From an endosymbiont of unidentified scaly snail isolate Monju (GTDB lineage: Bacteria > Pseudomonadota > Gammaproteobacteria > Chromatiales > Chromatiaceae): 64,000 bases of DNA. Positions 1 through 64,000 of the stretch are shown here, one piece after another. The position numbers and the translations under genes were made by a program. The notes beneath the pieces are model-generated. The model was not told the DNA's origin. It worked only from the letters and a program-made list of their open reading frames with translations, and did not search any database. The stretch covers positions 310,001-374,000 of the forward strand of contig NZ_AP012978.1 in NCBI RefSeq assembly GCF_000801295.1, read 5' to 3'. Within the stretch, counting starts at the first letter, position 1. Every line of letters starts with the position of its first letter.

Positions 1-2
1 AT

Positions 3-1160
3 CGCCTGCTCACCTTCGACATGGGCGGCACCTCGACCGATGTGGCGCTGATCGAGGGCGAGCTGGCGCTGACCAGCGAGGGGCGCATCGGTGACTGGCC
101 GGTGGCGGTGCCCATGATGGACATGCACACCATCGGCGCGGGGGGTGGCTCGATCGCCTGGCTCGACGAGGGCGGGATGCTGCAGGTGGGGCCGGCCTCG
201 GCGGGTGCCGATCCGGGGCCGGCCTGTTACGGACGCGGGGGCGAGCGGCCGACGGTGACCGACGCCAATCTGCTGCTGGGTCGTCTGCAGGCCGATGCCT
301 TCCTCGGTGGGGACATGGCGCTGGACCGGGGCGCGGCGGAGCGGGCCATGCGGCCGGTCGCCGAGGCGCTGGACGGGGATGTACTGACGGCGGCGCGCGC
401 GGTGATCGATGTGGCCAATGCGCACATGGCGCGCGCCTTGCGCGCCATCTCGATTCGCCGTGGCGTGGATACGCGGGGGCACCTGCTGGTCTCCTTCGGT
501 GGTGCGGGCGGGTTGCACGTGTGCGAACTGGCCGAGGCGCTGGATATGCGCCAGGCCATGGTGCCGGCACACGGCGGGGTGCTCTCGGCCCTGGGCATGC
601 TGGTGGCCCGGCCGGGGCGGCAGTTGTCGATCACCCTGATGCGCGATCTCGGCGAGGCGGATCTGCAGGCGGCGGTGACCGAGGCCCTGACACGCCTGCG
701 CGAGCGCGCGGCAGCCATGCTGGCGCCCGAAGGTATCGTGCTGGAGCGGGCCGAGGCCGTGGTGAGCGCCGATCTGCGCTATCGCGGCCAGTCGCATACC
801 CTCAACCTGCCCTGGACGGGGGCGGCGGACACGGCCGCGGCCTTTCACTCCCTGCATGCCGAGCGTTACGGTCATGCCCTCGACCAGCCGGTGGAGCTGG
901 TGACCCTGCGTCTGGCAGTGCGCGGCGAGGGCTGTGGTTTCCGGCTGCCGGACTGGCGAGCGGACGGCCGGCCCGATCCGCGGCCCGTGTCGGTGCCGGG
1001 GTGTGGCGAGGTGCCGCTCTACCGACGCGAGACCTTGCCGCCGGGCTTCGCCTTCGCCGGGCCGGCGATCGTGGCCGAGCAGGTGGCCACCACCTGGGTG
1101 GCGCCGGGCTGGCGCGCCCGGGTGGACGATTTCGGCAACCTGTTGTTGCAGCGTGACTAG
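3..1160 (+). CDS. hyuA: Hydantoinase/oxoprolinase family protein, C-terminal part (5' truncated by window)
   Basis: The reading frame is already open at base 3 and ends at the TAG at 1158-1160, leaving 385 residues. The visible part starts at the ATPase-like FDMGGTSTDVA motif, followed by the glycine-rich HTIGAGGGSIAW and GPACYGRGG motifs, which are characteristic of the HyuA/5-oxoprolinase alpha family. These enzymes hydrolyse cyclic amides (N-methylhydantoin, 5-oxoproline) in an ATP-dependent way, usually with a HyuB partner. The partner, if any, must lie upstream because the gene is followed by a repeat element. The true substrate cannot be told from sequence. The last base of the stop codon is also the first base of the inverted-repeat element that follows. 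Confidence 0.85.
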   Translation, partial: RLLTFDMGGTSTDVALIEGELALTSEGRIGDWPVAVPMMDMHTIGAGGGSIAWLDEGGMLQVGPASAGADPGPACYGRGGERPTVTDANLLLGRLQADAFLGGDMALDRGAAERAMRPVAEALDGDVLTAARAVIDVANAHMARALRAISIRRGVDTRGHLLVSFGGAGGLHVCELAEALDMRQAMVPAHGGVLSALGMLVARPGRQLSITLMRDLGEADLQAAVTEALTRLRERAAAMLAPEGIVLERAEAVVSADLRYRGQSHTLNLPWTGAADTAAAFHSLHAERYGHALDQPVELVTLRLAVRGEGCGFRLPDWRADGRPDPRPVSVPGCGEVPLYRRETLPPGFAFAGPAIVAEQVATTWVAPGWRARVDDFGNLLLQRD

Positions 1161-1323
1161 GAGCCTGTCGGACTTAGGATGAATCGGCTGCAAATCCGCC
1201 ATGAATCATCATCTCAGCTTATTGTCCTCGTTAAATAGGGCCGGCTATTCGCCTCGGCCGATAAACTGAGCTGATAATCCCTGTCGAATTTTCGCGTCGA
1301 TCCCCCTAAGTCCGACAGGCTCC
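1160..1323. mobile_element. 164-bp MITE-like element with 19-bp perfect terminal inverted repeats
   Basis: The ends GGAGCCTGTCGGACTTAGG (1160-1178) and its exact reverse complement (1305-1323) enclose about 126 bp with no coding capacity. The interior is also partly palindromic: TCTCAGCTTAT near the left pairs loosely with ATAAACTGAG on the right. Size, perfect ends and lack of a gene fit a miniature inverted-repeat transposable element mobilised in trans. No target-site duplication is obvious. The left end overlaps the stop codon of the upstream gene. Confidence 0.7.
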
Positions 1324-1358
1324 CAGCCCGGGAGGCGGCGTTCGTTTCGTGCGGGGGT

Positions 1359-1515
1359 GTTCACCACAAAGGACACAAAGTGCACAAAGGTTTTTGGTTC
1401 TGAGGTCGAGCAGGTCGAACGTCCCCGGGAGGCATCACGAGAGACGCAGGGCGTCTGTTGCTCACCGTGCAGCGAACGCCTTCGTGTGCTTTGTGTTCTT
1501 CGTGGTTTCCCCTTG
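1359..1515. repeat. Intergenic inverted repeat of the CACAAAG/CACGAAG type
   Basis: Left arm at about 1359-1388 is a run of related units (CACCACAAAGGACACAAAG and so on). The right arm at about 1482-1513, read on the other strand, is CCACGAAGAACACAAAGCAC. The arms flank about 95 bp. This kind of imperfect repeat is common between genes in many proteobacterial genomes. A fragment with the same flavour (CACCACAGAGGGCACAGAG) occurs at about 40421-40439. The short open frames across it look spurious. Confidence 0.55.
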
Positions 1516-1550
1516 CGCCGATCTGCCCGGCTGAAGCGATCGAAGCGTCC

Positions 1551-2804
1551 TCAGTGCAGCGCGTCGAGGACGGCGAAGGCCTGTTCGCTGGCGGCAAGGA
1601 AGGTGTCCATCAGGCTGTTGTCGTCGAGTTGCAGACGTGAGTCCTTGGGCAGGGGGGTGCCCGCCTCCAGCGCCAGCGCGGCGCGCAGCAGCAGGCCGTG
1701 TTCGCCCTCGTGGTGGCTGATGGCACGCTGGATCTCGGGTGGCAGTGGCAGTTCCTGCACGGCCTGTGCCATGGGCAGTGACAGCAGGCCGTCGAGGATG
1801 GACAGCAGGCCCATGGTGTAGCCGGTGTCGGGTCGGCCGATGCCGCTCTGCCGCGAGAGGCGTTCGCACAGGGCGGCACGGAACAGGCCCAGGTGCAGCA
1901 GTTCCGAGGGCGCATGGTCCACGCCGGCCATCACGAACAGACTGGCCCAGGCGCGGACGCGTTGCAGGCCCAGCAGCACCACCGCCTGGTGGATGGAATC
2001 GACCTGCCGGCTCAGGCCCACCGCCGCGGAGTTGATCAGGCGCAGCATCTTGTAGCTCAGGGCCGGGTCCTGGGCGATGAGTTCCGCGATCTGTTCGATC
2101 TCGACCTGGGGGTCGTTGAGCTGGGCGAGCAGGCGTATCACCACCAGGTGGGACTCGGGCAGGCGATCCTCGCGGATCACCTCGGGGCGGGCGAAGAAAT
2201 AGCCCTGGAACAGCTCGAAGCCGCACTCGAGCAGGAAGCGATACTGCTCCCGGGTCTCGACCTTTTCTGCCAGCAGGGTGAGGCCGCGCTCGCGCAGCGG
2301 GGCGGTCCGGTGCGGCATCTCCGCCAGACTTTGTTCGGTGATTTCCACCTTGACGATGTCCACCCAGGGCAGCAGGGGTTGCCAACGCTGTTCGAACAGG
2401 TAGTCGTCCAGCGCGACCCGGTAGCCCTGGTCGTGCAGCTGTCGCACGGCCTCGATCAGACGATCGTCCACCGGGATGTCTTCCAGTACTTCCAGCACCA
2501 CGGCATCGGGCTGGAAAGGGAGGTGTGGCATCTCGGTGAAGAAGTTCCGGGTCAGGTTCAGGAAGGCGGGCTTGCCGCCGGTGAGGCGATCGAAGCCGAT
2601 CTCGATGAAGGCGTTGAGGATGGTGCTGGAGGTCGCGTTGTCGCCGTCAATCGAGGTGCAGCGGTTGCCGCTGTCGGCGCTGCGGAACAGCAGCTCGTAG
2701 CCGAAGACCTCGAGTTGCCGGTCGAAGATGGCCTGGCGACCGACGCGTACCGAGGCCGGAGGTGCATCCGCCGGTGACGGGGGGGCTGGGGCTGGAAGCA
2801 TCAT
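1551..2804 (-). CDS. EAL-HDOD signalling protein (YuxH-like)
   Basis: About 417 residues: an N-terminal EAL-type domain (GRQAIFDRQLEVFGYELLFR, NLTRNFF, VLEVLED, ALDDY, AEKVET, FQGYFFARP), then a C-terminal HDOD domain. The usual EAL signature reads ELL and the DDFG motif reads DDY, although the conserved Glu, Asn, Asp-Asp, Lys and Gln positions are largely kept. Cyclic-di-GMP hydrolysis is therefore uncertain, and many relatives act as regulators. The start was placed at the ATG-ATG pair close to the first conserved block; an ATG at 2828 in frame is possible, and longer starts are not conserved-looking. It stands alone and is transcribed towards the repeats at 1160-1515. Confidence 0.85.
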   Translation of the reverse strand: MMLPAPAPPSPADAPPASVRVGRQAIFDRQLEVFGYELLFRSADSGNRCTSIDGDNATSSTILNAFIEIGFDRLTGGKPAFLNLTRNFFTEMPHLPFQPDAVVLEVLEDIPVDDRLIEAVRQLHDQGYRVALDDYLFEQRWQPLLPWVDIVKVEITEQSLAEMPHRTAPLRERGLTLLAEKVETREQYRFLLECGFELFQGYFFARPEVIREDRLPESHLVVIRLLAQLNDPQVEIEQIAELIAQDPALSYKMLRLINSAAVGLSRQVDSIHQAVVLLGLQRVRAWASLFVMAGVDHAPSELLHLGLFRAALCERLSRQSGIGRPDTGYTMGLLSILDGLLSLPMAQAVQELPLPPEIQRAISHHEGEHGLLLRAALALEAGTPLPKDSRLQLDDNSLMDTFLAASEQAFAVLDALH

Positions 2805-3169
2805 TCGACATGCGAAAAGTGACGGCATGTCGGCCGGGATCTTTAGGACAGTTCTGAACACGTGTTGTATCCCCCTCCTCGCATGTCGGATGTCCGGGGG
2901 GGGAGTGTTGGTCTGGATGACTCCTTCGGGCCTCCTTCGCAAGCGAGCGGAGGATTCGACCAGAATCCCTTTGGGCGCAGGCCGGAAATTGGTGAAATAC
3001 CGGCGACAGTGTCCGGGAATCAGGTTCCTCCACGGTTGGGCCGCTATACTGGATAGGCTGGTCTGTCTGAAAACGGCTGGCAGTTCTTTTTGTCATTTCG
3101 AATCTCTGCACCGTTTCCGGCGACGGGTTCCCGCGCCGCTTCTGCTGGCGAGGTTCTCTTGGAGCTCTC
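2805..3169. other. Divergent intergenic region between the EAL-HDOD gene and the desaturase
   Basis: This 365-base region has no convincing gene. It lies between two divergently transcribed genes, so both promoters should be here. A TATACT hexamer at about 3049 could be a -10 box for the desaturase, but no good -35 is visible. No terminator or structured RNA was recognised. Confidence 0.4.
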
Positions 3170-4285
3170 ATGATCGAAGGCCTTTTGCAACTGTCCTGGT
3201 GGCAGTTGATCCTGGCAACCCTGACGATGAGCCATGTCACCATCGTTGCGGTCACCGTCTACCTGCATCGCGCTCAGGCGCATCGCGCGCTCACCCTGCA
3301 CCCCCTGGTGGCGCATTTCTTCCGTTTCTGGCTGTGGCTGACCACCGGCATGGTGACCGGTGAGTGGGTGGCCGTGCATCGCTACCACCACGCCCGTTGC
3401 GAGACCGAGGACGACCCGCACAGCCCGCAGGTCAAGGGTATTCGCAAGGTGCTCTGGCAAGGCGTCGAGCTGTATCGCAAGGCGATCGCCGACCAGGGTC
3501 TGATCGAGCGCTTCTCGCACGGTACCCCCGACGACTGGCTCGAGCGCCATGTCTACCGCCGATGCTCGCTGGGCATCAGTCTGATGCTGGTGATCGATCT
3601 GGTACTGTTCGGTGCGGCCGGACTGGCGGTGTGGGCGGTGCAGATGGCCTGGATACCCTTCTGGGCCGCCGGGGTCATCAATGGTCTGGGGCACTGGTGG
3701 GGCTATCGCAACTTCGCCTCGCCGGACGCCGCGACCAACATCTCGCCCTGGGGCATCCTCATCGGCGGCGAGGAACTGCACAACAATCACCATGCCTTCC
3801 CCAGCTCGGTCAGGCTGTCGGCGCGCTGGTTCGAGTTCGACATCGGCTGGTTCTACATCCGTCTGCTGTCCCTGCTGGGAATGGCGCGGATTCGGCGGGT
3901 TGCGCTCCGGCCACTGCTGGATGCCGGCAAGGCCCATGTCGATACCGAGACCGTGAAGGCCGTGGTAGTGCACAGCATGTACGTGCTGGCCGACTATGCC
4001 CAGCAGGTGATCCGCCCGGTGGCCCGCGCGGAGCTGTGCCGGTCGGAGCGGCATTGTCGGCGGCTGGCGCGCCAGGCGTGGCGCCAGCTTGGCACAGATG
4101 GCGCGCGGTTGGACGCAGCGGCGCGCGAGCGCCTGCAGGGGATATGGGGCCGTTCGGCGGCCAGCCAGGAGGTGTTGCTCGAATCCTTGCAGCAGTGGTG
4201 TCGCGAGGCCGAGGCCAGCGGCATCCGCGCCTTGCAGGAGTTCGCCGAGCGGGTGCGCAGCTATCGCCCGGCGGTCGCTGTCTGA
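3170..4285 (+). CDS. Membrane fatty-acid (acyl-CoA delta-9 type) desaturase
   Basis: 371 residues. The three histidine boxes of the membrane di-iron desaturases are present: HRAQAH (33-38), HRYHH (70-74) and EELHNNHH (201-208), with GHWWGYRNF at about 174 and hydrophobic segments between. The enzyme should introduce a double bond into saturated acyl chains in the inner membrane using O2 and an electron donor. The C-terminal 130 residues (from about 240) are charged, largely helical-looking and extend beyond the catalytic core. The ATG follows TTGGAG at suitable distance. It is followed by a strong bidirectional terminator, so the gene appears monocistronic. Confidence 0.88.
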   Translation: MIEGLLQLSWWQLILATLTMSHVTIVAVTVYLHRAQAHRALTLHPLVAHFFRFWLWLTTGMVTGEWVAVHRYHHARCETEDDPHSPQVKGIRKVLWQGVELYRKAIADQGLIERFSHGTPDDWLERHVYRRCSLGISLMLVIDLVLFGAAGLAVWAVQMAWIPFWAAGVINGLGHWWGYRNFASPDAATNISPWGILIGGEELHNNHHAFPSSVRLSARWFEFDIGWFYIRLLSLLGMARIRRVALRPLLDAGKAHVDTETVKAVVVHSMYVLADYAQQVIRPVARAELCRSERHCRRLARQAWRQLGTDGARLDAAARERLQGIWGRSAASQEVLLESLQQWCREAEASGIRALQEFAERVRSYRPAVAV

Positions 4286-4303
4286 TCCCTGCTGGTCCCC
4301 CAG

Positions 4304-4340
4304 GCAACAAAAAACCCGCCATTGGCGGGTTTTTTGTTGC
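4304..4340. terminator. Bidirectional intrinsic terminator
   Basis: A perfect 17-bp inverted repeat (4304-4320 and 4324-4340) with a GC core (CCCGCC/GGCGGG) and A6/T6 tracts on both sides. It serves the desaturase on the + strand and rpmB-rpmG on the - strand. Confidence 0.92.
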
Positions 4341-4360
4341 GAGCGGTGTGCAAGGACGGA

Positions 4361-4528
4361 TTACTTGATCTTGCCTTCCTTGTAGATCACGTGCTTGCGG
4401 ATGACGGGGTCGTACTTCTTGATCTCGAACTTGCCCGTCATGGTGCGCTTGTTCTTGGTGGTGGTATAGAAGTGACCGGTGCCTGCGCTCGAATTGAGCC
4501 GGATCTTTTCACGAACTGCCTTGGCCAT
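4361..4528 (-). CDS. rpmG: 50S ribosomal protein L33
   Basis: 55 residues, the usual length of bacterial L33. The sequence begins [20 protein letters not shown] and ends with a lysine-rich tail; it has the family's [12 protein letters not shown] and [10 protein letters not shown] blocks. It is the cysteine-free (zinc-independent) form. It binds 23S rRNA in the large subunit near the E site. It lies 11 bp downstream of rpmB in the conserved rpmB-rpmG operon and ends just before the shared terminator at 4304-4340. Confidence 0.97.
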
Positions 4529-4539
4529 GGTGTTGCTCC

Positions 4540-4776
4540 TCAGACCTTCTCGCCACGTGCGCGCAGCTCGGCGAGCACGGCGTCGATGCCTTTCTTGTCG
4601 ATGATGCGCATGCCGGCGGCGGAGACCCGCAGGCGAACGAAGCGTTGCTCGCTCTCCACCCAGAAACGATGGTAGTGGAGGTTCGGCAGGAAGCGGCGCC
4701 GCGTCTTGCGGTGCGAGTGAGACACGTTGTTGCCGGTCATCGGCCGCTTGCCCGTTACCTGACAGACTTTGGACAT
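4540..4776 (-). CDS. rpmB: 50S ribosomal protein L28
   Basis: 78 residues, matching the family length. It has the L28 signature [27 protein letters not shown] and a C-terminal [15 protein letters not shown] block. It is a structural protein of the large ribosomal subunit. It is the first gene of the rpmB-rpmG operon, with a good sigma-70 promoter upstream at 4845-4873. Confidence 0.97.
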
Positions 4777-4844
4777 GGTCGGAGCCCCAAAAATGCGGTT
4801 GATTTCATCGCCCCGAAACGCGGGGGCGGGCTGAAAGGCGCGTA

Positions 4845-4873
4845 TTTATAACAGAAGGCCGGGGCGCGGGCAA
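4845..4873 (-). promoter_or_regulatory. Sigma-70-type promoter of rpmB-rpmG
   Basis: On the minus strand TTGCCC (4873-4868), a 17-bp spacer and TATAAA (4850-4845) form a near-consensus promoter. The predicted start site is about 60 bp upstream of the rpmB ATG. Confidence 0.7.
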
Positions 4874-4998
4874 GCGCAATCGGTCGTTCAGGCGCCCACG
4901 GCCGAAAAGCCGGGCCGGTCCCGCCTCACGTGGCCAGGCGGTTCGGCTGATCGGAATACAGCATTCATGATGCCGGGGTCGGCGATTCGAGTCTGCCC

Positions 4999-6270
4999 CT
5001 AACGGTCATCTCCCCGGAAGTCGCCCCCTCCGGGTGGCTTTTTCGTGCCCGAAATCCCGGTCTCGCCGGAGTCTGCCGGCCGGTCCCCATGGCAGAGCAT
5101 CTTCAACAGGAAGGGCGGGATCAGCGTGGTGAAGGCGATCACCATGATCATGCCCGCGTAGACGGAATCGTCGAAGATGCCGCTGGTGCGGCCCAGCTCG
5201 GCGAAGATCAGTCCCACCTCGCCCCGGGGAATCATGGCGACGCCGATGATGATGCGTTGGCGCAACGGCTCCCGAATGAGCAGGGCGCCGCCGAACTTGC
5301 CGGCCACTGCCACCAGGAGGGAGAGGAAGAAAAAGGCCCAGATGAAGGCGGAATTCCAGTCCACCTCGTGCAGGTTGAGCGACAGCCCGACGGTGACGAA
5401 GAAGATGGGGGTGAAGAGCTGGATGATGGGCCGCATCTGCGCCTCGATGCGCGTGGAGAATTCGGGCTGGGTGCGCAGGGCGATGCCGAAGGGGAGGAAG
5501 AAGCGACGCGAGAGCGCAAGTCCTGCGGCGAAGCCGCCGAGCAGTTCCGGCGCCCCCATGGCGTGGGCCAGCCAGGCGAAGAAGAGTACCAGTGACACGA
5601 TGGCGGTGGGGATCAGTCCCGGCAGGTCGCTGGCGGTATCCACGTGGCGGATGAGGACGGAAATGAGCCGGGCGGCCACCGGTGCGATGAGGAAGAAGAG
5701 CAGGATGAAGAGCAGTACCTTGCCGGTGTTGCCCAGGGTGATGCCGCCGGCCACCGAGAACTCGTAGAGCAGGCCCAGCAATACCACGCCGAGCACGTCG
5801 TCCAGCACCGCTGCGCCCAGCACGATCTGCCCCACGCGGCTGCTGCGCTGACCCAGGTCGATGAGCACCCGCATGGTGATGCCGATGCTGGTGGCGGTGA
5901 GGGTTCCGCCCACGAAGAGGGAGACCAGGGTGGGGAGGCCGAACGCCAGTTTGGCAAGCAGGAAGCCCAGCACGAAAGGCAGGGTGAATCCGGCCAGTGC
6001 CACCAGTACGGAGCTTCTTCCGGTGTTGATCAGCTTGTGGATATCCGTTTCCAGACCGACCTCGAAGAGCAGCAGCAGGATGCCGATCTCGGCGAGAAAA
6101 CGGATGGTCTCTTCGGGGTGGATGATGCCCAGCAGGCTGGGCCCGAGCACGATCCCGGCGGTCAGTTCCCCGATGACGGCCGGTGCACCGAAGTGGACGG
6201 CGATCTCGGCGCACACCCGGGCCGTGATCAGGATGACCAGCAGATAGAGAAAGAAGGTGGAAGTGTCCAT
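4999..6270 (-). CDS. Cation:proton antiporter (CPA2 family)
   Basis: 423 residues, with about a dozen hydrophobic segments in a Na+/H+ exchanger fold. VIGELTAGIVLGPSLLG near the start and the paired aspartates of AAVLDDVLG are typical of CPA2 exchangers; a DD pair points to an electrogenic NapA-like mechanism. MIPRGEVGLIFAELG is the conserved C-terminal helix. There is no RCK/TrkA-N domain, so it is not a complete Kef-type channel. It would exchange Na+ or K+ for H+ across the inner membrane. The start was set at the ATG before the first membrane helix; longer in-frame starts add non-hydrophobic, arginine-rich sequence. It is not in an operon with its neighbours. Confidence 0.88.
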   Translation of the reverse strand: MDTSTFFLYLLVILITARVCAEIAVHFGAPAVIGELTAGIVLGPSLLGIIHPEETIRFLAEIGILLLLFEVGLETDIHKLINTGRSSVLVALAGFTLPFVLGFLLAKLAFGLPTLVSLFVGGTLTATSIGITMRVLIDLGQRSSRVGQIVLGAAVLDDVLGVVLLGLLYEFSVAGGITLGNTGKVLLFILLFFLIAPVAARLISVLIRHVDTASDLPGLIPTAIVSLVLFFAWLAHAMGAPELLGGFAAGLALSRRFFLPFGIALRTQPEFSTRIEAQMRPIIQLFTPIFFVTVGLSLNLHEVDWNSAFIWAFFFLSLLVAVAGKFGGALLIREPLRQRIIIGVAMIPRGEVGLIFAELGRTSGIFDDSVYAGMIMVIAFTTLIPPFLLKMLCHGDRPADSGETGISGTKKPPGGGDFRGDDR

Positions 6271-6545
6271 CTTCGTTCGAGGATAACACCGGCTCAGTGC
6301 AGCTGCTGCCTGATCGGCCAGTTGCCGGGAGGTCAGTCCCGCGGGGCCGGGGTCCGGATGGCGGTGGGGCCGGCGCTTGACCTGGTGTATCGGCAGGCCA
6401 GGTGGCATGGCTGCCTCTCGCTGTCGGAGTTGTGTTGGCGATCTGCTGGATGCGCTCCCGTCACGGGCTCACGGTCGGTCTCTGCTCTCCGTCGGAACCG
6501 GGCAAAGGGGGCATTACGGGCTGGGGGCAACAGCGCAGTTGGTCC

Positions 6546-7220
6546 TCAGATCCAGCCGCGTTGTGCCAGCGAGCAGTGTTCGCTGTCGCCGATCACGATG
6601 TGGTCGAGCACGCGCACGTCGATCAGAGCCAGGGCGTCGCGCAGGCGCAGGGTGATCTGGCGGTCGGCCTCGCTGGGTTCGGCGACCCCCGAGGGATGGT
6701 TGTGGCTGAGGATTACCGCCGCGGCATTGTGTACCAGGGCGCGTCGCACCACCTCGCGCGGGTAGACGCTGGCGCCGTCTATGGTGCCGCGGAACAGCTC
6801 CTCGAAGGCGATCAGGCGGTGCCGGTTGTCGAGGAACAGTACCGCGAAGCATTCGCTCGGGGAGTCGCCCAGGCGGGCCTGCAGGTAGTCGACGCACTTC
6901 TCCGGTGCGTCGATGGTTGCCCCGCGCCGCAGGCGCTCGCCGATGTGCCGCCGGCTCATCTCCAGCACCGCCTGCAGCTGGGCATACTTGGCATCGCCCA
7001 ATCCCGGTGCGGCGCAGAAGTCGTGTCGCGAGGCGTTGAGCAGTGTGCGCAGACTGCCGAAACGTGTCAGCAGTGCGCGCGCCAGGTCCACCGCACTGCG
7101 CCCCTTGACCCCGGTGCGCAGGAAGATCGCCAGTAGCTCGGCGTCGCTGAGCGCGCCCGCGCCATGCGCCAGCAATTTTTCGCGTGGCCGCTCGTCGGCA
7201 GGCCAGTCTCGTATGCTCAT
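6546..7220 (-). CDS. radC: RadC family protein (JAB/MPN domain)
   Basis: 224 residues, the family's standard length. The N-terminal half contains helix-hairpin-helix-like sequence ([13 protein letters not shown]). The C-terminal half carries the JAMM metal-binding motif SHNHPSG followed by E and D (H173, H175, D186), which binds zinc in related deubiquitinases. The biochemical function of RadC remains unsettled despite its name. It often lies next to coaBC, and here the coaBC gene is divergent, separated by two inverted-repeat elements. Confidence 0.93.
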
Positions 7221-7259
7221 GGTCTCGTCCTTGAAAGCCGATGAGGTGGATGGATTTTA

Positions 7260-7417
7260 TTAACCCGGCCCCCATCTATGCCACCCTCAGCCACCACGAG
7301 CGTGCCCGTGGACGTCGTTGCCGCACCTCGACAGGGAATGACCCTGCCTTCGGCGCGGCGCCTCGCCACGGTCGCGCTCGTGGTGGCTGAGGGTGGCATA
7401 GATGGGGGCCGGGTTAA
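7260..7417. repeat. 158-bp element with 43-bp perfect inverted repeats
   Basis: Bases 7260-7302 and 7375-7417 are exact reverse complements over 43 bp, with a 72-bp loop. The arms begin TTAACCCGGCCCCCATC. The perfect identity of such long arms points to recent insertion or active gene conversion. It could be a miniature mobile element or a very strong cruciform/hairpin. It abuts the short dispersed element that begins at 7419, two bases away. Open frames read through the arms on both strands are taken as spurious. Confidence 0.8.
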
Positions 7418-7418
7418 T

Positions 7419-7483
7419 AGCCCGAATATTCCACCGGCCGAACCAGGTTTGAAGTCCAGGATGCCGGTGAAGCCTCCGGGCAG
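7419..7483. mobile_element. Short (about 65-bp) derivative of the ~260-bp dispersed element
   Basis: The left end AGCCCGAATATTCCACCGG closely matches the ends of the two full copies at 22695 and 49850. The right end, read in reverse, is TGCCCGGAGGCTTCACCGG. The internal GTTTGAAGTCCAGGATGCCGG matches the left interior of the copy at 22695. It therefore looks like an internally deleted copy. Confidence 0.6.
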
Positions 7484-7572
7484 GCCCGCCGGTCTGTTGG
7501 TGGACAGGGCGCGAAAGAGAACCGGAACGGGGTGCATGGCACGCCGGGGGGGCAGCAAGTACACTTGGGCAC

Positions 7573-8805
7573 ATGACCGTGAGTAATCACTTTCGACTGT
7601 GTGCCCGGCGCATCCTGCTGGGCGTGACCGGGGGCATCGCCGCCTACAAGGCCGCCGAGCTGGCGCGTCTGCTGGTGCGTGCCGGGGCCGAGGTTCAGGT
7701 GGTGATGACCGAGGCGGCGGGCGCCTTCATCGGCGAACTGACCTTCCAGGCGATCACGGGGCGGCCGGTGCGTCAGGCGCTGTTCGATCCCACGCACGAG
7801 GCGGCCATGGGACACATCGAGCTGGCGCGCTGGGCCGAGCTGATCCTGGTGGTGCCGGCGAGTGCCGACTTCCTGGCACGCCTGCACGCCGGCCTGGCCG
7901 ACGATCTGCTGTCCACCCTGTGCCTGGCCAGCGAGGCGCCGCTGGCGGTGGCGCCGGCCATGAACCAGAATATGTGGAGACACCCGGCGACGACCGCCAA
8001 CGTCGAGGCCTTGTGCGCACGCGGCGTGCGGGTCTGGGGGCCGGCCGAGGGAGAGCAGGCCTGCGGCGACCAGGGGCCGGGTCGCCTGCTCGAACCGGCC
8101 GAGCTGCTGGCACGGGTCGGCGAGCTGTTCGGGCGGGGGCGCCTGGGTGGGCGCAAGGCGGTGGTCACCGCCGGTCCCACACGCGAACCGCTCGATCCGG
8201 TACGCTTTCTCGGCAACCGGAGTTCGGGCAAGATGGGCTATGCGGTGGCCGAGGCCCTGCTGCGCGAGGGGGCGGAAGTGATCCTGGTCAGTGGTCCGGT
8301 GAGCCTGGCTGCGCCGCCGGGGGTGCGCCTTGTCCCGGTGGAGACGGCGCTGGCGATGCGCGAGGCCGTACTCGAGGCGGTGGCCGGGGCCGATCTGTTC
8401 GTGGCCTGCGCGGCGGTCGCCGACTATCGTCCGCGCGAGGTGGCGGACCACAAGATAAAGAAGACCGAAGAGACCTTGCAGGTCGGGCTGGTGAAAAATC
8501 CCGATATCCTGCGTGAAGTGGCGGCCCTGCCGGATCGTCCCTTCTGCGTGGGCTTTGCCGCGGAGACCGAGGCGCTGGCCGGGCAGGCGGAAGCCAAGCG
8601 GCAGGCCAAGGGGATCGACATGATCGCCGCCAACCAGGTTGGCGAGGGCGAAGGGTTCGAGGTCGACGACAATGCGCTGCTGGTGCTCTGGGAAGGGGGA
8701 CGTCTCGAACTACCCCGGCAGCCGAAAACCCGACTGGCCGAGCGACTGGTCTCGGTGATTGCGGAGAGGATGGATGCACAGGCTACAATTGAAGATCCTC
8801 GATGA
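7573..8805 (+). CDS. coaBC: Bifunctional phosphopantothenoylcysteine decarboxylase/phosphopantothenate-cysteine ligase
   Basis: 410 residues, full length. The N-terminal CoaC flavoprotein part has [14 protein letters not shown], the catalytic histidine in [11 protein letters not shown] (H81) and the substrate-clamp cysteine in GEQACGDQG. The C-terminal CoaB part has [15 protein letters not shown] and AAVADYRP. It catalyses two successive steps from 4'-phosphopantothenate to 4'-phosphopantetheine in CoA synthesis. A TACACT hexamer ends only 7 bases before the ATG, so the transcript may be nearly leaderless. It overlaps dut by 32 bp, which suggests coupled translation. Confidence 0.96.
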
Positions 8806-9229
8806 GCGCCTGGGCAGCGAGTTTCCGCTGCCCGATTACGCCACGGCGGGCTCTGCCGGGATGGACCTGCGGGCCATGCTCGAGGCGCCACTGGAGCTGG
8901 CGCCCGGCGAGACCGAGCTGATCCCCACCGGCATCGCCATCCACATCGGCGACCCCTCGCTGGCGGCGGTGATCCTGCCGCGCTCTGGCCTGGGCCACAA
9001 GCACGGCATCGTGCTGGGCAACCTGGTGGGGCTGATCGATTCCGACTACCAGGGGCAGCTGTACGTTTCCTGCTGGAACCGGGGACAGAAGACGTTTCGT
9101 ATCGAGGTGGGCGAGCGCATTGCCCAGCTGGTCTTGCTGCCGGTGGTGCGTGCAGTGTTCGAGCAGGTCGAGGAATTCGAGACCAGCGAGCGAGGAGCAG
9201 GCGGATTCGGACATTCAGGACGGCACTGA
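8774..9229 (+). CDS. dut: dUTP diphosphatase
   Basis: 151 residues. All five dUTPase motifs are present: [36 protein letters not shown] and the C-terminal GAGGFGHSG that closes over the active site. It hydrolyses dUTP to dUMP and PPi, preventing uracil incorporation and feeding dTMP synthesis. The ATG at 8774 (MHRLQLKIL) was preferred over an earlier in-frame ATG because it matches the family start. The gene overlaps coaBC upstream and its TGA overlaps the ATG of algC, so coaBC-dut-algC look like one operon. Confidence 0.97.
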
Positions 9230-11733
9230 TGGGCATGGAGGCAATCGCCGGAAAACGGTCGGGCAACGGCAAGAGGCGCCGGAATGGTGCTGCGGCCGCC
9301 ACTCCGATGCACTACTTTCTGCCGGTTGCCGCCGGGGTGTTCCTGGCGCTGGCCCTGGTTACCTGGTTGGCGCTCGAGTTCATCGGCGATCTCCAGGCAC
9401 AGTCCGCCCGCACCAGCGTTCAGGGTACTGCCGAGGCGCTCTCGGAGCGGATCGGTGGCTTTCTTGCTGCACGGCGTGAGCTGTTGGGTCTGGTGACCCG
9501 GTCGAGCACGGTGCGCAGGGCCCTGGAGGGTGGAGAGGCCGAGACGTTGAAGCGTATCGCCCAGGCTGCGGCAGCCCTGTTGCCGGGTGCACTTCAGCTG
9601 CGCCTGTTTCCCCAGATGGACGTGGCGCCCGATCCCCGGGGAAAAGCCCCGATGGGTTTCGCGGGCGTGGACATGGTGCGGCGCGCCTTGCAGGGCAAGC
9701 ACCCGCCGGCAGAGATCCACCAGATCATGGCCGGACGCCCTTACCTGGGTATGGCCTTGCCGATCGAGCATGACAAGCGGGTGGTAGGTGCGGCCTTCGT
9801 TGCCTGGCCGCTGAGCCAGTTGCGGCCCCTGGTGTCGGCGCCGAACGTGCCGGGTGTCCTGTGGCTGGTGCAGGGTGAGGCGGATGGCTATGTGATCGCC
9901 TCCAGTGGAACGGGGCACCCGCCGGCTGGCGCAGAGAGTGTGGCCGTGCCGGGCAGTATCTGGCGAATCTTCTACCAGGTGACGCCCCGGTCCACGGGGG
10001 AAGAGGCCACGTTGTTGCTGGCGACAGCCGGTGGGGCACTGTTGCTGGTACTCGGTCTGCTGTTTGTGCGGCAGCAGGCCCTGGTGCGTGATCTGCGGTA
10101 CGACATGGCGGCCCTGGTGGCGCTGGGAGAGGCCATTCAGGAGGGGCATGGTGCCGGTGAGCATGTGCCGCGCACGTCGATGGCGCGTGATGCGATGTTG
10201 TTGCTCAGCGGGATGGCCAAGCGGGCCTATGGCAAGGGGGCGGCCGCCCGGGAGAAACCGCAACCTGTGGTAGTTGCCGACAAACCAAAGCGTGCTCAGC
10301 CACGGGGGGGCGAGGTGCGTACCGGTATCGAAGTGCGCGAGACGCATCAACGAATGCCGGTGAAGGTGGCCGCCAATATATTTCGTGCCTACGATGTACG
10401 AGGGCTGGCTGGCAAGGAGCTGACGCCCGAGGTGGCGCAGGGGCTGGGTTGGGCGCTGGCCGAGATGGCGCAGGCCAACGGGGTCTCGCGCGTCTATGTG
10501 GCGCATGATCCCCGCCTGTCCAGTGCCGATCTCTACGAGGCGATGATCGACGGGCTGGCGGGGCAGGGGATGCAGGTGATCGAACTGGGCATGGGGCCGG
10601 TGGCGCTGCTCTACCACGCCATGCACCAGGATCCGGAATCGGCTGCGGTGATGGTGACCGGCAGCCACAATCCGCCGGAATACAACGGTTTCAAACTCTA
10701 CCTGCGTACCGAGCCGATCCAGGGCGAGCAGTTGCTGGCGTTGCGTGAACGCATGCTCGAAGGCGGTTTCGAGCCGGTCCAGGGGGCGCGCGAGCAACGG
10801 GATGTCCGACGCGAGTACCTGGACGCGGTGGTCGAGAGCGTCACCCTCGGCCGCCCCCTGAAGGTCGTGGTGGACGCGGGCAACGGGGCCGCGGGCGAAC
10901 TGGCCTGCGCCCTGTTCGAGATGCTGGGCTGCGAGGTTACCCCGCTGTACTGCGAACCCGACGGGCAGTTCCCGCATCATCATCCCGATCCCAGTCGTCC
11001 CGAGAACCTGGAAGACCTGCGTCGCGAGGTGGTGGCGCGCAATGCCGACCTGGGGGTCGCCTTCGACGGTGATGGCGATCGTATCGGCGTGGTCGATGAC
11101 CGTGGCGGGCCGGTCTGGCCGGAGCATCTGCTGATGTTGCTGGCGGCCGACGTGTTGCGTCGCCACCCGGGCGTTGACGTGATCTATGACGTGAAGTCCT
11201 CGCGCTATCTTGCGGGATTCATCCTGTCGAATGGCGGCCGGCCGATCATGTGGCGTTCCGGTCACAGCCTGATGAAGGCCAAGATGCGCGAGAGCGGAGC
11301 CCTCATCGGGGGGGAGTTCTCGGGGCACATCTATATCAAGGAACGCTGGTCCGGCAGTGATGATGCCATCTACGTGGCGGTCCGCCTGCTCGAGGTCTTT
11401 GCCGACGATCCCCGTCCGGTGCACGAGCAGGTTGCCGAACTGCCCTACGGCATCGGTACGCCGGAATACCAGTTGCACATGAGCGAAGGCGAGCCCCTGT
11501 TGGCCATGCAGTCGATCATGGCGGCAGCCAATTTCCCCGATGCCCGGGTGGTCGATCTGGACGGTCTGCGCATCGAGTTCGATGATGCCTGGGGCCTGGT
11601 GCGCCCTTCCAATACCATGCCTTCGCTGGTATTTCGTTTCGAGGCCGACTCCCCGGCGGCACTGGAGACGATCAAGCAGCGTTTCCGCGAACTGATGCAG
11701 CAGGCGCTCCCGGACAGGGATCTTCCCTTCTGA
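9229..11733 (+). CDS. algC: Phosphomannomutase/phosphoglucomutase with N-terminal membrane sensor-like domain
   Basis: 834 residues, much longer than a plain mutase (about 460). The C-terminal part from about residue 375 is the enzyme: phosphoserine loop TGSHNPP (S479), metal loop DGDGD (613-617), sugar loop GEFSGH and phosphate-binding RPSNTMPSL. It interconverts 1- and 6-phosphates of mannose and glucose for exopolysaccharide and LPS precursors. The N-terminal extension has a membrane helix at about 28-50, a periplasmic region of about 210 residues, a second helix at about 265-282 and a charged linker. Similar long AlgC proteins exist in pseudomonads. The start codon overlaps the dut stop (TGATG). 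Confidence 0.93.
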   Translation: MGMEAIAGKRSGNGKRRRNGAAAATPMHYFLPVAAGVFLALALVTWLALEFIGDLQAQSARTSVQGTAEALSERIGGFLAARRELLGLVTRSSTVRRALEGGEAETLKRIAQAAAALLPGALQLRLFPQMDVAPDPRGKAPMGFAGVDMVRRALQGKHPPAEIHQIMAGRPYLGMALPIEHDKRVVGAAFVAWPLSQLRPLVSAPNVPGVLWLVQGEADGYVIASSGTGHPPAGAESVAVPGSIWRIFYQVTPRSTGEEATLLLATAGGALLLVLGLLFVRQQALVRDLRYDMAALVALGEAIQEGHGAGEHVPRTSMARDAMLLLSGMAKRAYGKGAAAREKPQPVVVADKPKRAQPRGGEVRTGIEVRETHQRMPVKVAANIFRAYDVRGLAGKELTPEVAQGLGWALAEMAQANGVSRVYVAHDPRLSSADLYEAMIDGLAGQGMQVIELGMGPVALLYHAMHQDPESAAVMVTGSHNPPEYNGFKLYLRTEPIQGEQLLALRERMLEGGFEPVQGAREQRDVRREYLDAVVESVTLGRPLKVVVDAGNGAAGELACALFEMLGCEVTPLYCEPDGQFPHHHPDPSRPENLEDLRREVVARNADLGVAFDGDGDRIGVVDDRGGPVWPEHLLMLLAADVLRRHPGVDVIYDVKSSRYLAGFILSNGGRPIMWRSGHSLMKAKMRESGALIGGEFSGHIYIKERWSGSDDAIYVAVRLLEVFADDPRPVHEQVAELPYGIGTPEYQLHMSEGEPLLAMQSIMAAANFPDARVVDLDGLRIEFDDAWGLVRPSNTMPSLVFRFEADSPAALETIKQRFRELMQQALPDRDLPF

Positions 11734-12669
<936 letters not shown>

Positions 12670-12670
12670 C

Positions 12671-13255
12671 ATGCCAAGACCATCCCGCAAGCAACTGATC
12701 CTCGAGACTCTGGCGCGCGAGCTCGAGGTCAATCCTGGAGACCGTATCACCACCGCCGCGCTGGCGCGCGCGGTGGGCGTCTCCGAGGCGGCCCTGTATC
12801 GGCATTTCCCCAGCAAGGCCCGCATGTTCGAGGGATTGATCGCCTTTGCCGAGGAGACCGTCTTCGTGCGTATCAACCAGATCCTCGAGGCAGAGAAGGA
12901 CACCCGTGTCCGTTGCGCCCAGGTGCTCTATCTGCTGCTGGGCTTTGCCGATCGCAATCCCGGTATCACGCGCGTCCTGCTGGGGGATGCCCTGGTCGGC
13001 GAGCGTGAGCGGTTGCTCGAGCGGGTGCAGCAGTTCTTCGATCGCATCGAGCTGCAATTGCGGCAGATCCTGCGCGAGCAGGTCCTGCAGGGCGACGGCC
13101 GTCTGCAAGTGGAGCCCGCGGCCGGGGCAGCCCTGCTCACCGCCTATATCGAGGGTCGGTTACACCAGTTCCGGCGTTCGCGTTTCGAGCGGTCCTGCCT
13201 CGCTGCCTGGGAGGCCGAGTGGCAGGTGTTGCAGGCGGGTCTATTTGCCGACTGA
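12671..13255 (+). CDS. slmA: Nucleoid occlusion factor SlmA (TetR-type)
   Basis: 194 residues. It has an N-terminal TetR helix-turn-helix (TTAALARAVGVSEAALYRHFPSKARMFEGLI) and an all-helical C-terminal region with the conserved GRLHQFRRSRF segment. SlmA binds specific sites over the chromosome and blocks FtsZ ring assembly over the nucleoid. It starts 1 bp after argB, and argB-slmA probably share a transcript; the same region in enterics has slmA near dut. Its end overlaps the convergent DUF4124 gene by 15 bp. Confidence 0.93.
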   Translation: MPRPSRKQLILETLARELEVNPGDRITTAALARAVGVSEAALYRHFPSKARMFEGLIAFAEETVFVRINQILEAEKDTRVRCAQVLYLLLGFADRNPGITRVLLGDALVGERERLLERVQQFFDRIELQLRQILREQVLQGDGRLQVEPAAGAALLTAYIEGRLHQFRRSRFERSCLAAWEAEWQVLQAGLFAD

Positions 13256-13990
13256 GGCGGCGTCTTCCTTTTCGATGTGCTGCTGCATGACCTCGACGAA
13301 CTGACGCGGCAGGTCGCGTACCGAGGCGCGCTTGCAGAACTCCCGGCCCGAGACGCTGTTCATGCAGGACAGGTCCAGGAAGATGCGCTCCACCCCGCTG
13401 CGTCTGAGGCGTGACACCGTCAGGCTGATGTCGGTGGGCTTGCGTGCTGCGCGGGTGACCAGGATGCGTTCGCCCACGACCTCGACCGGTGTGGTGGCAT
13501 GCTGTTTGGCCCATTCCTTGGCCAGCGGCCAGAGGCGGTCGCACTGGTTGCTGTCGTGGCAGACCACCGCACCGTCGACAGGAATGATTCGCGGCTGCTT
13601 GCGGACGGGCTCCACGTCGCCCGGCGAGTTGGCGCGGAAGCCGTGCTTGAGCTGCCGAAAGCGATTCAGCTCGCGCTGGTACTGGGCGGTGATCCGCTTC
13701 TTGTCAGCCTCGCGCTCGACGATGCGTTGCTGTTCGCGGCGCAAGGCCTCCAGTTCGCGTTCACGCGCGATCTCTTCCGGTGTCTGGGCGCGGTCCACGC
13801 GCTTGACGGCAATGCCGCGTTCGTTGAGTTCCTCGTGTGCCTGATTCACGTATTGCGGAGGGATCGATGTTCCGTAATGGGTGACGCCATTCTCGTCTAC
13901 CCATTTCTTGATGGTGATGCCCCCTGCGGGGCCGGCGAGCATGACCGCCAGAGAGCAGAGTAGTATCGATCTGGCGGGACGGAATCTCAT
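13241..13990 (-). CDS. Exported DUF4124-domain protein
   Basis: About 249 residues. A signal peptide (MRFRPARSILLCSLAVMLAGPAGG) precedes a DUF4124 domain (ITIKKWVDENGVTHYG), a typical short beta-rich periplasmic module. A charged, coiled-coil-prone stretch (about 70-125) follows. The C-terminal half contains paired cysteines (VCHDSNQCDRL and SCMNSVSGREFCKR). The function is unknown. The start at MRFRPARS gives a proper signal peptide and was preferred to a longer frame. Its promoter region is shared with the divergent TauE-type gene. Confidence 0.8.
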   Translation of the reverse strand: MRFRPARSILLCSLAVMLAGPAGGITIKKWVDENGVTHYGTSIPPQYVNQAHEELNERGIAVKRVDRAQTPEEIARERELEALRREQQRIVEREADKKRITAQYQRELNRFRQLKHGFRANSPGDVEPVRKQPRIIPVDGAVVCHDSNQCDRLWPLAKEWAKQHATTPVEVVGERILVTRAARKPTDISLTVSRLRRSGVERIFLDLSCMNSVSGREFCKRASVRDLPRQFVEVMQQHIEKEDAASVGK

Positions 13991-14028
13991 GTAATGCACC
14001 TCGGTCGCGGATTGCTGCACACGGGCTC

Positions 14029-14036
14029 ATTATAAT
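14029..14036. promoter_or_regulatory. Overlapping divergent -10 boxes (ATTATAAT)
   Basis: The octamer ATTATAAT contains TATAAT on both strands. It sits midway between the divergent DUF4124 gene (start 13990) and the TauE gene (start 14067). No clear -35 is visible on either side. Confidence 0.5.
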
Positions 14037-14066
14037 GCGAGGGTATCGACCTCACCCGGATTCTCC

Positions 14067-14813
14067 GTGGACCAGCTCATACTTTTTGCCGTTTCCCTGG
14101 TCGCCAACACCTTTTCCGCCTTTGCCGGGGGTGGGGCAGGCCTGTTGCAACTGCCGATCCTGATCTTCCTTGGACTGCCTTTCGCCATTGCCCTGGCGAC
14201 GCACAAGGTCGCTTCGGTTGCGCTGGGGGTGGGCGCCACCCTGCGCCACCTGCGTGAAGGTCATCTCGAACGGCGCTTCGTGCTGTTCATCCTCGCTACC
14301 GGCCTGCCGGGGGTGGTGCTCGGTGCCTCGGTCATTCTTCAGGTGCCGGGACGCTGGGCCGAGATTGCGCTGGGCCTGCTCACCCTGGGGCTGGGCGTCT
14401 ATTCGTTCATTCGCAAGGAGCTGGGACAGGAGACGCGCCTGCAGCATCAGAGCGGCCGGGGTTTGTGGTTTGGTGGCCTGGTGCTGTTTGTCATCGGTGT
14501 GCTCAACGGCTCGCTCACTTCAGGCACCGGGCTGTTCGTCACCCTCTGGCTGGTACGCTGGTTTGGTGCCGACTACAAGAGCGCCGTGGCCTATACGCTG
14601 ATCCTGGTCGGCCTGTTCTGGAATGGCAGCGGTGCACTCACCCTCGGCTTGCTCGGCGAGATCCGCTGGGACTGGCTGCCGGCCTTGCTGGCGGGCTCGC
14701 TGGCCGGCGGCTATCTCGGTGCGCACCTGGCCATCCGCCAGGGCAACCGCTGGATCAAGCGGGTGTTCGAGATCGTCACCGTGCTGGTGGGCCTGCGGCT
14801 GATCTGGGGCTGA
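14067..14813 (+). CDS. TauE/SafE family sulfite-exporter-type permease
   Basis: 248 residues with eight predicted hydrophobic segments. The family's N-terminal signature NTFSAFAGGGAGLLQLPIL and the mid-protein repeat of the fold (GVLNGSLTSGTGLF) are present. TauE/SafE proteins are proposed to move sulfite, sulfoacetate or related organosulfur anions across the inner membrane; the substrate here is unknown. The start is GTG. The -10-like TATAAT is about 30 bp upstream. Confidence 0.85.
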   Translation: MDQLILFAVSLVANTFSAFAGGGAGLLQLPILIFLGLPFAIALATHKVASVALGVGATLRHLREGHLERRFVLFILATGLPGVVLGASVILQVPGRWAEIALGLLTLGLGVYSFIRKELGQETRLQHQSGRGLWFGGLVLFVIGVLNGSLTSGTGLFVTLWLVRWFGADYKSAVAYTLILVGLFWNGSGALTLGLLGEIRWDWLPALLAGSLAGGYLGAHLAIRQGNRWIKRVFEIVTVLVGLRLIWG

Positions 14814-14858
14814 GATGAGGGTGTCGGGCCTCGGCCCGACAAGCGGGGCAGGCGATGT

Positions 14859-15497
14859 TCAGACGCCGTAGCGCTCGCGATAGGCGCGGACCCGTTCCAG
14901 GTCCTGCTCGTCACCGCGTTGCTCCAGGTAGCCGATGAGATCTTCCAGCCGCGCGATGGCAGCGACCGGGATACCGTAATCGGCCTCGACCTCCTGGATG
15001 GCGGAACGCTCGCCCTGGCCCCGTTCCTGGCGGTCGAGCGCGATGACCACGCCGGCGGGAGTGGCACCTTCGGCGGCGATGATGTCCATGGACTCGCGGA
15101 TCGCGGTGCCGGCAGTGATGACGTCGTCGATGATGAGGATGCGGCCCTCCAGTGGGTGGCCGACGATGCGCCCGCCCTCGCCGTGGGTCTTGGCTTCCTT
15201 GCGGTTGAAGGCATAGGGCTTGTCGATACCGTGGTGCTCGAACAGCGCAGCGGCGGTGACCGCGGCCAGCGGGATGCCCTTGTAGGCCGGGCCGTAGAGC
15301 ACGTCGAAGTCGATGCCTGCTTCGACGATGGCCTGTGCGTAGAAGCGGCCCAGGCGTGCCAGCGCGCCGCCGGTGTCGAACAGGCCGGCATTGAAGAAGT
15401 AGGGGCTGATGCGCCCGGATTTCAGCGTGAACTCGCCGAAGCGCAGCACGCCGCGTTCGAGGGCGAAGTCGAGAAAGTCGCGTCGAAAGTCCTGCAT
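14859..15497 (-). CDS. pyrE: Orotate phosphoribosyltransferase
   Basis: 212 residues, the family length. The PRPP-binding loop [13 protein letters not shown], the substrate-side [11 protein letters not shown] and [10 protein letters not shown] blocks are all present. It converts orotate and PRPP to OMP, the fifth step of pyrimidine synthesis. The ATG at MQDFRRDF matches the family start; an upstream in-frame extension runs into the divergent xthA gene and was rejected. pyrE and xthA are divergently arranged with about 42 bp between starts. Confidence 0.97.
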
Positions 15498-15526
15498 GAC
15501 GGGCCTCATTCGTGGTGAAGCGCCAG

Positions 15527-15532
15527 TATAAT
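15527..15532 (+). promoter_or_regulatory. Consensus -10 box just upstream of xthA
   Basis: A perfect TATAAT ends seven bases before the xthA ATG. If used, transcription would begin at or within a base or two of the start codon, giving a leaderless mRNA. The -35 region is poor. Confidence 0.5.
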
Positions 15533-15539
15533 GCGACAG

Positions 15540-16313
15540 ATGCGCGTCATCACCTGCAATCTCAACGGCATCCGCTCGGCGGGCCGCAAGGGTTTCTTCC
15601 ACTGGCTGCGCCGGCAGAAGGCCGATGTGGTCTGCCTGCAGGAGCTCAAGGCCCAGGTTCACCAGCTCGAGGATTCACTGTACTGGCCGCCCAGCTTTCA
15701 TTGCTATTACCACCCGGCCGAGAAGAAGGGCTACAGCGGGGTGGGCATCTATTGCCGGCGCGAGCCCGACGCGGTGATCGAGGGTGTGGGGCGGCCCGAG
15801 TTCGACCGTGAGGGGCGCTGGATCGAGGCCCGCTTCGGCGACCTGCACATCGTCTCGCTCTACCTTCCCTCGGGCTCGTCCAGCGAAGAACGCCAGCAGG
15901 TGAAGTTCCAGGTGCTCGACTGGCTGCTGCCGTATCTGGTCGAGCGACGCGAGTCGGGTCAGCGGCTGATCGTCTGCGGCGATCTGAATATCGCGCACAA
16001 GAAGGAAGACCTGAAGAACTGGCGCGGCAACCAGAAGAACTCGGGTTTCCTGCCCGAGGAGCGCGCCTGGATGGACCGTCTGTTCGGCGAGGCGGGCTTC
16101 GTCGATGCCTTCCGCCAGGTCAATCGCGAAGCCGACCAGTACACCTGGTGGTCGAATCGCGGACGTGCCTGGGAAAAGAACGTGGGCTGGCGCATCGACT
16201 ACCAGGTGGTCACGCCGGATCTGGCCGACCGTGTCCAGGCAGCAGGCATCTACAAGCGCAAGCGCTTTTCCGACCATGCACCGCTGATCATGGACTATGC
16301 ACTCGAGGACTGA
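15540..16313 (+). CDS. xthA: Exodeoxyribonuclease III (AP endonuclease)
   Basis: 257 residues. It is an exonuclease-endonuclease-phosphatase fold protein with CNLNGIRSA at the start, the metal-binding glutamate in [15 protein letters not shown], and SDHAPL near the C-terminus. It cleaves DNA 5' to abasic sites and removes 3' blocks in base-excision repair. The ATG at 15540 ([10 protein letters not shown]) fits homologues; an ATG at 15531 in frame overlaps the -10 box. Its end overlaps ampG by 17 bp. Confidence 0.94.
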
Positions 16314-17637
16314 ACGTATCGGCTGGCGCGAGGCCCTGTTGCACCTGCGCGACTGGCGGGTGCTGCGCATCGGCCTGCTGGGTTTCTCCTCCGGCCTGCC
16401 GCTGCTGCTGGTATTCGGCACCCTGTCGTTCTGGCTGCGCGAGGCGGGCATCGACCGCTCCACCATCGGCTACATCAGCTGGGTGGCGCTGGCCTATGCC
16501 TTCAAGGTGGTCTGGTCGCCGCTGGTCGATCGCCTGCCCATCCCCGTGCTCACCCCCGCCCTGGGTCGTCGCCGGGCCTGGCTGCTGGCAACCCAGCTGG
16601 TCATCGCCGGCGGCCTGGTGGGGATGGCATTGAGTGATCCGGCGTGGCAGCTCGAACGGGTGGTCTGGCTGGCGCTACTGGTGGCGGTCGCCTCGGCGAC
16701 CCAGGACGTGGCAGTGGATGCCTACCGCATCGAGAGCGCGGGCACGCGGATGCAGGGCATCCTTACGGCCTTCTACACCACCGGTTACCGGGTCGCCATG
16801 TTCGTGTCCTCGGCAGGCGCCTTGTGGATCGCGGCGCGCTTCGATCCCGACGAGGCCAGCTATCAGCAGGGGCCCTGGCTGGCCGCCTACGGCATCATGG
16901 CCTTGCTGATGGGGATTGGCATCCTCACCACCCTGTTTTCGCCGGAGCCCGAGCGCACCGTGGAGCCCGAGCCGCTGGTGGGCGACCGCTCGGAACGGCT
17001 GGCCGCCTGGCTGCGCAGCGCGGTCTGGGAGCCTTTTGCCGAGTTCTTCCAGCGTCACGGCGGCAAGGCTGCGCTGGTGTTGGCGCTGATTGCCGGTTAC
17101 CGGTTGTCGGACATCGTGCTCGGGGCCATTGCCAACGTGTTCTACAAGGACATGGGGTTTTCCAAGGACGAGATCGCGCTGGTCTCCAAGGGCTTCGGCA
17201 TCTACGTGACCATCCTTGGCGGTTTCCTGGGAGGCGTGGCGGTCTATCGCTTCGGGGTGATGGTGGTGTTGTTCGCCGGTGCCGTACTGGCCGCGGCAAC
17301 CAATCTGCTGTTTGCCTGGCTGGCGGTGCGCGGGCACGATTTCTGGGGTCTGGTGGCGGTGGTGGGCATGGACAACCTGGCTGCCGGGGTGGCCATCTCG
17401 GCCTTCGTGGCCTATCTCTCCGGGTTGGTGAACATCCGCTTCTCGGCCACCCAGTACGCCCTGTTCAGCTCGGTGATGTTGCTGTTGCCCAAGTTCCTGG
17501 GTGGCTTCTCGGGGGTGCTGGTCGACCGCCTGGGCTATCCGGCCTTCTTCACCCTCACCGCGCTGGCCGGGGTGCCGGTGCTGCTGCTGGTGGCCGCGGC
17601 CTGGCGTTGGACCGAGGTGCAGATGGACGATGATTGA
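16297..17637 (+). CDS. ampG: MFS transporter, AmpG-type muropeptide permease
   Basis: 446 residues with 12 predicted membrane helices. LLGFSSGLPLLLVFGTLSFWLREAGID, AFKVVWSPLVDR, GRRRAWLL and SATQDVAVDAYRIE match the AmpG subgroup. It should import GlcNAc-anhydroMurNAc peptides for cell-wall recycling. The start lies inside the end of xthA and the stop overlaps the next gene, so xthA-ampG-TauE/SafE form a compact operon. Confidence 0.87.
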   Translation: MHSRTERIGWREALLHLRDWRVLRIGLLGFSSGLPLLLVFGTLSFWLREAGIDRSTIGYISWVALAYAFKVVWSPLVDRLPIPVLTPALGRRRAWLLATQLVIAGGLVGMALSDPAWQLERVVWLALLVAVASATQDVAVDAYRIESAGTRMQGILTAFYTTGYRVAMFVSSAGALWIAARFDPDEASYQQGPWLAAYGIMALLMGIGILTTLFSPEPERTVEPEPLVGDRSERLAAWLRSAVWEPFAEFFQRHGGKAALVLALIAGYRLSDIVLGAIANVFYKDMGFSKDEIALVSKGFGIYVTILGGFLGGVAVYRFGVMVVLFAGAVLAAATNLLFAWLAVRGHDFWGLVAVVGMDNLAAGVAISAFVAYLSGLVNIRFSATQYALFSSVMLLLPKFLGGFSGVLVDRLGYPAFFTLTALAGVPVLLLVAAAWRWTEVQMDDD

Positions 17638-18298
17638 GGTCGGTCTGCTCGGTGCCCTGCTGGTGGGGCTGCTCGGTGGTGTGCACTGCGTGGGCATGTG
17701 CGGCGGTATCGTGGGTGCCCTCTCGCTGGGGCTGCCGGCCGAACGCTCGCGCTGGCCTCTGTTGCTGGCCTACAACCTCGGGCGGATCGCCAGCTACACC
17801 CTGGCCGGCGCCATCGCCGGCGGGTTGGGGGTGTTCTTCTCGGGGCTGCTGCCGGTGCAGCAGGCGCAACAGGTGCTGCTGGGGCTTGCGGGCGGCTTCA
17901 TGGTGCTGTTGGGGCTGTACCTGGGCGGCTGGTGGCGTCTGCTGGCACGCGTGGAACAGGCCGGTGGCATGCTGTGGCGGCGTATCGAGCCCTGGGGGCG
18001 CGGTCTGCTGCCGGTGCGGCGTCCCGCCCAGGCGCTGGCGCTGGGTGTGCTCTGGGGCTGGCTGCCCTGTGGGCTGGTCTACAGTGTGCTGATCTGGTCG
18101 GTCTCGGCCGGTGGCGCGCTGGAGGGCGCGCTGCTGATGCTGGTCTTCGGGCTGGGCACCCTGCCCAACCTGTTGCTGATGGGGGCGGCGGCCGCGACCG
18201 TACAGCGTTTGGTGCGCCGCCCCGGGGTAAGGCAGGCCGCGGGCGCGCTGGTGGCAGCCTTTGGCCTGTGGCAACTCTGGCGCGCGCTCAGCGGGTGA
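17630..18298 (+). CDS. TauE/SafE family protein, COG2836 type (HCxGMCGG)
   Basis: 222 residues with about six hydrophobic segments. The characteristic GGVHCVGMCGG near the N-terminus and WLPCGLVYS in the second half place it in the COG2836 branch, which often accompanies cytochrome oxidase or copper assembly genes. The paired cysteines suggest metal or thiol chemistry rather than simple sulfite export. The role is uncertain. Start overlaps the ampG stop; its end overlaps the convergent DUF4426 gene by 11 bp. Confidence 0.82.
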   Translation: MIEVGLLGALLVGLLGGVHCVGMCGGIVGALSLGLPAERSRWPLLLAYNLGRIASYTLAGAIAGGLGVFFSGLLPVQQAQQVLLGLAGGFMVLLGLYLGGWWRLLARVEQAGGMLWRRIEPWGRGLLPVRRPAQALALGVLWGWLPCGLVYSVLIWSVSAGGALEGALLMLVFGLGTLPNLLLMGAAAATVQRLVRRPGVRQAAGALVAAFGLWQLWRALSG

Positions 18299-18722
18299 AG
18301 AATTCCTGGTCGAAGCGGGCGTGCAGGGGGTTGCCCTGGCCCTTGGGCAACACTTCGATCTCGAAGGTCAGGTGCTCCCGGTGGGCGACCGGAAAGTCGG
18401 CGATGTAGTAGATGGCATCCCCTTCGCGGATTTCGCGTACCGGGATGTTGCGCTTCTGTCCCATCAGGTTGTGCGCTGTGACCTTCAGCCTCGCCTGGAC
18501 CGGGGTGCCGATGGTGTCGGTGGTTTCGCGGATCACGGTGATGTTCACCATGCCGCGGCTGGTGCTGCGCTGGATGCCATAGCTGCGGGCCACCTCGGGC
18601 GCGAGGCTGTCGGTGGTGAAGGCATTGTGGTGGATGGCGTAACCCGCGGAGCGGGTGACATTTTCCGCCAGTGCCAGCCCGGCAAACAGGAGCAGCAGGG
18701 GGAGCAGGATGAGTCGTTTCAT
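18288..18722 (-). CDS. Exported DUF4426 protein
   Basis: 144 residues. A cleavable signal peptide (MKRLILLPLLLLFAGLALA) is followed by the DUF4426 domain, with GYAIHHNAFTTDSLAPEVARSYGI and GMVNITVI. The family is restricted largely to Gammaproteobacteria and its function is unknown; in many genomes it lies near yggT-proC, as it nearly does here. It is monocistronic in appearance. Confidence 0.85.
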   Translation of the reverse strand: MKRLILLPLLLLFAGLALAENVTRSAGYAIHHNAFTTDSLAPEVARSYGIQRSTSRGMVNITVIRETTDTIGTPVQARLKVTAHNLMGQKRNIPVREIREGDAIYYIADFPVAHREHLTFEIEVLPKGQGNPLHARFDQEFFTR

Positions 18723-18872
18723 GGCGGATCTCCTTTTTTCTTCCCGAATTGTAGTACGGCCCTGTCTGATAAGACCGGGAAAAGGGAAGATTTAGTTCCT
18801 GCGGAAGCGTCTGAATCAGGGCGCCGCGCGCGGGAGGCGGCGGGGCCTGGGTCCAGGGACTCTCGTCGGGGA

Positions 18873-20858
18873 TCAGCGCGCCAGGCGGCTGTCGTTGCTG
18901 CCCTCGATCACCTTGGGTCGCACCTTGCCCTGTTCGTTGGGGATGATGGGATTGTTCAGGGCCTGGCGCACGTTCTGCAGGGAGCTGAGCTGGATCTGCA
19001 GGCGTCGGGCCTCGCGTTCCATCAGCAGGATGCGCTGCTGGATGGTCTTGCGCGACTGGCTGGCGTGCTTGAGATCGCGAATCTGCTGGGAGATGGCGCC
19101 GCGATACTCCTTGACTTCGACGGTGAGTGGATCGAGAGCATGCTCCAGCCATTCGCGGGCCTCGCGATGTGCCTCGCGGAAGATGTGGCGGGCGCGGTCC
19201 ACGATGGTGCGGAAGTAACGCTTCACCACGAAGTGCTGTTCGGTCATGGTGGTGCGCGGGCTCTTGCGGAAGACCTCGGCCTCCTGGTGCAGCATGCCCA
19301 GTTCCACCTGGTAGCGGACGATGGAGAACATGGCCGGCTGCAGTGGCGGGAAGTCGTGATCGGTCTGGAAACGTCGATAGATGCCGCGGATCAGGCGGCG
19401 CATGGCGGCGGTGTGTTGGCCGACCGTCTCCATGCGGGCGTTGATGTCGTCGAACAGGATACGCATGGCCTCCTTGAGGCCGGGCGTGGTCCAGGCCTTG
19501 GACATCTCCAGGCGCGCCTCTTCGATGACCTTGTCCAGGGAGTGCAGGTCCAGCGCCTCGAGCAGGATGCGCCCGTGTTCCTGGAATTCGCGGCGGCTCT
19601 CGCGATAGGCCTCCACGCTGGCCTGGTAGCGTTTCTTGTCACGCTGGGTTTCGCGCAGCAGGTGAGCGACCGAGCTGTCGCTGCGGTTGGCCACCTCGTG
19701 CAGACTGTGGATCTGTTTCTGTGTGCGCTTGTGGCGCGACTCGATGATGTTCTCCAGCGACTCGATGGCGTGCTGCACCTCGCCGGTGAAGTCGTTCATG
19801 ATGAGGTCGCGCCGGTTCTCCACCACGCAGGTCGAGAGGTAGTCCTCCAGTCGGTGGATGCCGCTGCGCCGCTCGAGATGGTGGTTCTCGCGGATGCGTG
19901 CCAGCAACGCCTTCTGTGCCGACACGGCGAAGGTCTGCTCGATGCGGATGTCCAGCATGTTGGCCACGTCGGAGCGTTGCTGGAGGACGCGCTCCTCGAT
20001 GTGCTCCTGCGGCCGCAGGTCGTCCCACAGGACGTCGACCTTGTTGAGCACCACCATCACGCCCTGTCGCAGCTGGCCCGCGGGGTTGATGCACTGCTGC
20101 CAGATGTCGAGGTCGGAGCGGGTCACGCCGGTGTCGGCGGACAGCACCAGCAGTATGGCCTGGGCATTGGGCAGGATCTCGTAGGTGAGTTCCGGTTCGT
20201 TGCCCACGGCATTCAGGCCGGGGGTATCGATCACCCGGAGACCCTTGGCCAGCAGTGGGTGACGAATGTTGAGCTGAGCGAGCCGCCAGCGCGGGATAAC
20301 CACCGTATCGTCGGTGTTGTCGGCAAACTGGCTGTCGATCTCCTCGAACAGTCCCAGCTCGGCGGCCTGGGCGCGCGGAACCCGCTTGGTGGCAGTCAGT
20401 GCCTTGAGTTGTTCTTCCAGAACGTCCGGATCGTCGAGTTGCAGCGGAATCGTGGTCCAGAGCTCCGGCTTCTGTCGCAGGTGGAACAGGCTGATGTCAT
20501 GGCCGCGGGTCTCGATCGGCAGTAGGCGCAGGCAGGGTTCGGCCTCGGGGTCTTGCAGGATCTCGGTAGGGCACATGGTGGTGCGCCCGGCGTCGGTGGG
20601 CAGCAGGCGGTAGCCGAGGTTGCCGAAGAACAGGGCGTTGATCAGCTCGGTCTTGCCGCGCGAGAACTCGCCGGTGATGGCGACCGTGATGTCGTCGTTG
20701 CGCAGAGCGGCGCGTGCCCGCCCGATGGCGTGATGGATCTCCGAACTGTAGAGATTCTGCTGCTGCAGCCATGGTTCGAGCTGGTCCAGGATCTTGCGCT
20801 GGCGTTGTTTCCAGCGGGCGAACCCGGCCAGTTGTTTTTCCAGCGGCGAAATCGCCAT
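18873..20858 (-). CDS. Dynamin-family large GTPase
   Basis: 661 residues. G1 is GEFSRGKT (63-70), G3 lies in VIDTPGLNAVG and G4 is VVLNKVD. Downstream is a long helical region (about 360-640) rich in charged heptads, typical of bacterial dynamin-like proteins that act on membranes. No transmembrane helix is evident. The start MAISPLEKQL was chosen because the in-frame extension upstream runs into the neighbouring gene with unrelated composition. The substrate or membrane target is unknown. It stands alone between DUF4426 and yggU. Confidence 0.85.
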   Translation of the reverse strand: MAISPLEKQLAGFARWKQRQRKILDQLEPWLQQQNLYSSEIHHAIGRARAALRNDDITVAITGEFSRGKTELINALFFGNLGYRLLPTDAGRTTMCPTEILQDPEAEPCLRLLPIETRGHDISLFHLRQKPELWTTIPLQLDDPDVLEEQLKALTATKRVPRAQAAELGLFEEIDSQFADNTDDTVVIPRWRLAQLNIRHPLLAKGLRVIDTPGLNAVGNEPELTYEILPNAQAILLVLSADTGVTRSDLDIWQQCINPAGQLRQGVMVVLNKVDVLWDDLRPQEHIEERVLQQRSDVANMLDIRIEQTFAVSAQKALLARIRENHHLERRSGIHRLEDYLSTCVVENRRDLIMNDFTGEVQHAIESLENIIESRHKRTQKQIHSLHEVANRSDSSVAHLLRETQRDKKRYQASVEAYRESRREFQEHGRILLEALDLHSLDKVIEEARLEMSKAWTTPGLKEAMRILFDDINARMETVGQHTAAMRRLIRGIYRRFQTDHDFPPLQPAMFSIVRYQVELGMLHQEAEVFRKSPRTTMTEQHFVVKRYFRTIVDRARHIFREAHREAREWLEHALDPLTVEVKEYRGAISQQIRDLKHASQSRKTIQQRILLMEREARRLQIQLSSLQNVRQALNNPIIPNEQGKVRPKVIEGSNDSRLAR

Positions 20859-20938
20859 GCCCCTTGTCCTCTCTGGTGAAGGCCGGGTTGGTGCCCGGGT
20901 ATCGTTAGATTTTTCAGCCTGTCTCTCAATTCTAGGCG

Positions 20939-21253
20939 CTAAACGATTGTTTTTGCACCCTTGAGGCTGTCGTGAAGTGCGGACGGAATCAGGGAGGGGG
21001 ACGATATGCGAATGCGTTTGCGGCGGGAGGACTCCCCGCTCTCGATGCGGACGGCCGATTTTGGCACCCGAAACTGGCGTGCCAGCCAGGCCGTCAGGTG
21101 GGCATTGGCCTTGCCGTCGACCGGTGGCGCGGTGATGCGCACCTTGATGGCGTCGTCGAGGACCTCGGCAAAGGCATCGCGGGCGGCACGAGGCTGGACC
21201 TTGACCCAGAGCAGCAGGTCCTCGCCGTCCCAGCGGAACCATTCGTCCGTCAT
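20939..21253 (-). CDS. yggU: DUF167 family protein (YggU)
   Basis: 104 residues. The DUF167 signature is present: VKVQPRAARDAF, VRITAPPVDGKANAHLTAWLA and SAVRIESGESSRRKRIRI. The function is unknown, although the fold is conserved from bacteria to man. The start codon overlaps the yggT stop, so the two are translationally coupled, as in the widespread yggS-proC-yggT-yggU order. Confidence 0.92.
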   Translation of the reverse strand: MTDEWFRWDGEDLLLWVKVQPRAARDAFAEVLDDAIKVRITAPPVDGKANAHLTAWLARQFRVPKSAVRIESGESSRRKRIRISSPSLIPSALHDSLKGAKTIV

Positions 21254-21828
21254 CAGAGCAGGCCCAGCAACAGCGCCTTCAGGGGCGGGATGAGCAGCAT
21301 CTTCAGCAGCACCAGGCCGATCATCACCAGCATGGGGGAGAGATCCAGTCCGCCGATCGGTGGCAGGAGGCGCCGCGCCGGTGCCATCAGCGGGTGGGTC
21401 AGGGCGCCGAGCACGCCGATCGCCGGATTGTGGCCGCCGGGATTGACCCAGCTGATGATCACCAGGATGAGGATACTGTAGAGGAAGATGTCGATCCCCA
21501 GCCCGATCAGCTCCGGGATCGCCAGCAGCAGCGCGGCCAGGGGCTGGAAGCCCTGGCCGGCGATGGCATAGATCAGCAGCAGTTGCAGCGCCAGCACCAG
21601 CCAGGCCAGCACCAGCGAAGCGGTGTCCTTGCCGCCGACTGGCGGGATGACACGGCGCAGCGGCACCAGTATCGGGCTGGTGATGCGCACGATGAACTGC
21701 GACACCGGGTTGTAGAAATCGGCGCGTACCAGTTGCAGCAGGAAGCGCAGCAGGGCCACCAGGGCATACAGCCCGAAGATCACCTGCACCAGAAAGATCA
21801 GTGGTGTGGAGAGATAGCCTTCGCCCAT
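21253..21828 (-). CDS. yggT: YggT family integral membrane protein
   Basis: 191 residues with two YggT repeats, each ending in a membrane-spanning pair: FNP-type NPVSQFIVRITSPILVPLRRVIPPVGG and the second copy NPAIGVLGALTHPLMAPARRLLPPIGG. The family is linked to osmotic stress and, in plastids and cyanobacteria, to cytochrome or division functions. It lies in the yggS-proC-yggT-yggU block, 3 bp after proC. Confidence 0.93.
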   Translation of the reverse strand: MGEGYLSTPLIFLVQVIFGLYALVALLRFLLQLVRADFYNPVSQFIVRITSPILVPLRRVIPPVGGKDTASLVLAWLVLALQLLLIYAIAGQGFQPLAALLLAIPELIGLGIDIFLYSILILVIISWVNPGGHNPAIGVLGALTHPLMAPARRLLPPIGGLDLSPMLVMIGLVLLKMLLIPPLKALLLGLL

Positions 21829-21831
21829 GGT

Positions 21832-22659
21832 TCATTCCTCGTCCAGCAGGCGCGACAGCTCGATGGAGCGGTCGCGTGCAGCGGTGAGCGCGCGCAACAC
21901 GGCGCCTTCCAGGTCTTCTTCCTCGAAGCGTCTGATCGCCTGTTCGGTGGTGCCGCCCGGCGAGGTCACGCGGTGTCGCAGTTCGGCCGGATCCTCGCTG
22001 CTTTCGATGGCCATGCGCGCGGCGCCCAGCGCCGTTTGCAGGGTCAGCAGGCGGGCGGTGTCGGCTGGCAGGCCCAGGCGTTCACCGGCGCGCTCCATGG
22101 CCTCCATGAGCAGGAAGAAATAGGCGGGGCCACTGCCCGAGAGCGCGGTGACCGCATCCATCAGCGATTCATCGTCCACCCACAGTACCAGGCCGACTGC
22201 GCGCATCACCGATTCGGCCTGTTCGCGTTGCGTTTCGTTTACCTCGGGGGTGGCGAACAGCGCGGTGGCGCCGGCCTGCAGCATCGCCGGGGTGTTGGGC
22301 ATGCTGCGCACCAGGGGCACGTCGCCGCCCAGCCAGCGTTGCAGGGTGTCGCTGCGTATCCCGGCGGCGATGGAGATCACCAGCGGACGGTATTGCTGTA
22401 TCGACTCTGCGAGCTCACGTGCGACCTCACCCAGCACCTGGGGCTTGACGGCGAGTACCACCACTTCAGCGCGGGCGACCGCCTCGGTATTGTCCTCCAG
22501 GGTGTGGATGCCGGCATTGGTGGCCAGTGTCTCGCGGCGCACCGGGTCGGGGTCGGTGGCAAGGATGCGCTCTGCCGGAGTGCCATCGGTGATCAGGCCG
22601 CCGATCAGGGCCGCGGCCATGTTGCCGGAACCGATGAAGGCGATGGTGGGCTGGCTCAT
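21832..22659 (-). CDS. proC: Pyrroline-5-carboxylate reductase
   Basis: 275 residues. The N-terminal Rossmann motif IGSGNMAAALIGGL, the VVLAVKPQ segment, RSMPNTPA and the C-terminal VTSPGGTTEQAI are all diagnostic. It reduces pyrroline-5-carboxylate to proline using NAD(P)H. It precedes yggT closely. Its upstream partner yggS is now separated from it by a 258-bp dispersed element. Confidence 0.96.
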   Translation of the reverse strand: MSQPTIAFIGSGNMAAALIGGLITDGTPAERILATDPDPVRRETLATNAGIHTLEDNTEAVARAEVVVLAVKPQVLGEVARELAESIQQYRPLVISIAAGIRSDTLQRWLGGDVPLVRSMPNTPAMLQAGATALFATPEVNETQREQAESVMRAVGLVLWVDDESLMDAVTALSGSGPAYFFLLMEAMERAGERLGLPADTARLLTLQTALGAARMAIESSEDPAELRHRVTSPGGTTEQAIRRFEEEDLEGAVLRALTAARDRSIELSRLLDEE

Positions 22660-22694
22660 GGGTTGTCTGCCGTGTTGTTGGTTGATGCCATTCT

Positions 22695-22952
22695 AGCCCG
22701 AATATTTCACCGGCCGAACAACGCTTGAAGCCCGGGATGCCGGATGATCGAGCAGAGAGGGTCATAACGGGATGCCAACCGTCGGTTACCGTTTGTACTC
22801 CGCGTTGTTCCATCCCGATTGCGGTGGTTTCTCGCTCGTTGTGACCTGGGCGTCACTCGAGCGATAGCGCAGGGTATCCCTTTCGGTCCCGGCCGGCGCC
22901 GCCATGGCGGCGAATTGCACCGGTTCTCGGCATACCGGTGAAACAGCCGGGC
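22695..22952. mobile_element. Full copy (258 bp) of the dispersed inverted-repeat element
   Basis: Left end AGCCCGAATATTTCACCGG and right end, read in reverse, AGCCCGGCTGTTTCACCGG match at 16 of 19 positions. Interior blocks (GTCGGTTACCGT, GCGTTGTTCCATCCCGATT, GGTTTCTCGCTCGTTGTG, GAGCGATAGCG) recur in the copy at 49850-50109. It holds no credible gene. It sits between yggS and proC and adds about 260 bp to an otherwise tight operon. Confidence 0.8.
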
Positions 22953-22956
22953 TGCC

Positions 22957-23643
22957 TCATTCCCGGGCACCGAAGATATCGGTGCCCACGCGCACCAGGG
23001 TCGAGCCGGCGGCGATCGCCAGTTCCAGGTCGCCGCTCATGCCCATCGAGAGGGTATCGAGACTCAGGCCCGCCTGTTTTTCGAGTTGGTGGCGCAAATC
23101 GGCCAGGCCCCGGAACACCGCGGCCTGGGCCTCGCGCGGGCTGGCCGGGTCGGGCATGGTCATCAGGCCGCGCAGGCGCAGGCCCGGCAGTTCGTTCACG
23201 GCCAGCGCCAGCTCTTCCAGGGCGTCTGCGGGGACGCCGCCCTTGCTGGCCTCGCCGCTCAGGTTGACCTGGATACAGCAGTTCAGCGGCGGCAGCGCCT
23301 CAGGGCGCTGGTCGCTCAGGCGCCGGGCGTGTTTCAGCCGGTCCAGGCCATGCACCCAGGCGAAGTGCCGGGCGATGTCGCGGGTCTTGTTGCTCTGGAT
23401 ACGCCCGATGTAGTGCCACTCGACAGGCAGGTCGGCGAGGGCCTGGATCTTGGGCAGGGCATCCTGCAGGTAGTTCTCGCCGAAGGCCTGCTGGCCGGCG
23501 CTCCAGGCCTCGCGGATCATTGTTGCCGGCTTGGTCTTGCTCACTGCCAGCAGCTCGATCTCGGGCGGGTTGCGGCCTGCCGCGAGTGCGGCCTGTGCGA
23601 TACGTCGATGAACATCCTCCAGCGCTTGTGCAATAGTAGGCAT
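22957..23643 (-). CDS. yggS: YggS family pyridoxal-phosphate homeostasis protein
   Basis: 228 residues. The PLP lysine lies in LLAVSKTKPA; GENYLQDALPKI, WHYIGRIQSNK and LSMGMSGDLELAI are further signatures. It binds PLP without a known catalytic activity and buffers free PLP. The ATG at MPTIAQ was taken over an earlier in-frame one because family members start here. Its stop is only 4 bp from the end of the repeat element. pilT is divergent from it. Confidence 0.94.
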   Translation of the reverse strand: MPTIAQALEDVHRRIAQAALAAGRNPPEIELLAVSKTKPATMIREAWSAGQQAFGENYLQDALPKIQALADLPVEWHYIGRIQSNKTRDIARHFAWVHGLDRLKHARRLSDQRPEALPPLNCCIQVNLSGEASKGGVPADALEELALAVNELPGLRLRGLMTMPDPASPREAQAAVFRGLADLRHQLEKQAGLSLDTLSMGMSGDLELAIAAGSTLVRVGTDIFGARE

Positions 23644-23775
23644 GGGATTCCGGTGACTGCTAATCTCTGCCGGCAAGGGTGTTGTGTGGCCGGGGTCCCG
23701 TCAAGTATCAGGATGCCGGGCCGTTACAGGCGTGCGTGGTGCAGCGCGCATTGGACTCAAGGGGTAATCGAATCG

Positions 23776-24813
23776 ATGGACATTGCAGAACTGCTCGCCT
23801 TCAGCGTCAAGCACAATGCCTCGGATCTGCATCTCTCGGCCGGTCTGCCGCCGATGATCCGGGTGGACGGGGACATCCGGCGGATCAACGTGCCGGTGCT
23901 CGATCACAAGACCGTGCATGCGCTGGTCTACGACATCATGAACGACAAGCAGCGCAAGGACTACGAGGAATTCTTCGAAGTTGATTTCTCGTTCGAGATC
24001 CCGGGATTGGCGCGTTTCCGGGTCAATGCCTTCAATCAGGATCGCGGAGCCGCGGCGGTATTCCGGACCATCCCCTCCAAGGTGCTTACCCTCGACGAGC
24101 TGGAGGCGCCGCCGGTGTTCAAGAGCATCTGCGACAACCCGCGTGGCCTGGTGCTGGTCACCGGGCCGACCGGCTCGGGCAAGTCCACCACCCTGGCGGC
24201 GATGATGGACTACAAGAACGAGACCGAGTACGGGCATATCCTCACCATCGAGGACCCCATCGAATTCGTGCACCATTCCAAGAAGTGCCTGATCAACCAG
24301 CGCGAGGTGCACCGTGACACCCTGGGTTTCGCCGAGGCACTGCGTTCGGCCCTGCGCGAGGACCCGGACATCATCCTGGTCGGCGAACTGCGCGACCTGG
24401 AGACCATCCGCCTGGCGCTGACGGCCGCCGAGACCGGTCACCTGGTGTTCGGCGCCCTGCATACCAGTTCGGCCGCCAAGACCATCGACCGGATCGTGGA
24501 CGTGTTCCCGGCCGGCGAGAAGGCCATGGTGCGCTCCATGCTGTCGGAGTCGCTGCGCGCGGTGATCTCGCAGACCCTGCTCAAGAAGGTCGGGGGTGGG
24601 CGCATCGCCGCGCACGAGATCATGGTCGGTACCCCGGCCATCCGCAACCTGATCCGCGAAGACAAGGTGGCGCAGATGTACTCGGCCATCCAGACCGGGC
24701 AGGCGCACGGCATGCAGACGCTTGACCAGTGCCTGCAGGACCTGGTGAAGAAGGGCCTTGTATCGCGTCAGGATGCCCGGGCCCGAGCAGTCAACCGCGA
24801 CCTTTTCGGGTGA
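23776..24813 (+). CDS. pilT: Type IV pilus retraction ATPase PilT
   Basis: 345 residues. Walker A GPTGSGKSTT, the Asp box (TIEDPIEFVH), Walker B region (EDPDIILVGELRD) and the His box (TGHLVFGALHTSSA) identify the PilT/VirB11 secretion ATPase, and HEIMVGTPAIRNLIRE is the PilT AIRNLIRE motif. It forms a hexamer at the pilus base and powers retraction for twitching motility. The downstream gene is its paralogue PilU, an arrangement typical of Gammaproteobacteria. Confidence 0.97.
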   Translation: MDIAELLAFSVKHNASDLHLSAGLPPMIRVDGDIRRINVPVLDHKTVHALVYDIMNDKQRKDYEEFFEVDFSFEIPGLARFRVNAFNQDRGAAAVFRTIPSKVLTLDELEAPPVFKSICDNPRGLVLVTGPTGSGKSTTLAAMMDYKNETEYGHILTIEDPIEFVHHSKKCLINQREVHRDTLGFAEALRSALREDPDIILVGELRDLETIRLALTAAETGHLVFGALHTSSAAKTIDRIVDVFPAGEKAMVRSMLSESLRAVISQTLLKKVGGGRIAAHEIMVGTPAIRNLIREDKVAQMYSAIQTGQAHGMQTLDQCLQDLVKKGLVSRQDARARAVNRDLFG

Positions 24814-24898
24814 ACGACGTGTGAACTGGCGCACAGTTTCGCGACCGCATCGGCGCGTGTCGCGATGCAGGTATCAGAATGTCGTCAGGAGGTAAGTC

Positions 24899-26020
24899 AT
24901 GGCCATGGATTTCAACGACATCATCGCCCTGATGGTGGAAAAGAAGGCATCCGACCTGTTCATCACGGCGGACATGCCACCCTGCATCAAGGTGAACGGG
25001 CGGGTGATGCCCATCTCCAAGACGCGTCTGACCGAGCAACAGAGCCGGGAGCTGACCTATGCCCTGATGAGTCCGGAACAGCGCGAGGAATTCCTGCACA
25101 CCAAGGAGTGCAACTTCGCCTTCTCGGCGCGCGGGGTCGGCCGTTTCCGGGTCAGCGCCTTTGTGCAGCGCGATGCGGTCGGTATGGTGCTGCGCCGTAT
25201 CGAGACGCGTATTCCCTCTTTCGACGAGCTGGGTCTTCCCACGGTATTGCAGGACCTGGCGATGGCCAAGCGGGGGCTGGTGATCTTTGTGGGTGCTACC
25301 GGCACCGGCAAGTCCACCTCGTTGGCCGCGATGGTCGGTCATCGCAACCACAACAGTACCGGGCATATCATCTCCATCGAGGACCCGATCGAGTTCCTGC
25401 ACAAGCACGGGGGCTGCATCATCACCCAGCGCGAAGTCGGCGTGGATACCGAGTCCTACGAGGTGGCCTTGCGCAACACTCTGCGCCAGGCGCCGGACGT
25501 GATCCTGATCGGCGAGATCCGTACCCGAGAGGCCATGGAGTATGCCATCACCTTCGCCGAGACCGGCCACCTGGTGCTGACCACCCTGCATGCCAACAAC
25601 GCCAACCAGGCGCTCGAGCGCATCATCCATTTCTTTCCGGATGACCAGCATGCGCAGGTGCTCATGGACCTGTCGCTGAACCTGCGTGGCATCGTCGCCC
25701 AGCAGTTGGTACCGCGTATCGACGGCAACGGCCGGCGGGCAATCGTGGAGATCCTGCTCAACACGCCGCTGGCCTCCGACCTGATCGCCAAGGGCGAGGT
25801 GTCCAAGCTCAAGGATCTGATGAAGCGCTCTCGCGAGCACGGCATGATCACCTTCGACCAGGCGCTCTACGAGGCCTGCGTGCGCGGTGAAATCAGCGAG
25901 AAGGACGCCATGCACTATGCCGATTCGGCCAACGAGGTGCGCCTGATGCTCAAGCTGGGCGACAACCGGCCCGGTGCGCGCTCGCGCGACCAGAACGCCA
26001 TGAAGCTGGTGCCGGAGTGA
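24899..26020 (+). CDS. pilU: PilT/PilU-type retraction ATPase PilU
   Basis: 373 residues. It has Walker A GATGTGKST, SIEDPIEFLH, the Walker B region APDVILIGEIRTRE and TGHLVLTTLHANNA. The PilU-type C-terminus continues beyond the core. It works with PilT to drive retraction under load. An 85-bp gap from pilT and a GGAGG ribosome-binding site just before the ATG suggest co-transcription with separate initiation. Confidence 0.95.
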   Translation: MAMDFNDIIALMVEKKASDLFITADMPPCIKVNGRVMPISKTRLTEQQSRELTYALMSPEQREEFLHTKECNFAFSARGVGRFRVSAFVQRDAVGMVLRRIETRIPSFDELGLPTVLQDLAMAKRGLVIFVGATGTGKSTSLAAMVGHRNHNSTGHIISIEDPIEFLHKHGGCIITQREVGVDTESYEVALRNTLRQAPDVILIGEIRTREAMEYAITFAETGHLVLTTLHANNANQALERIIHFFPDDQHAQVLMDLSLNLRGIVAQQLVPRIDGNGRRAIVEILLNTPLASDLIAKGEVSKLKDLMKRSREHGMITFDQALYEACVRGEISEKDAMHYADSANEVRLMLKLGDNRPGARSRDQNAMKLVPE

Positions 26021-26036
26021 TGCCGCCGGTCGGCGC

Positions 26037-26900
26037 TCAGAATACCCGGTAGCCGTCGAACACCGGTCCGTCCACGCAGACCCGCTGCATGGCGGAGCCG
26101 GTATCGGTGGCCACTTCCACCACGCAGCCCGCGCAACCACCCACGGCGCAGGCCATGAATTCCTCCAGCGATACCTGCACCGGCAGTTCGAACTCGCGTG
26201 CCAGTGCCACCACGGCCTCGAGCATGGGGTGCGGGCCACAGGCATAGAGCCCGACCTCGGCGCGCGCCTCGTCGTCCAGCGCCCGCAGCCAGTGCCGGGC
26301 GAGATCTGTCACATAACCCTCGTGACAGCCGGGATAGCCCTGCAGGCTGGCCAGGCGGCAGGGGATGTCCCAGTCCTCGAGCAGGGGCATGGTGGCGATC
26401 ACCCCGTCGGGCAGGCCTGGCAGCAGGATCTGCGAGGGACGTGGCTCGAAGGGGAGGGGTACCTCGGAGCCCAGGATCACGAAGGGCTGCGCATCGGCAT
26501 CGCGCAGCGACTCGGCGAGGAAGATCATCGGCGGCATGCCCACCCCGCCGCCGATCAGCAGCGGCCGGCGCTGTTTCAGCTCGAAGGGCTGGCCAATGGG
26601 GCCGAGCAGGCTGAGGCACTCGCCCACGCGCCGCTCCGCCAGCAGGGCAGTGCCTTCGCCGACTGCCTTGTACAGCAGGTCAACCCAGCCGGCCTCGGCA
26701 GAGACGCGCATGATGGAGATGGGGCGTCGCAGGGGGCGCAGGGGATGTACCTGGAGATGCACGAACTGGCCCGGCAGGGCCCGTGCCGCACAGCCGGGGG
26801 CCTGCACGCGCAACAGGTACTGGTCGCCGGGAAAGGCCTGGTGTTCCAGGATCTCGGCCTCCTCGAGGAGGATGCTGTCTCGGTGGGGTCGGTCGTTCAT
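26037..26900 (-). CDS. PyrK-like dihydroorotate dehydrogenase electron-transfer flavoprotein
   Basis: 287 residues. An N-terminal FAD-binding barrel (PGQFVHLQV, RRPISIM) is followed by an NAD-binding region (LLIGGGVGMPPM, YACGPHPML). The C-terminal 2Fe-2S motif is EEFMACAVGGCAGCVV with a fourth cysteine in RVCVDGPVF, exactly the PyrK arrangement. PyrK passes electrons from class 1B dihydroorotate dehydrogenase to NAD+. No pyrD is adjacent, so its partner must be elsewhere, or it serves another oxidoreductase. It converges on pilU with a 16-bp gap. Confidence 0.82.
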   Translation of the reverse strand: MNDRPHRDSILLEEAEILEHQAFPGDQYLLRVQAPGCAARALPGQFVHLQVHPLRPLRRPISIMRVSAEAGWVDLLYKAVGEGTALLAERRVGECLSLLGPIGQPFELKQRRPLLIGGGVGMPPMIFLAESLRDADAQPFVILGSEVPLPFEPRPSQILLPGLPDGVIATMPLLEDWDIPCRLASLQGYPGCHEGYVTDLARHWLRALDDEARAEVGLYACGPHPMLEAVVALAREFELPVQVSLEEFMACAVGGCAGCVVEVATDTGSAMQRVCVDGPVFDGYRVF

Positions 26901-27069
26901 GGCGCGAAGCTTACCGTAATCGGCACTCGGGGTTCACTACGAAAGGTGGGAACCCCGCGCAGTGATGTGGCCTGGAGCTGTTGCTGGCTGGGTGCGCGAT
27001 CCTGCCAGCGACGGTGCCGGCTTTGCTAAGCTGGAGGCTATTCTCCATCCCGGCCCAGGAGCCTTCCGG

Positions 27070-29856
27070 ATGCAGCGTCTGCTGATGCTCTGTGCCAGGT
27101 ATCCGTGGCACGCCCCCGGGTTCCTGTTGCTGGTCTCGCTCGCGGCCGCCACCCAGTTGCGGTACGTCCAGGTGCAGATCGCCACCGACGAACTGCTGGT
27201 GATAGACGATCCCGAACGCGCCTATTACGAGCGTGTCAGCCGCCAGTTCGGGGAAGAGGACATCATCGTTCTCTACCTGGAGGACGAGGCGCTGATGGCG
27301 CCGGAACGCCTCGAGGTCCTGCGCCAGACCCTCGAACAGATCGAGCAGCTGGATTTCGTCGACCGGGTCGAGAGTCTGTTCTCCGTGCCCTGGCTCAAGA
27401 GTGTCGATGGCTATCTGAACAAGGATCCCTATCTGAAGCGGTTGCCGAAGGATGCCGCCGAAGGAGAGCGCCTGCTCGCTCAGGCGTTGCAGGATCCCTT
27501 CGTGCGTCACGTGCTGCTGTCAGCCGACGGGCGGGTGATGGGCGCGGCCATCGTGCTGCGCGACGGCGTGAGCGGAGAGGACGACCTGCGGGTGACGCGC
27601 GCGCTCGAGCGCCTGGTCGCGCCCCTGCGCGCGCATTACCGCAAGGCCTTCGCCATCGGCTATCCGCATGTGCGCACGGCCATCGCCCAGCAGATCCGCA
27701 AGGAGCAGGCCGAGCTGTTTCCGTGGGCGGTGGGAGCGCTGCTGCTGGCGCTGTTCCTGTTGTTGCGCCAGCTGGTCGACATCCTTGCGCCGGTGCTCAC
27801 CGCGGCGATCAGCATCGTCTGGACCCTGGGCGTGATGGGGCTGAGCGGCATCCCGCTGAACGTGGTCACCTCCATCGTGCCGATCCTGCTGATCATCGTC
27901 GGTTCGACCGAGGACATCCACCTGTTGTCGGAGTTTCGTCACGCTCAGCGCGAAGGCCTGGATCGCGAAGCAGCACTCGAGCGCATGGCGGTGCGCATGG
28001 GACGCACGGTGCTGCTGACCTTCATTACAACCTATGCCGGGTTCTTTTCGGTGGCACTGAGTCGCATCGAGGTGCTGTGGCAGTTCGGCATCCTCGCCTC
28101 GACCGGCCTGCTGTTCAATTTCGTGGCCACCGTGGTACTGATCCCGGCGCTGCTTTCGCTGGCGGGCCACTGGCAGCTCGACGGGCGCTCGCGTTTCGTG
28201 CAGCGGCGTCCGGGGCGTCTGGCACGGCGATACTGGGGGCTGCTCCATCGCTCGCGCTGGGGCATTCTCGTGGTGCTGCTCGGGGTCTCGCTGATCGCGG
28301 CGCTCGGGGTACCCCGAATCGAGGTCGATCACAGCACCGTGGAGAGCCTGGCCCGCGACTCCGAGGTGCGGCGCCAGGTCGAGGCGGTCAACGAGCGCCT
28401 GGCCGGGCTCGAGAACTTTTCCATCGTGGTCGAATCGGGTATCGAGGACACCTTCCTCAAGGTGCGCTATCTCGAGCAGGTCGCCGCCATCCAGGCGTTC
28501 ATCGACGAACAGGGGCTGGCCCGTTCCACCACCTCGTTCACCAATTACCTGTCGATGCTCAACATGGCCTTCCAGGAGCTGGAGCGACCGTCACTCCCCG
28601 GCTCGGACGACGTGGTCGACGAACTGATGATCTTTCTCGATCATCGCCATGTGCGGGCCTATGTGTCGGACGACTACAGTCGATTGCGCATCCTCGTTCG
28701 GCATCCGATCGATTCCACGGTGGCGTTGCAGGCCTTTGTCGATCGTGTGCAGGCCTATCTGGACGAGCATCTCGATGCCGGTCTCGAGGCGCATATCACC
28801 GGTTCCTCGGTGCTGACCCTGCGCGCCACCCAGTCGATGATCCGTGGCCAGCTGGAGTCGGTGGTGCTCCTGCTGCTGTTCTTCGTGCTCATCATTTCGG
28901 TGCTGTTCACCGATCTCCGCGTGGGTCTGATCGCCGCCTTGCCCAATGCCCTGCCGGTGCTGGTGCTGTTCGGTGTCATGGGGTACGCGGGTATCCCGCT
29001 GAACATCGGTACCACCATGGCCGCGGCCATCGCCATCGGGATTGCGGTGGACGATACCCTGCACTTCATGTTGCGTTACAACCGGGAGCTCCGGTCCTCG
29101 CGGCACCAGATCGCCGCCATGCAGGCGACCCTGGCCGGTGAGGGGCTGCCGGTGATCGCCACCTCGGTGGCACTGGTCGCCGGTTTCCTGGTCTTTACCT
29201 TCTCGGACTTCCAGCCCATCGTGTTGTTCGGTGCGCTCAGCGCCCTGGTCATTGCCACTGCCCTGCTGGCGGATTTCGTGATCACCCCCCTGGCCATCTC
29301 CTCGCTGCGCCTGGTCAACCTGTGGGACCTGCTGTCGGCCCAGTTGCGGCGTGAGATCATTCCGCAGAGTGTGCTGTTCCGCGGCATGCGCTCCTGGCAG
29401 ATCCGCCGTTTCATCCTCACCAGCACGCTGGGAGAGTACGGGCCGGGCGAGGTGATCTTCGAGCCGGGGGACGAATCGGATGCCATGTTCCTGGTGATGC
29501 GCGGCACGGTGGAGGTGACGGTGCCTGGCAGAGGCGGTGAAAGGGCTGATCTGGTGGTCAGTCGTTTCGGCGTGGGGGAGCTGTTTGGTGATGTGGCGGT
29601 ACTGGCCCGTGAACGCCGCAAGACGCGAGCGCGTGCGATCGAACCGACGACCTTGCTGCTGCTGGGGCGCGACAGCCTCTACAATGCCGTGCAATACCAC
29701 CCCCTTTTGGCGAGTCGTCTGTTCTACAATCTGGCGGTCGACGTGAGCTGTCGCTGGATCCGTTTCATCGGCAGCATCCAGTCGCCGGCGGATCGCCTGC
29801 GGGGGCGCGGATCGGGCAAGGGAGCCGAGGACGGCCACTGCGGGCCGGATCGCTGA
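27070..29856 (+). CDS. RND/MMPL-family transporter fused to a C-terminal cyclic-nucleotide-binding domain
   Basis: 928 residues. Two RND half-units are visible, each with a membrane helix, a periplasmic loop of about 200 residues and five further helices; conserved segments are GSTEDIHLLSEF in the first half and GIAVDDTLHFMLRY in the second. From about residue 795 a CNB/Crp-like beta-roll follows (YGPGEVIFEPGDESDAMFLVMRG, RFGVGELFGDVAVL, RARA). The phosphate-binding cassette has GD where cNMP binders usually have GE, so ligand binding is uncertain. Hopanoid, lipid or other hydrophobic cargo is plausible, as for related HpnN-type RND proteins. The ATG follows AGGAG. Confidence 0.85.
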   Translation: MQRLLMLCARYPWHAPGFLLLVSLAAATQLRYVQVQIATDELLVIDDPERAYYERVSRQFGEEDIIVLYLEDEALMAPERLEVLRQTLEQIEQLDFVDRVESLFSVPWLKSVDGYLNKDPYLKRLPKDAAEGERLLAQALQDPFVRHVLLSADGRVMGAAIVLRDGVSGEDDLRVTRALERLVAPLRAHYRKAFAIGYPHVRTAIAQQIRKEQAELFPWAVGALLLALFLLLRQLVDILAPVLTAAISIVWTLGVMGLSGIPLNVVTSIVPILLIIVGSTEDIHLLSEFRHAQREGLDREAALERMAVRMGRTVLLTFITTYAGFFSVALSRIEVLWQFGILASTGLLFNFVATVVLIPALLSLAGHWQLDGRSRFVQRRPGRLARRYWGLLHRSRWGILVVLLGVSLIAALGVPRIEVDHSTVESLARDSEVRRQVEAVNERLAGLENFSIVVESGIEDTFLKVRYLEQVAAIQAFIDEQGLARSTTSFTNYLSMLNMAFQELERPSLPGSDDVVDELMIFLDHRHVRAYVSDDYSRLRILVRHPIDSTVALQAFVDRVQAYLDEHLDAGLEAHITGSSVLTLRATQSMIRGQLESVVLLLLFFVLIISVLFTDLRVGLIAALPNALPVLVLFGVMGYAGIPLNIGTTMAAAIAIGIAVDDTLHFMLRYNRELRSSRHQIAAMQATLAGEGLPVIATSVALVAGFLVFTFSDFQPIVLFGALSALVIATALLADFVITPLAISSLRLVNLWDLLSAQLRREIIPQSVLFRGMRSWQIRRFILTSTLGEYGPGEVIFEPGDESDAMFLVMRGTVEVTVPGRGGERADLVVSRFGVGELFGDVAVLARERRKTRARAIEPTTLLLLGRDSLYNAVQYHPLLASRLFYNLAVDVSCRWIRFIGSIQSPADRLRGRGSGKGAEDGHCGPDR

Positions 29857-29868
29857 GGAGTCGTCACG

Positions 29869-30631
29869 ATGCGAAGGAGAATCCGCGAGCGGGCCGCGCT
29901 CGCACTGATGGCCTTGTTGCCACTGGTCGCCACCCTGGCCCGGTCGGCACCGTCTCCCGTGTTCAGCGCCCCCTACAGCGGTGAGCGGGTGACCGAGTAC
30001 GAGGTGGAGCTGGCGACCGGCCCCCATACCCGGCGCAGTTTTCGTATTCCCGCCGAGTGCCCGGCCGCCCATCAGGCCTTTCGCGCCGGGGCGCAACAAT
30101 GGTGCAATCGTGTGGAGCGCCGGCTCTGGGCCAAGGTGATGCAGGATTGTTACTATGCCGCCTTTCTGGCTCGGGCCCGCCCCGGTGCGCAACACGATTT
30201 CGTGACCGGTTATGATTTCATGAACGCGCGCCTGGCCGACCTGCCGTTGCGTCGCGATTGCGGGCAGGACAACGGATGCGAACCGTTGCCACCGGGAGTG
30301 ATCGACCTGGGACAGATCCTGGCCCGGGTGACCACGCGGGAGGAGGGCGAACACGCCACGCCCGAGGCCTGCCGGGTCGAACACGGGCGTTTTCGGGGCT
30401 GGGTGCGATTCGACCCGAAGAAAGGCATGGTCTGCTGGTCCGATCCGCGAGCCAATGGCTTGCATCATCGCCGTGGACCATGCCGACGTGAATGGAGACG
30501 GTTACCTGGATGCGGTTCTGCGATTGATCCCGCTCGGACGGGACTATCGCCGTACTCCGTTGATCCTGCCGTTGACGCGCAAGCAGTCGGAAGGCCCCTT
30601 CAGCCTGCCGGACCGGCTGGTGGTGCCGTGA
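29869..30631 (+). pseudogene. Exported protein of unknown function, frameshifted near its 3' end
   Basis: The N-terminus has a signal peptide (MRRRIRERAALALMALLPLVATLA), then a cysteine-containing globular region. The frame is convincing up to WSDPRAN (about 30456). From there homologous-looking sequence continues in the next frame: ACIIAVDHADVNGDGYLDAV, a Ca2+-loop-like DxNxDG motif, ending at the TGA at 30629-30631. Removing one G at 30457-30458 restores a single frame of about 253 residues. Without the correction the frame runs on into the following methyltransferase gene. This may be a mutation or a sequencing error. No family was recognised. Confidence 0.6.
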
Positions 30632-30672
30632 GCACATTCGAGGCACCAGGGGTGTCGGGAGGTTTCCGAAAC

Positions 30673-31389
30673 ATGTGGGTTCTTGCCGTCAGTCTGTTGG
30701 CCTACCTGTTCGGCCTGGGGGTGCTGGTGCTCTTCGTGTTGTTCGTCGCTCCCTGGCCGGTACTGCCGTGGCACGTGGACTCCGGGGGAGCCGGGTTACC
30801 GTTGTGGCTGGCGGCCGGTGTCGACATCGGGCTGCTGGCGCTTTTCGGTCTGCAACATTCCGTGATGGCGAGACCCCGTTTCCGGCGGCTGGTGCCGCCA
30901 GCGCTCACGCGCGCCGTCTATGTATTGGCCTCGGGCGTGGCGCTGGGGCTGATGATCGCTTGCTGGCAGCCGTTGCCCGGCGAGCCCTGGCAGGTCGAAC
31001 AGCCGTTCGCACGGGGCTTGCTGTTGGCGGCGTTCGTTGGTGGCTGGGCGCTGTCGGTCTATGCCACCTTCGTCATCGATCACTTCGAACTGTTCGGTCT
31101 GCGCCAGGCCTGGCAGCACCTGCGGGGGGTGACCGCGCCGGCGCCCGCCTTTCGCGAGGTGTCGCTTTACCGCTGGGTGCGTCATCCCATGCAGCTCGGC
31201 GTGTTGATCGGACTGTGGGCCACGCCGCAGATGTCGACCGGCCACCTGCTGCTGGCGCTGGGCATGACCGCCTATGTGCTGATCGGCCTGTGGTTCGAGG
31301 AGCGCGACCTGCTGGTCGAGCTGGGTCCGGCCTATGCCGAGTACCGCCAACGGGTGCCGCGGTTGATTCCCCTGCGTCTGCCGCGCTGA
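30673..31389 (+). CDS. mddA: Probable methanethiol S-methyltransferase (NnrU/isoprenylcysteine methyltransferase-like)
   Basis: 238 residues with about six hydrophobic segments. LLALFGLQHSVMARPRF, DHFELFGLRQAW, LYRWVRHPMQLGVLI and EERDLL...YAEYRQRVP follow the MddA family closely, in which RHP and EERDL are signatures. MddA methylates methanethiol with SAM to give dimethyl sulfide. The ATG at 30673 follows GGGAGG at 9 bp spacing; an in-frame GTG at 30628 overlaps the upstream stop (GTGA) and is an alternative. The assignment rests on recalled family motifs and needs a search; a general isoprenylcysteine-type methyltransferase is the fallback. Confidence 0.72.
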   Translation: MWVLAVSLLAYLFGLGVLVLFVLFVAPWPVLPWHVDSGGAGLPLWLAAGVDIGLLALFGLQHSVMARPRFRRLVPPALTRAVYVLASGVALGLMIACWQPLPGEPWQVEQPFARGLLLAAFVGGWALSVYATFVIDHFELFGLRQAWQHLRGVTAPAPAFREVSLYRWVRHPMQLGVLIGLWATPQMSTGHLLLALGMTAYVLIGLWFEERDLLVELGPAYAEYRQRVPRLIPLRLPR

Positions 31390-31444
31390 CAAGCCCAGGC
31401 GCGCGCGCTAAAGTGCCCTGGCGCATCTGCAAGAGGTACCTGTG

Positions 31445-31966
31445 ATGACTGACACGTCTTCCAAGCGCCCGGTCCGCCTGGCGATCCTGACCATTTCCGA
31501 TACCCGTACCCCCGAGAACGACACCTCCGGTAACGCGCTCGAACGCATGGCCACCGAAGACGGTCACGAAGTGGTCGAGCGCCTGATCGTGCCCGACGAC
31601 ATCTACCGCATCCGCTACGAGGTCTCGCGCTGGATCATCGACCCGAAGGTCGAGGCGGTGATCACCACCGGCGGCACCGGGCTCACCGGTCGCGACGGCA
31701 CCCCTGAGGCAGTGGCCCCGCTGCTCGACCGGACCATCGAGGGCTTCGGTGAGCTGTTCCGCTGGCTTTCCTACCAGAAGATCAAGACCTCGACCATTGC
31801 CTCGCGCGCCATCGGCGGGGTGGCCAATGGCACCTTCATCTTCTGTCTGCCGGGTTCGACCGGTGCCTGCAAGGACGCCTGGAACGGCATCCTGCGCGAC
31901 CAGCTCGACCTCTCGCACCGGCCCTGCAACCTGGTCGAGCTGATGCCGAGGCTGACCGAGTCATGA
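31445..31966 (+). CDS. moaB: Molybdenum cofactor biosynthesis protein B
   Basis: 173 residues. It has the MoaB/MogA fold: [17 protein letters not shown], the substrate-binding [11 protein letters not shown], and [18 protein letters not shown]. It adenylylates molybdopterin or assists that step. A GTG three bases before the ATG is also in frame; the ATG has the better-spaced GAGGT. The gene begins a tight operon moaB-moeA-moaD-moaE in which every junction overlaps. Confidence 0.95.
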
Positions 31967-33213
31967 GTGCCAGTGGCAGTGCCGCGGACTGTTTCTCTGC
32001 CGACGGCATGCTGAGTGCCGACGAGGCGCGACGCATCCTGATCGAGTCGGCGGTGCCGCTGACCGAGACCGAGCGGGTGCCGTTGGTCACCGCCCTCGGT
32101 CGCGTGCTGGCCGCGGATGTCACCTCACCGCTGGACGTGCCCGGGCACGACAACAGCGCGATGGACGGCTACGCCATCCACGCCGCCGACACCGCGACCG
32201 GCAGTGCCGAGCTGTCGGTGGCCCAGCGTATTCCCGCTGGCACGGTCGGCACATCGCTCGAACCCGGCACCGCGGCGCGCATCTTCACCGGTGCGCCCAT
32301 GCCCGAGGGCGCCAACGCCGTGGTGATGCAGGAAGAGGTCGTGGTCGAAGGCGAGCGCATTCGCATCGGGCGCCGTATCGCCCCCGGCGAGAATGTACGC
32401 CCACGCGCCAACGACGTGGCCAGCGGCGACGTGGTGCTGCATGCCGGCGAGTGCCTGCGGCCGCAGGCGGTGGGGCTGCTCGCCTCGCTGGGCGTGGCCG
32501 AGGTCGAAGTGGTGCGTCGCCTGCGCGTGGCCCTGCTGAACACCGGTGACGAGATCGTCGAGCCGGGTACCCCGCTGGGGCCAGGACAGATCTACAACTC
32601 CAACCGCTACACGCTCACCGCCTGCCTGCAACAGGCCGGTTGTGAAGTGGTCGATCTGGGCCAGGTCGAGGACACCCTGGAGGCCACCCGCGCGGCGCTG
32701 CGCGAGGCAGCCGGACGGGCCGATCTGATCATCACCAGCGGTGGCGTCTCGGTGGGCGAGAAAGACCACATCCGCGCCGCGGTCGAGGCCGAGGGCGAGA
32801 TATCCCTGTGGCGTGTGCGCACCAAGCCGGGCAAGCCGCTGGCCTTCGGGCGGGTGGGCGAGACCCCCTTCATCGGCCTGCCGGGCAACCCGGTCTCGGT
32901 GTTCGTCACCCTGTGCCTGTTCGGCCTGCCCTACATCCGCGCCGCACAAGGTCGTCGTGATCCCTTTCCGGCGCCCCTCCTCGCCTGTCTGCCGCACGCG
33001 GTCGAACGTCCGCTCAAGCGCCGCGAGTTCGTGCGCGTACGCCTCGAGCACCGCGCCGGGGCGTTGCCGCTGGCGCAGTGGTTCCCGCGCCAGGGCTCGG
33101 ATGTGCTCACCAGCACCGTCTGGGCCGACGGCCTGCTCGAGATCACCGAAGACAGCGTGCTGCCCGAGGGCGCGCCGCTCAACTACTGGTCATTCGAACA
33201 GCTGTTGTCATGA
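31963..33213 (+). CDS. moeA: Molybdopterin molybdenumtransferase
   Basis: 416 residues. PGHDNSAMDGYAI, PMPEGANAVVMQE, LLNTGDEI, TSGGVSVGEKD and KPGKPLAFG with LPGNPVSVFV are the MoeA signatures in order. It inserts molybdate into adenylylated molybdopterin. It overlaps moaB and moaD by 4 bp each (ATGA), indicating translational coupling. Confidence 0.96.
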   Translation: MSASGSAADCFSADGMLSADEARRILIESAVPLTETERVPLVTALGRVLAADVTSPLDVPGHDNSAMDGYAIHAADTATGSAELSVAQRIPAGTVGTSLEPGTAARIFTGAPMPEGANAVVMQEEVVVEGERIRIGRRIAPGENVRPRANDVASGDVVLHAGECLRPQAVGLLASLGVAEVEVVRRLRVALLNTGDEIVEPGTPLGPGQIYNSNRYTLTACLQQAGCEVVDLGQVEDTLEATRAALREAAGRADLIITSGGVSVGEKDHIRAAVEAEGEISLWRVRTKPGKPLAFGRVGETPFIGLPGNPVSVFVTLCLFGLPYIRAAQGRRDPFPAPLLACLPHAVERPLKRREFVRVRLEHRAGALPLAQWFPRQGSDVLTSTVWADGLLEITEDSVLPEGAPLNYWSFEQLLS

Positions 33214-33452
33214 TCCACGTACTCTATTTCGCCAGGCTGCGCGATCGCCTCGGGGTGGCCGAGGAGCAGCTCGAGACCTTTCCTCCCACCCTGGGTGAAC
33301 TGCGTGAGCAGCTCGCCGCGCGCGGCGGCGACTGGGGCGAGGCCTTCTCTGCTCATGTGCTGATGGCGGTCAACCAGGAGATGGCCGGACCCGAGACCCC
33401 GCTGGCCGATGGCGACGAGGTCGGTTTCTTCCCTCCGGTGACCGGCGGATGA
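33210..33452 (+). CDS. moaD: Molybdopterin synthase sulfur carrier subunit
   Basis: 80 residues, ubiquitin-like fold, ending in the essential Gly-Gly (FFPPVTGG). After activation the C-terminus becomes a thiocarboxylate that supplies sulfur for the molybdopterin dithiolene. It overlaps moeA and moaE by 4 bp each. Confidence 0.95.
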   Translation: MIHVLYFARLRDRLGVAEEQLETFPPTLGELREQLAARGGDWGEAFSAHVLMAVNQEMAGPETPLADGDEVGFFPPVTGG

Positions 33453-33925
33453 AGACCCGCATCGCTGTCCAGACCGAGCCGTTCGACCTGGCCGAGGAGA
33501 CCGCGCGGCTGAGCGCGGGGGATGCCACCATCGGTGCGGTGGCCAGCTTCGTGGGACTGGTGCGCGGCCACAACCGTGTGGGCGAGGACGCCGCCGACAT
33601 CACCACGCTCATCCTCGAGCACTACCCCGGCATGACCGAGAAGGCCCTGTCCCGCATCGTCGATGCCGCCGCCGAACGCTGGCCGCTGCAGGCGGTGACC
33701 GTGATCCACCGCGTCGGCGAGCTGCGCCTGGGCGAGCCCATCGTGCTGGTGCTCACCGCCAGCGCCCACCGCCAGGCGGCCTTCGAGTCCTGTCAGTTCA
33801 TCATGGACATCCTCAAGACCGAGGCCCCCTTCTGGAAGAAGGAACGCCTGCCCGATGGGCGCGAACGCTGGGTGGATGCCCGCGAGAGCGACAGCGAGGC
33901 CGCCGCGCGCTGGTTGCGTGACTGA
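33449..33925 (+). CDS. moaE: Molybdopterin synthase catalytic subunit
   Basis: 158 residues. It has ASFVGLVRGHN, LEHYPGMTEKAL, VTVIHRVGELRLGE and APFWKKE, with the catalytic lysines in the last motif. Together with MoaD it converts cyclic pyranopterin monophosphate to molybdopterin. It ends the moa operon; MoaA and MoaC are not in the window. Confidence 0.96.
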   Translation: MKTRIAVQTEPFDLAEETARLSAGDATIGAVASFVGLVRGHNRVGEDAADITTLILEHYPGMTEKALSRIVDAAAERWPLQAVTVIHRVGELRLGEPIVLVLTASAHRQAAFESCQFIMDILKTEAPFWKKERLPDGRERWVDARESDSEAAARWLRD

Positions 33926-33941
33926 GGGCAGCGTGTCCACA

Positions 33942-33965
33942 AAAAACCCCGCCACGTGGGCGGGG
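33942..33965 (-). terminator. Intrinsic terminator of the binding-protein gene
   Basis: CCCCGCC (33948-33954), ACGT loop and GGCGGGG (33959-33965) with A6 on the left, which reads as a U-run on the minus strand. It lies about 30 bp past the stop of the minus-strand gene; on the + strand the trailing sequence is only weakly T-rich. Confidence 0.85.
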
Positions 33966-33996
33966 AGAGTTTGCCACTCCTGCCGGGGGTCTCTGG

Positions 33997-34995
33997 TCAG
34001 TTGTTCAGCGGCTTGAGCTTGAGCTCGCTGTCGGTAGCCTTCAGGAAGCCGTATTTCGCGTAGATGGCCTGTGCTTCCGGGGTGCCGAGGTAGGCGGGGT
34101 AACGCTCGGCGTTGTGCGGGTTGCGGCCGGTGGCCAGGGTCCCGATGGCATAGCCCACCTTGTGTTGCATGTTGTAGGGTGCGGGGATGGACACGCCCTC
34201 CACCGGCCGGCCCTGGGCCTGCGCATGTTTCACCTCGGTGGTCCACACGATGCCCACGTCGGCCTCGCCCTTTTCGATCCGGTAGGGCGTTTCACGGTGA
34301 TGGGGCGAGGTGAACCAGGTCTTGCCGGGGACGGCCCAGCAGCTCTTGCATTTTGCGCCGCCGGTGACCTTGTCGTACAGGCCCAGGTCCTTGAGCATCT
34401 GTGCGCCGTAGAACTTGAAGATGCCCTCGGTCAGCGGGTTGGGGTGGGATTGCACCAGGTCGTCGCGGCCCAGGTCTTCCGGCCCCTTGATGCCCTTGGG
34501 GTTGCCCTTGGCGACCATCAGTTCCAGCTTGTTGTGGGTGTAGATCATGTAGTCGTGCATGAGCCCCTTCTTTGCCAGTTTTTTCAGGTGGCCCAGGTTC
34601 ACGCTGGCGAACAGGTCGGGATTCTGTGCGGTCTTCTGGCCATCGATGATGCCCTGCTTGAGGATCTGGCCCTTGAGGATCTGGCCCTTGAGGATCTGGC
34701 CGGGCGGGATGGTCTCGACGTAGATGGTCTTGATGTCGGGATTCTTCTTCTGGAAGTCGCGGATCAGCTCTTCCATGACCATGAACTGGTTGCCGGCGAG
34801 GTACATGACCAGGTCGGCGGTATAGGAATCACCGATCTTCCCGTAGGCAATGTGCCCGTCGGCATGGAAGGTGCGGTAGTCATGGCCGAGGCCCGCAGCG
34901 TCCTTGCCCTTGGCCGCCATCACGGGGGTGCCCAGGAGCAGCGTCGTGGCCGCGAGCAGTGCGGGCAGCTTGCCCAGCAGTCTGGATGGTTTCAT
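33997..34995 (-). CDS. ModA-like extracellular substrate-binding protein
   Basis: 332 residues. A signal peptide (cleavage near VMAAKG) precedes a two-lobed type II binding protein: DLVMYLAGNQFMVMEELI, DLFASVNLGHLKKLAKKGL, LELMVAKGNPKGI and ADVGIVWTTEV resemble molybdate/tungstate-binding proteins. A CKSC motif occurs in the second lobe. No permease or ATPase gene adjoins it. Residues near 101-115 contain GQILK three times in tandem, from a 15-bp DNA repeat (34657-34701). Proximity to the moa operon favours an oxyanion ligand, but this is inference. It might instead feed signals to the membrane regulator upstream. Confidence 0.75.
   Translation of the reverse strand: MKPSRLLGKLPALLAATTLLLGTPVMAAKGKDAAGLGHDYRTFHADGHIAYGKIGDSYTADLVMYLAGNQFMVMEELIRDFQKKNPDIKTIYVETIPPGQILKGQILKGQILKQGIIDGQKTAQNPDLFASVNLGHLKKLAKKGLMHDYMIYTHNKLELMVAKGNPKGIKGPEDLGRDDLVQSHPNPLTEGIFKFYGAQMLKDLGLYDKVTGGAKCKSCWAVPGKTWFTSPHHRETPYRIEKGEADVGIVWTTEVKHAQAQGRPVEGVSIPAPYNMQHKVGYAIGTLATGRNPHNAERYPAYLGTPEAQAIYAKYGFLKATDSELKLKPLNN
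34657..34701. repeat. Tandem repeat, 3 x 15 bp, in frame
   Basis: Three perfect copies of CTTGAGGATCTGGCC. On the minus strand each adds GQILK (in register) to the binding protein. Copy-number change would keep the frame. Confidence 0.9.
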
Positions 34996-35080
34996 GGGGT
35001 CCTCCTTCGGTATCGTTGTTTGGCCTCTTCATCCTGGGTCGGGTAGCGTGGTTCGCCAATACGATCGAATACGGGATGAC

Positions 35081-35100
35081 CCCTGGGGGAAACCCCAGGG
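35081..35100. promoter_or_regulatory. Perfect 8-bp palindrome between the regulator and the binding-protein gene
   Basis: CCCTGGGG and CCCCAGGG flank GAAA. It lies 86 bp upstream of the binding-protein start and 19 bp past the regulator gene. No U-run follows, so it could be an operator for the LuxR-type regulator or a weak terminator/processing hairpin. Confidence 0.45.
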
Positions 35101-35118
35101 TGAGTGGTAAGCTGTTGA

Positions 35119-36903
35119 TCAGGCAGGAGAAGCGGAGGGCTCGCCGGCGTCGATCACGCCGGCGTCGATCACGCCGGCGTGCATGGCCAGCCGGGTGAGT
35201 TCGGCCGCGTTGCGCAGTTCGAGCTTGCGCATCAGGTTGGAACGGTGCAGCTCGACGGTCTTCACGCTGATGCCGAGTTCGCGGGCGATCTGCTTGTTGG
35301 ACAGGCCGCGGGCGACTGCGGTGAGTACCTCGCGTTCCCGCGGGGTGAGGCCGGCCAGGCGGTGAGCGGCCAGCGCGCGGTGTTGCGCGCGCTGGCGGTT
35401 CTGTTCCTCGTAGGCCAACCACTGGGCGACCAGTTGCAGGATGCGCATCCCCAGCTCGTTGTCGCGGCCCAGCTTGTCTGAGGCCTCTGCGCCGGCGGCC
35501 AGTTCGAGCGCGCAGAGGGTCTTTCCTCCCTGCACCACCGGGCAGGCGAGGTAACGCATCGGCGTGTCTCCGTCACCCAGGGTGCATTCGAACGGTGCGC
35601 GTTCGGCGATCGCGCGGGCGGCGCCGTCGGGGTGCAAGGCGTCGGGCGGGGTGTCTGGCGGGGTGTCTGGCGGGGTGTCTGGCGGGGTGTCTGGCGGGGT
35701 GTCTGGCGGGGTGTCTGGCGGGGTGTCTGGCGGGGTGTCTGGCGGGGTGTCTGGCGGGCTGGCCGCGCAATACTCGGGGCGCCCGTCGCGCACCCGATGC
35801 AGCAGCAGGCGGTGGGTGGCGAAATAGGCGGCCAGCCGGTCGAGGATGGACTGCAGGCGCTGTTCGGGATCGAGGTCGTCGCGCACGATCAGCGCATGGA
35901 TGCCCTGCAGACAGTCGCAGCCGTCGTGCAGGGCCTCTTCCTGGCGGATGCGCGCGGCGATGTCTTCCTGCAACTCGCGGTTGGCCACGAGCAGCGCTTC
36001 GGTGCGCGCCTCGACCAGGCGCTCGAGCTCGTCGCGATGGCGGGTGAGTGCCTGCTGCGAGCGTTTCAGTTCACGGTTGATGCGCAGTACGTAGAGGCTG
36101 CCGGCCAGGCCGAACAGCAGGGCGGCGAGCAGGCCGCTGAGCAGGGCCGCGTGGCTGCGCCACAGGGCGGACAGGGTGAGCGGTTGCGGGGTGTAGGGAG
36201 CGATCTGCAGGGTGCGCAGCACTTCGTGCACGCCGTTGTAGTCGAGCGGGATGGTCCACCCGGCGATGCCGGCGGCACGCGCCACCGGGCCGTTGGCGGG
36301 CATCTGCAGCAGGTGCAGGGCGACTTCCCCGGCCAGCGTCTCGTCGGTGCGCGGGAGCCGTGCCAGCGGCCATTCGGGATACAGCGGAGTGCTCAGGCGC
36401 AGGGGGAAGCCGGGTTCGTGACGGGGGAGCAGCACGCGCAGCGCGCGTCGCGCCAGCAGGAAGCCGCCGAAGGCCTCGGGGCTGACCGCGGCGAGGCGTC
36501 GTCCACGCAGCTCCGCGGCGGTGCGGATCTCGCTGTCGGCGCGCGTGAAGAGTACCGCCCCGAAGCGGGTCAGGGGGCGTTCGTCGTGCCGGTTGCGCAG
36601 GGTAAGGATGCGCGTGGCGCCGAAGCTCACCTCGAGCTGGACGTAGTGCGCCGGGTTGGTGAGTACGAAATCGAGCTGATCCTTGCGGATGCGGTTGCGA
36701 AACCCCTCGTGGGTGAGCGGTACGATGCGAAAGGTGTACCCGGGGATGCGTGCGCTCAGGTAGCTGGCCAGCGGCTGCCAGCGCGCCAGCGCCCGTTCCT
36801 CGCCGTCGAAGGCGAGCACGCCGATGTGCACGCTGCGTGGCGGCGCGCCGGTGGCGAGCCCCCAGCAAAGCAGGGTGATCAGCAGGCAGGGAAGGAATCG
36901 CAT
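35119..36903 (-). CDS. Membrane-spanning one-component regulator: PhnD-like sensor, GAF-like region, LuxR HTH
   Basis: 594 residues. A signal peptide (1-19) is followed by a periplasmic PhnD-like binding domain (about 22-230, with RKDQLDFVLTNPAHYVQLE), one membrane helix (about 251-273), a coiled coil (276-325), a GAF-like region (about 330-500) and a LuxR/NarL helix-turn-helix (about 517-570: LTPREREVLTAVARGLSNKQIARELGI). There is no kinase or receiver domain, so ligand binding outside would control DNA binding inside directly. The GAF region is interrupted by nine PPDT units plus PPDA (383-422). The C-terminus repeats AGVID. The sensor half resembles that of TtrS-type kinases. Confidence 0.78.
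   Translation of the reverse strand: MRFLPCLLITLLCWGLATGAPPRSVHIGVLAFDGEERALARWQPLASYLSARIPGYTFRIVPLTHEGFRNRIRKDQLDFVLTNPAHYVQLEVSFGATRILTLRNRHDERPLTRFGAVLFTRADSEIRTAAELRGRRLAAVSPEAFGGFLLARRALRVLLPRHEPGFPLRLSTPLYPEWPLARLPRTDETLAGEVALHLLQMPANGPVARAAGIAGWTIPLDYNGVHEVLRTLQIAPYTPQPLTLSALWRSHAALLSGLLAALLFGLAGSLYVLRINRELKRSQQALTRHRDELERLVEARTEALLVANRELQEDIAARIRQEEALHDGCDCLQGIHALIVRDDLDPEQRLQSILDRLAAYFATHRLLLHRVRDGRPEYCAASPPDTPPDTPPDTPPDTPPDTPPDTPPDTPPDTPPDTPPDALHPDGAARAIAERAPFECTLGDGDTPMRYLACPVVQGGKTLCALELAAGAEASDKLGRDNELGMRILQLVAQWLAYEEQNRQRAQHRALAAHRLAGLTPREREVLTAVARGLSNKQIARELGISVKTVELHRSNLMRKLELRNAAELTRLAMHAGVIDAGVIDAGEPSASPA
35143..35180. repeat. Tandem repeat, 2.5 x 15 bp, in frame
   Basis: GCCGGCGTCGATCAC is repeated twice plus a partial third copy, coding for the repeated GVIDA near the C-terminus of the regulator. 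Confidence 0.85.
35638..35757. repeat. Minisatellite, 10 x 12 bp, coding for (PPDT)9-PPDA
   Basis: A 12-bp unit (GGTGTCTGGCGG) is repeated almost without variation. On the minus strand it codes for nine PPDT and a final PPDA within the regulator. As a multiple of three it changes linker length but not frame. Confidence 0.92.
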
Positions 36904-36929
36904 GTGGGGGAGATGCGGGGCGCCGCGGT

Positions 36930-37499
36930 TTATTCCCCGGTTTTCCCCGTCGGCTCGGCAGGTATTCCCGTGGGCAGCCCGTCGAGGCTGAGCTGGTTCT
37001 TCTCCGCCCAGTAGGTGCGGATGCCGTGTTCGCCCTTGCGCCAGGCCCAGTCGGCGAGCAGGTGGCGTTCGCCGCGATAGTCGAATAGGGGCACGCCGAA
37101 GCCGCAGGAGGTCTGCACCAGGTCGATATGCAGCTCGATGATCTGGCGCGCACCGGGGTCGGGCGGGAAATACGCGTCCAATTCGCGCCAGTCGGGATCG
37201 TTGCGGTGGGTCGCATCGGCCTCGCCGTACAGGCGCAGGATCAGCGGATCGCCGTCGAAGGCGCAGAACATCAGGGTCATGCGGGGGCTCTGGCGCAGGT
37301 GGGCGGCGGTCTCGTTGCCGCTGCCGGTGAGGTTGCGCCAGATCACCCGTCGGGGATCGAGCACGCGCAGGCTGTTGCCGCCCTTGGGAGAGAGGTTCAC
37401 CCGTCCCTCGGGTGCCGCGGTGGCGACGAAGAACAAGTGCTGGCGTGTAATGAAGTCGGTCTGTTCCGGGGTGAGGGCGGGGTATCTCCTGGCCATCAT
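36930..37499 (-). CDS. Pyridoxamine 5'-phosphate oxidase family (FMN-binding split-barrel) protein
   Basis: 189 residues. An N-terminal FVATAAPEGRVNLSPKGG motif and LTGSGNETAAHLRQSPRMTLMF resemble general-stress and PNPOx-like flavin-binding barrels. The C-terminal part (SCGFGVPLFDYRGER) is found in a subgroup with unknown substrate. It may bind FMN or F420-like cofactor or heme. The start overlaps the stop of the upstream gene (ATGA), so the two are an operon. Confidence 0.8.
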   Translation of the reverse strand: MMARRYPALTPEQTDFITRQHLFFVATAAPEGRVNLSPKGGNSLRVLDPRRVIWRNLTGSGNETAAHLRQSPRMTLMFCAFDGDPLILRLYGEADATHRNDPDWRELDAYFPPDPGARQIIELHIDLVQTSCGFGVPLFDYRGERHLLADWAWRKGEHGIRTYWAEKNQLSLDGLPTGIPAEPTGKTGE

Positions 37500-37873
37500 G
37501 GGGATTCCTGTTTGCAGGCGGACAGGCAGGCGAGGCGGATCGCTTCCTTCAGGTGGTCGAGGTCCCGGCAGTCGTGCAGCGCGCGGGCGTTCAGGCATTG
37601 TCGGATCTCGCCTTCGCGCTCCACGAACACGGCGGGCAGCTTGACCCGCACCTGCGGGTATTCGCGCCGGAACTCGTCGCGATGCAGGAAGCGTGTCTCC
37701 ACCGGCAGGGCCTCGACGAAGTCGCGCCAGGCCTCGCGCTCGCGCAGCACGCCGTGGGTGAGCATGCACAGGTCGCAGTGGTAGGTCTGCGGTGAGAACA
37801 GCTTGTGGCCGATGTCGGCCAGGGTATTGAACAGGCCCGAGTCGGCGTTGTAGACGAACAGCAGACGCGGCAT
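37496..37873 (-). CDS. Conserved hypothetical protein with CxxC motif
   Basis: 125 residues, acidic to neutral, no signal peptide or membrane helix. FVYNADSGLFNTLADIGHKLFSP is followed by CDLC, and the rest has a thioredoxin/glutaredoxin-like feel (LPAVFVEREGEIRQCLNA) but no recognised family. The CxxC pair plus two more C-terminal cysteines suggest metal or redox function. It is translationally coupled to the flavin-barrel gene. Confidence 0.65.
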   Translation of the reverse strand: MPRLLFVYNADSGLFNTLADIGHKLFSPQTYHCDLCMLTHGVLREREAWRDFVEALPVETRFLHRDEFRREYPQVRVKLPAVFVEREGEIRQCLNARALHDCRDLDHLKEAIRLACLSACKQESP

Positions 37874-38072
37874 GCGAAACTCCGGTGTGTCAGACTGGCG
37901 GCCAGGCGGATCGAGGAACCTCAGAACAGCTCGTAAAACGTGATCTCATCGCCGAAAGGTGTCATTTTTGCGTTGCCTGTCTTCGTAATCGCTGGCCATT
38001 ACGTGCAATGGGCGCCTTCAACTGACACATTTTGGGCGGCGATCTCAGTGCTCCGGACTTGTCCAGAGGTTT

Positions 38073-38100
38073 CTTGAATTCCGTCCGCCAGCCCCGATGT
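38073..38100 (+). promoter_or_regulatory. Sigma-32-like heat-shock promoter of cbpA
   Basis: CTTGAA (38073-38078), 13-bp spacer, then CCCCGATGT (38092-38100), close to the RpoH consensus CTTGAA-N13-15-CCCCAT. It lies 46 bp upstream of the cbpA start. Confidence 0.7.
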
Positions 38101-38145
38101 TGGGACTGTTCCGCCAACCCTAGCAGATCAGGCAAGCCGTATTCG

Positions 38146-39108
38146 ATGGAATTCAAGGACTACTACGAGATCATGGGCGTCTCGCGTGACGCCACGCAGG
38201 ACGAGATCAAGCGCGCCTACCGCAAGCTGGCGCGCAAGTATCATCCCGACGTGAGCAAGGAGCCGGATGCCGAGCAGCGCTTCAAGGAGATCGGCGAGGC
38301 CTACGAGGTGCTCAAGGATCCCGAGAAGCGCGCCGCCTACGACCAGCTCGGTGCCAACTGGCAGGCCGGGCAGGACTTCCGTCCGCCGCCGGACTGGGAC
38401 CAGGGCTTCGAGTTCCACGGTGGCGGCTTCACCGGTGCCGATGCCGAGCAGTTCAGCGACTTCTTCGAGAGCCTGTTCGGTCGCGCGCGCGGCGGCCGGC
38501 AATACACCTATTCGACGGCGGGCGGTGGCGGCTTCGACCTGCGCGGCGAGGACACCTACGCCAAGGTGCTGATCGATCTCGAAGACGCCTACCAGGGGGC
38601 GACCCGGACGCTCACCCTCAAGCACACCGAGCTGGGACCGGATGGCCGGCCGCAGCTGCGCGAGCGCACGCTCAACGTGCGCATTCCAAAAGGGGTGAAG
38701 GAAGGGCAGCACATCCGCCTGGCGCGTCAGGGCAGTCCCGGCATTGGCAAGGGCGAACCGGGGGATCTCTATCTCGAAGTGGCGTTCCGCCCGCATCCCT
38801 TTTATCGTGTGGAGGGCAAGGATGTCTACATCGAGCTGCCGGTGGCACCCTGGGAGGCAGCGCTGGGCGCCAAGGTCAAGGTGCCCACGCCGGCTGGTGC
38901 AGTGGACCTGAAGATCCCCGCCGGCTCCAAGGCCGGGCGCAAGCTGCGTCTGAAGGGCCGCGGGATTCCGGCGAAGCAACCGGGGGATTTCTACGTCGAA
39001 CTACAGATTGCCCTGCCGCCGGCCGATGATGCGGAAGCGCGCACCGCCTACGAGCGGTTCAGGGATGCCTTTCCGGGCTTCGCCCCGCGGGCATATCTGG
39101 GAGTGTGA
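38146..39108 (+). CDS. cbpA: DnaJ-class co-chaperone CbpA
   Basis: 320 residues. The N-terminal J domain (DYYEIMGVSRDATQDEIKRAYRKLARKYHPD, with HPD) is followed by a glycine/phenylalanine-rich segment and two C-terminal beta-barrel substrate domains. No zinc finger (CxxCxGxG) is present, as expected for CbpA. It stimulates DnaK ATPase and may bind curved DNA. The next gene codes for its inhibitor CbpM, and a sigma-32-like promoter lies upstream. Confidence 0.95.
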   Translation: MEFKDYYEIMGVSRDATQDEIKRAYRKLARKYHPDVSKEPDAEQRFKEIGEAYEVLKDPEKRAAYDQLGANWQAGQDFRPPPDWDQGFEFHGGGFTGADAEQFSDFFESLFGRARGGRQYTYSTAGGGGFDLRGEDTYAKVLIDLEDAYQGATRTLTLKHTELGPDGRPQLRERTLNVRIPKGVKEGQHIRLARQGSPGIGKGEPGDLYLEVAFRPHPFYRVEGKDVYIELPVAPWEAALGAKVKVPTPAGAVDLKIPAGSKAGRKLRLKGRGIPAKQPGDFYVELQIALPPADDAEARTAYERFRDAFPGFAPRAYLGV

Positions 39109-39114
39109 CGGGCC

Positions 39115-39432
39115 ATGAACACGCAAATGACGACGCTATTTGACGGGGAGCTGCTGGAAGAGGACGTGGAACTGAGCCTCGCCGAACTGAGCATGGCCTG
39201 CCACCTGCCGGCCGAGACGGTGCTGGAGATGGTCGAATATGGCCTGATCGAGCCGTTGGGGCGTGATCCGGCGGGTTGGCGTTTCAGCGGCCTGAGTGTG
39301 CAGCGGGTGCGTTGCGCCCAGCGTCTGCGTGCCGACCTGGGCGTCAATCTCGCCGGGGCGGCGCTGGCGCTCGACCTGCTCGAGGAGATCGAGCGCCTGC
39401 GCGGCCGGCTGCGTCGCCTGGGGGCCGAGTGA
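39115..39432 (+). CDS. cbpM: CbpA modulator CbpM
   Basis: 105 residues. It resembles a MerR-type helix-turn-helix (SLAELSMACHLPAETVLEMVEYGLIEP) with a C-terminal helical segment (LLEEIERLRGRLRRLG). CbpM binds the J domain of CbpA and blocks its activity. It lies 6 bp after cbpA. Its TGA overlaps the GTG start of the next gene. Confidence 0.9.
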   Translation: MNTQMTTLFDGELLEEDVELSLAELSMACHLPAETVLEMVEYGLIEPLGRDPAGWRFSGLSVQRVRCAQRLRADLGVNLAGAALALDLLEEIERLRGRLRRLGAE

Positions 39433-40413
39433 ACGGGGCGACACCGGGCATCGACCCGCTGGTCTGGGAGGAACACGCCTGGCGCAATCGCCTGCAGTCG
39501 CTGTTCCTGCTCGCGGCGATGGGTGGTTTCATGGCCCTGCTGGGCTGGCTGCTGTGGGGCGAGAGCGGGGTCTGGATGATGCTGTTCACTACGGCGCTCG
39601 GTGTGGTCTTCAATCCCGGCATCTCGCCGCGCTGGGTGATGCGCCTGTACGGTGCTCGCCCCCTGCGGCGCGAGCAGGCGCCCGAGCTGTTCGATACCGT
39701 CGAGCAACTGGCACGGCGCGCCGGGCTCGAACGCCCCCCCGAACTGTACTGGGTGCCCAGCAGCATGCTTAACGCCTTTGCCGTGGGGACCCCGGCGCAT
39801 TCCGCGGTCGCCGTCACCGACGGACTGTTGCGCAATCTCGACCTGCGCGAGTTGACAGGGGTGCTGGCGCACGAGATCAGCCACGTCCGCAACCGCGACC
39901 TCTGGGTGATGGGGCTGGCCGATCTGTTCAGCCGCGCCCACCAGCACTCTGTCGCTGTTTGGCCAGTTCCTGCTGCTGGCCAACCTGCCGCTGATCCTGC
40001 TCGGCGGTGCGGTCATCAGCTGGTCGGCCATCCTGCTGCTGGTGTTCGCGCCCACGCTCAGCGGCCTGGCGCAACTGGCGCTGTCTCGCACTCGCGAGTA
40101 CGACGCCGATCTGAATGCCGCGCGGCTGACCGGCGATCCCGACGGTCTGGCCAGCGCGCTGGCCAAGATCGAGCGCGTCCAGGGCAGCTGGCTGGAGCGT
40201 ATCTTCCTGCCCGGTCGCCGGGTGCCCGAACCCTCCCTGCTGCGTACCCACCCCGAGACCGCCGACCGCATCGCGCGGCTCATGGAACTCAAGCAACGCA
40301 TGGGGTCGACCGTTTCTCTCGCCGACCTGCCTGGTGGCGTCCTGCACCTGCATGGTCTCGGCGGTCTGGTCCGCCGGCGCCCCGGCTGGCACCTGAGCGG
40401 CCTCTGGCACTGA
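39429..40413 (+). pseudogene. M48-family (HtpX-like) membrane zinc peptidase, frameshifted
   Basis: From the GTG at 39429 the first frame gives hydrophobic helices and the zinc motif LAHEISH (HExxH), and is good until LADLFSRA. Then the family sequence continues in the +1 frame: TSTLSLFGQFLLLANLPL, the third zinc ligand in SRTREYDADLNAARL, and an end at 40413. One extra C in the CCC at 39937-39939 explains the shift. Corrected length is about 327 residues. The fault may be a genuine knock-out or a homopolymer sequencing error. It is translationally coupled to cbpM, which fits a heat-shock membrane-quality-control role. Confidence 0.75.
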
Positions 40414-40592
40414 TTGTTTCTCACCACAGAGGGCACAGAGCGGGTGGGGCAGGCGTGGAAACGGCGTCGGTTCCACATGATTGGCTGGTCATGGCGCCCG
40501 CGCCACGGGCAACCGGGGAAAAGTCTTGATCCTTCGATTCGATAAATCGCTAAAAGCTATCGACCATTTAGTAATATTTGATTTCCATAATT

Positions 40593-40620
40593 GATAGCTA
40601 AACGTGGATAGCTAAACGTG
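40593..40620. repeat. Tandem 14-bp direct repeat upstream of the peroxiredoxin gene
   Basis: GATAGCTAAACGTG occurs twice without a gap, within an AT-rich stretch 50-80 bp before the start codon. A related ATAAATCGCTAAAAGCTAT is at 40542-40560. This is a candidate operator for a peroxide- or redox-responsive regulator; spacing does not fit the OxyR consensus. Confidence 0.55.
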
Positions 40621-40670
40621 ATAATCCTCCTGTCGTCGATAGCAATCAACCCAAAGACAGGAGAAAGACC

Positions 40671-41417
40671 ATGCAGAATCGTGAAGGACAAACCGTACCC
40701 AGCGTCGTCTTCCACACCCGCGAGAACGGGGAGTGGAAGGACATCCACAGTGACGAGATCTTCAAGGGCCGCACCGTGGTGCTGTTCGCCTTGCCAGGCG
40801 CGTTCACGCCCACCTGCTCCTCGGGCCACCTGCCACGTTACAACGAGCTGGCACCGGTGTTCCGGGAGAACGGGGTGGACGAGATCGTCTGCCTGTCGGT
40901 CAACGATGCCTTCGTCATGGAGGCCTGGAAGAAGGACCTGGAAGCCGAGAACGTCACCCTGATCCCCGACGGCAACGGCGAGTTCACCGCTGGCATGGGC
41001 ATGCTGGTGGACAAGTCCGATCTCGGCTTCGGCAAGCGCAGTTGGCGTTACGCCATGCTGGTGCGTGACGGGGTGATCGAGAAGATGTTGATCGAGCCGG
41101 ACGTGCCGGGCGACCCCTTCGAGATCTCGGATGCCGACACCATGCTGAACTACATCAACCCGAACGCACGCAAGCCGCGGCCGATCAGCCTGATGACCAA
41201 GCCCGGCTGCCCCTTCTGCGCCCGTGCCAAGGCGATGCTCAAGGAGCGCGGCATGCCCTACGAGGAGATCGTGCTCGGCCGCGACGCCACCATCCGCTCG
41301 GTGCGCGCCATCACCGGCCGCGAGACGGTGCCCCAGATGTTCGTCGATGGTCACTACATCGGGGGCTCCGAGGAACTCGAGGCCTGGCTGGCCGAACAGG
41401 CATCGCAGGCCGCCTGA
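40671..41417 (+). CDS. Peroxiredoxin-glutaredoxin hybrid peroxidase
   Basis: 248 residues. The N-terminal Prx5-type domain has the peroxidatic cysteine in LPGAFTPTC (C49). The C-terminal glutaredoxin domain has CPFC (C180, C183) and TVPQMFVDG. The fusion reduces hydroperoxides at the expense of glutathione. An AGGAG precedes the start. Downstream, 105 bp away, lies a glutathione reductase gene, which would recycle the reductant. Confidence 0.95.
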
Positions 41418-41521
41418 AGCACCTTTCAGCCGTCCATTCGTGGATGCGCAATCCTGGAACCGAACGATCCCGTGCTTCCTCCCTGCTTGCGGGGAGGGCC
41501 AGGGAGGGCAAGGAGAACACC

Positions 41522-42907
41522 ATGAACCGACATTTCGATCTCATCGCCATCGGCGGCGGCGGCAGCGGCGGGCTGGCCGTGGCCGAGCGCGCCGCCCAGC
41601 TCGGCCGCCGGGTGGCGGTCGTGGAGGCGGCCGAGATGGGGGGCACCTGCGTGAACGCCGGCTGCGTGCCCAAGAAGATCATGTGGTATGCCGCGCAGCT
41701 CGCGCACGCGGTGGACGATGCGCCCGGCTTCGGCATCCCCGCCTCGCGTGGGACCACCGACTGGCTCACCCTGGTGGGCGCGCGTGAGCGCTACGTGGCC
41801 GACATCCGCCGCTACTGGAACGGCTACGTGGGCGAGTCCGGCATCACCCGCATCGACGGCCGGGCGCGTTTCACGGATGCGCACACCCTGGCGGTGGATG
41901 GCGAGCGCTGCACCGCCGATCACATCGTCATCGCCACGGGAGGGCGTCCGCTGGTGCCGCCGGTGCCCGGCGCCGAGCTGGGGATCACCTCCGACGACTT
42001 CTTCGCCCTGCGCGAACAGCCGCGCCGGGTGGCGGTGATCGGCGGCGGCTACATCGGCGTGGAGCTGGCCGGCATGTTGCGCGCGCTCGGCTCGGAAGTG
42101 GCGCTGGTCGCGCTCGAGGACCGGGTGCTGGAACGTTTCGACCCGATGATCTCGGAGGTGCTCGGCGAGCAGATGCGCCGCCAGGGCATCGCCTTGCACC
42201 TGAGCTGGCCGGTGGCCGCGCTGGAGCGAGACGGCGGGGGTATCCGCCTGCGGTCTCGCGAAGGCGCGACGCTCGGCGGCTTCGATGCGGTGATCTGGGC
42301 GGCCGGTCGCCGCGCCAACACCGAGGGCCTGGACCTCGAGGCCGCCGGTATCCGCACCGCGCCCGACGGCAGCATCCCGGTCGATGCCTGGCAGCAGACC
42401 GGCGTGAAGGGGGTGTACGCCATCGGCGATGTCACCGGCCGGGTGCCGCTGACCCCGGCGGCCATCGCCGCCGGTCGGCGCCTCGCCGAGCGCCTGTTCG
42501 GCGGCCGGCCGCGGGCGCGGGTCGATTATGACAACGTGCCCAGCGTGGTGTTTGCGCACCCGCCGGTGGGTACGGTCGGGCTCACCGAGTCCGAGGCACG
42601 CGACCGCTTCGACCGGGTGACCGTCTATTCCACGCGCTTCACACCCATGCGGCATGCGCTCTCGGCACACCCGACCGAGACCGCGATGAAGCTGGTATGC
42701 GCCGGCGAGGACGAGCGCGTGGTGGGCATCCACCTGGTCGGCGAGAGCGTCGACGAGATGTTGCAGGGTTTCGCGGTGGCGCTGAAGATGGGGGCGACCA
42801 AGGCTGACCTGGACGCGACACTCCCCATCCACCCGGTGAGTGCCGAGGAGCTGGTGACCCTGAAGATACCGGACCCGGAACCCGAAGCCTGGCGCGAGGT
42901 CGGGTAG
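41522..42907 (+). CDS. gor: Glutathione-disulfide reductase
   Basis: 461 residues. FAD-binding GGGGSGG, redox cysteines in [13 protein letters not shown] (C43, C48), NADPH-binding [15 protein letters not shown] and the C-terminal active-site histidine in IHPVSAEE are all present. It keeps glutathione reduced with NADPH. Dihydrolipoamide or mercuric reductases differ in the VNAGCVPKK context, so Gor is well supported. It follows the peroxiredoxin-glutaredoxin gene in the same direction. Confidence 0.93.
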
Positions 42908-42960
42908 CGGGGTGGGCCGCCCTCCTTTGCGGCCCGTCCCACCGCGGGTTTTGCGCTACC

Positions 42961-42988
42961 CTTGATCGAGGCGGTGCCGCCCCCATTT
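42961..42988 (+). promoter_or_regulatory. Sigma-32-like heat-shock promoter of ftsH
   Basis: CTTGAT (42961-42966, preceded by CTACC), a 14-bp spacer and CCCCATTT (42981-42988) form a strong RpoH-type promoter about 52 bp before the start codon. Confidence 0.75.
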
Positions 42989-43040
42989 CACGACGGCAGG
43001 CGCTTCTCGGCGCCGGACAACCGAGAACAAGGACAACCCC

Positions 43041-44933
43041 ATGGCCAAGAGTGAATTTCATGCGGGAGGTGACAAACCCCGCATCGAGATCAACAAGTCC
43101 AGCAAGACACCCTTCTGGCAACACCCGCAGTTCAATCTGATCCTGTACCTGTTGTTCATTCTGCTGTCGTTCCATTTCTGGGGACAGGCGCAGGAGGCAC
43201 GGCGGCTGGAGATACCCTACAGCGAGTTCCTGCAGCACGTGGAGAAGCACGAGGTGGCCGAGGCGGTGATCACCGACAAGGCCATCGTCGGCACCCTCAC
43301 CGAGACCGATCCGCAGACCGGCGAGCCGAAGCGTTTCATTACCGTGCCCCTGCTCGCCAACCAGGAACTGGCCGACAAGCTGGCCGCCAATGGCGTGCGC
43401 TATACCGTACGCGTGGGCGACAACTGGCTGAGCCAGTTCTTCTTCAACTGGGTGTTGCCCTTCGGCATCCTGTTCCTGGTGTGGGGCTGGATCGCGCGCA
43501 ACATGGGGCCGCTGAACAAGGGCTTCCTCAACATCGGCAACCGCATCCATGTACACCCCGAGGAGGGGCCCAAGGTCACCTTCGGCGACATTGCCGGTTA
43601 CGAGGACGTCAAGCAGGAACTGCGCGAGACGGTGGATTTTCTCAAGGACCCGCAGCGCATCCGCGAGCTGGGTGGGCGTGCACCCAAGGGGGTGCTGCTG
43701 CTCGGCCCGCCGGGTACCGGCAAGACCCTGTTTGCGCGCGCGGTGGCCGGCGAGGCCGGAGTGCCCTTCTTCAATATCAGTGGCTCGGAATTTATCGAGA
43801 TGTTTGTCGGCGTGGGGGCGGCACGGGTGCGCGAGTTGTTCGAGCAGGCGCGCGCCAAGGCACCGTGCATCATCTTCATCGACGAGATCGATGCCATCGG
43901 CCGTTCGCGCAGTGCCGGCATGCTCGGGGGCGGGCACGACGAGCGCGAACAGACGCTCAACCAGCTGCTCACCGAGATGGACGGTTTCGACAGCTCCACC
44001 GGCGTGGTGGTGATGGCGGCGACCAACCGGCCGGAGATCCTCGACCAGGCCTTGCTGCGCTCGGGCCGCTTCGACCGCCGCATCCCGGTGGACAAGCCGG
44101 ATCTCGCCACCCGCGAGGGCATCCTGCGCCTGTACGCCGGCCGCATGAAGCTGGCCGCCGACGTGGACCTGCGCGTGGTGGCTGCGCGCACGCCGGGTTT
44201 CGTCGGTGCGGATCTCGAGAACATCTGCAACGAGGCGGCCATCTTCGCCCTGCGCGACAACCGTCACCAGGTGGAGATGCGCGACTTCGAGGCGGCCATC
44301 GACCGGGTGATCGCTGGTCCCGAGGCGCGGCAGCGCGCGATGAGTCCCGAGGAGAAACGCCGCGTGGCGGTGCATGAGTCCGGGCACGCCCTGGTCGCGG
44401 TGGCGATGCCTACCGGCGACCCGGTGCACCGGGTAACCATCATCCCGCGTGCCATCGGAGCCCTGGGCTTCACCCTGCAACTGCCGGTCGAGGAGAAACT
44501 GCTCTCCACCCCGCAGGAGATGAAGGACCAGATCGCCATCCTGCTCGGTGGGCGCGCGGCCGAGCAACTGGTGCTCGGCGAGATCTCCTCGGGCGCCTCG
44601 AATGACCTGGAGAAGGCCTCCGAGATCGCGCGCACCATGGTCGCGCGGCTGGGCATGAGCGAAAAACTCGGCCCGGTGGTGTGGGGGCGGCAGCAGCAGT
44701 TGCAGTACCTGAACAGTGCGCAGACGGTGGAGGAGCGCAACTTCAGCGAGGCCACCGCCGAGGCCATCGATGCCGAGGTGCGCGCTCTGGTCGAGGAAGG
44801 CGAACAGCGGGCCCGCGAGATTCTGCAGCGCTGCCGCGAGCGGCTCGATGCGCTGGCCGCCGAACTGGAAGAAAAGGAAAGCCTCGATGGCGAGGATGTA
44901 AAACGCATCATCGGCGATTGCGCGGGACGCTGA
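43041..44933 (+). CDS. ftsH: ATP-dependent zinc metalloprotease FtsH (paralogue)
   Basis: 630 residues. Two N-terminal membrane helices (about 32-48 and 132-150) flank a periplasmic domain. The AAA+ module has Walker A GPPGTGKT (222-229) and Walker B FIDEIDA, and the zinc site HESGH (445-449). It degrades membrane and short-lived cytosolic proteins. The flanking genes are not the usual rlmE-folP neighbourhood, so a second housekeeping copy probably exists elsewhere. A heat-shock promoter precedes it and an S1C protease follows after 40 bp. Confidence 0.95.
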
Positions 44934-44973
44934 ATCGGGCCAGCATGCGCCTTTTTTGTCGAGGGCCCGAACC

Positions 44974-46107
44974 ATGCAATCCCCCAGCGATCCCTACTTG
45001 GCGCGCCTGCGCTGGCTGACCTGGACCGTCGTGCTGTTGTTTGTGCTGTGGCAGTTCCTGCCACTGGCGCAGCACTGGCTGATCGGCATGACTGCCGAGC
45101 CGCGTCCGGTCACCGCACGTGGCGACCTGGCCGCCGACGAGCAGGCGACCATCGCCATCTTCGAGCGCGCCAGCCCGTCGGTGGTGTTCATCACCACCCG
45201 CCAGCGCGTGGTCGACTTGTGGACGCGCAATGTGTTCAGCGTGCCGCGGGGTACTGGCTCGGGTTTCGTGTGGGACGACCTGGGCCATATCGTCACCAAT
45301 CACCACGTGATCGCCGGCGCCTCCGAGGCCCTGGTGCGGCTCAACGACGGACGCAGCTATCGCGCGGTATTGGTCGGCAGTAGTCCGGCGCACGATCTGG
45401 CGGTGCTGCGTATCGACGTCAAGTTCGATCGTCCGCCCCCGGTGCCCATCGGTACCAGCCACGATCTGAAGGTGGGGCAGAAGGTATTCGCGATCGGCAA
45501 CCCCTTCGGGCTGGACTACACCCTCACCAGTGGCCTGGTTTCGGCGCTGGATCGTTCGCTCACCGAGGAGAACGGCGCGCGCATCGAGCACCTGATCCAG
45601 ACCGATGCGGCGATCAACCCCGGCAACTCGGGCGGACCCTTGCTCGACAGCGCGGGACGGCTGATCGGTATCAACACCGCCATCTACAGCCCCTCGGGAG
45701 CCTATGCGGGGATCGGCTTCGCGGTGCCGGTCGATACCGTCAACCGGGTGGTGCCGGAACTGATCGCACGCGGACGGTACATCCGCCCCAGCCTGGGTAT
45801 TCGCAGCGACCAGCGTCTCAGCCGTCTGGTTACCGAGCAGCTCGAGGTGCCGGGTGTGCTGGTGCTCGAGGTCACTCCCGGATCGCCCGCCGAACAGGCC
45901 GGGTTGCGTGGAACCCACATCGGGCCGAACGGTGAGCTGGTTCCCGGCGACATCCTGATCGCTCTCGATGACCGGCCGCTCGATTCGATCGAGACCTTGC
46001 AGGCTCGCCTCGGTGACCATCGCCTGGGCGATCGGGTGCGTCTGCGACTCTGGCGCAACGGCGAGGTGCGCGAGGTGGAGGTGGTACTCGATCAGGACGG
46101 CAGCTGA
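44974..46107 (+). CDS. Membrane-anchored S1C (HtrA/Deg-type) serine protease
   Basis: 377 residues. One N-terminal signal-anchor helix (about 15-37) is followed by the trypsin-like domain with triad His (TNHHVIAG, H111), Asp (HDLAVL, D141) and Ser (GNSGGPL, S219), and a single C-terminal PDZ domain (VTPGSPAEQAGL). This is the DegS/HhoB layout, not the two-PDZ DegP. It likely cleaves misfolded periplasmic or envelope proteins. It follows ftsH closely and is probably in its heat-shock operon. The ATG at 44974 was preferred over an in-frame TTG 18 bp upstream. Confidence 0.93.
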   Translation: MQSPSDPYLARLRWLTWTVVLLFVLWQFLPLAQHWLIGMTAEPRPVTARGDLAADEQATIAIFERASPSVVFITTRQRVVDLWTRNVFSVPRGTGSGFVWDDLGHIVTNHHVIAGASEALVRLNDGRSYRAVLVGSSPAHDLAVLRIDVKFDRPPPVPIGTSHDLKVGQKVFAIGNPFGLDYTLTSGLVSALDRSLTEENGARIEHLIQTDAAINPGNSGGPLLDSAGRLIGINTAIYSPSGAYAGIGFAVPVDTVNRVVPELIARGRYIRPSLGIRSDQRLSRLVTEQLEVPGVLVLEVTPGSPAEQAGLRGTHIGPNGELVPGDILIALDDRPLDSIETLQARLGDHRLGDRVRLRLWRNGEVREVEVVLDQDGS

Positions 46108-46144
46108 GGTCGGCGTGACAAAGGCAAGGCCGGGTGGCATGAAA

Positions 46145-46175
46145 AACCCCGGTCCGCAGGTGCGGAACCGGGGTT
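46145..46175 (-). terminator. Intrinsic terminator between convergent genes
   Basis: AACCCCGGTCCGC pairs with GCGGAACCGGGGTT (one bulged A), with an A-run on the left, i.e. a U-run on the minus strand. It serves the lipoprotein gene (minus) and probably also stops the protease transcript. Confidence 0.85.
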
Positions 46176-46214
46176 GTCGCTCAGGCAGGGCGACCGGCAG
46201 TCACCCTTGTTGCC

Positions 46215-47765
46215 TCAGCGGGGCGAGACGCCCAGGGTCTTCACCGTCTCGATGTTGAGATAGCTGTCCACCGGCAGCCCCTTGGCCTTCTGGAAGGCGT
46301 TGACTGCGGCAATGGTCTGGCGACCGACGATGCCGTCGATCACGCCCTTGTAATAGCCCTCGCGTTGCAGGGCGCGCTGGATGCCCTTGATGCGCGAGAC
46401 CGTCATGTTGGTCTTGCACAGGATGGAGCGCCATTCCATGTGGCCCTCTTGGTCGAGCTGGCGCTCGAACACGGTCTCGTACCTGGCCGGGATGGCAATG
46501 CGCTTGACCTGCGGTTCGGCGATCATCTTGCGGACCTTGATCTTCTTGGTGACCACAGGGATCTCGATCTTGCGGGTGGTGGCCGGCGACTTGAGCACGC
46601 GACGGGTCACCGTCTTGTACCTGGCCGGCATCTCCAGCAGGCAGATCTTGTTACCGGTGCGGGTGGCGCGCGGCTCACCGTGCATGTGGACTTCGTGCCA
46701 CACGAATTCCGGATCGGCAACCTTCTTGCGGACCTTGATGGTCTTGTAACGCGGCGGCACGTCCTGCTTGACCACCTGCGGTTCCTCGGCCAGTTCGCGC
46801 ACCCTTATGGTCTTGTACCTGGCCGGGATCTCGATCTTGCGCACGGAGGCGGGCTTCTTCAGCACCCGCTTGCGGATGACCTTGTAGGTGGCCGGGACCT
46901 CGACCAGACACATGATCTCGCCGGTGGCCTCGTTGATCTTCTGGATCGGGCCTTCGCCCTTTTTCCAGACGGTGTGCGCCGGCTTGTCGATGACCTTTTC
47001 CTCGGTCCACTCGTAGACAGCGGGGACCTGTTCGTACTTTACCGACGCCTCGCTCACCAGGACCTTCTTCTCGACGATGCGGTACTTGGGCTTAGTGGCG
47101 TGCAGCGTCTCGCCGCCATCGCTGACCAGTACCTGCTGTTCCTCGGTGATGTAGCGCGCCGGGCGATAGTGTTCGTGGAAGCACATGCCTGGTTTGGTGC
47201 CATCCAGGTCCACACCGTGCTTGCGTGCGGCTTCGAGCAACTCCTTGCTGGCCGGTGGCGCATTGCGGTCCAGGCTGGTGCGCCATTCACGGTTGGCCTC
47301 GCTGACCAGGATGGTCTCGGTGACTGTTTCGTAACGTGCGGGCACCGTCTCGATGCGGTAGGAAGCAGGCTTGACCACCACCTCCTCTGAGACCCATTCA
47401 TACCTGGCAGGGATCACCTCGGTGCGCTCACTGGCCTCGCTGACCAGGATCTTGTGCGGGACCTTCTTGTAGGTCGGCGATACCCAGACGCGGGCATAGC
47501 ACTCGCCTGCCTTCGGGTTGGGCGGCAGCAGGGGGGCTGCCGCAGTGGCCGGCATCGCCGGGGCGGGGGCCGGTTGCGACGTCGCGGCCTGCTGCTGCAG
47601 TGTGCTCAGGTCGGCACGCAGTGCATTGTTCTCCTTCTGCTTGGCTTCCAGCGCCTTCTGCAGGTCGCTCACCTGTGCGTTGTTGGTGGTGGCGCAACCG
47701 GACATGATGAGCGCGGTGACACCCACCAGGGGCGCATATCGCCAGATAGACTTCCTCTTGTGCAT
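46215..47765 (-). CDS. Repetitive outer-membrane-type lipoprotein with C-terminal peptidoglycan-binding domain
   Basis: 516 residues. A lipobox (LIMSGC, C24) is followed by a coiled coil (about 31-60) and an Ala/Pro-rich linker. Residues 85-450 contain at least eight imperfect units around a P-A-R/T-Y-E/K motif (VPARYETV, IPARYKTI, MPARYKTV and others). The best pair, about 289-328 and 379-418, is close to 40 residues each. Five cysteines recur, about one per 90 residues. The C-terminus is a PG_binding_1 domain (IQRALQREGYYKGVIDGIVG). It probably tethers the outer membrane to the murein. The start at MHKRKSIW gives the signal peptide; a longer frame runs through the tRNA and is spurious. Confidence 0.8.
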   Translation of the reverse strand: MHKRKSIWRYAPLVGVTALIMSGCATTNNAQVSDLQKALEAKQKENNALRADLSTLQQQAATSQPAPAPAMPATAAAPLLPPNPKAGECYARVWVSPTYKKVPHKILVSEASERTEVIPARYEWVSEEVVVKPASYRIETVPARYETVTETILVSEANREWRTSLDRNAPPASKELLEAARKHGVDLDGTKPGMCFHEHYRPARYITEEQQVLVSDGGETLHATKPKYRIVEKKVLVSEASVKYEQVPAVYEWTEEKVIDKPAHTVWKKGEGPIQKINEATGEIMCLVEVPATYKVIRKRVLKKPASVRKIEIPARYKTIRVRELAEEPQVVKQDVPPRYKTIKVRKKVADPEFVWHEVHMHGEPRATRTGNKICLLEMPARYKTVTRRVLKSPATTRKIEIPVVTKKIKVRKMIAEPQVKRIAIPARYETVFERQLDQEGHMEWRSILCKTNMTVSRIKGIQRALQREGYYKGVIDGIVGRQTIAAVNAFQKAKGLPVDSYLNIETVKTLGVSPR

Positions 47766-48006
47766 GATCTTTCTCCAGACGTGTTTCTCTTGTGCCGCGC
47801 ATCCGTGTCGCTTTCGTTGCAGTTGGATGCCGGCTGCCTGTCCCTGGTTACATTGCAGAGTGATAGCGCGAGCGCCTCGCTCGTGGGCAGGGCGCCGGCA
47901 ATATATCGGGGAAGCGCGTTCGTGGCAGGTCAGGCCCTGTCGGGAAGTGGAGACAACCCGGGCCACGCGGTTGCGTCGCAGCAGGAAGAGTAAAGAGAAA
48001 GGGAAG

Positions 48007-48083
<77 letters not shown>

Positions 48084-48244
48084 TGAGATGGCGCGTTGTC
48101 GGAAGCAGTCCGGCAAAGCGGGCGTATTCTAGCATCGGCCGGTGTTTTCTGCGCGGCGGATTTGCCACTTCTCGGGGGGCAGCGCTTTACAAGAGCGATT
48201 GTTCAGCCCTAGGATCAAGAGGGTATATAGAGAACAACAGCAAA

Positions 48245-48267
48245 ACTCCCCGGAGAAGAGGGAGTTG
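48245..48267. promoter_or_regulatory. Stem-loop in the leader of the NapC-like gene
   Basis: AACTCCC and GGGAGTT flank a 9-base loop, ending 20 bases before the start codon. The stem lies just ahead of the CTGGAGGAG ribosome-binding site and could affect transcript stability or translation. Confidence 0.4.
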
Positions 48268-48287
48268 CATGACCTGGAGGAGTCGCG

Positions 48288-48836
48288 ATGGCGCGCAAGC
48301 TGACCTGGGCCACGGGCCTGCTGATCTTTTTCATGGGTATCGTGTTCACCGGCCTGTTCAACATGGGGCTGGCCTATACCAACGAACTGGAGTTCTGTAC
48401 CTCCTGTCATTCCATGCAGACCAACCTGCGGGAATACAAGGAGACGGTGCACTACAAGAATGCTTCGGGCGTGCGGGCCGTCTGTTCCGACTGTCATGTG
48501 CCCAAGCCTTTTTTCCCCAAGATGATCGCCAAGATCACGGCGGCCAAGGATGTCTGGGGCGAGATCACCGGCAAGATCGACACGCCCGAAAAGTACGAGG
48601 CGTATCGATGGGAGATGGCCAACGTGGTGTGGGACAAGATGAAGGCGACCAACTCGCGGGAGTGCCGTTCCTGTCACGATTTTGGTGCCATGGCCTTCGA
48701 CGAGCAGGACCGCAGTGCCCGCAAGCGCCATGCGCGCGCCGAGGAACGGGGTGAGACCTGTATCGATTGTCATACGGGTATCGCCCACGAGGAACCGGAG
48801 GAGCCGGAGGACGCCGAACAGGCAAGCGAGGGATGA
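48288..48836 (+). CDS. NapC/NirT-type membrane tetraheme cytochrome c
   Basis: 182 residues. One N-terminal membrane anchor (about 8-29) is followed by four CxxCH heme sites: CTSCH (37), CSDCH (66), CRSCH (126) and CIDCH (158). The spacing and the [14 protein letters not shown] segment are typical of the NapC/NirT/CymA quinol dehydrogenases, which pass electrons from the quinol pool to periplasmic partners. The strongly acidic C-terminus ([11 protein letters not shown]) is unusual. It lies at the start of the cytochrome cluster and directly before an exported ankyrin gene. Confidence 0.93.
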
Positions 48837-48837
48837 C

Positions 48838-49785
48838 ATGGCGAGAGGCATGAGATTATGGACAGGTGTGGTAATGGCCTTCGTGCTGATCGGCCAGATT
48901 GCACTGGCCGGCGAGAAGGAAGCCGAACTGCGTGCCGCTGCCACCGTGGGCGATGTCGAGACCATGCGCGAGTTGCTGGATCAGGGGGCTGATGTCGATG
49001 CGCCCAACAAGTACGGCAAGACGGCGCTGATGATGGCGGTGGAAAACGGCAATATCGCGGCGGCCTCGTTGCTGGTCTCCCGGGGAGCCGATGTCAACCG
49101 GCGGACGGTTGCCGGTTGTACCGCGCTGACCTTTGCCGCCGAGAACGGTGAGAACGAGCTGTCTGCCCTGCTGCTGGAGAAGGGGACTGACATGTCGGCG
49201 CGGACTCGTGCCGGGTGGAATGCCCTGATGATCGCCAGCCGCTATGGTCTGGTGGACATGGTCGAACAATTGCTCTTCAAGGGGGCGAAGACCGAGGTCG
49301 CCGACAAGGAAGGACAGACGGCCTTGATGATGGCTGCCGCTGGCGGGTATGTGCCGGTCCTGCGCCTGCTGCTCGCGCACGGGGCCAACATCGAAGCGAG
49401 GGATCACCGCGGGCGCACCGCTCTGACGATCGCCGCTTCGCATGGCCAGGTTGGGGCGATGAAGGAACTGCTGGCACATGGCGCCGCGGTAGACGCCCCG
49501 GCCAGGGATGGGGCCACTCCGTTGATCTGGGCTGCCAGTCAGGGCAAGAAGGAGGCTGTGGCCTTGCTGTTGCAACAGGGCGCGGATGTGAACGCGCGCG
49601 ATGCCGATGGCGTGACCGCCCTGATGGAGGCAGTCAATGTCCGTTCACCGGAGCTCGTGAAGCTGCTGCTCGAACAGGGGGCCGATCCCTTGTTGCGCAA
49701 CCGCGATGGCAAGACGGCCCGCGAGATGGCCAAGGGTGAGCGTAACCGCCAGGTGCGTGCCGTTTTCGAGGTTTACATGAACTGA
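48838..49785 (+). CDS. Exported ankyrin-repeat protein
   Basis: 315 residues. A signal peptide (cleavage near ALAGEKE) precedes about eight ankyrin repeats of 33 residues, each with the GxTALMxA helix start and the loop GADVNAR or similar. It is a periplasmic protein-protein interaction scaffold. The start is 2 bp from the NapC-like stop, so the two are co-transcribed. In other bacteria such periplasmic ankyrin proteins accompany catalases or cytochromes. The partner here is probably the tetraheme cytochrome (inference). Confidence 0.88.
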
Positions 49786-49807
49786 CTGATCCGGTTTGTG
49801 TACAATG

Positions 49808-49836
49808 AAAAATCCCGCCGGTCTGGCGGGATTTTT
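49808..49836. terminator. Bidirectional intrinsic terminator
   Basis: A 12-bp perfect stem (AAAAATCCCGCC / GGCGGGATTTTT) with a 5-base loop and U-run on both strands. It ends the NapC-ankyrin transcript. Confidence 0.9.
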
Positions 49837-49849
49837 CTTGGGCCGTGCC

Positions 49850-50109
49850 TGGCCCGAATATTTCACCGGCCGAACAACGCTATAGCTCTAAGAGGCCGAA
49901 TAATCGAGAAAGAATGGCAAAAAGGGAGGCCAGTCGTCGGTTACAGTATGTCCCCCGCGTTGTTCTATCCCGATTCCGGCGGTTTCTCGCTCGTTGTGGC
50001 CTGGTTTTCATTCAAGCGATAGCGAAGGCTATCGCTTTCGTTCCAAACCGGCGCCACAACGGCTGCGAATTCCGCCGGCTCTCGGGATACCGGTGAAATA
50101 TCCGGGCCA
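49850..50109. mobile_element. Full copy (260 bp) of the dispersed inverted-repeat element
   Basis: The ends TGGCCCGAATATTTCACCGG and, reversed from the right, TGGCCCGGATATTTCACCGG differ at one position. Interior blocks match the copy at 22695-22952. It lies between the terminator of the ankyrin gene and the stop of the convergent cytochrome, 4 bp from the latter. There is no credible coding sequence. Confidence 0.82.
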
Positions 50110-50113
50110 GGGC

Positions 50114-50728
50114 TCACTTGCTGCCCAGCGCGTGGATGATGGCCTCGTAGTCTTCCTTCTTGAGCTTCCTGAATTTCTTTTTCATTTTCTTCGGCATCTC
50201 GCGCTCACCCGAGGCGAACATCTCGAACTGGTGGCGCAGATATTCCATCCACTGGCCACCCAGGATGCCGGCATCGTCCTCGGGGTCGGTACCGAAGTCG
50301 GTATGGCACTTCTTGCACTTGCGTTTGAAGATCTTCTCGCCACGGGCGACCAGCCTGGGATCGGTCTCCTGCTCGCCTGCGTGGCTCTTGAAGGTCTGCC
50401 CGGAGTAGTACTCGGCGATGGCCTTGATGTTGTCCTCGCTCAGCTTCTTGGCAATTTCGACCATGTCGGTTTCGGTGCCATCCTCCTTCTTGAATTTCAG
50501 GCCCGGGCGTTCGCCGTCCCGATAGTCCTCCAGGGCGTCTTCGATGTACTTGGCCGAGTAACCCGCGATGTTGGGTACCTTCGGATCGCTGCTGTTGCCA
50601 TCCTTGCCGTGGCATTCGCCGCACTTTTCGGCCAGGCTGTTGACGTCGGCGGTGCCGATCGCTGGCATGATGGCGAAGGCCAGTCCTGCGCCGAGCAGGG
50701 CGATAGCAAGGGTTCTTGTCTTCAACAT
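50114..50728 (-). CDS. Periplasmic diheme cytochrome c (c4-like)
   Basis: 204 residues. A signal peptide (to about 27) is followed by two class I cytochrome domains: CGECH (36-40) and CKKCH (138-142). The C-terminal region is lysine-rich (MPKKMKKKFRKLKKED). Likely a soluble periplasmic electron carrier. It is separated from the following diheme gene by 136 bp, and both run in the same direction. Confidence 0.9.
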   Translation of the reverse strand: MLKTRTLAIALLGAGLAFAIMPAIGTADVNSLAEKCGECHGKDGNSSDPKVPNIAGYSAKYIEDALEDYRDGERPGLKFKKEDGTETDMVEIAKKLSEDNIKAIAEYYSGQTFKSHAGEQETDPRLVARGEKIFKRKCKKCHTDFGTDPEDDAGILGGQWMEYLRHQFEMFASGEREMPKKMKKKFRKLKKEDYEAIIHALGSK

Positions 50729-50864
50729 GGTAGATATGCTCCTTCGGTCGTGAGTTTCCTGAAGGTGCCCGGCCGTGGGCACCGTGAACCTTGGCGATGG
50801 CCGCCGGGTATCATCGCGGGTGCATTCTAAATGTCGTTTACCGGTCCTTGTCCAGTGATCTGGG

Positions 50865-51614
50865 TTAACGGTTTCCCGGCGCCGGTCGAGCGACGTGCGG
50901 AAAATCGGGGTTGATCCAGCCGGGTCTGGCCAGTTTTTCCGCTGGTGGACGCAGGTGCGAGACATGTGAGAGGACTGCGTTCTCGTCATGCCGGCTGAAG
51001 GCGCGGATCTGCCGCGCCATCTTGCGATCGGCATTGCGTCGCTTGCCGGTGCGGATATGGTCGAACTGGCGCTTGAGGTAGTTGAAGTGTTGCCCCTGCA
51101 ACCGGGGAATGTGGTCTTCGGCATCGCCTTCGCCGTGCTTGCCATGGCAATCCGCGCACTGTTCAGCATAGATGGCCTGTCCCTCGGGCAGCAGGTGTTC
51201 GGGGCCACGACCGTTGTGGGGTGTCATGGGTAACGAGGCCACATAGGCGGCCACGTCCGCGATCTCCTGCGCCCCACCGAGCACGCGGGGAGAGGTGAAG
51301 GCACGCATGATGGGGTTGGCACGGTTGCCGACGCGGATATCGGCCAATTGCTTGATGATGACGCTGGCGAGTTGGCCGGCAATCTGTGGATAGGTGCCGT
51401 CTTCGCGTCCCCAGCCTTCCGGGCCATGGCAACTCACACAATAGATATACAGGCGACGCCCGTTTTTCAGGTCGGGAGCGAGAGACAGTGCGGCTTCGAA
51501 TTCCGTCAGATCCGCCGCTGTTGTGGCTCGACCAGTAAGCAGAATGAGCGTGCTGTATACCAATATGCCCGTTAGTCGAGGTGCAACTCGAAGCCTTTTC
51601 ATACGGAATATCAT
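50865..51614 (-). CDS. Diheme cytochrome c
   Basis: 249 residues. N-terminal signal segment, then CVSCH (59-63) and CADCH (153-157), each followed by the cytochrome c helix. Cytochrome c4-like arrangement. An ATG at 51602 (MKRLRV) would give a more usual signal peptide and is an alternative start. The gene is divergent from the seven-heme lipoprotein, with 188 bp between the starts. Confidence 0.88.
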   Translation of the reverse strand: MIFRMKRLRVAPRLTGILVYSTLILLTGRATTAADLTEFEAALSLAPDLKNGRRLYIYCVSCHGPEGWGREDGTYPQIAGQLASVIIKQLADIRVGNRANPIMRAFTSPRVLGGAQEIADVAAYVASLPMTPHNGRGPEHLLPEGQAIYAEQCADCHGKHGEGDAEDHIPRLQGQHFNYLKRQFDHIRTGKRRNADRKMARQIRAFSRHDENAVLSHVSHLRPPAEKLARPGWINPDFPHVARPAPGNR

Positions 51615-51802
51615 GATTGTCTAAACTACAGTCTTGTATTTGAAAACCCAATGACCCGGTGCTATAAACCTGATGGTCTCACAGAGCCCACATAACTATA
51701 AGGGGTATCCGGGTGGTGAGATCGGGGACAGGGACCGTGCCACATGGCCCCATTCCCGTGTTGATCGATTTGTTTGCCACGACCTCATCAAAGGGGAGAG
51801 TC

Positions 51803-54235
51803 ATGAACAGGAAAGCGATAGCGCTCGCGGTTCTCGGCGCCGTGTTTGTTGCTGGCTGTGCGCCGCAGCAGACGGCCAAGGCGCCGGATTCCGGCGCCAC
51901 GGCGGGCACCGCCACCGCCGATGTCACCAAGCCAAAGAACGATTACAACATTACGGTGAACTATGAGCTGGGCATGCACTGCACCGGCTTCGACTTCACC
52001 TACTGCTGTGTACTGCCGCCATACAACTCGGTGCAGTCCCAGGTCATCAAGACCGCCGATGGCCCCCGGGCCTATCCTGAGCTGCTCGAGTCCGACGAGA
52101 AGGATCACTCTGTTCTTGTCGATGGCAAGAAGCGCTTCAAGCTGGCCTATGGCCACATTGACAACACCTATTCCGAAGGCTCCAAGCTGGCCTACTGGAA
52201 TGTGCCGTACGATGTTGATGGCGATGGCAAGTGGGAGAAGAACGAGAACGTGGCCAACGCCTATTTCACCCACCTGTATGTCTACAAGGACCTGAAGGGC
52301 ACCAACCCCAAGGGCACCAGCAAGGACAGTGAAAAGTTGTTCGTGGGCATCCAGATTCCCGTCCCGCAGGACAATGGCCCGGCTGGTGCCGCCGTCCCCA
52401 GCCCGATGAAGGGTGGCCACCTGCACTACACCGGCGAGAAGGGCACCATCGTGTTCACCAAGTCGCCGGTGCTGGACAATGTGCCCATCGTGCTGACCAA
52501 TCCGGGCATCTGGGATGCGCTGGGCCTGCCGCTGACCCCGTTCACCGACACCGTGGCAGCCAAGAACCCGCTGACCCTGGTCGAGTCCGACGTCCAGCCC
52601 TACCAGATGGCCCAGGTCACCCTGGTGGATGCCGACACCGGCAAGCCGGTGCTCGATTCGCACTCGGGCAAGCCGGTGAGCTTCGTGGGTACCAGCCCGA
52701 TCGATATCCCCAACTGCGCCAACTGTCACGCCAACAAGACGGCCAACGGTGACAAGTACACCCTGTACAAGCAGGAGAAGGCCTTCTGGAAGGGTCTGGG
52801 TGCGTCGGACTGGATCGCCAACCTGAAGGCGACCTCCATCTCCATCATGGAGATCCACGACGACAAGAACGGCACCGACTTCCTGAAGAACTACAGGCCG
52901 AACAGCCGTGATATCAGCAACCGTCTCGGCCGTGACCCGGTGCTGTGCCAGAAGTGTCACGCGGACAACGTGATCGGTGTGCTTCAGTCCAAGACCCACA
53001 AGGAGGATGGCAAGGAGGAGGTGATCCCGGCGCTGACCCAGGCCATCCACACGGTGCACCAGATCAAGGCGCCGCTGCCCGACTCGCAAGGCCGCACCGC
53101 TGCCTGCCAGGGTTGCCACCCGGCACACCGCCAGGACGGCAGCATGGAAGGCTATCCGATCACCCCGGACGGCAAGAACGCCTACGCGGATGCGGACAAC
53201 CGCGATGCCGCCGGTGGCTGCTACGTGGGGCGCGATGTGCACTCCAACCCCGGCAAGGATCGTGATGGTGTGGGCACCAAGGAATACCTCAACGCCATCG
53301 GCCAGTGGTTGCAGGACAACGTCTCGCAGATCGGCAACGGTCAGGGCGGCAAGGGTCTGTGGTGCACCAACTGCCACAACCAGCTGAGCCGTGAGCTGTA
53401 CCAGCGTGACAACCTGCAGAATGCCTTCCTGCAGACCGGCACTACGTTGCGCAACAAGTCGCTGGAGGAGATCGCGGCCGGCATCGGCGTCACCATGGAT
53501 CAGCTCAAGGCCATGATGGACCCGAAGGTGGTGCTCAACGAGAAAGGCGAGGATACCCCGGGCAAGTCCGAGATCCTGCACACCTGGGCCAAGGATCGCC
53601 TGGTTCCGGACATCGCGGTGATCGCGCTGAAGGGTGATGGCCCGCTGGTGCACAAGGACGAGGACGGCGACATCAACGTGGTGCCTCTGTCGGCCAACCC
53701 GGCGGTGGATATCGCCTCGCTGAAGCTGCCGGAAGGGGCTACCGGTGCTGCCGCTGTGCCGTATGACGCCGCGACTCACGGCCGCGATTACTGGCTGTCG
53801 CCCGGTTCCCCGCACTGTGCGGACTGTCACGCCGCGCCCTTCGTCGAGGGTCAGGGCGGTGTTGCCTTCCCGATCAACCAGCCGGGCAAGTACAGCCTGA
53901 TGCGTTACACCAAGGGGCATGCCGGCATCGCCTGTCAGGGTTGTCACGAGTCGATCCACGGTCTGTACCCGGTGACGCCTGAGGTGGACAAGACCACCTA
54001 CGCACAGGCCGCCATGTACAACCCCGATGGTTCGCATGGTCCGCTCAAGTGCGCTTCCTGCCACGAAACCAACTCGGACGGTGTGCCGCTGATCGCCAAG
54101 CACCAGCCCGACGAGGAAGAAGTGGCCGACCGCCACGAGTGGAATGGCAAGCCTATCGAGCATGACTTCGAGGCTGCCGTGCAGTGGATGCACGCTTATG
54201 CCCCGGACCTTGGAGGCAAGATCCCGGAGGAGTGA
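51803..54235 (+). CDS. Seven-heme c-type cytochrome lipoprotein of unrecognised family
   Basis: 810 residues. A lipobox (VFVAGC, C19) predicts an outer-membrane lipoprotein. Residues 45-300 carry no heme but have a distinctive segment, ELGMHCTGFDFTYCCVLPPY (56-74). Seven CxxCH sites follow at 305, 382, 435, 521, 672, 711 and 750. About 90-150 residues separate them, so the hemes are not densely stacked. The start has AGGGGAGA. I could not assign a known enzyme family; a multiheme oxidoreductase or extracellular-electron-transfer component is possible. Downstream are a PpiC and a TlpA-like protein. Confidence 0.85.
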   Translation: MNRKAIALAVLGAVFVAGCAPQQTAKAPDSGATAGTATADVTKPKNDYNITVNYELGMHCTGFDFTYCCVLPPYNSVQSQVIKTADGPRAYPELLESDEKDHSVLVDGKKRFKLAYGHIDNTYSEGSKLAYWNVPYDVDGDGKWEKNENVANAYFTHLYVYKDLKGTNPKGTSKDSEKLFVGIQIPVPQDNGPAGAAVPSPMKGGHLHYTGEKGTIVFTKSPVLDNVPIVLTNPGIWDALGLPLTPFTDTVAAKNPLTLVESDVQPYQMAQVTLVDADTGKPVLDSHSGKPVSFVGTSPIDIPNCANCHANKTANGDKYTLYKQEKAFWKGLGASDWIANLKATSISIMEIHDDKNGTDFLKNYRPNSRDISNRLGRDPVLCQKCHADNVIGVLQSKTHKEDGKEEVIPALTQAIHTVHQIKAPLPDSQGRTAACQGCHPAHRQDGSMEGYPITPDGKNAYADADNRDAAGGCYVGRDVHSNPGKDRDGVGTKEYLNAIGQWLQDNVSQIGNGQGGKGLWCTNCHNQLSRELYQRDNLQNAFLQTGTTLRNKSLEEIAAGIGVTMDQLKAMMDPKVVLNEKGEDTPGKSEILHTWAKDRLVPDIAVIALKGDGPLVHKDEDGDINVVPLSANPAVDIASLKLPEGATGAAAVPYDAATHGRDYWLSPGSPHCADCHAAPFVEGQGGVAFPINQPGKYSLMRYTKGHAGIACQGCHESIHGLYPVTPEVDKTTYAQAAMYNPDGSHGPLKCASCHETNSDGVPLIAKHQPDEEEVADRHEWNGKPIEHDFEAAVQWMHAYAPDLGGKIPEE

Positions 54236-54289
54236 TCCTTTGGGCCCGGAAAGCCGGTCGACCCCCTGGGTCGGCCGGCCCTTCAGTCG

Positions 54290-54314
54290 ACAGGGGGTTA
54301 TGCCCCCTGTTTTT
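54290..54314 (+). terminator. Intrinsic terminator after the multiheme gene
   Basis: ACAGGGGG and CCCCCTGT with a 5-base loop followed by TTTT. It lies between the multiheme lipoprotein and the PpiC gene and may partly uncouple them, allowing higher cytochrome expression. Confidence 0.75.
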
Positions 54315-54379
54315 CGTGGGGCCGGCAGCGCGCAAAGCGCGACCTCAAGGCTCCGCACGCTGTTGGAGTACATCACAGC

Positions 54380-55681
54380 ATGAACAGATTCCCTTTCTAT
54401 CCAAATTCGCTGTTGCACCGCGTCTCCCTGGCGCTCGGTGCCCTCTTGTTGGCCGGTTCCCTGCACGCCAACGCTGGCAACCAGCAGTCGCTGGTGACGA
54501 TAGGTCGCTTGCAGGTCACCGCGGCCGATCTGGAACAGGCCGTGGCCAGTTCGCCCTTTGCGACCCAGTTTGCCGCCATGGACGAAGATGACCAGGCCTC
54601 GTTGCGTGGCGACCTGCTCAAGCGCCTGGTCCTCTCGCGCCTGTTGCGCATCGAGGCCGAGGCCCAGGGGCTGGATCGATCTCCCGAGTTTCTCGAGGAG
54701 GTCGAGAACTTCCGCCTCGGCATGCTCTACCGGCACTATATGGACAAGCTGCGCGAGCGCCTGCGCGTGCCCGATGACGAACTGCTGCGCCTGCGCAAGG
54801 AGAGCAACGGCAATTCCGATGTGTTCACCGCCCTCAAGTCGGCCTATATTTCCGATCGCTATCGCCAGGTACGCCTGCTGACCTTGCAGAAGCTGCGTGA
54901 CGAGCGCCACGTGGTGCTGCACGAAGACCGGATCAAGCCCGGCATCACGCCGGACACAGTGCTGATGGAAGGCGACGGCCTGCGCATCACCTATGGCGAT
55001 GTGATCGAGGTGGCCGAATATCCGAAACTGCCCAATCCCGAGTACGTCAAGGAGCAACTCTACAAGCGTGGGGAGTTGCTACTGATTGCCGATGTTGCGC
55101 AAAAGGAAGGCGTCGATGTCAGCGAACGTGTCGAGGCCTTCCGCAACGAGCGCCTGCCGGCGTTGTTGATCGAGCACAAGGAAAAGGAATGGGTCCCCGA
55201 CGAGGCCGCCATGCGGGCGTACTTCGAAGCTCATCCGGAGCTGGGGCACGTGGTCGAGCGGCGCCATGTCGGACAGCTGGTCACCTCGTCCTACGCCCAG
55301 GCCAAGGCCCTGCGTCGCCGCATCGAGCAGGGCGAGAGTCTGTTCAAGCTGGCCGGTGAATACAGCATCGATCCTTACGGTCGCTCGCACAATGGTGACA
55401 TGGGCTGGGTGCGGCAGGGCAGTGGCATGCCGCAGATCGAGGCTGCGCTGGCCAGGCTGAAGGACGGTGAGGTGAGTCCCATCGTCAAGACACCCAAGGG
55501 ATACCACCTGTTGACCATCGTCGAGCGCCGGCTGGGCCGCATGCGCCCCTTCGAAGGGGTCAGGGACAAGGTCCGCCAGGCCATGATCTCCGAGAAGATG
55601 AAGGCGTTCATCGGCGAGCTGGAGCAGAAGTACCAGATCGTCTGGCATGTGCTGAAGAAACCCGAGGGGGGAGAATCCTGA
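54380..55681 (+). CDS. Periplasmic PpiC/SurA-type peptidyl-prolyl isomerase
   Basis: 433 residues. A signal peptide (to about 31) precedes a helical chaperone region and a C-terminal parvulin domain (about 290-385: RRHVGQLVTSSYAQAKALRRRI, GDMGWVRQGSGMPQIEAAL, KTPKGYHLLTI). It should assist periplasmic folding. Its location between a multiheme cytochrome and a TlpA-like thioredoxin suggests a dedicated client. The stop overlaps the TlpA start. Confidence 0.88.
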   Translation: MNRFPFYPNSLLHRVSLALGALLLAGSLHANAGNQQSLVTIGRLQVTAADLEQAVASSPFATQFAAMDEDDQASLRGDLLKRLVLSRLLRIEAEAQGLDRSPEFLEEVENFRLGMLYRHYMDKLRERLRVPDDELLRLRKESNGNSDVFTALKSAYISDRYRQVRLLTLQKLRDERHVVLHEDRIKPGITPDTVLMEGDGLRITYGDVIEVAEYPKLPNPEYVKEQLYKRGELLLIADVAQKEGVDVSERVEAFRNERLPALLIEHKEKEWVPDEAAMRAYFEAHPELGHVVERRHVGQLVTSSYAQAKALRRRIEQGESLFKLAGEYSIDPYGRSHNGDMGWVRQGSGMPQIEAALARLKDGEVSPIVKTPKGYHLLTIVERRLGRMRPFEGVRDKVRQAMISEKMKAFIGELEQKYQIVWHVLKKPEGGES

Positions 55682-56334
55682 TGAGCGACACGGTATCTGC
55701 CAACAGCCGCTTGCAGGTCGGCGTGGCCGTGCTGGTCGCTGCCGGCGCGGTTGCCTGGCTGGCCGGGCATTTCAGCGAGGCCTCGGTGGAACGCCAGGCC
55801 ACTGCCCAACAAGCCCGGGCATCGGTACAGGAGGCCGCGGCCGACCCGCGCACCACCACCATCACTTTGCCGCAGCGCACCAACAATGCCTGGGAGATGC
55901 CGGTCTTTGAGCTCAAGGGGCTCGACGGCAAGAACCATCGGCTGGCCGACTGGAAGGGCAAGGTCATCATGCTCAACTTCTGGGCGAGCTGGTGTGCGCC
56001 CTGCCAGTACGAGATTCCCGATTTCGTGGAGTATCAGCGCCGCTACGGGGACAAGGGGCTGCAGGTGGTCGGGCTTGGTCTGGACGAAGAGCGCAAGCTG
56101 CGCAATGTGGCCCGTACTCTGGGGATCAACTATCCGGTGCTGGTCGCTGACCTGGCCAACCCCGACAATGCGGCCCTGCTGCCACAATGGGGTAACGGTG
56201 AACAGATCGTGCCCTATACCGTGGTCATCTCGCAGACCGGGCGCATGGTCTACATCCACCGGGGCCGCATGGGGGACGAGGAGTTCAATCTCTACGTCAG
56301 GCCCCTGCTGGAGGGCGAGCGCCAGGCCTCCTGA
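55681..56334 (+). CDS. TlpA-like membrane-anchored thioredoxin
   Basis: 217 residues. One N-terminal membrane anchor (about 11-30), then a thioredoxin fold with the active site WCAPC (C105, C108) and the cis-proline in IVPYTVVI. TlpA/ResA-type proteins reduce disulfides in apocytochromes so heme can be attached. It is translationally coupled to the PpiC gene. The ccm cluster, including CcmG, is convergent beyond the terminator, so this is a second thiol reductant. Confidence 0.92.
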   Translation: MSDTVSANSRLQVGVAVLVAAGAVAWLAGHFSEASVERQATAQQARASVQEAAADPRTTTITLPQRTNNAWEMPVFELKGLDGKNHRLADWKGKVIMLNFWASWCAPCQYEIPDFVEYQRRYGDKGLQVVGLGLDEERKLRNVARTLGINYPVLVADLANPDNAALLPQWGNGEQIVPYTVVISQTGRMVYIHRGRMGDEEFNLYVRPLLEGERQAS

Positions 56335-56363
56335 AGTCTGTCCTTTCCCTGCAGGCAAAAGAA

Positions 56364-56388
56364 AAGGCCCCGGTGATCCCGGGGCCTT
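56364..56388. terminator. Bidirectional intrinsic terminator
   Basis: AAGGCCCCGG and CCGGGGCCTT with a 5-base loop, U/A-rich on both sides. It separates the TlpA gene (plus) from ccmI (minus). Confidence 0.88.
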
Positions 56389-56412
56389 GTTTCTGTGCGC
56401 GAAACGGCGACC

Positions 56413-57711
56413 CTATTGCCGCACGCTGTTGATCAGCAACTGGATCGGCTGGTCGCTGTCGTTGGGGGTTTCCACCTCCGGGGCCTGGAGGTCGCCGGCT
56501 TGCGGAATGGGGCGTCCGGACTTGGAGACCCGCGCACCGACCTTCACCCGGGGGAAGCTCGAAAGCCGCATCTGCGGCATCATCGCCATGCCGTCGTTGA
56601 GCCCAACCTTGACCGGCAGTTCCGAGACGCGCTTGCGGACTACCGCCAGTGGCATGGGCGGACCAGAGACGGCCTTGGCGTAGATGAACACGATGTCGTC
56701 GGGCGAGGCCTTGTCCATCAGTTCGGCATCCAGCGCCACCTCCACGGTGAGGCTGGGACCGCCGGTTGCCGGCGCCGGCGAAGTGCCGTTTTCGTTTGTA
56801 CCGGCCGTCATGATCGGCGGCGGTGTCTTGGGTAGATCGGCCTTCAGGCCGCTGCGTTGTTCCACCGCACGGATCAGGTTGCCCAGCTCTTGCTGCAGCG
56901 CAGGTTCCTGGGCCAGCAGGGGCCAGGCGCGAGCCCAGAACTTCAGTGCGTCGGCGTCCTGGTGGCGCTGGCCGGCGGCATTGCCGCGCAGCCAGAGGGC
57001 GGTCGGGTTCTCCGGGTCGAGCTCCAGTACCTTGTCGAGCAGGGTCACGGCCCGCTCGGGCACTTTTCCATCGTTCTGCATCGACAGGGCGTCGGCCAGG
57101 GATATCAGTACCGTGGGATTGTTCGGCAACAAGTCGTTGAGCTTGCCGAAGGCACGGACCGCATCGTCATAGCGTTTGAGTTTCATGTAGGTGCGGCCAA
57201 GCAGGAACCAGCCCTTCGGATTGTTCGGCTCCTGCTGCATGCGTTTTTCCAGTTCGCCTACCAGCTCGGCAATACTGCCCGGCTTGTGCGCAGCATTTTT
57301 CGCGGTCGTGTTGGCGGCCATCTGCTGCGGCGGAGTGTCGATCAGGTCGGGCGACCCGGTCTTGAGGTAGACGCCAGCAACGATGGTTGGCACCAGCACG
57401 ATCACCGCGATCACGGTGGCGATCGCCGAGCGATCGGCGGTGGCCTTGACGGTGCCTTTCTCGACGGCCTCGAGGTCCTGGGCCAGCGCGATCTCGAGAT
57501 CGACCTTGGCCTGCTCGAACTCCTCGTCGGACAGCTCGCCGCGGGCGTGTTCCTTGCGCAGTTCCTCGAGGCGTTCGCGGGCAATGCGGATATCGTATTC
57601 GCGGGAGTCGTCGCTGGGTGGTGGCTGCCGGTTCCGGCGCAGCAGGGGCACGATGAGCAACAGCAGCACCACGGCCAGCAATGCGCCAGCGATCAAAAGA
57701 AAAGCGGTCAT
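56413..57711 (-). CDS. ccmI: Cytochrome c biogenesis protein CcmI
   Basis: 432 residues. Two membrane helices (about 3-24 and 98-116) surround a cytoplasmic leucine-zipper-like segment. Tetratricopeptide repeats follow (about 150-290: GWFLLGRTYMKLKRYDDAVRAFGKL). A C-terminal periplasmic domain completes the long-form CcmI. It binds apocytochrome c C-termini and delivers them to the heme ligase. Its start codon overlaps the ccmH stop. Confidence 0.93.
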   Translation of the reverse strand: MTAFLLIAGALLAVVLLLLIVPLLRRNRQPPPSDDSREYDIRIARERLEELRKEHARGELSDEEFEQAKVDLEIALAQDLEAVEKGTVKATADRSAIATVIAVIVLVPTIVAGVYLKTGSPDLIDTPPQQMAANTTAKNAAHKPGSIAELVGELEKRMQQEPNNPKGWFLLGRTYMKLKRYDDAVRAFGKLNDLLPNNPTVLISLADALSMQNDGKVPERAVTLLDKVLELDPENPTALWLRGNAAGQRHQDADALKFWARAWPLLAQEPALQQELGNLIRAVEQRSGLKADLPKTPPPIMTAGTNENGTSPAPATGGPSLTVEVALDAELMDKASPDDIVFIYAKAVSGPPMPLAVVRKRVSELPVKVGLNDGMAMMPQMRLSSFPRVKVGARVSKSGRPIPQAGDLQAPEVETPNDSDQPIQLLINSVRQ

Positions 57712-58187
57712 CAATCGGTACTCTTGTCGGATGGCTGTTCGAGCAGGTCGGCCGCCTGGGCGATCTGTTCGGCGCTGAGTTCGCGGCGCTCTTCCTGCTG
57801 CCGGGCGCGTCGGATGGCGCGCAGCATGAAGATCACCGCGAGCACGAAGATCACGAAGGGGCCGACCCACAGCACCAGGGTCTTTCCCTTGAAAGGCGGC
57901 TTGTAACGTACGAAATCGCCATAGCGTTCGACCATGAAGTCGATGATCTCCTGCTTGCTCTTGCCGTTCTTGAGCATGCGGAAGACCTTGTGGCGCATGT
58001 CCTGCGCCAGCTCGGCGTTGGAGTCGGCGATGTCCTGGTTCTGGCACACCAGGCAGCGCAGCTCGGTGGTCAGCTCCTTGTAGGTACGCTCCTGTGCAGG
58101 GCTGTCGAAGTCGTAGACCTCGATGTTGGTGGCCAGGGTGCTGAAAGACAGGCTGCCCAGCAGCAGGATCAGCGGCAGTCGTTTCAT
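57711..58187 (-). CDS. ccmH: Cytochrome c biogenesis protein CcmH
   Basis: 158 residues. A signal peptide, the redox motif LRCLVCQNQDIADSNA (C45, C48) and a C-terminal membrane helix (about 104-124) give a short CcmH. It reduces the apocytochrome CxxCH thiols in the Ccm heme-lyase complex. Translation overlaps ccmG and ccmI. Confidence 0.96.
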   Translation of the reverse strand: MKRLPLILLLGSLSFSTLATNIEVYDFDSPAQERTYKELTTELRCLVCQNQDIADSNAELAQDMRHKVFRMLKNGKSKQEIIDFMVERYGDFVRYKPPFKGKTLVLWVGPFVIFVLAVIFMLRAIRRARQQEERRELSAEQIAQAADLLEQPSDKSTD

Positions 58188-58720
58188 TGCTTGTCCTCGA
58201 ACCAGCGCGCGAACTTCTCGCGCCAGGCGGTCTCGTTCAGCGCGCCCTTGTGCTTGGCGCGAATGATGCCGTCGGCGTCGATCAGGAAGGTCTCGGGTGC
58301 GCCATACACGCCCCAGTCGATGGCCGCCGTGCTGTCGGGGTCGAAGGCAACTGCCACGAAGGGGTTGCCGTTCTCGCGCAGCATGGCCTGCCCATCGGCG
58401 CGCTCGTCACGCCAGTCCACGCCGACGATGGGAATGCCGCGCGCCTTCAATTGCAGCAGGTAGGGATGCTCGCGCCAACACTCCGGGCACCAGGTGCCCC
58501 AGAAATTGAGCAGCCAGGGCTTGCCCTTGTAGGCCGAGGGGCGTACTTGCTGCTGGGGGTCGAACAGTTCGGGCAGGGAGAACTCGGGAGCGGCACGCCC
58601 GATGAACTCGGTGGGAATGTCGCGCGGATTGTATTCGCCCTCGCCCATCTGCTGCAGGACGTAGAAGAACAGCCCGGCCAGTACCACGAAGATGCCGAGG
58701 GGAAGGATCGCCTTGTTCAT
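58184..58720 (-). CDS. ccmG: Thioredoxin CcmG/DsbE
   Basis: 178 residues. One membrane anchor and the active site WCPEC (C78, C81) in the context FWGTWCPECWREHP, typical of CcmG. It keeps CcmH or the apocytochrome reduced. It overlaps ccmF by 4 bp and ccmH by 4 bp. Confidence 0.95.
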   Translation of the reverse strand: MNKAILPLGIFVVLAGLFFYVLQQMGEGEYNPRDIPTEFIGRAAPEFSLPELFDPQQQVRPSAYKGKPWLLNFWGTWCPECWREHPYLLQLKARGIPIVGVDWRDERADGQAMLRENGNPFVAVAFDPDSTAAIDWGVYGAPETFLIDADGIIRAKHKGALNETAWREKFARWFEDKQ

Positions 58721-60678
58721 GCGCGGGCCTCCACAGCGTCGTTGACGGTGCTGCGACGTTGCGCAAGCACCCGGTAGCGGCGATCGGCCGCGGCCAGCAG
58801 ACCACCCAGGGCCATGATCAGCGCTCCCAGCCACAGCCAGCGCACGAAGGGCTTGTGATAGACGCGCAGGCTCCAGGCCTGTTTGCCCAGGTCTTCGCCC
58901 AGGGCGACGTAGAGATCGCGGAACAGGCCGGCGTCGATGGCCGCCTCGGTCATCGGCATCTTTTGTACCAGGTAGGTGCGCTTCTGCGGGTGCAGCTCGG
59001 CGATGCGTTCACCCTTGCGATAGGCGGTAATGCTGCCTTCGTAGGCGGTGTAGTTGGGCCCTTCGACGCTGGTCACGCCATTGAACTCGAAGGTGTAGTC
59101 GCCGATCTGGTAGGTTTCGCCCGGCGCCAGGCGAATGTCCTTCTCGGTAGAGTAGGTGGTGGTCATGGCGATGCCGATGACGAATACGCCGATGCCCAGG
59201 TGGCCGAGGATCATGCTCCAGAAGTCCAGCGGCACGTGGCGCAGATTGGCGTATGGGGTCAGGCGTTCGCGCAGCGCGGCCAGAGTGGCGGCGAGCACCC
59301 AGATCCCCAGCGTCAGGCCGAGCACCGTCATGGGGTTGACGAAGGGCACGGCCAGCAGGCCCCAGGCCAGGCCGAGCACCAGTGCGGCGATGGCGGGGAT
59401 GCGCAGTTTCTGCCACAGGCGGGCCGGTTCGTCACGCTTCCAGCGCGCCATGCTGCCGATGCCGATCAGCACGACCAGCGGCAGGGTGAGGATCATGAAG
59501 ATGGTGTCGAAGTAGGGACGTCCCACCGAGATCTTGCCCAGTTGCAGGGCATCCGAGATCAGCGGGTACAGGGTGCCCAGCAGCACGGCCACGGCCGAGA
59601 CCAGCAGGATCACGTTGTTGAGCAGCAGGAAGGTCTCGCGCGAGAGCATCTCGAAGCGCACGCTGCTCTTGATCTCGTTGGCGCGGACGGCATACAGCGC
59701 CAGCGAGGAGCCGACTACGGTGAACAGGAAGGCGAGAATGAAGATTCCGCGTTCCGGGTCGGAGGCGAAGGCATGCACCGAGGTGAGCACGCCGGAGCGC
59801 ACCAGGAAGGTGCCCAGCAGGCTGAGCGAGAAGGAGAAGATCGCCAGCAGCACGGTCCAGGCCTTGAAGGCGCCGCGCTTTTCGGTGACCGCCAGCGAGT
59901 GCATCAGGGCGGTGCCGACCAGCCAGGGCATGAAGGAGGCGTTCTCTACCGGGTCCCAGAACCACCAGCCACCCCAGCCCAGTTCGTAGTAGGCCCACCA
60001 GCTGCCCAGGGTGATGCCCAGGGTGAGGAACAGCCAGGCCATGTTGGTCCAGGGACGCGACCAGCGGGCCCAGGCGGCATCCAGTCGGCCGCCGAGCATG
60101 GCGGCCACCGCGAAGGCGAAGGGGATGGCGAAGCCGACATAGCCCATGTAGAGCATGGGCGGGTGGAACACCAGTCCCGGGTCCTGCAGCAGTGGGTTGA
60201 GGTCACGACCTTCCGGGGCGGGAGGCATCAGACGGTCGAAGGGGTTGGAGGTGAGGATCATGAACAGCAGGAAGCCCACGCTCACCAGGCCGAGTACACC
60301 GAGCACGCGCGCGACCACCACCTCGGGCACGCTGCGACTGAAGAAGGTGACCGCGGTGGTCCAGATGCCTAGGATCAGCGCCCACAGCAGCAGAGAGCCT
60401 TCGTGCGCACCCCAGACCGCGGAGATCAGATAGGGCGTGGGCAGCCGGGTGTTGGAGTTCTGCGCCACGTACAGCACCGAGAAATCGTGTTGCAGGAAGC
60501 TCCAGGTGAGCAGGCCGAAGGCGATGGCGATCACCAGTGCCTGGATGCGTGCCGCCGGGCGTGCTAGGGCGATCCAGCTGCTGATGCCGCGCTGTGCGCC
60601 GATCAGGGGAAATACGCCCTGCACCACGGAGAGGGCCAGGGCCAGGGCCAGCATCAGTTGTCCGAGTTCGGGGATCAT
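58717..60678 (-). CDS. ccmF: Heme lyase subunit CcmF
   Basis: 653 residues with about 14 membrane helices. The tryptophan-rich WWD motif (ELGWGGWWFWDPVENASFMPWL) and conserved histidines (GAHEGSLLLWAL, FHPPMLYMGYVG) are in place. It forms the heme lyase with CcmH and CcmI and takes heme from holo-CcmE. Confidence 0.97.
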   Translation of the reverse strand: MIPELGQLMLALALALSVVQGVFPLIGAQRGISSWIALARPAARIQALVIAIAFGLLTWSFLQHDFSVLYVAQNSNTRLPTPYLISAVWGAHEGSLLLWALILGIWTTAVTFFSRSVPEVVVARVLGVLGLVSVGFLLFMILTSNPFDRLMPPAPEGRDLNPLLQDPGLVFHPPMLYMGYVGFAIPFAFAVAAMLGGRLDAAWARWSRPWTNMAWLFLTLGITLGSWWAYYELGWGGWWFWDPVENASFMPWLVGTALMHSLAVTEKRGAFKAWTVLLAIFSFSLSLLGTFLVRSGVLTSVHAFASDPERGIFILAFLFTVVGSSLALYAVRANEIKSSVRFEMLSRETFLLLNNVILLVSAVAVLLGTLYPLISDALQLGKISVGRPYFDTIFMILTLPLVVLIGIGSMARWKRDEPARLWQKLRIPAIAALVLGLAWGLLAVPFVNPMTVLGLTLGIWVLAATLAALRERLTPYANLRHVPLDFWSMILGHLGIGVFVIGIAMTTTYSTEKDIRLAPGETYQIGDYTFEFNGVTSVEGPNYTAYEGSITAYRKGERIAELHPQKRTYLVQKMPMTEAAIDAGLFRDLYVALGEDLGKQAWSLRVYHKPFVRWLWLGALIMALGGLLAAADRRYRVLAQRRSTVNDAVEARA

Positions 60679-60680
60679 GT

Positions 60681-61136
60681 TCAGTTACCTGTGGCGGTGG
60701 TTTGCATGCGTGCCTTCTCGCCGGCCTTCATGGCGGCGGCGACCTCGGGCGGCATGTAGTTCTCGTCGTGCTTGGCCAGGACCTCGTCGGCCACGAACAC
60801 GCCGTCGGCGTTCAGCTTGCCCTGGGCGATCACGCCCTGGCCCTCGGCGAACAGGTCGGGCAGGATGCCCTGGTAGGCCACGGGGATCTTCTTGTGGAAG
60901 TCGGTGACTACGAAGTGCACGGTGAGGTCGCCTTCGGCGCGCTGCACGCTGCCTTTCTCTACCATGCCGCCGAGGCGGAAGACGTGATCGGCGGGGGCCT
61001 TGCCCTCGGCCACCTCGGTGGGCGAGAAGAAATACGAGAGGTTGCCTTCGAGGGCGTTCAGGACCAGGGAGGTGGCCAGGGCGAGGATTGCCAGGCCGGC
61101 GGCCACCAGGATCAGGCGCTTGTGTCGGGCTTTCAT
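60681..61136 (-). CDS. ccmE: Heme chaperone CcmE
   Basis: 151 residues. One membrane anchor and an OB-fold with the heme-binding HxxxY (H123, Y127 in AKHDENYMPP). It covalently holds heme for transfer to apocytochromes. The ATG at MKARHKR is the family start; the in-frame extension upstream lies over ccmD and was rejected. Confidence 0.96.
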   Translation of the reverse strand: MKARHKRLILVAAGLAILALATSLVLNALEGNLSYFFSPTEVAEGKAPADHVFRLGGMVEKGSVQRAEGDLTVHFVVTDFHKKIPVAYQGILPDLFAEGQGVIAQGKLNADGVFVADEVLAKHDENYMPPEVAAAMKAGEKARMQTTATGN

Positions 61137-61306
61137 CGTTTGTCGGTCTCCAGGCGGTTGAGGCGCGCGATCTGACGCCGGATGCGCGCGGTGCGCGAGC
61201 GCAACAGCAGGGGTTCGAGAATCATGCAGGCGGCGGTCACGCCGAAGGAACCCCACACGTAGAGGGCGTACTTGCCCATGTCCAGTTTTTCGAGAATGCT
61301 GCTCAT
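61133..61306 (-). CDS. ccmD: Heme exporter protein CcmD
   Basis: 57 residues. A short MGKYALYVWGSFGVT segment leads into one membrane helix, then a charged tail (RTARIRRQIARLNRLE). This is the usual size and topology of CcmD, which aids release of holo-CcmE from CcmABC. Start and stop overlap ccmC and ccmE by 4 bp. Confidence 0.93.
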   Translation of the reverse strand: MSSILEKLDMGKYALYVWGSFGVTAACMILEPLLLRSRTARIRRQIARLNRLETDKR

Positions 61307-62052
61307 GCCCGCTCTCCGATCAGTTCTCGCACCCAGGTGGCCCCGACCTCGCGCTCGAGGATGATGGCGCGTACCCGCACCATGGCGGCGGCGATGCTGT
61401 AGGCCCAGAAGCCCAGAGCCATGATGAGCATGGTCAGCAACATGGTCTCGTCCATGCTCGTCTGGCCATTCATCTTGATGGTGGCGCCCTGGTGCAGGGT
61501 GTTCCACCACTTCACCGAGAAATAGATGATGGGTACGTTGACCACCCCGACCAGCAACAGAATGGCGCCGGCGCGGTCGGCGCGGCGGCGGTCGTCGATG
61601 GCCCCGACCAGCGCCATGTAGCCGAGGTAGAGGAACAGCAGGATCAGTTCGGAGGTGATGCGCGCGTCCCACACCCACCAGGTGCCCCACATGGGTTTGC
61701 CCCAGAAGGAGCCGGTCCACAGCGAGACGAAGGCGAACATGGCTCCGGTGGGGGCCAGCGCCTGGGCCATCATGGCCGAGAGCCGGGTGTTGAAGACCAG
61801 GCCGATGGCGCTCCAGCCGGCCATCACGATATAGATGAACATCGACATCCAGGAGGCGGGGACATGGATGAAGATGATGCGGTAGCCGTCGCCCTGCTTG
61901 TAGTCGACCGGTGCAACAAAAAAGCTCATGTACAGGCCGATACCGATGAGCACGATCGCCAACACCCAGAAGATCGGGGCCAGGCGCCCGGCCAGCGGAT
62001 AGAAGGTGGCGGGCGAAGAAAACTTGAACCAGTTGATAAGCCTGTTCTGCAT
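61303..62052 (-). CDS. ccmC: Heme-handling protein CcmC
   Basis: 249 residues with six membrane helices. It has the WWD domain GTWWVWDARITSELILL and two conserved histidines (IFIHVPASWMSM, NTLHQG). It attaches heme to CcmE. It is separated from ccmB by 141 bp, the only real gap in the operon. Confidence 0.96.
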   Translation of the reverse strand: MQNRLINWFKFSSPATFYPLAGRLAPIFWVLAIVLIGIGLYMSFFVAPVDYKQGDGYRIIFIHVPASWMSMFIYIVMAGWSAIGLVFNTRLSAMMAQALAPTGAMFAFVSLWTGSFWGKPMWGTWWVWDARITSELILLFLYLGYMALVGAIDDRRRADRAGAILLLVGVVNVPIIYFSVKWWNTLHQGATIKMNGQTSMDETMLLTMLIMALGFWAYSIAAAMVRVRAIILEREVGATWVRELIGERA

Positions 62053-62160
62053 GTGATTGCGGTGTGTTGGGGGTGGTTCGGGCGAGCCGTGAGGTTAACC
62101 GATGATCTAGACCCACGCAAAAGGCGCAAGTTCACCCTTGCCGTCGGTGTCTCGTGGATT

Positions 62161-62176
62161 TATGACGCAGGTCATA
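62161..62176. promoter_or_regulatory. Crp/Fnr-like palindrome in the ccmB-ccmC gap
   Basis: TATGACGCAGGTCATA is a perfect inverted repeat, i.e. TATGA-N6-TCATA, the spacing of Crp-family sites. It is 109 bp upstream of ccmC. Significance is uncertain. Confidence 0.4.
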
Positions 62177-62193
62177 TCGGCCTGCGAACGTGG

Positions 62194-62862
62194 TCATTCG
62201 CTGGCGACTCGCAGTGCGGCTGCGGTGGCCAGCGGGGTGCCGAGGAGGGCCACCAGCAGGATGGCCCCGAGCATCGACAGGTGCGCCCCGCCGCCCAGGC
62301 CCGAGGTGGTTGCCTCCACCGCGCCGGCGCCGAAGATCAGCACCGGAATGTAGAGTGGCAGCACCAGCAGAGCCACCAGCACGCCACCCGAACGCAGCCC
62401 CAGGGTGAGTGCCGCGCCGATGGCGCCCAGCAGGCTGAGGGGGGGCGTGCCCAGCAGCAGCGACCAGACCATGACGGTCAGTGCCTCGGCCGAGAGGTCG
62501 TATTGCAGGCCCAGCACCGGGGCCATGATCACCAGCGGCAGGCCGGTGATCAGCCAGTGCGCGATCACCTTGCCGATCACCAGCAGCGGCAGCGGTTGTG
62601 GGGCCAGCAGCATCTGTTCGAGGGTGCCGTCGCGGTGGTCGGCCAGGAACAGTTGCTCGAGTGCCAGCATGGAGGCGAGCAGGGCGCCTACCCAGACCAC
62701 CCCGGGGGCAATCAGGCGCAGGGTGTCGAGTTCCGGGCCGATACCCAGCGGGAACAGGCTGACCACGATGAGGAAGAAGATCAGGGTGGTGAACACATCG
62801 GTGCGCCGACGCAGGGCGATGGTCACGTCGCGGCGCACGATCCAGAACAGCGCCTCAAGCAT
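62194..62862 (-). CDS. ccmB: Heme exporter membrane subunit CcmB
   Basis: 222 residues with six membrane helices and the family's DHRDGTLEQMLLAPQPLPLLVIGKV segment. It forms the CcmAB ABC transporter that drives release of holo-CcmE. It overlaps ccmA by 8 bp. Confidence 0.96.
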   Translation of the reverse strand: MLEALFWIVRRDVTIALRRRTDVFTTLIFFLIVVSLFPLGIGPELDTLRLIAPGVVWVGALLASMLALEQLFLADHRDGTLEQMLLAPQPLPLLVIGKVIAHWLITGLPLVIMAPVLGLQYDLSAEALTVMVWSLLLGTPPLSLLGAIGAALTLGLRSGGVLVALLVLPLYIPVLIFGAGAVEATTSGLGGGAHLSMLGAILLVALLGTPLATAAALRVASE

Positions 62863-63511
62863 GGCTCACCTCCGGGGTCTCCGCGCCCAGAGTGACACAG
62901 CAGACGGTGCCCGAGGTCAGATCGACCTCCTGGTGGGTGGTAAGGATGACCATGCCGCCACGTGCCAGGTGATCGCGGATCACCGCCTGCAGGGTGTTCA
63001 CCGCGGCCACGTCCAGGGCACTGAAGGGTTCGTCCAGGATCCACAGTGCCGCCCGGCTGCACCACAGGCGGGCCAGTGCCACGCGGCGCTTCTGACCCTG
63101 CGAGAGGTGCTTGATCGGCAGGTCCTCGTGACCGCTCAGACCAATGTCTTCGAGCAACCGCCAGGCGGCCTGTTCATCCATGGCATGGCCGCGCACCGCG
63201 CCGTCCATGCGCAGGTTCTCGATGGCGTTGAGGTCGCCCTTGAGCGCGTTGAGATGGCCGAGATAGAGCAGCTCGTCGTGGAAGGCGTCGCGCTGGCGCT
63301 GGATCGGCTCGCCATTCCACAACACCTCGCCCGATTCCGGCTGCAGCAGCCCCGCCAGGGTGCGCAGCAGGGTGGTCTTGCCACTGCCGTTGGGACCACG
63401 CAGGTACATCAGCTGGCCGCTCTCGAGCGAGAAGTCGAGGCAGCGGAACAGCTGCCGGTCTCCCCGGCTGCAGCAGAGCTTGCTGGTCTCCAGGCGGTGG
63501 GTTGGGTTCAC
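62855..63511 (-). CDS. ccmA: Heme exporter ATPase CcmA
   Basis: 218 residues. Walker A GPNGSGKTT, signature LSQGQKRRVALARL, Walker B LWILDEPFSALD, and the H-loop TTHQ. It is the ATPase of CcmABCD. It is the first gene of the ccmABCDEFGHI run. Confidence 0.97.
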   Translation of the reverse strand: MNPTHRLETSKLCCSRGDRQLFRCLDFSLESGQLMYLRGPNGSGKTTLLRTLAGLLQPESGEVLWNGEPIQRQRDAFHDELLYLGHLNALKGDLNAIENLRMDGAVRGHAMDEQAAWRLLEDIGLSGHEDLPIKHLSQGQKRRVALARLWCSRAALWILDEPFSALDVAAVNTLQAVIRDHLARGGMVILTTHQEVDLTSGTVCCVTLGAETPEVSHA

Positions 63512-63694
63512 GTCTCGGCTTCTGGTCGAGGGCTGCTGAGGACCGGCAGTCTACACCATCGGGCCGGGATGCGGGTTTACCCCTCATGCAATTTGGGAAG
63601 ACTCGTGCAAAGATTGGCGAACGACCCGCTTTCGCGGGGACGAGAATACCGGCGTCGGAGCGGCGCCGCCGAGTCCTTGGAAAAGAGGGATTGC

Positions 63695-64000
63695 ATGTCC
63701 AGGTTCCTGAAGCCGCGTGCCCGGCCGACCCAGTGCGCGGCCTGTCCCATCCGCCAGAACGCGCTGTTCCAGGTGGTACCCGTCAGCTATATAGATGATG
63801 CCCAGTCGCGGCGTACCGACCAGTATCACCTGCCGGCGCGGCGTCTGCTCTATGAGGAGGGGGCGCCGGCGACCATGGCCTACACCCTCTACGAAGGGTG
63901 GTTGATGTTGTACCGTTCGCATTCCGACGGGCGCCGCCAGGGGCTGCGCGTGGCCCTGCCTGGCGACTTCTTGGGTTACATGCCGCCCGGCGAGGGGTAT
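63695..64000 (+). CDS. Crp/Fnr-family transcription regulator, N-terminal part (3' truncated by window)
   Basis: 102 residues visible to the end of the window. The cyclic-nucleotide-binding-like beta-roll (HLPARRLLYEEGAPATMAYTLYEGWLMLYR, LPGDFLGYM) follows a CAACPIRQNALF segment similar to the FNR N-terminus, but only two cysteines are seen there, so 4Fe-4S binding is unproven. The helix-turn-helix is outside the window. It is divergent from ccmA with 183 bp between starts and could control the ccm operon. Confidence 0.8.
   Translation, partial: MSRFLKPRARPTQCAACPIRQNALFQVVPVSYIDDAQSRRTDQYHLPARRLLYEEGAPATMAYTLYEGWLMLYRSHSDGRRQGLRVALPGDFLGYMPPGEGY

Follow-up and report, generated by a model that had tools for sequence, protein, structure and literature searches.

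MHC7, a conserved seven-heme cytochrome family associated with Dsr-type sulfur oxidisers and methanotrophs

Introduction

The locus raises the question of what a seven-heme lipoprotein of no described family does amid a cluster of cytochrome genes in an endosymbiont of a scaly snail (isolate Monju). The route that electrons from sulfide take between quinone pool, periplasmic cytochromes and oxidases has been only partly worked out, and many oxidases are inhibited by sulfide. The initial annotation of the window, the whole 64,000-nucleotide stretch of DNA analysed here, had proposed a quinol-to-outer-membrane pathway with its own folding helpers.

Organization of the locus

Every gene listed in that annotation is present. 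The cluster opens on the forward strand with a napC-type gene (48288..48836) encoding a tetraheme quinol dehydrogenase of the NapC/NirT type, which has a hydrophobic segment at its N-terminus and CxxCH sites at residues 37, 66, 126 and 158 (Pfam PF03264, E = 7.6e-70, 234.6 bits against a cut-off of 24.1; the NCBIfam NapC/NirT subfamily model TIGR02161 gave 222.3 bits, under its cut-off of 310.6). Beside its stop codon begins the gene of an exported ankyrin-repeat protein (48838..49785, forward strand), with eight Pfam Ank stretches and a signal peptide judged by eye. Two diheme cytochromes c, each with two CxxCH sites, are encoded on the reverse strand: a c4/FccA-like protein of 205 residues (50114..50731; PF00034; 118 bits with the NCBIfam PdsA model, under the cut-off of 330) and a c4-like protein of 249 residues (50865..51614; PF00034/PF13442). 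The forward strand then carries the gene of the 810-residue heptaheme lipoprotein (51803..54235), for which MHC7 serves as a working name, followed by a SurA/PpiC-type prolyl isomerase gene (54380..55681; PF00639, E = 2.9e-15) and, overlapping it by one base, a TlpA/ResA-like thioredoxin gene (55681..56334; Pfam Redoxin/AhpC-TSA). The terminator-like hairpin with a T tail between MHC7 and ppiC (54293..54308, forward strand) is a weak signal, since the region holds 11 hairpins of this kind where 5.7 would be expected.

The adjoining ccm cytochrome c maturation operon (56413..63511, reverse strand) was likewise recovered, eight proteins (CcmA, B, C, E, F, G, H and I) being recognised with NCBIfam models in a scan that left out CcmD; CcmH was recognised solely through the NrfF model, under its cut-off. 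None of the seven proteins of the cluster matched a porin in Pfam, a point of difference from PCC3 and Uet, which have a porin in the cluster.

The MHC7 family

MHC7 of the window begins with an export segment of the lipoprotein type (lipobox VAGC, Cys19), continues with a beta-rich domain of residues 41-303, approximately, that is free of CxxCH, and carries its seven CxxCH sites within residues 305-754 (at 305, 382, 435, 521, 672, 711 and 750). Pfam and NCBIfam searches returned generic heme matches only and nothing inside residues 41-303, which bears out the earlier remark that the heme-free N-terminal third matches no recognised family. A weak resemblance to heme domains II/IV of MtrC/MtrF (PF22113, E = 2.4e-5) stayed under the cut-off, at 24.4 bits against 30. 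Sequence searches of the PDB gave nothing significant, the best marginal match (E = 0.0011) being to a nitrite reductase and covering two heme sites. Predicted models of the full protein (pLDDT 70, pTM 0.73) and of the N-terminal domain (pLDDT 79) had no Foldseek match in the PDB with E <= 0.001; MtrC ranked third for the N-terminal domain, with E = 1.3 and a probability of 0.06, and was not counted. In the literature outside subscription journals no recognisable description of the family was found, except possibly in PMC10205796. MHC7 is an undescribed, well conserved seven-heme family.

The genome scan kept the best 80 of 150 relatives, so that more distant lineages, any Verrucomicrobia included, lie outside its view. 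The 64 aligned rows share 63-97% identity, and the hosts comprise methanotrophs and, among gammaproteobacteria, betaproteobacteria and Nitrospinota, sulfur oxidisers of the Dsr type. It should be noted that L049 and L133 are apparently one contig, that several other L and G records represent the same genomes, and that the family tree was a quick build without bootstrap.

The N-terminal motif ELGMHCTGFDFTYCC (residues 55-69; 51965..52009, forward strand) contains a proposed distal heme ligand, H59, along with Cys60, C68 and C69. H59, C60 and C68 occur in 64 of 64 aligned rows and C69 in 63, the window included, and H59 and C60 are also kept in all 17 of a wider family; with GMHC and YC never varying in the aligned rows, and only one row lacking the second Cys of YCC, chance is ruled out as the source of these motifs. 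Exactly seven His outside CxxCH sites, the GMHC His among them, are invariant across 17 diverse relatives, which suggests that all seven hemes are likely bis-His and in turn points to a carrier. A Cys heme ligand of the DsrJ/SoxA/TsdA type was also considered: Cys60 and Cys473 are invariant, yet seven His already suffice. Counting against a carrier, ten such His rather than seven are invariant inside the 64-row family.

The seven CxxCH sites also align with those of nine-CxxCH NDLGMHC cousins (L113-L117, L119, L120, L122-L125; 24-28% identity) and of sisters of 1,130-1,150 residues (L118, L121; 45%). Both groups share with MHC7 the GMHC motif, the seven distal His, Cys60 and Cys473; they differ in two additional CxxCH sites, a mostly longer N-terminus and other neighbours, and the cousins lack YCC.

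Conserved neighbours and the link to sulfur oxidation

Conservation of the neighbourhood holds for part of the cluster. Among the best 80 relatives, ppiC lies directly 3' of MHC7 in 64 of the 70 loci with room for it, and tlpA is close by in 32 of the 40 loci with good flanks, in agreement with the proposal of dedicated folding helpers. In the same 40 loci, napC (14), the ankyrin gene (7) and ccmA (6) are not general companions. PpiC is thus the fixed partner of MHC7 and TlpA a usual one, NapC and the ankyrin protein are optional, and the ccm operon is a neighbour rather than a conserved partner. Oxidase subunit I is encoded in 14 of 80 loci. In methanotroph loci the genes of a CuA oxidase and of a diheme cytochrome directly precede MHC7, with the order coxII-coxI-diheme-MHC7-ppiC in Methylobacter; this oxidase is probably of the B type in most of these loci, and the L059 copy carries HPIVYFW. 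Genes of the dsr membrane complex (dsrMKJOP) occur in four of five Nitrospinota loci having at least 2.6 kb upstream. Elsewhere MHC7 lies beside apr-sat and a soeA-like gene (L028, L029), fccB (L042, L049; a weak FccB-like match of 27% in L044 was left out of the counts) or napA, napG and napH (L041, L063). Neighbours of the relatives were inspected for porins by eye only.

Across 369 genomes sampled from the class without selection, dsrA (E <= 1e-40) is carried by 12 of the 14 genomes with MHC7 and by 106 of the 355 without it (Fisher p = 3.7e-5); counted by family, eight of the nine with MHC7 also have dsrA (p about 1e-3). Since roughly one genome in three of this sample carries dsrA (118/369), the link partly reflects guild membership. 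A set of 48 genomes behind 50 hand-picked loci of the 80, overlapping the class sample, has dsrA in 31 of 35 non-methanotrophs and in none of 13 methanotroph-labelled genomes. The MHC7 genomes free of dsrA, 2/14 in the class sample and 4/35 among these non-methanotrophs, count against a sulfur link. Overall, MHC7 is strongly associated, in the genomes seen, with Dsr-type sulfur oxidisers, plus a dsrA-free methanotroph branch. The window's own genome has dsrA (645 bits) and a dsr cluster where DsrC, DsrF, DsrK and DsrO were recognised by model and DsrP under its cut-off, and which we take to include DsrJ and DsrL as well.

Several other associations were dropped. FccB occurs in 7 of the 13 methanotroph-labelled MHC7 genomes, one barely above the cut-off, and is missing from 6; across 80 hand-picked genomes it is not enriched (12/19 with MHC7, 31/61 without), nor is the B-type oxidase in a hand-picked gammaproteobacterial set of 40 (5/19 against 3/21). 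The window's own genome has neither, and neither was retained as a constant partner. Methane oxidation was set aside for the gammaproteobacterial set (PF02461 in 0/19 MHC7 genomes, a negative without weight because the controls gave no signal either). Iron oxidation was discarded too: the Gallionellaceae pangenome paper (PMC10734462) lists no seven-heme cluster in its Table 1, and the relatives there adjoin apr-sat.

Proposed role and alternative explanations

We consider MHC7 about as likely as not (roughly 0.5) to be an extracytoplasmic heptaheme electron carrier in sulfide or reduced-sulfur respiration. H59 of GMHC, contributed by the heme-free domain, would serve as distal ligand of one bis-His heme, while a Cys60-Cys473 disulfide would lock that domain onto the heme domain, a step for which TlpA and PpiC may be needed. 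For the window, a circuit can be envisaged in which electrons from Dsr sulfur oxidation enter the quinone pool; periplasmic MHC7, tethered to the outer membrane, would trade electrons with NapC and the c4-type diheme cytochromes, and a terminal oxidase or a nitrate reductase would receive them in the end. Among methanotrophs, where it directly follows the CuA oxidase and the diheme cytochrome, MHC7 would feed that oxidase. The family, which has a fixed folding partner and may be induced by H2S, offers a concrete candidate for a sulfide electron-transfer step common to Dsr oxidisers of two phyla and to methanotrophs.

The mean column identity, 72% for the whole of MHC7 and 79% for the N-terminal domain, indicates evolution so slow as to be unusual for a mere carrier. 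The stronger conservation of the N-terminal domain speaks for an oxidoreductase whose direct substrate is a sulfur compound; this domain, with its Cys60 and Cys68/69, and the inter-heme Cys473 would bind the substrate, and the hemes would remove its electrons. The invariance of Cys60 and Cys473, which extends to the nine-CxxCH cousins, and that of Cys68 within the family point the same way, as do H442, H480 and H671, which are invariant in the family and present in the 1,150-residue sisters, though not in the cousins, and which no heme requires as a distal ligand; the adjacency of oxidase and diheme cytochrome in methanotrophs would suit an enzyme feeding an oxidase. The seven universal His, however, provide a candidate sixth ligand for every heme, and neither sequence nor fold yields a significant match to a sulfur enzyme; direct catalysis is judged unlikely. 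More doubtful still is the bolder proposal of a sulfide- or polysulfide-oxidising multiheme enzyme that has so far gone unrecognised: a new beta-domain with invariant GMHC and YC(C), and an inter-heme Cys, would take electrons from sulfur at the cell envelope, and the seven hemes and a diheme cytochrome would pass them straight to an oxidase without involving the quinone pool, in methanotrophs as well as in sulfur oxidisers and Nitrospinota. Least probable is a general periplasmic hub serving nitrate and oxygen and found in sulfur oxidisers by guild only: the nap genes in two loci, the oxidase genes in 14 of 80 and the lack of any single constant sulfur enzyme in the neighbourhood would suit it, but in the genomes seen MHC7 is nearly restricted to two sulfide-handling guilds, with only two of 14 class-sample genomes free of dsrA.

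Under the Lol rule an Ala at +2 after the lipobox Cys usually means outer-membrane sorting, and MHC7 of the window has this residue. Together with the weak MtrC/MtrF similarity, it agrees with a surface route from quinol through NapC and the periplasm to an exposed MHC7 trading electrons with solids or partner cells, outward or in uptake. Further points in its favour are the prolyl isomerase of the Uet surface complex (PMC10734462) and, in the text available, the rise on pyrite of Allochromatium vinosum genes 1092-1095 and of larger 7- or 8-heme cytochromes (PMC11267869), set against a list of ten upregulated cytochromes in the same text that has no 7-heme member. A lipobox is recognised in only 32 of 78 relatives, 46 lacking it by pattern; these counts come from a regular expression, of which another version gave 30/77 and which appears to have missed at least L010. 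By the same pattern it is found in 0/9 Nitrospinota and 0/13 readable oxidase-linked relatives. The MtrB/PioB porin model TIGR03509 gave 0/19 in MHC7 genomes, with control genomes equally silent, and an MtrAB-like system was dropped. With the lipobox in a minority and no MtrB-type porin detected, a route from quinol to the surface is not supported as a trait of the family; the low counts for NapC and the ankyrin gene weigh in the same direction, and the pathway did not stand as a general statement. As an account of MHC7 itself we regard it as improbable. The link to sulfide and sulfur oxidation is a stronger signal than this surface pathway.

Comparison with known systems

MtrC combines beta domains with heme domains. 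The outer-surface decahemes MtrC, MtrF and OmcA resemble MHC7 in this and in the weak Pfam similarity, but have ten hemes against seven in the window and the family. The Uet undecaheme complex likewise has a prolyl isomerase gene in a multiheme cytochrome cluster, whereas its porin, three triheme cytochromes and NHL-repeat proteins have no counterpart in the window's cluster (PMC10734462, in the part available). The Methylobacter EET cluster of PMC13322032 is, from its accessible portion, MtrAB-like and a different locus, and was rejected.

The NapC-ankyrin pair of the window (48288-49785) recurs in the fccAB operon (Alvin_1092-1095; L133, L135), although in the window no FccB follows the pair and the two c4-type diheme genes lie on the other strand instead. 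In A. vinosum, genes 1092-1095 (fccB, fccA, an uncharacterised gene and a 4-heme cytochrome) are upregulated on solid pyrite, and larger 7- or 8-heme cytochromes are said to be enhanced, while the list of ten upregulated c-type cytochromes names one 8-heme protein (PMC11267869, accessible text). Alvin_1094 would be the ankyrin gene.

Another parallel concerns a methanotroph. In the available part of PMC10205796, the most H2S-induced gene of Methylacidiphilum fumariolicum SolV (15.7-fold) is MFUM_v2_1950, an 89-kDa heptahaem cytochrome c, induced together with a ba3-type oxidase. MHC7 rows longer than 790 residues (35 rows) come to 85-90 kDa without heme, and the two proteins, compared by description only, agree in seven hemes, mass, methanotroph host and oxidase association; the neighbour MFUM_v2_1951, however, is annotated as a starvation-inducible outer membrane lipoprotein and not as PpiC. 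By this analogy the H2S-induced protein is probably an MHC7 relative, and the family could then give meaning to a strongly induced, unexplained methanotroph gene.

The MHC7 family

MHC7, the 810-residue heptaheme lipoprotein encoded at window 51803..54235 (+), is a multiheme c-type cytochrome, a known kind of protein, of a family that is unnamed as far as our literature search reaches. It is best read, with a probability of about one half, as a heptaheme carrier of sulfide or sulfur respiration with a dedicated prolyl isomerase, and its value lies in wide conservation and testability. The initial annotation had flagged it as matching no recognised family, rightly so: Pfam and NCBIfam returned nothing beyond generic matches to c-type heme families and weak hits that missed their cut-offs, phmmer against the PDB gave no match, and profile searches gave marginal hits only. 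A fold search of the PDB with AlphaFold2 models of the whole protein (pLDDT 70, pTM 0.73) and of its N-terminal domain (pLDDT 79), the latter predicted to be mainly beta, retrieved no structure with E <= 0.001.

A genome scan found 150 relatives, the best 80 of which were used. In an alignment of the window protein with 63 of these 80 (64 rows), identity to the window MHC7 was 63–97%, mean column identity was 72%, and all seven CxxCH sites and most of the stretch from Y48 to S76 were invariant. A quick tree split off Nitrospinota, placed 12 methanotroph-labelled rows together within Pseudomonadota, and put seven rows, betaproteobacteria included, in one group among those of sulfur oxidisers.

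Weak hits in the window's own bacterial family led to a wider circle of relatives. Two sisters (L118, 5973-9434; L121, 6368-9748), of about 1,130–1,150 residues with nine CxxCH sites, keep ELGMHC and YCC but differ from MHC7 in neighbourhood; eleven cousins (L113-L117, L119, L120, L122-L125), of about 750 to 1,100 residues, have nine CxxCH sites and the motif NDLGMHC, and some genomes of that bacterial family hold more than one copy. Four of the long relatives (L113, L117, L118, L120) gave generic heme or PKD family matches only. By eye, an apparent response regulator and sensor kinase lie beside the cousins in L117, L123 and L125. Across 17 aligned proteins (four MHC7, two sisters, 11 cousins) MHC7's seven heme sites are all retained, and outside CxxCH exactly seven histidines (H59, H352, H416, H419, H706, H719, H797) and two cysteines (C60, C473) are invariant; H442, H480 and H671 are further invariant in the 64-row family. 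Subject to the alignment, the seven histidines, including H59 of GMHC, would supply one distal ligand per heme, and C60 and C473 may form a disulfide.

Neighbourhood of MHC7

The most constant neighbour is ppiC: of the 70 loci with 900 bases of room, 64 have it immediately after MHC7 and in the same orientation; two of the six exceptions (L021, L069) have it upstream instead. Among 40 well-flanked loci (at least 4.5 kb upstream and at least 4 kb downstream), ppiC lies nearby in 39, tlpA in 32, a c4-type diheme gene in 24, napC in 14, the ankyrin gene in 7 and ccmA in 6.

Sulfur genes adjoin MHC7 in several lineages. In Nitrospinota, dsr membrane-complex genes lie upstream in L074 (DsrK and DsrO confirmed, DsrP below its cut-off), L076 and L079, dsrO and dsrP precede MHC7 in the cut locus L080, and a fifth locus with room, L082, has no such genes before it. 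A gene for an apparently exported protein of about 300 residues with no Pfam match, somewhat DUF302-like in appearance, stands directly before MHC7 in this phylum (L074 8870-9775; also L075, L076, L079, L081), between dsrP and MHC7 in L074, L076 and L079. In two Gallionellaceae loci (L028, L029) MHC7 is flanked by apr-sat (AprA 914 bits) and, on the other side, by a soeA-like gene; the Soe names are our assumption, and Pfam gives molybdopterin and DmsC families. fccB occurs in L042, with Pfam FCSD domains, and L049, while napC, the exported ankyrin gene, a diheme cytochrome gene and fccB stand in one row in L133 (97-3638) and L135 (1628-5501). An ankyrin protein is read as host-directed in the available part of a Riftia symbiont study (PMC7787665); some symbiont ankyrin genes may instead have a role in sulfide oxidation. 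Just upstream of MHC7 in L041 and L063 lie genes named by eye as napA, napG and napH, a hint that some lineages connect the protein with periplasmic nitrate reduction.

An oxidase subunit I gene is present in 14 of the 80 loci, 10 of them methanotroph-labelled, typically in the order coxII-coxI-diheme-MHC7-ppiC. The L059 subunits match COX1 and COX2 in Pfam, and its oxidase sequence carries HPIVYFW, which we take to be typical of ba3-type enzymes; at most methanotroph loci the oxidase is probably of the B type.

Distribution among sulfur oxidisers

The window's class was sampled without selection (369 genomes): MHC7 proper occurs in 14 of these and dsrA, at a threshold of 1e-40, in 118; a fifteenth MHC7 hit (G014) represents a long sister. 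dsrA accompanies MHC7 in 12 of 14 genomes against 106 of 355 others (p 3.7e-5), or in 8 of 9 MHC7 families when counted by family (p about 1e-3). A second survey, covering 50 of the 80 loci in 48 genomes, found dsrA in 31 of 35 non-methanotrophs, including 7 of 9 Nitrospinota, and in none of 13 methanotroph-labelled genomes; FccB is encoded by seven of these 13 and by two of the four non-methanotrophs that lack dsrA. The available text of PMC10839748 reports dsrAB, mostly of the oxidative type, in some Nitrospinota classes, groundwater genomes included. Counting against narrower claims, neither FccB (12/19 MHC7 genomes versus 31/61 others) nor the B-type oxidase (5/19 versus 3/21) is enriched. 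The window's own genome has neither of these; it does hold dsrA and a dsr cluster, and its organism is therefore very probably a sulfur oxidiser.

Location and role

The window's MHC7 is probably an outer-membrane lipoprotein, and the initial annotation had envisaged a quinol-to-outer-membrane pathway. That MHC7 forms part of a surface electron route we consider unlikely. Among the relatives, 78 N-termini were readable; a regular expression found a lipobox in 32 of them and none in 46, although L010 at least looks missed by the pattern. The 46 include all nine Nitrospinota and every readable oxidase-linked row (13), so the family must be able to function without the lipid anchor. A search for an MtrB/PioB porin found none in 19 MHC7 genomes and was equally silent in control genomes. 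It seems similarly improbable that MHC7 is an enzyme acting on sulfur itself.

For the preferred reading, a heptaheme carrier, the closest comparison is an H2S-induced 89-kDa heptahaem protein of Methylacidiphilum fumariolicum, suggested to be an electron carrier by its authors in the accessible part of PMC10205796; set beside it by mass and description, the 35 MHC7 rows longer than 790 residues come to 85–90 kDa without heme. The accessible part of PMC11267869 gives Allochromatium vinosum one 7-heme cytochrome and reports that pyrite induces Alvin_1092-1095 (fccB, fccA, an uncharacterised gene and a 4-heme cytochrome). One passage states that 7- or 8-heme proteins were enhanced on pyrite, but of these two kinds only an 8-heme one is among the ten cytochromes that the paper lists as upregulated.

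Surroundings in the window

The cytochrome cluster described in the initial annotation (48288-56334) is real, with every gene present: napC, the ankyrin gene, two diheme cytochrome genes on the minus strand, MHC7, ppiC and tlpA. The start of the ankyrin gene, whose product has a signal peptide, adjoins the napC stop, tlpA and ppiC overlap by one base, and a terminator-like hairpin separates MHC7 from ppiC. Beyond tlpA, a ccm operon runs on the opposite strand; its recognised genes are ccmA, ccmB, ccmC, ccmE, ccmF, ccmG, ccmH and ccmI. On the other side of the cluster, a tRNA-Arg (ccg; 48007-48083, minus strand) separates napC from the gene of a 519-residue lipoprotein (46215-47774, minus strand) with many similar repeats (e.g. 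PARYKT with RKIEIPA) and, as its only match, a C-terminal peptidoglycan-binding domain (PF01471). Elsewhere in the window, 40671-41417 (+) encodes a peroxiredoxin-glutaredoxin fusion with Redoxin and Glutaredoxin domains.
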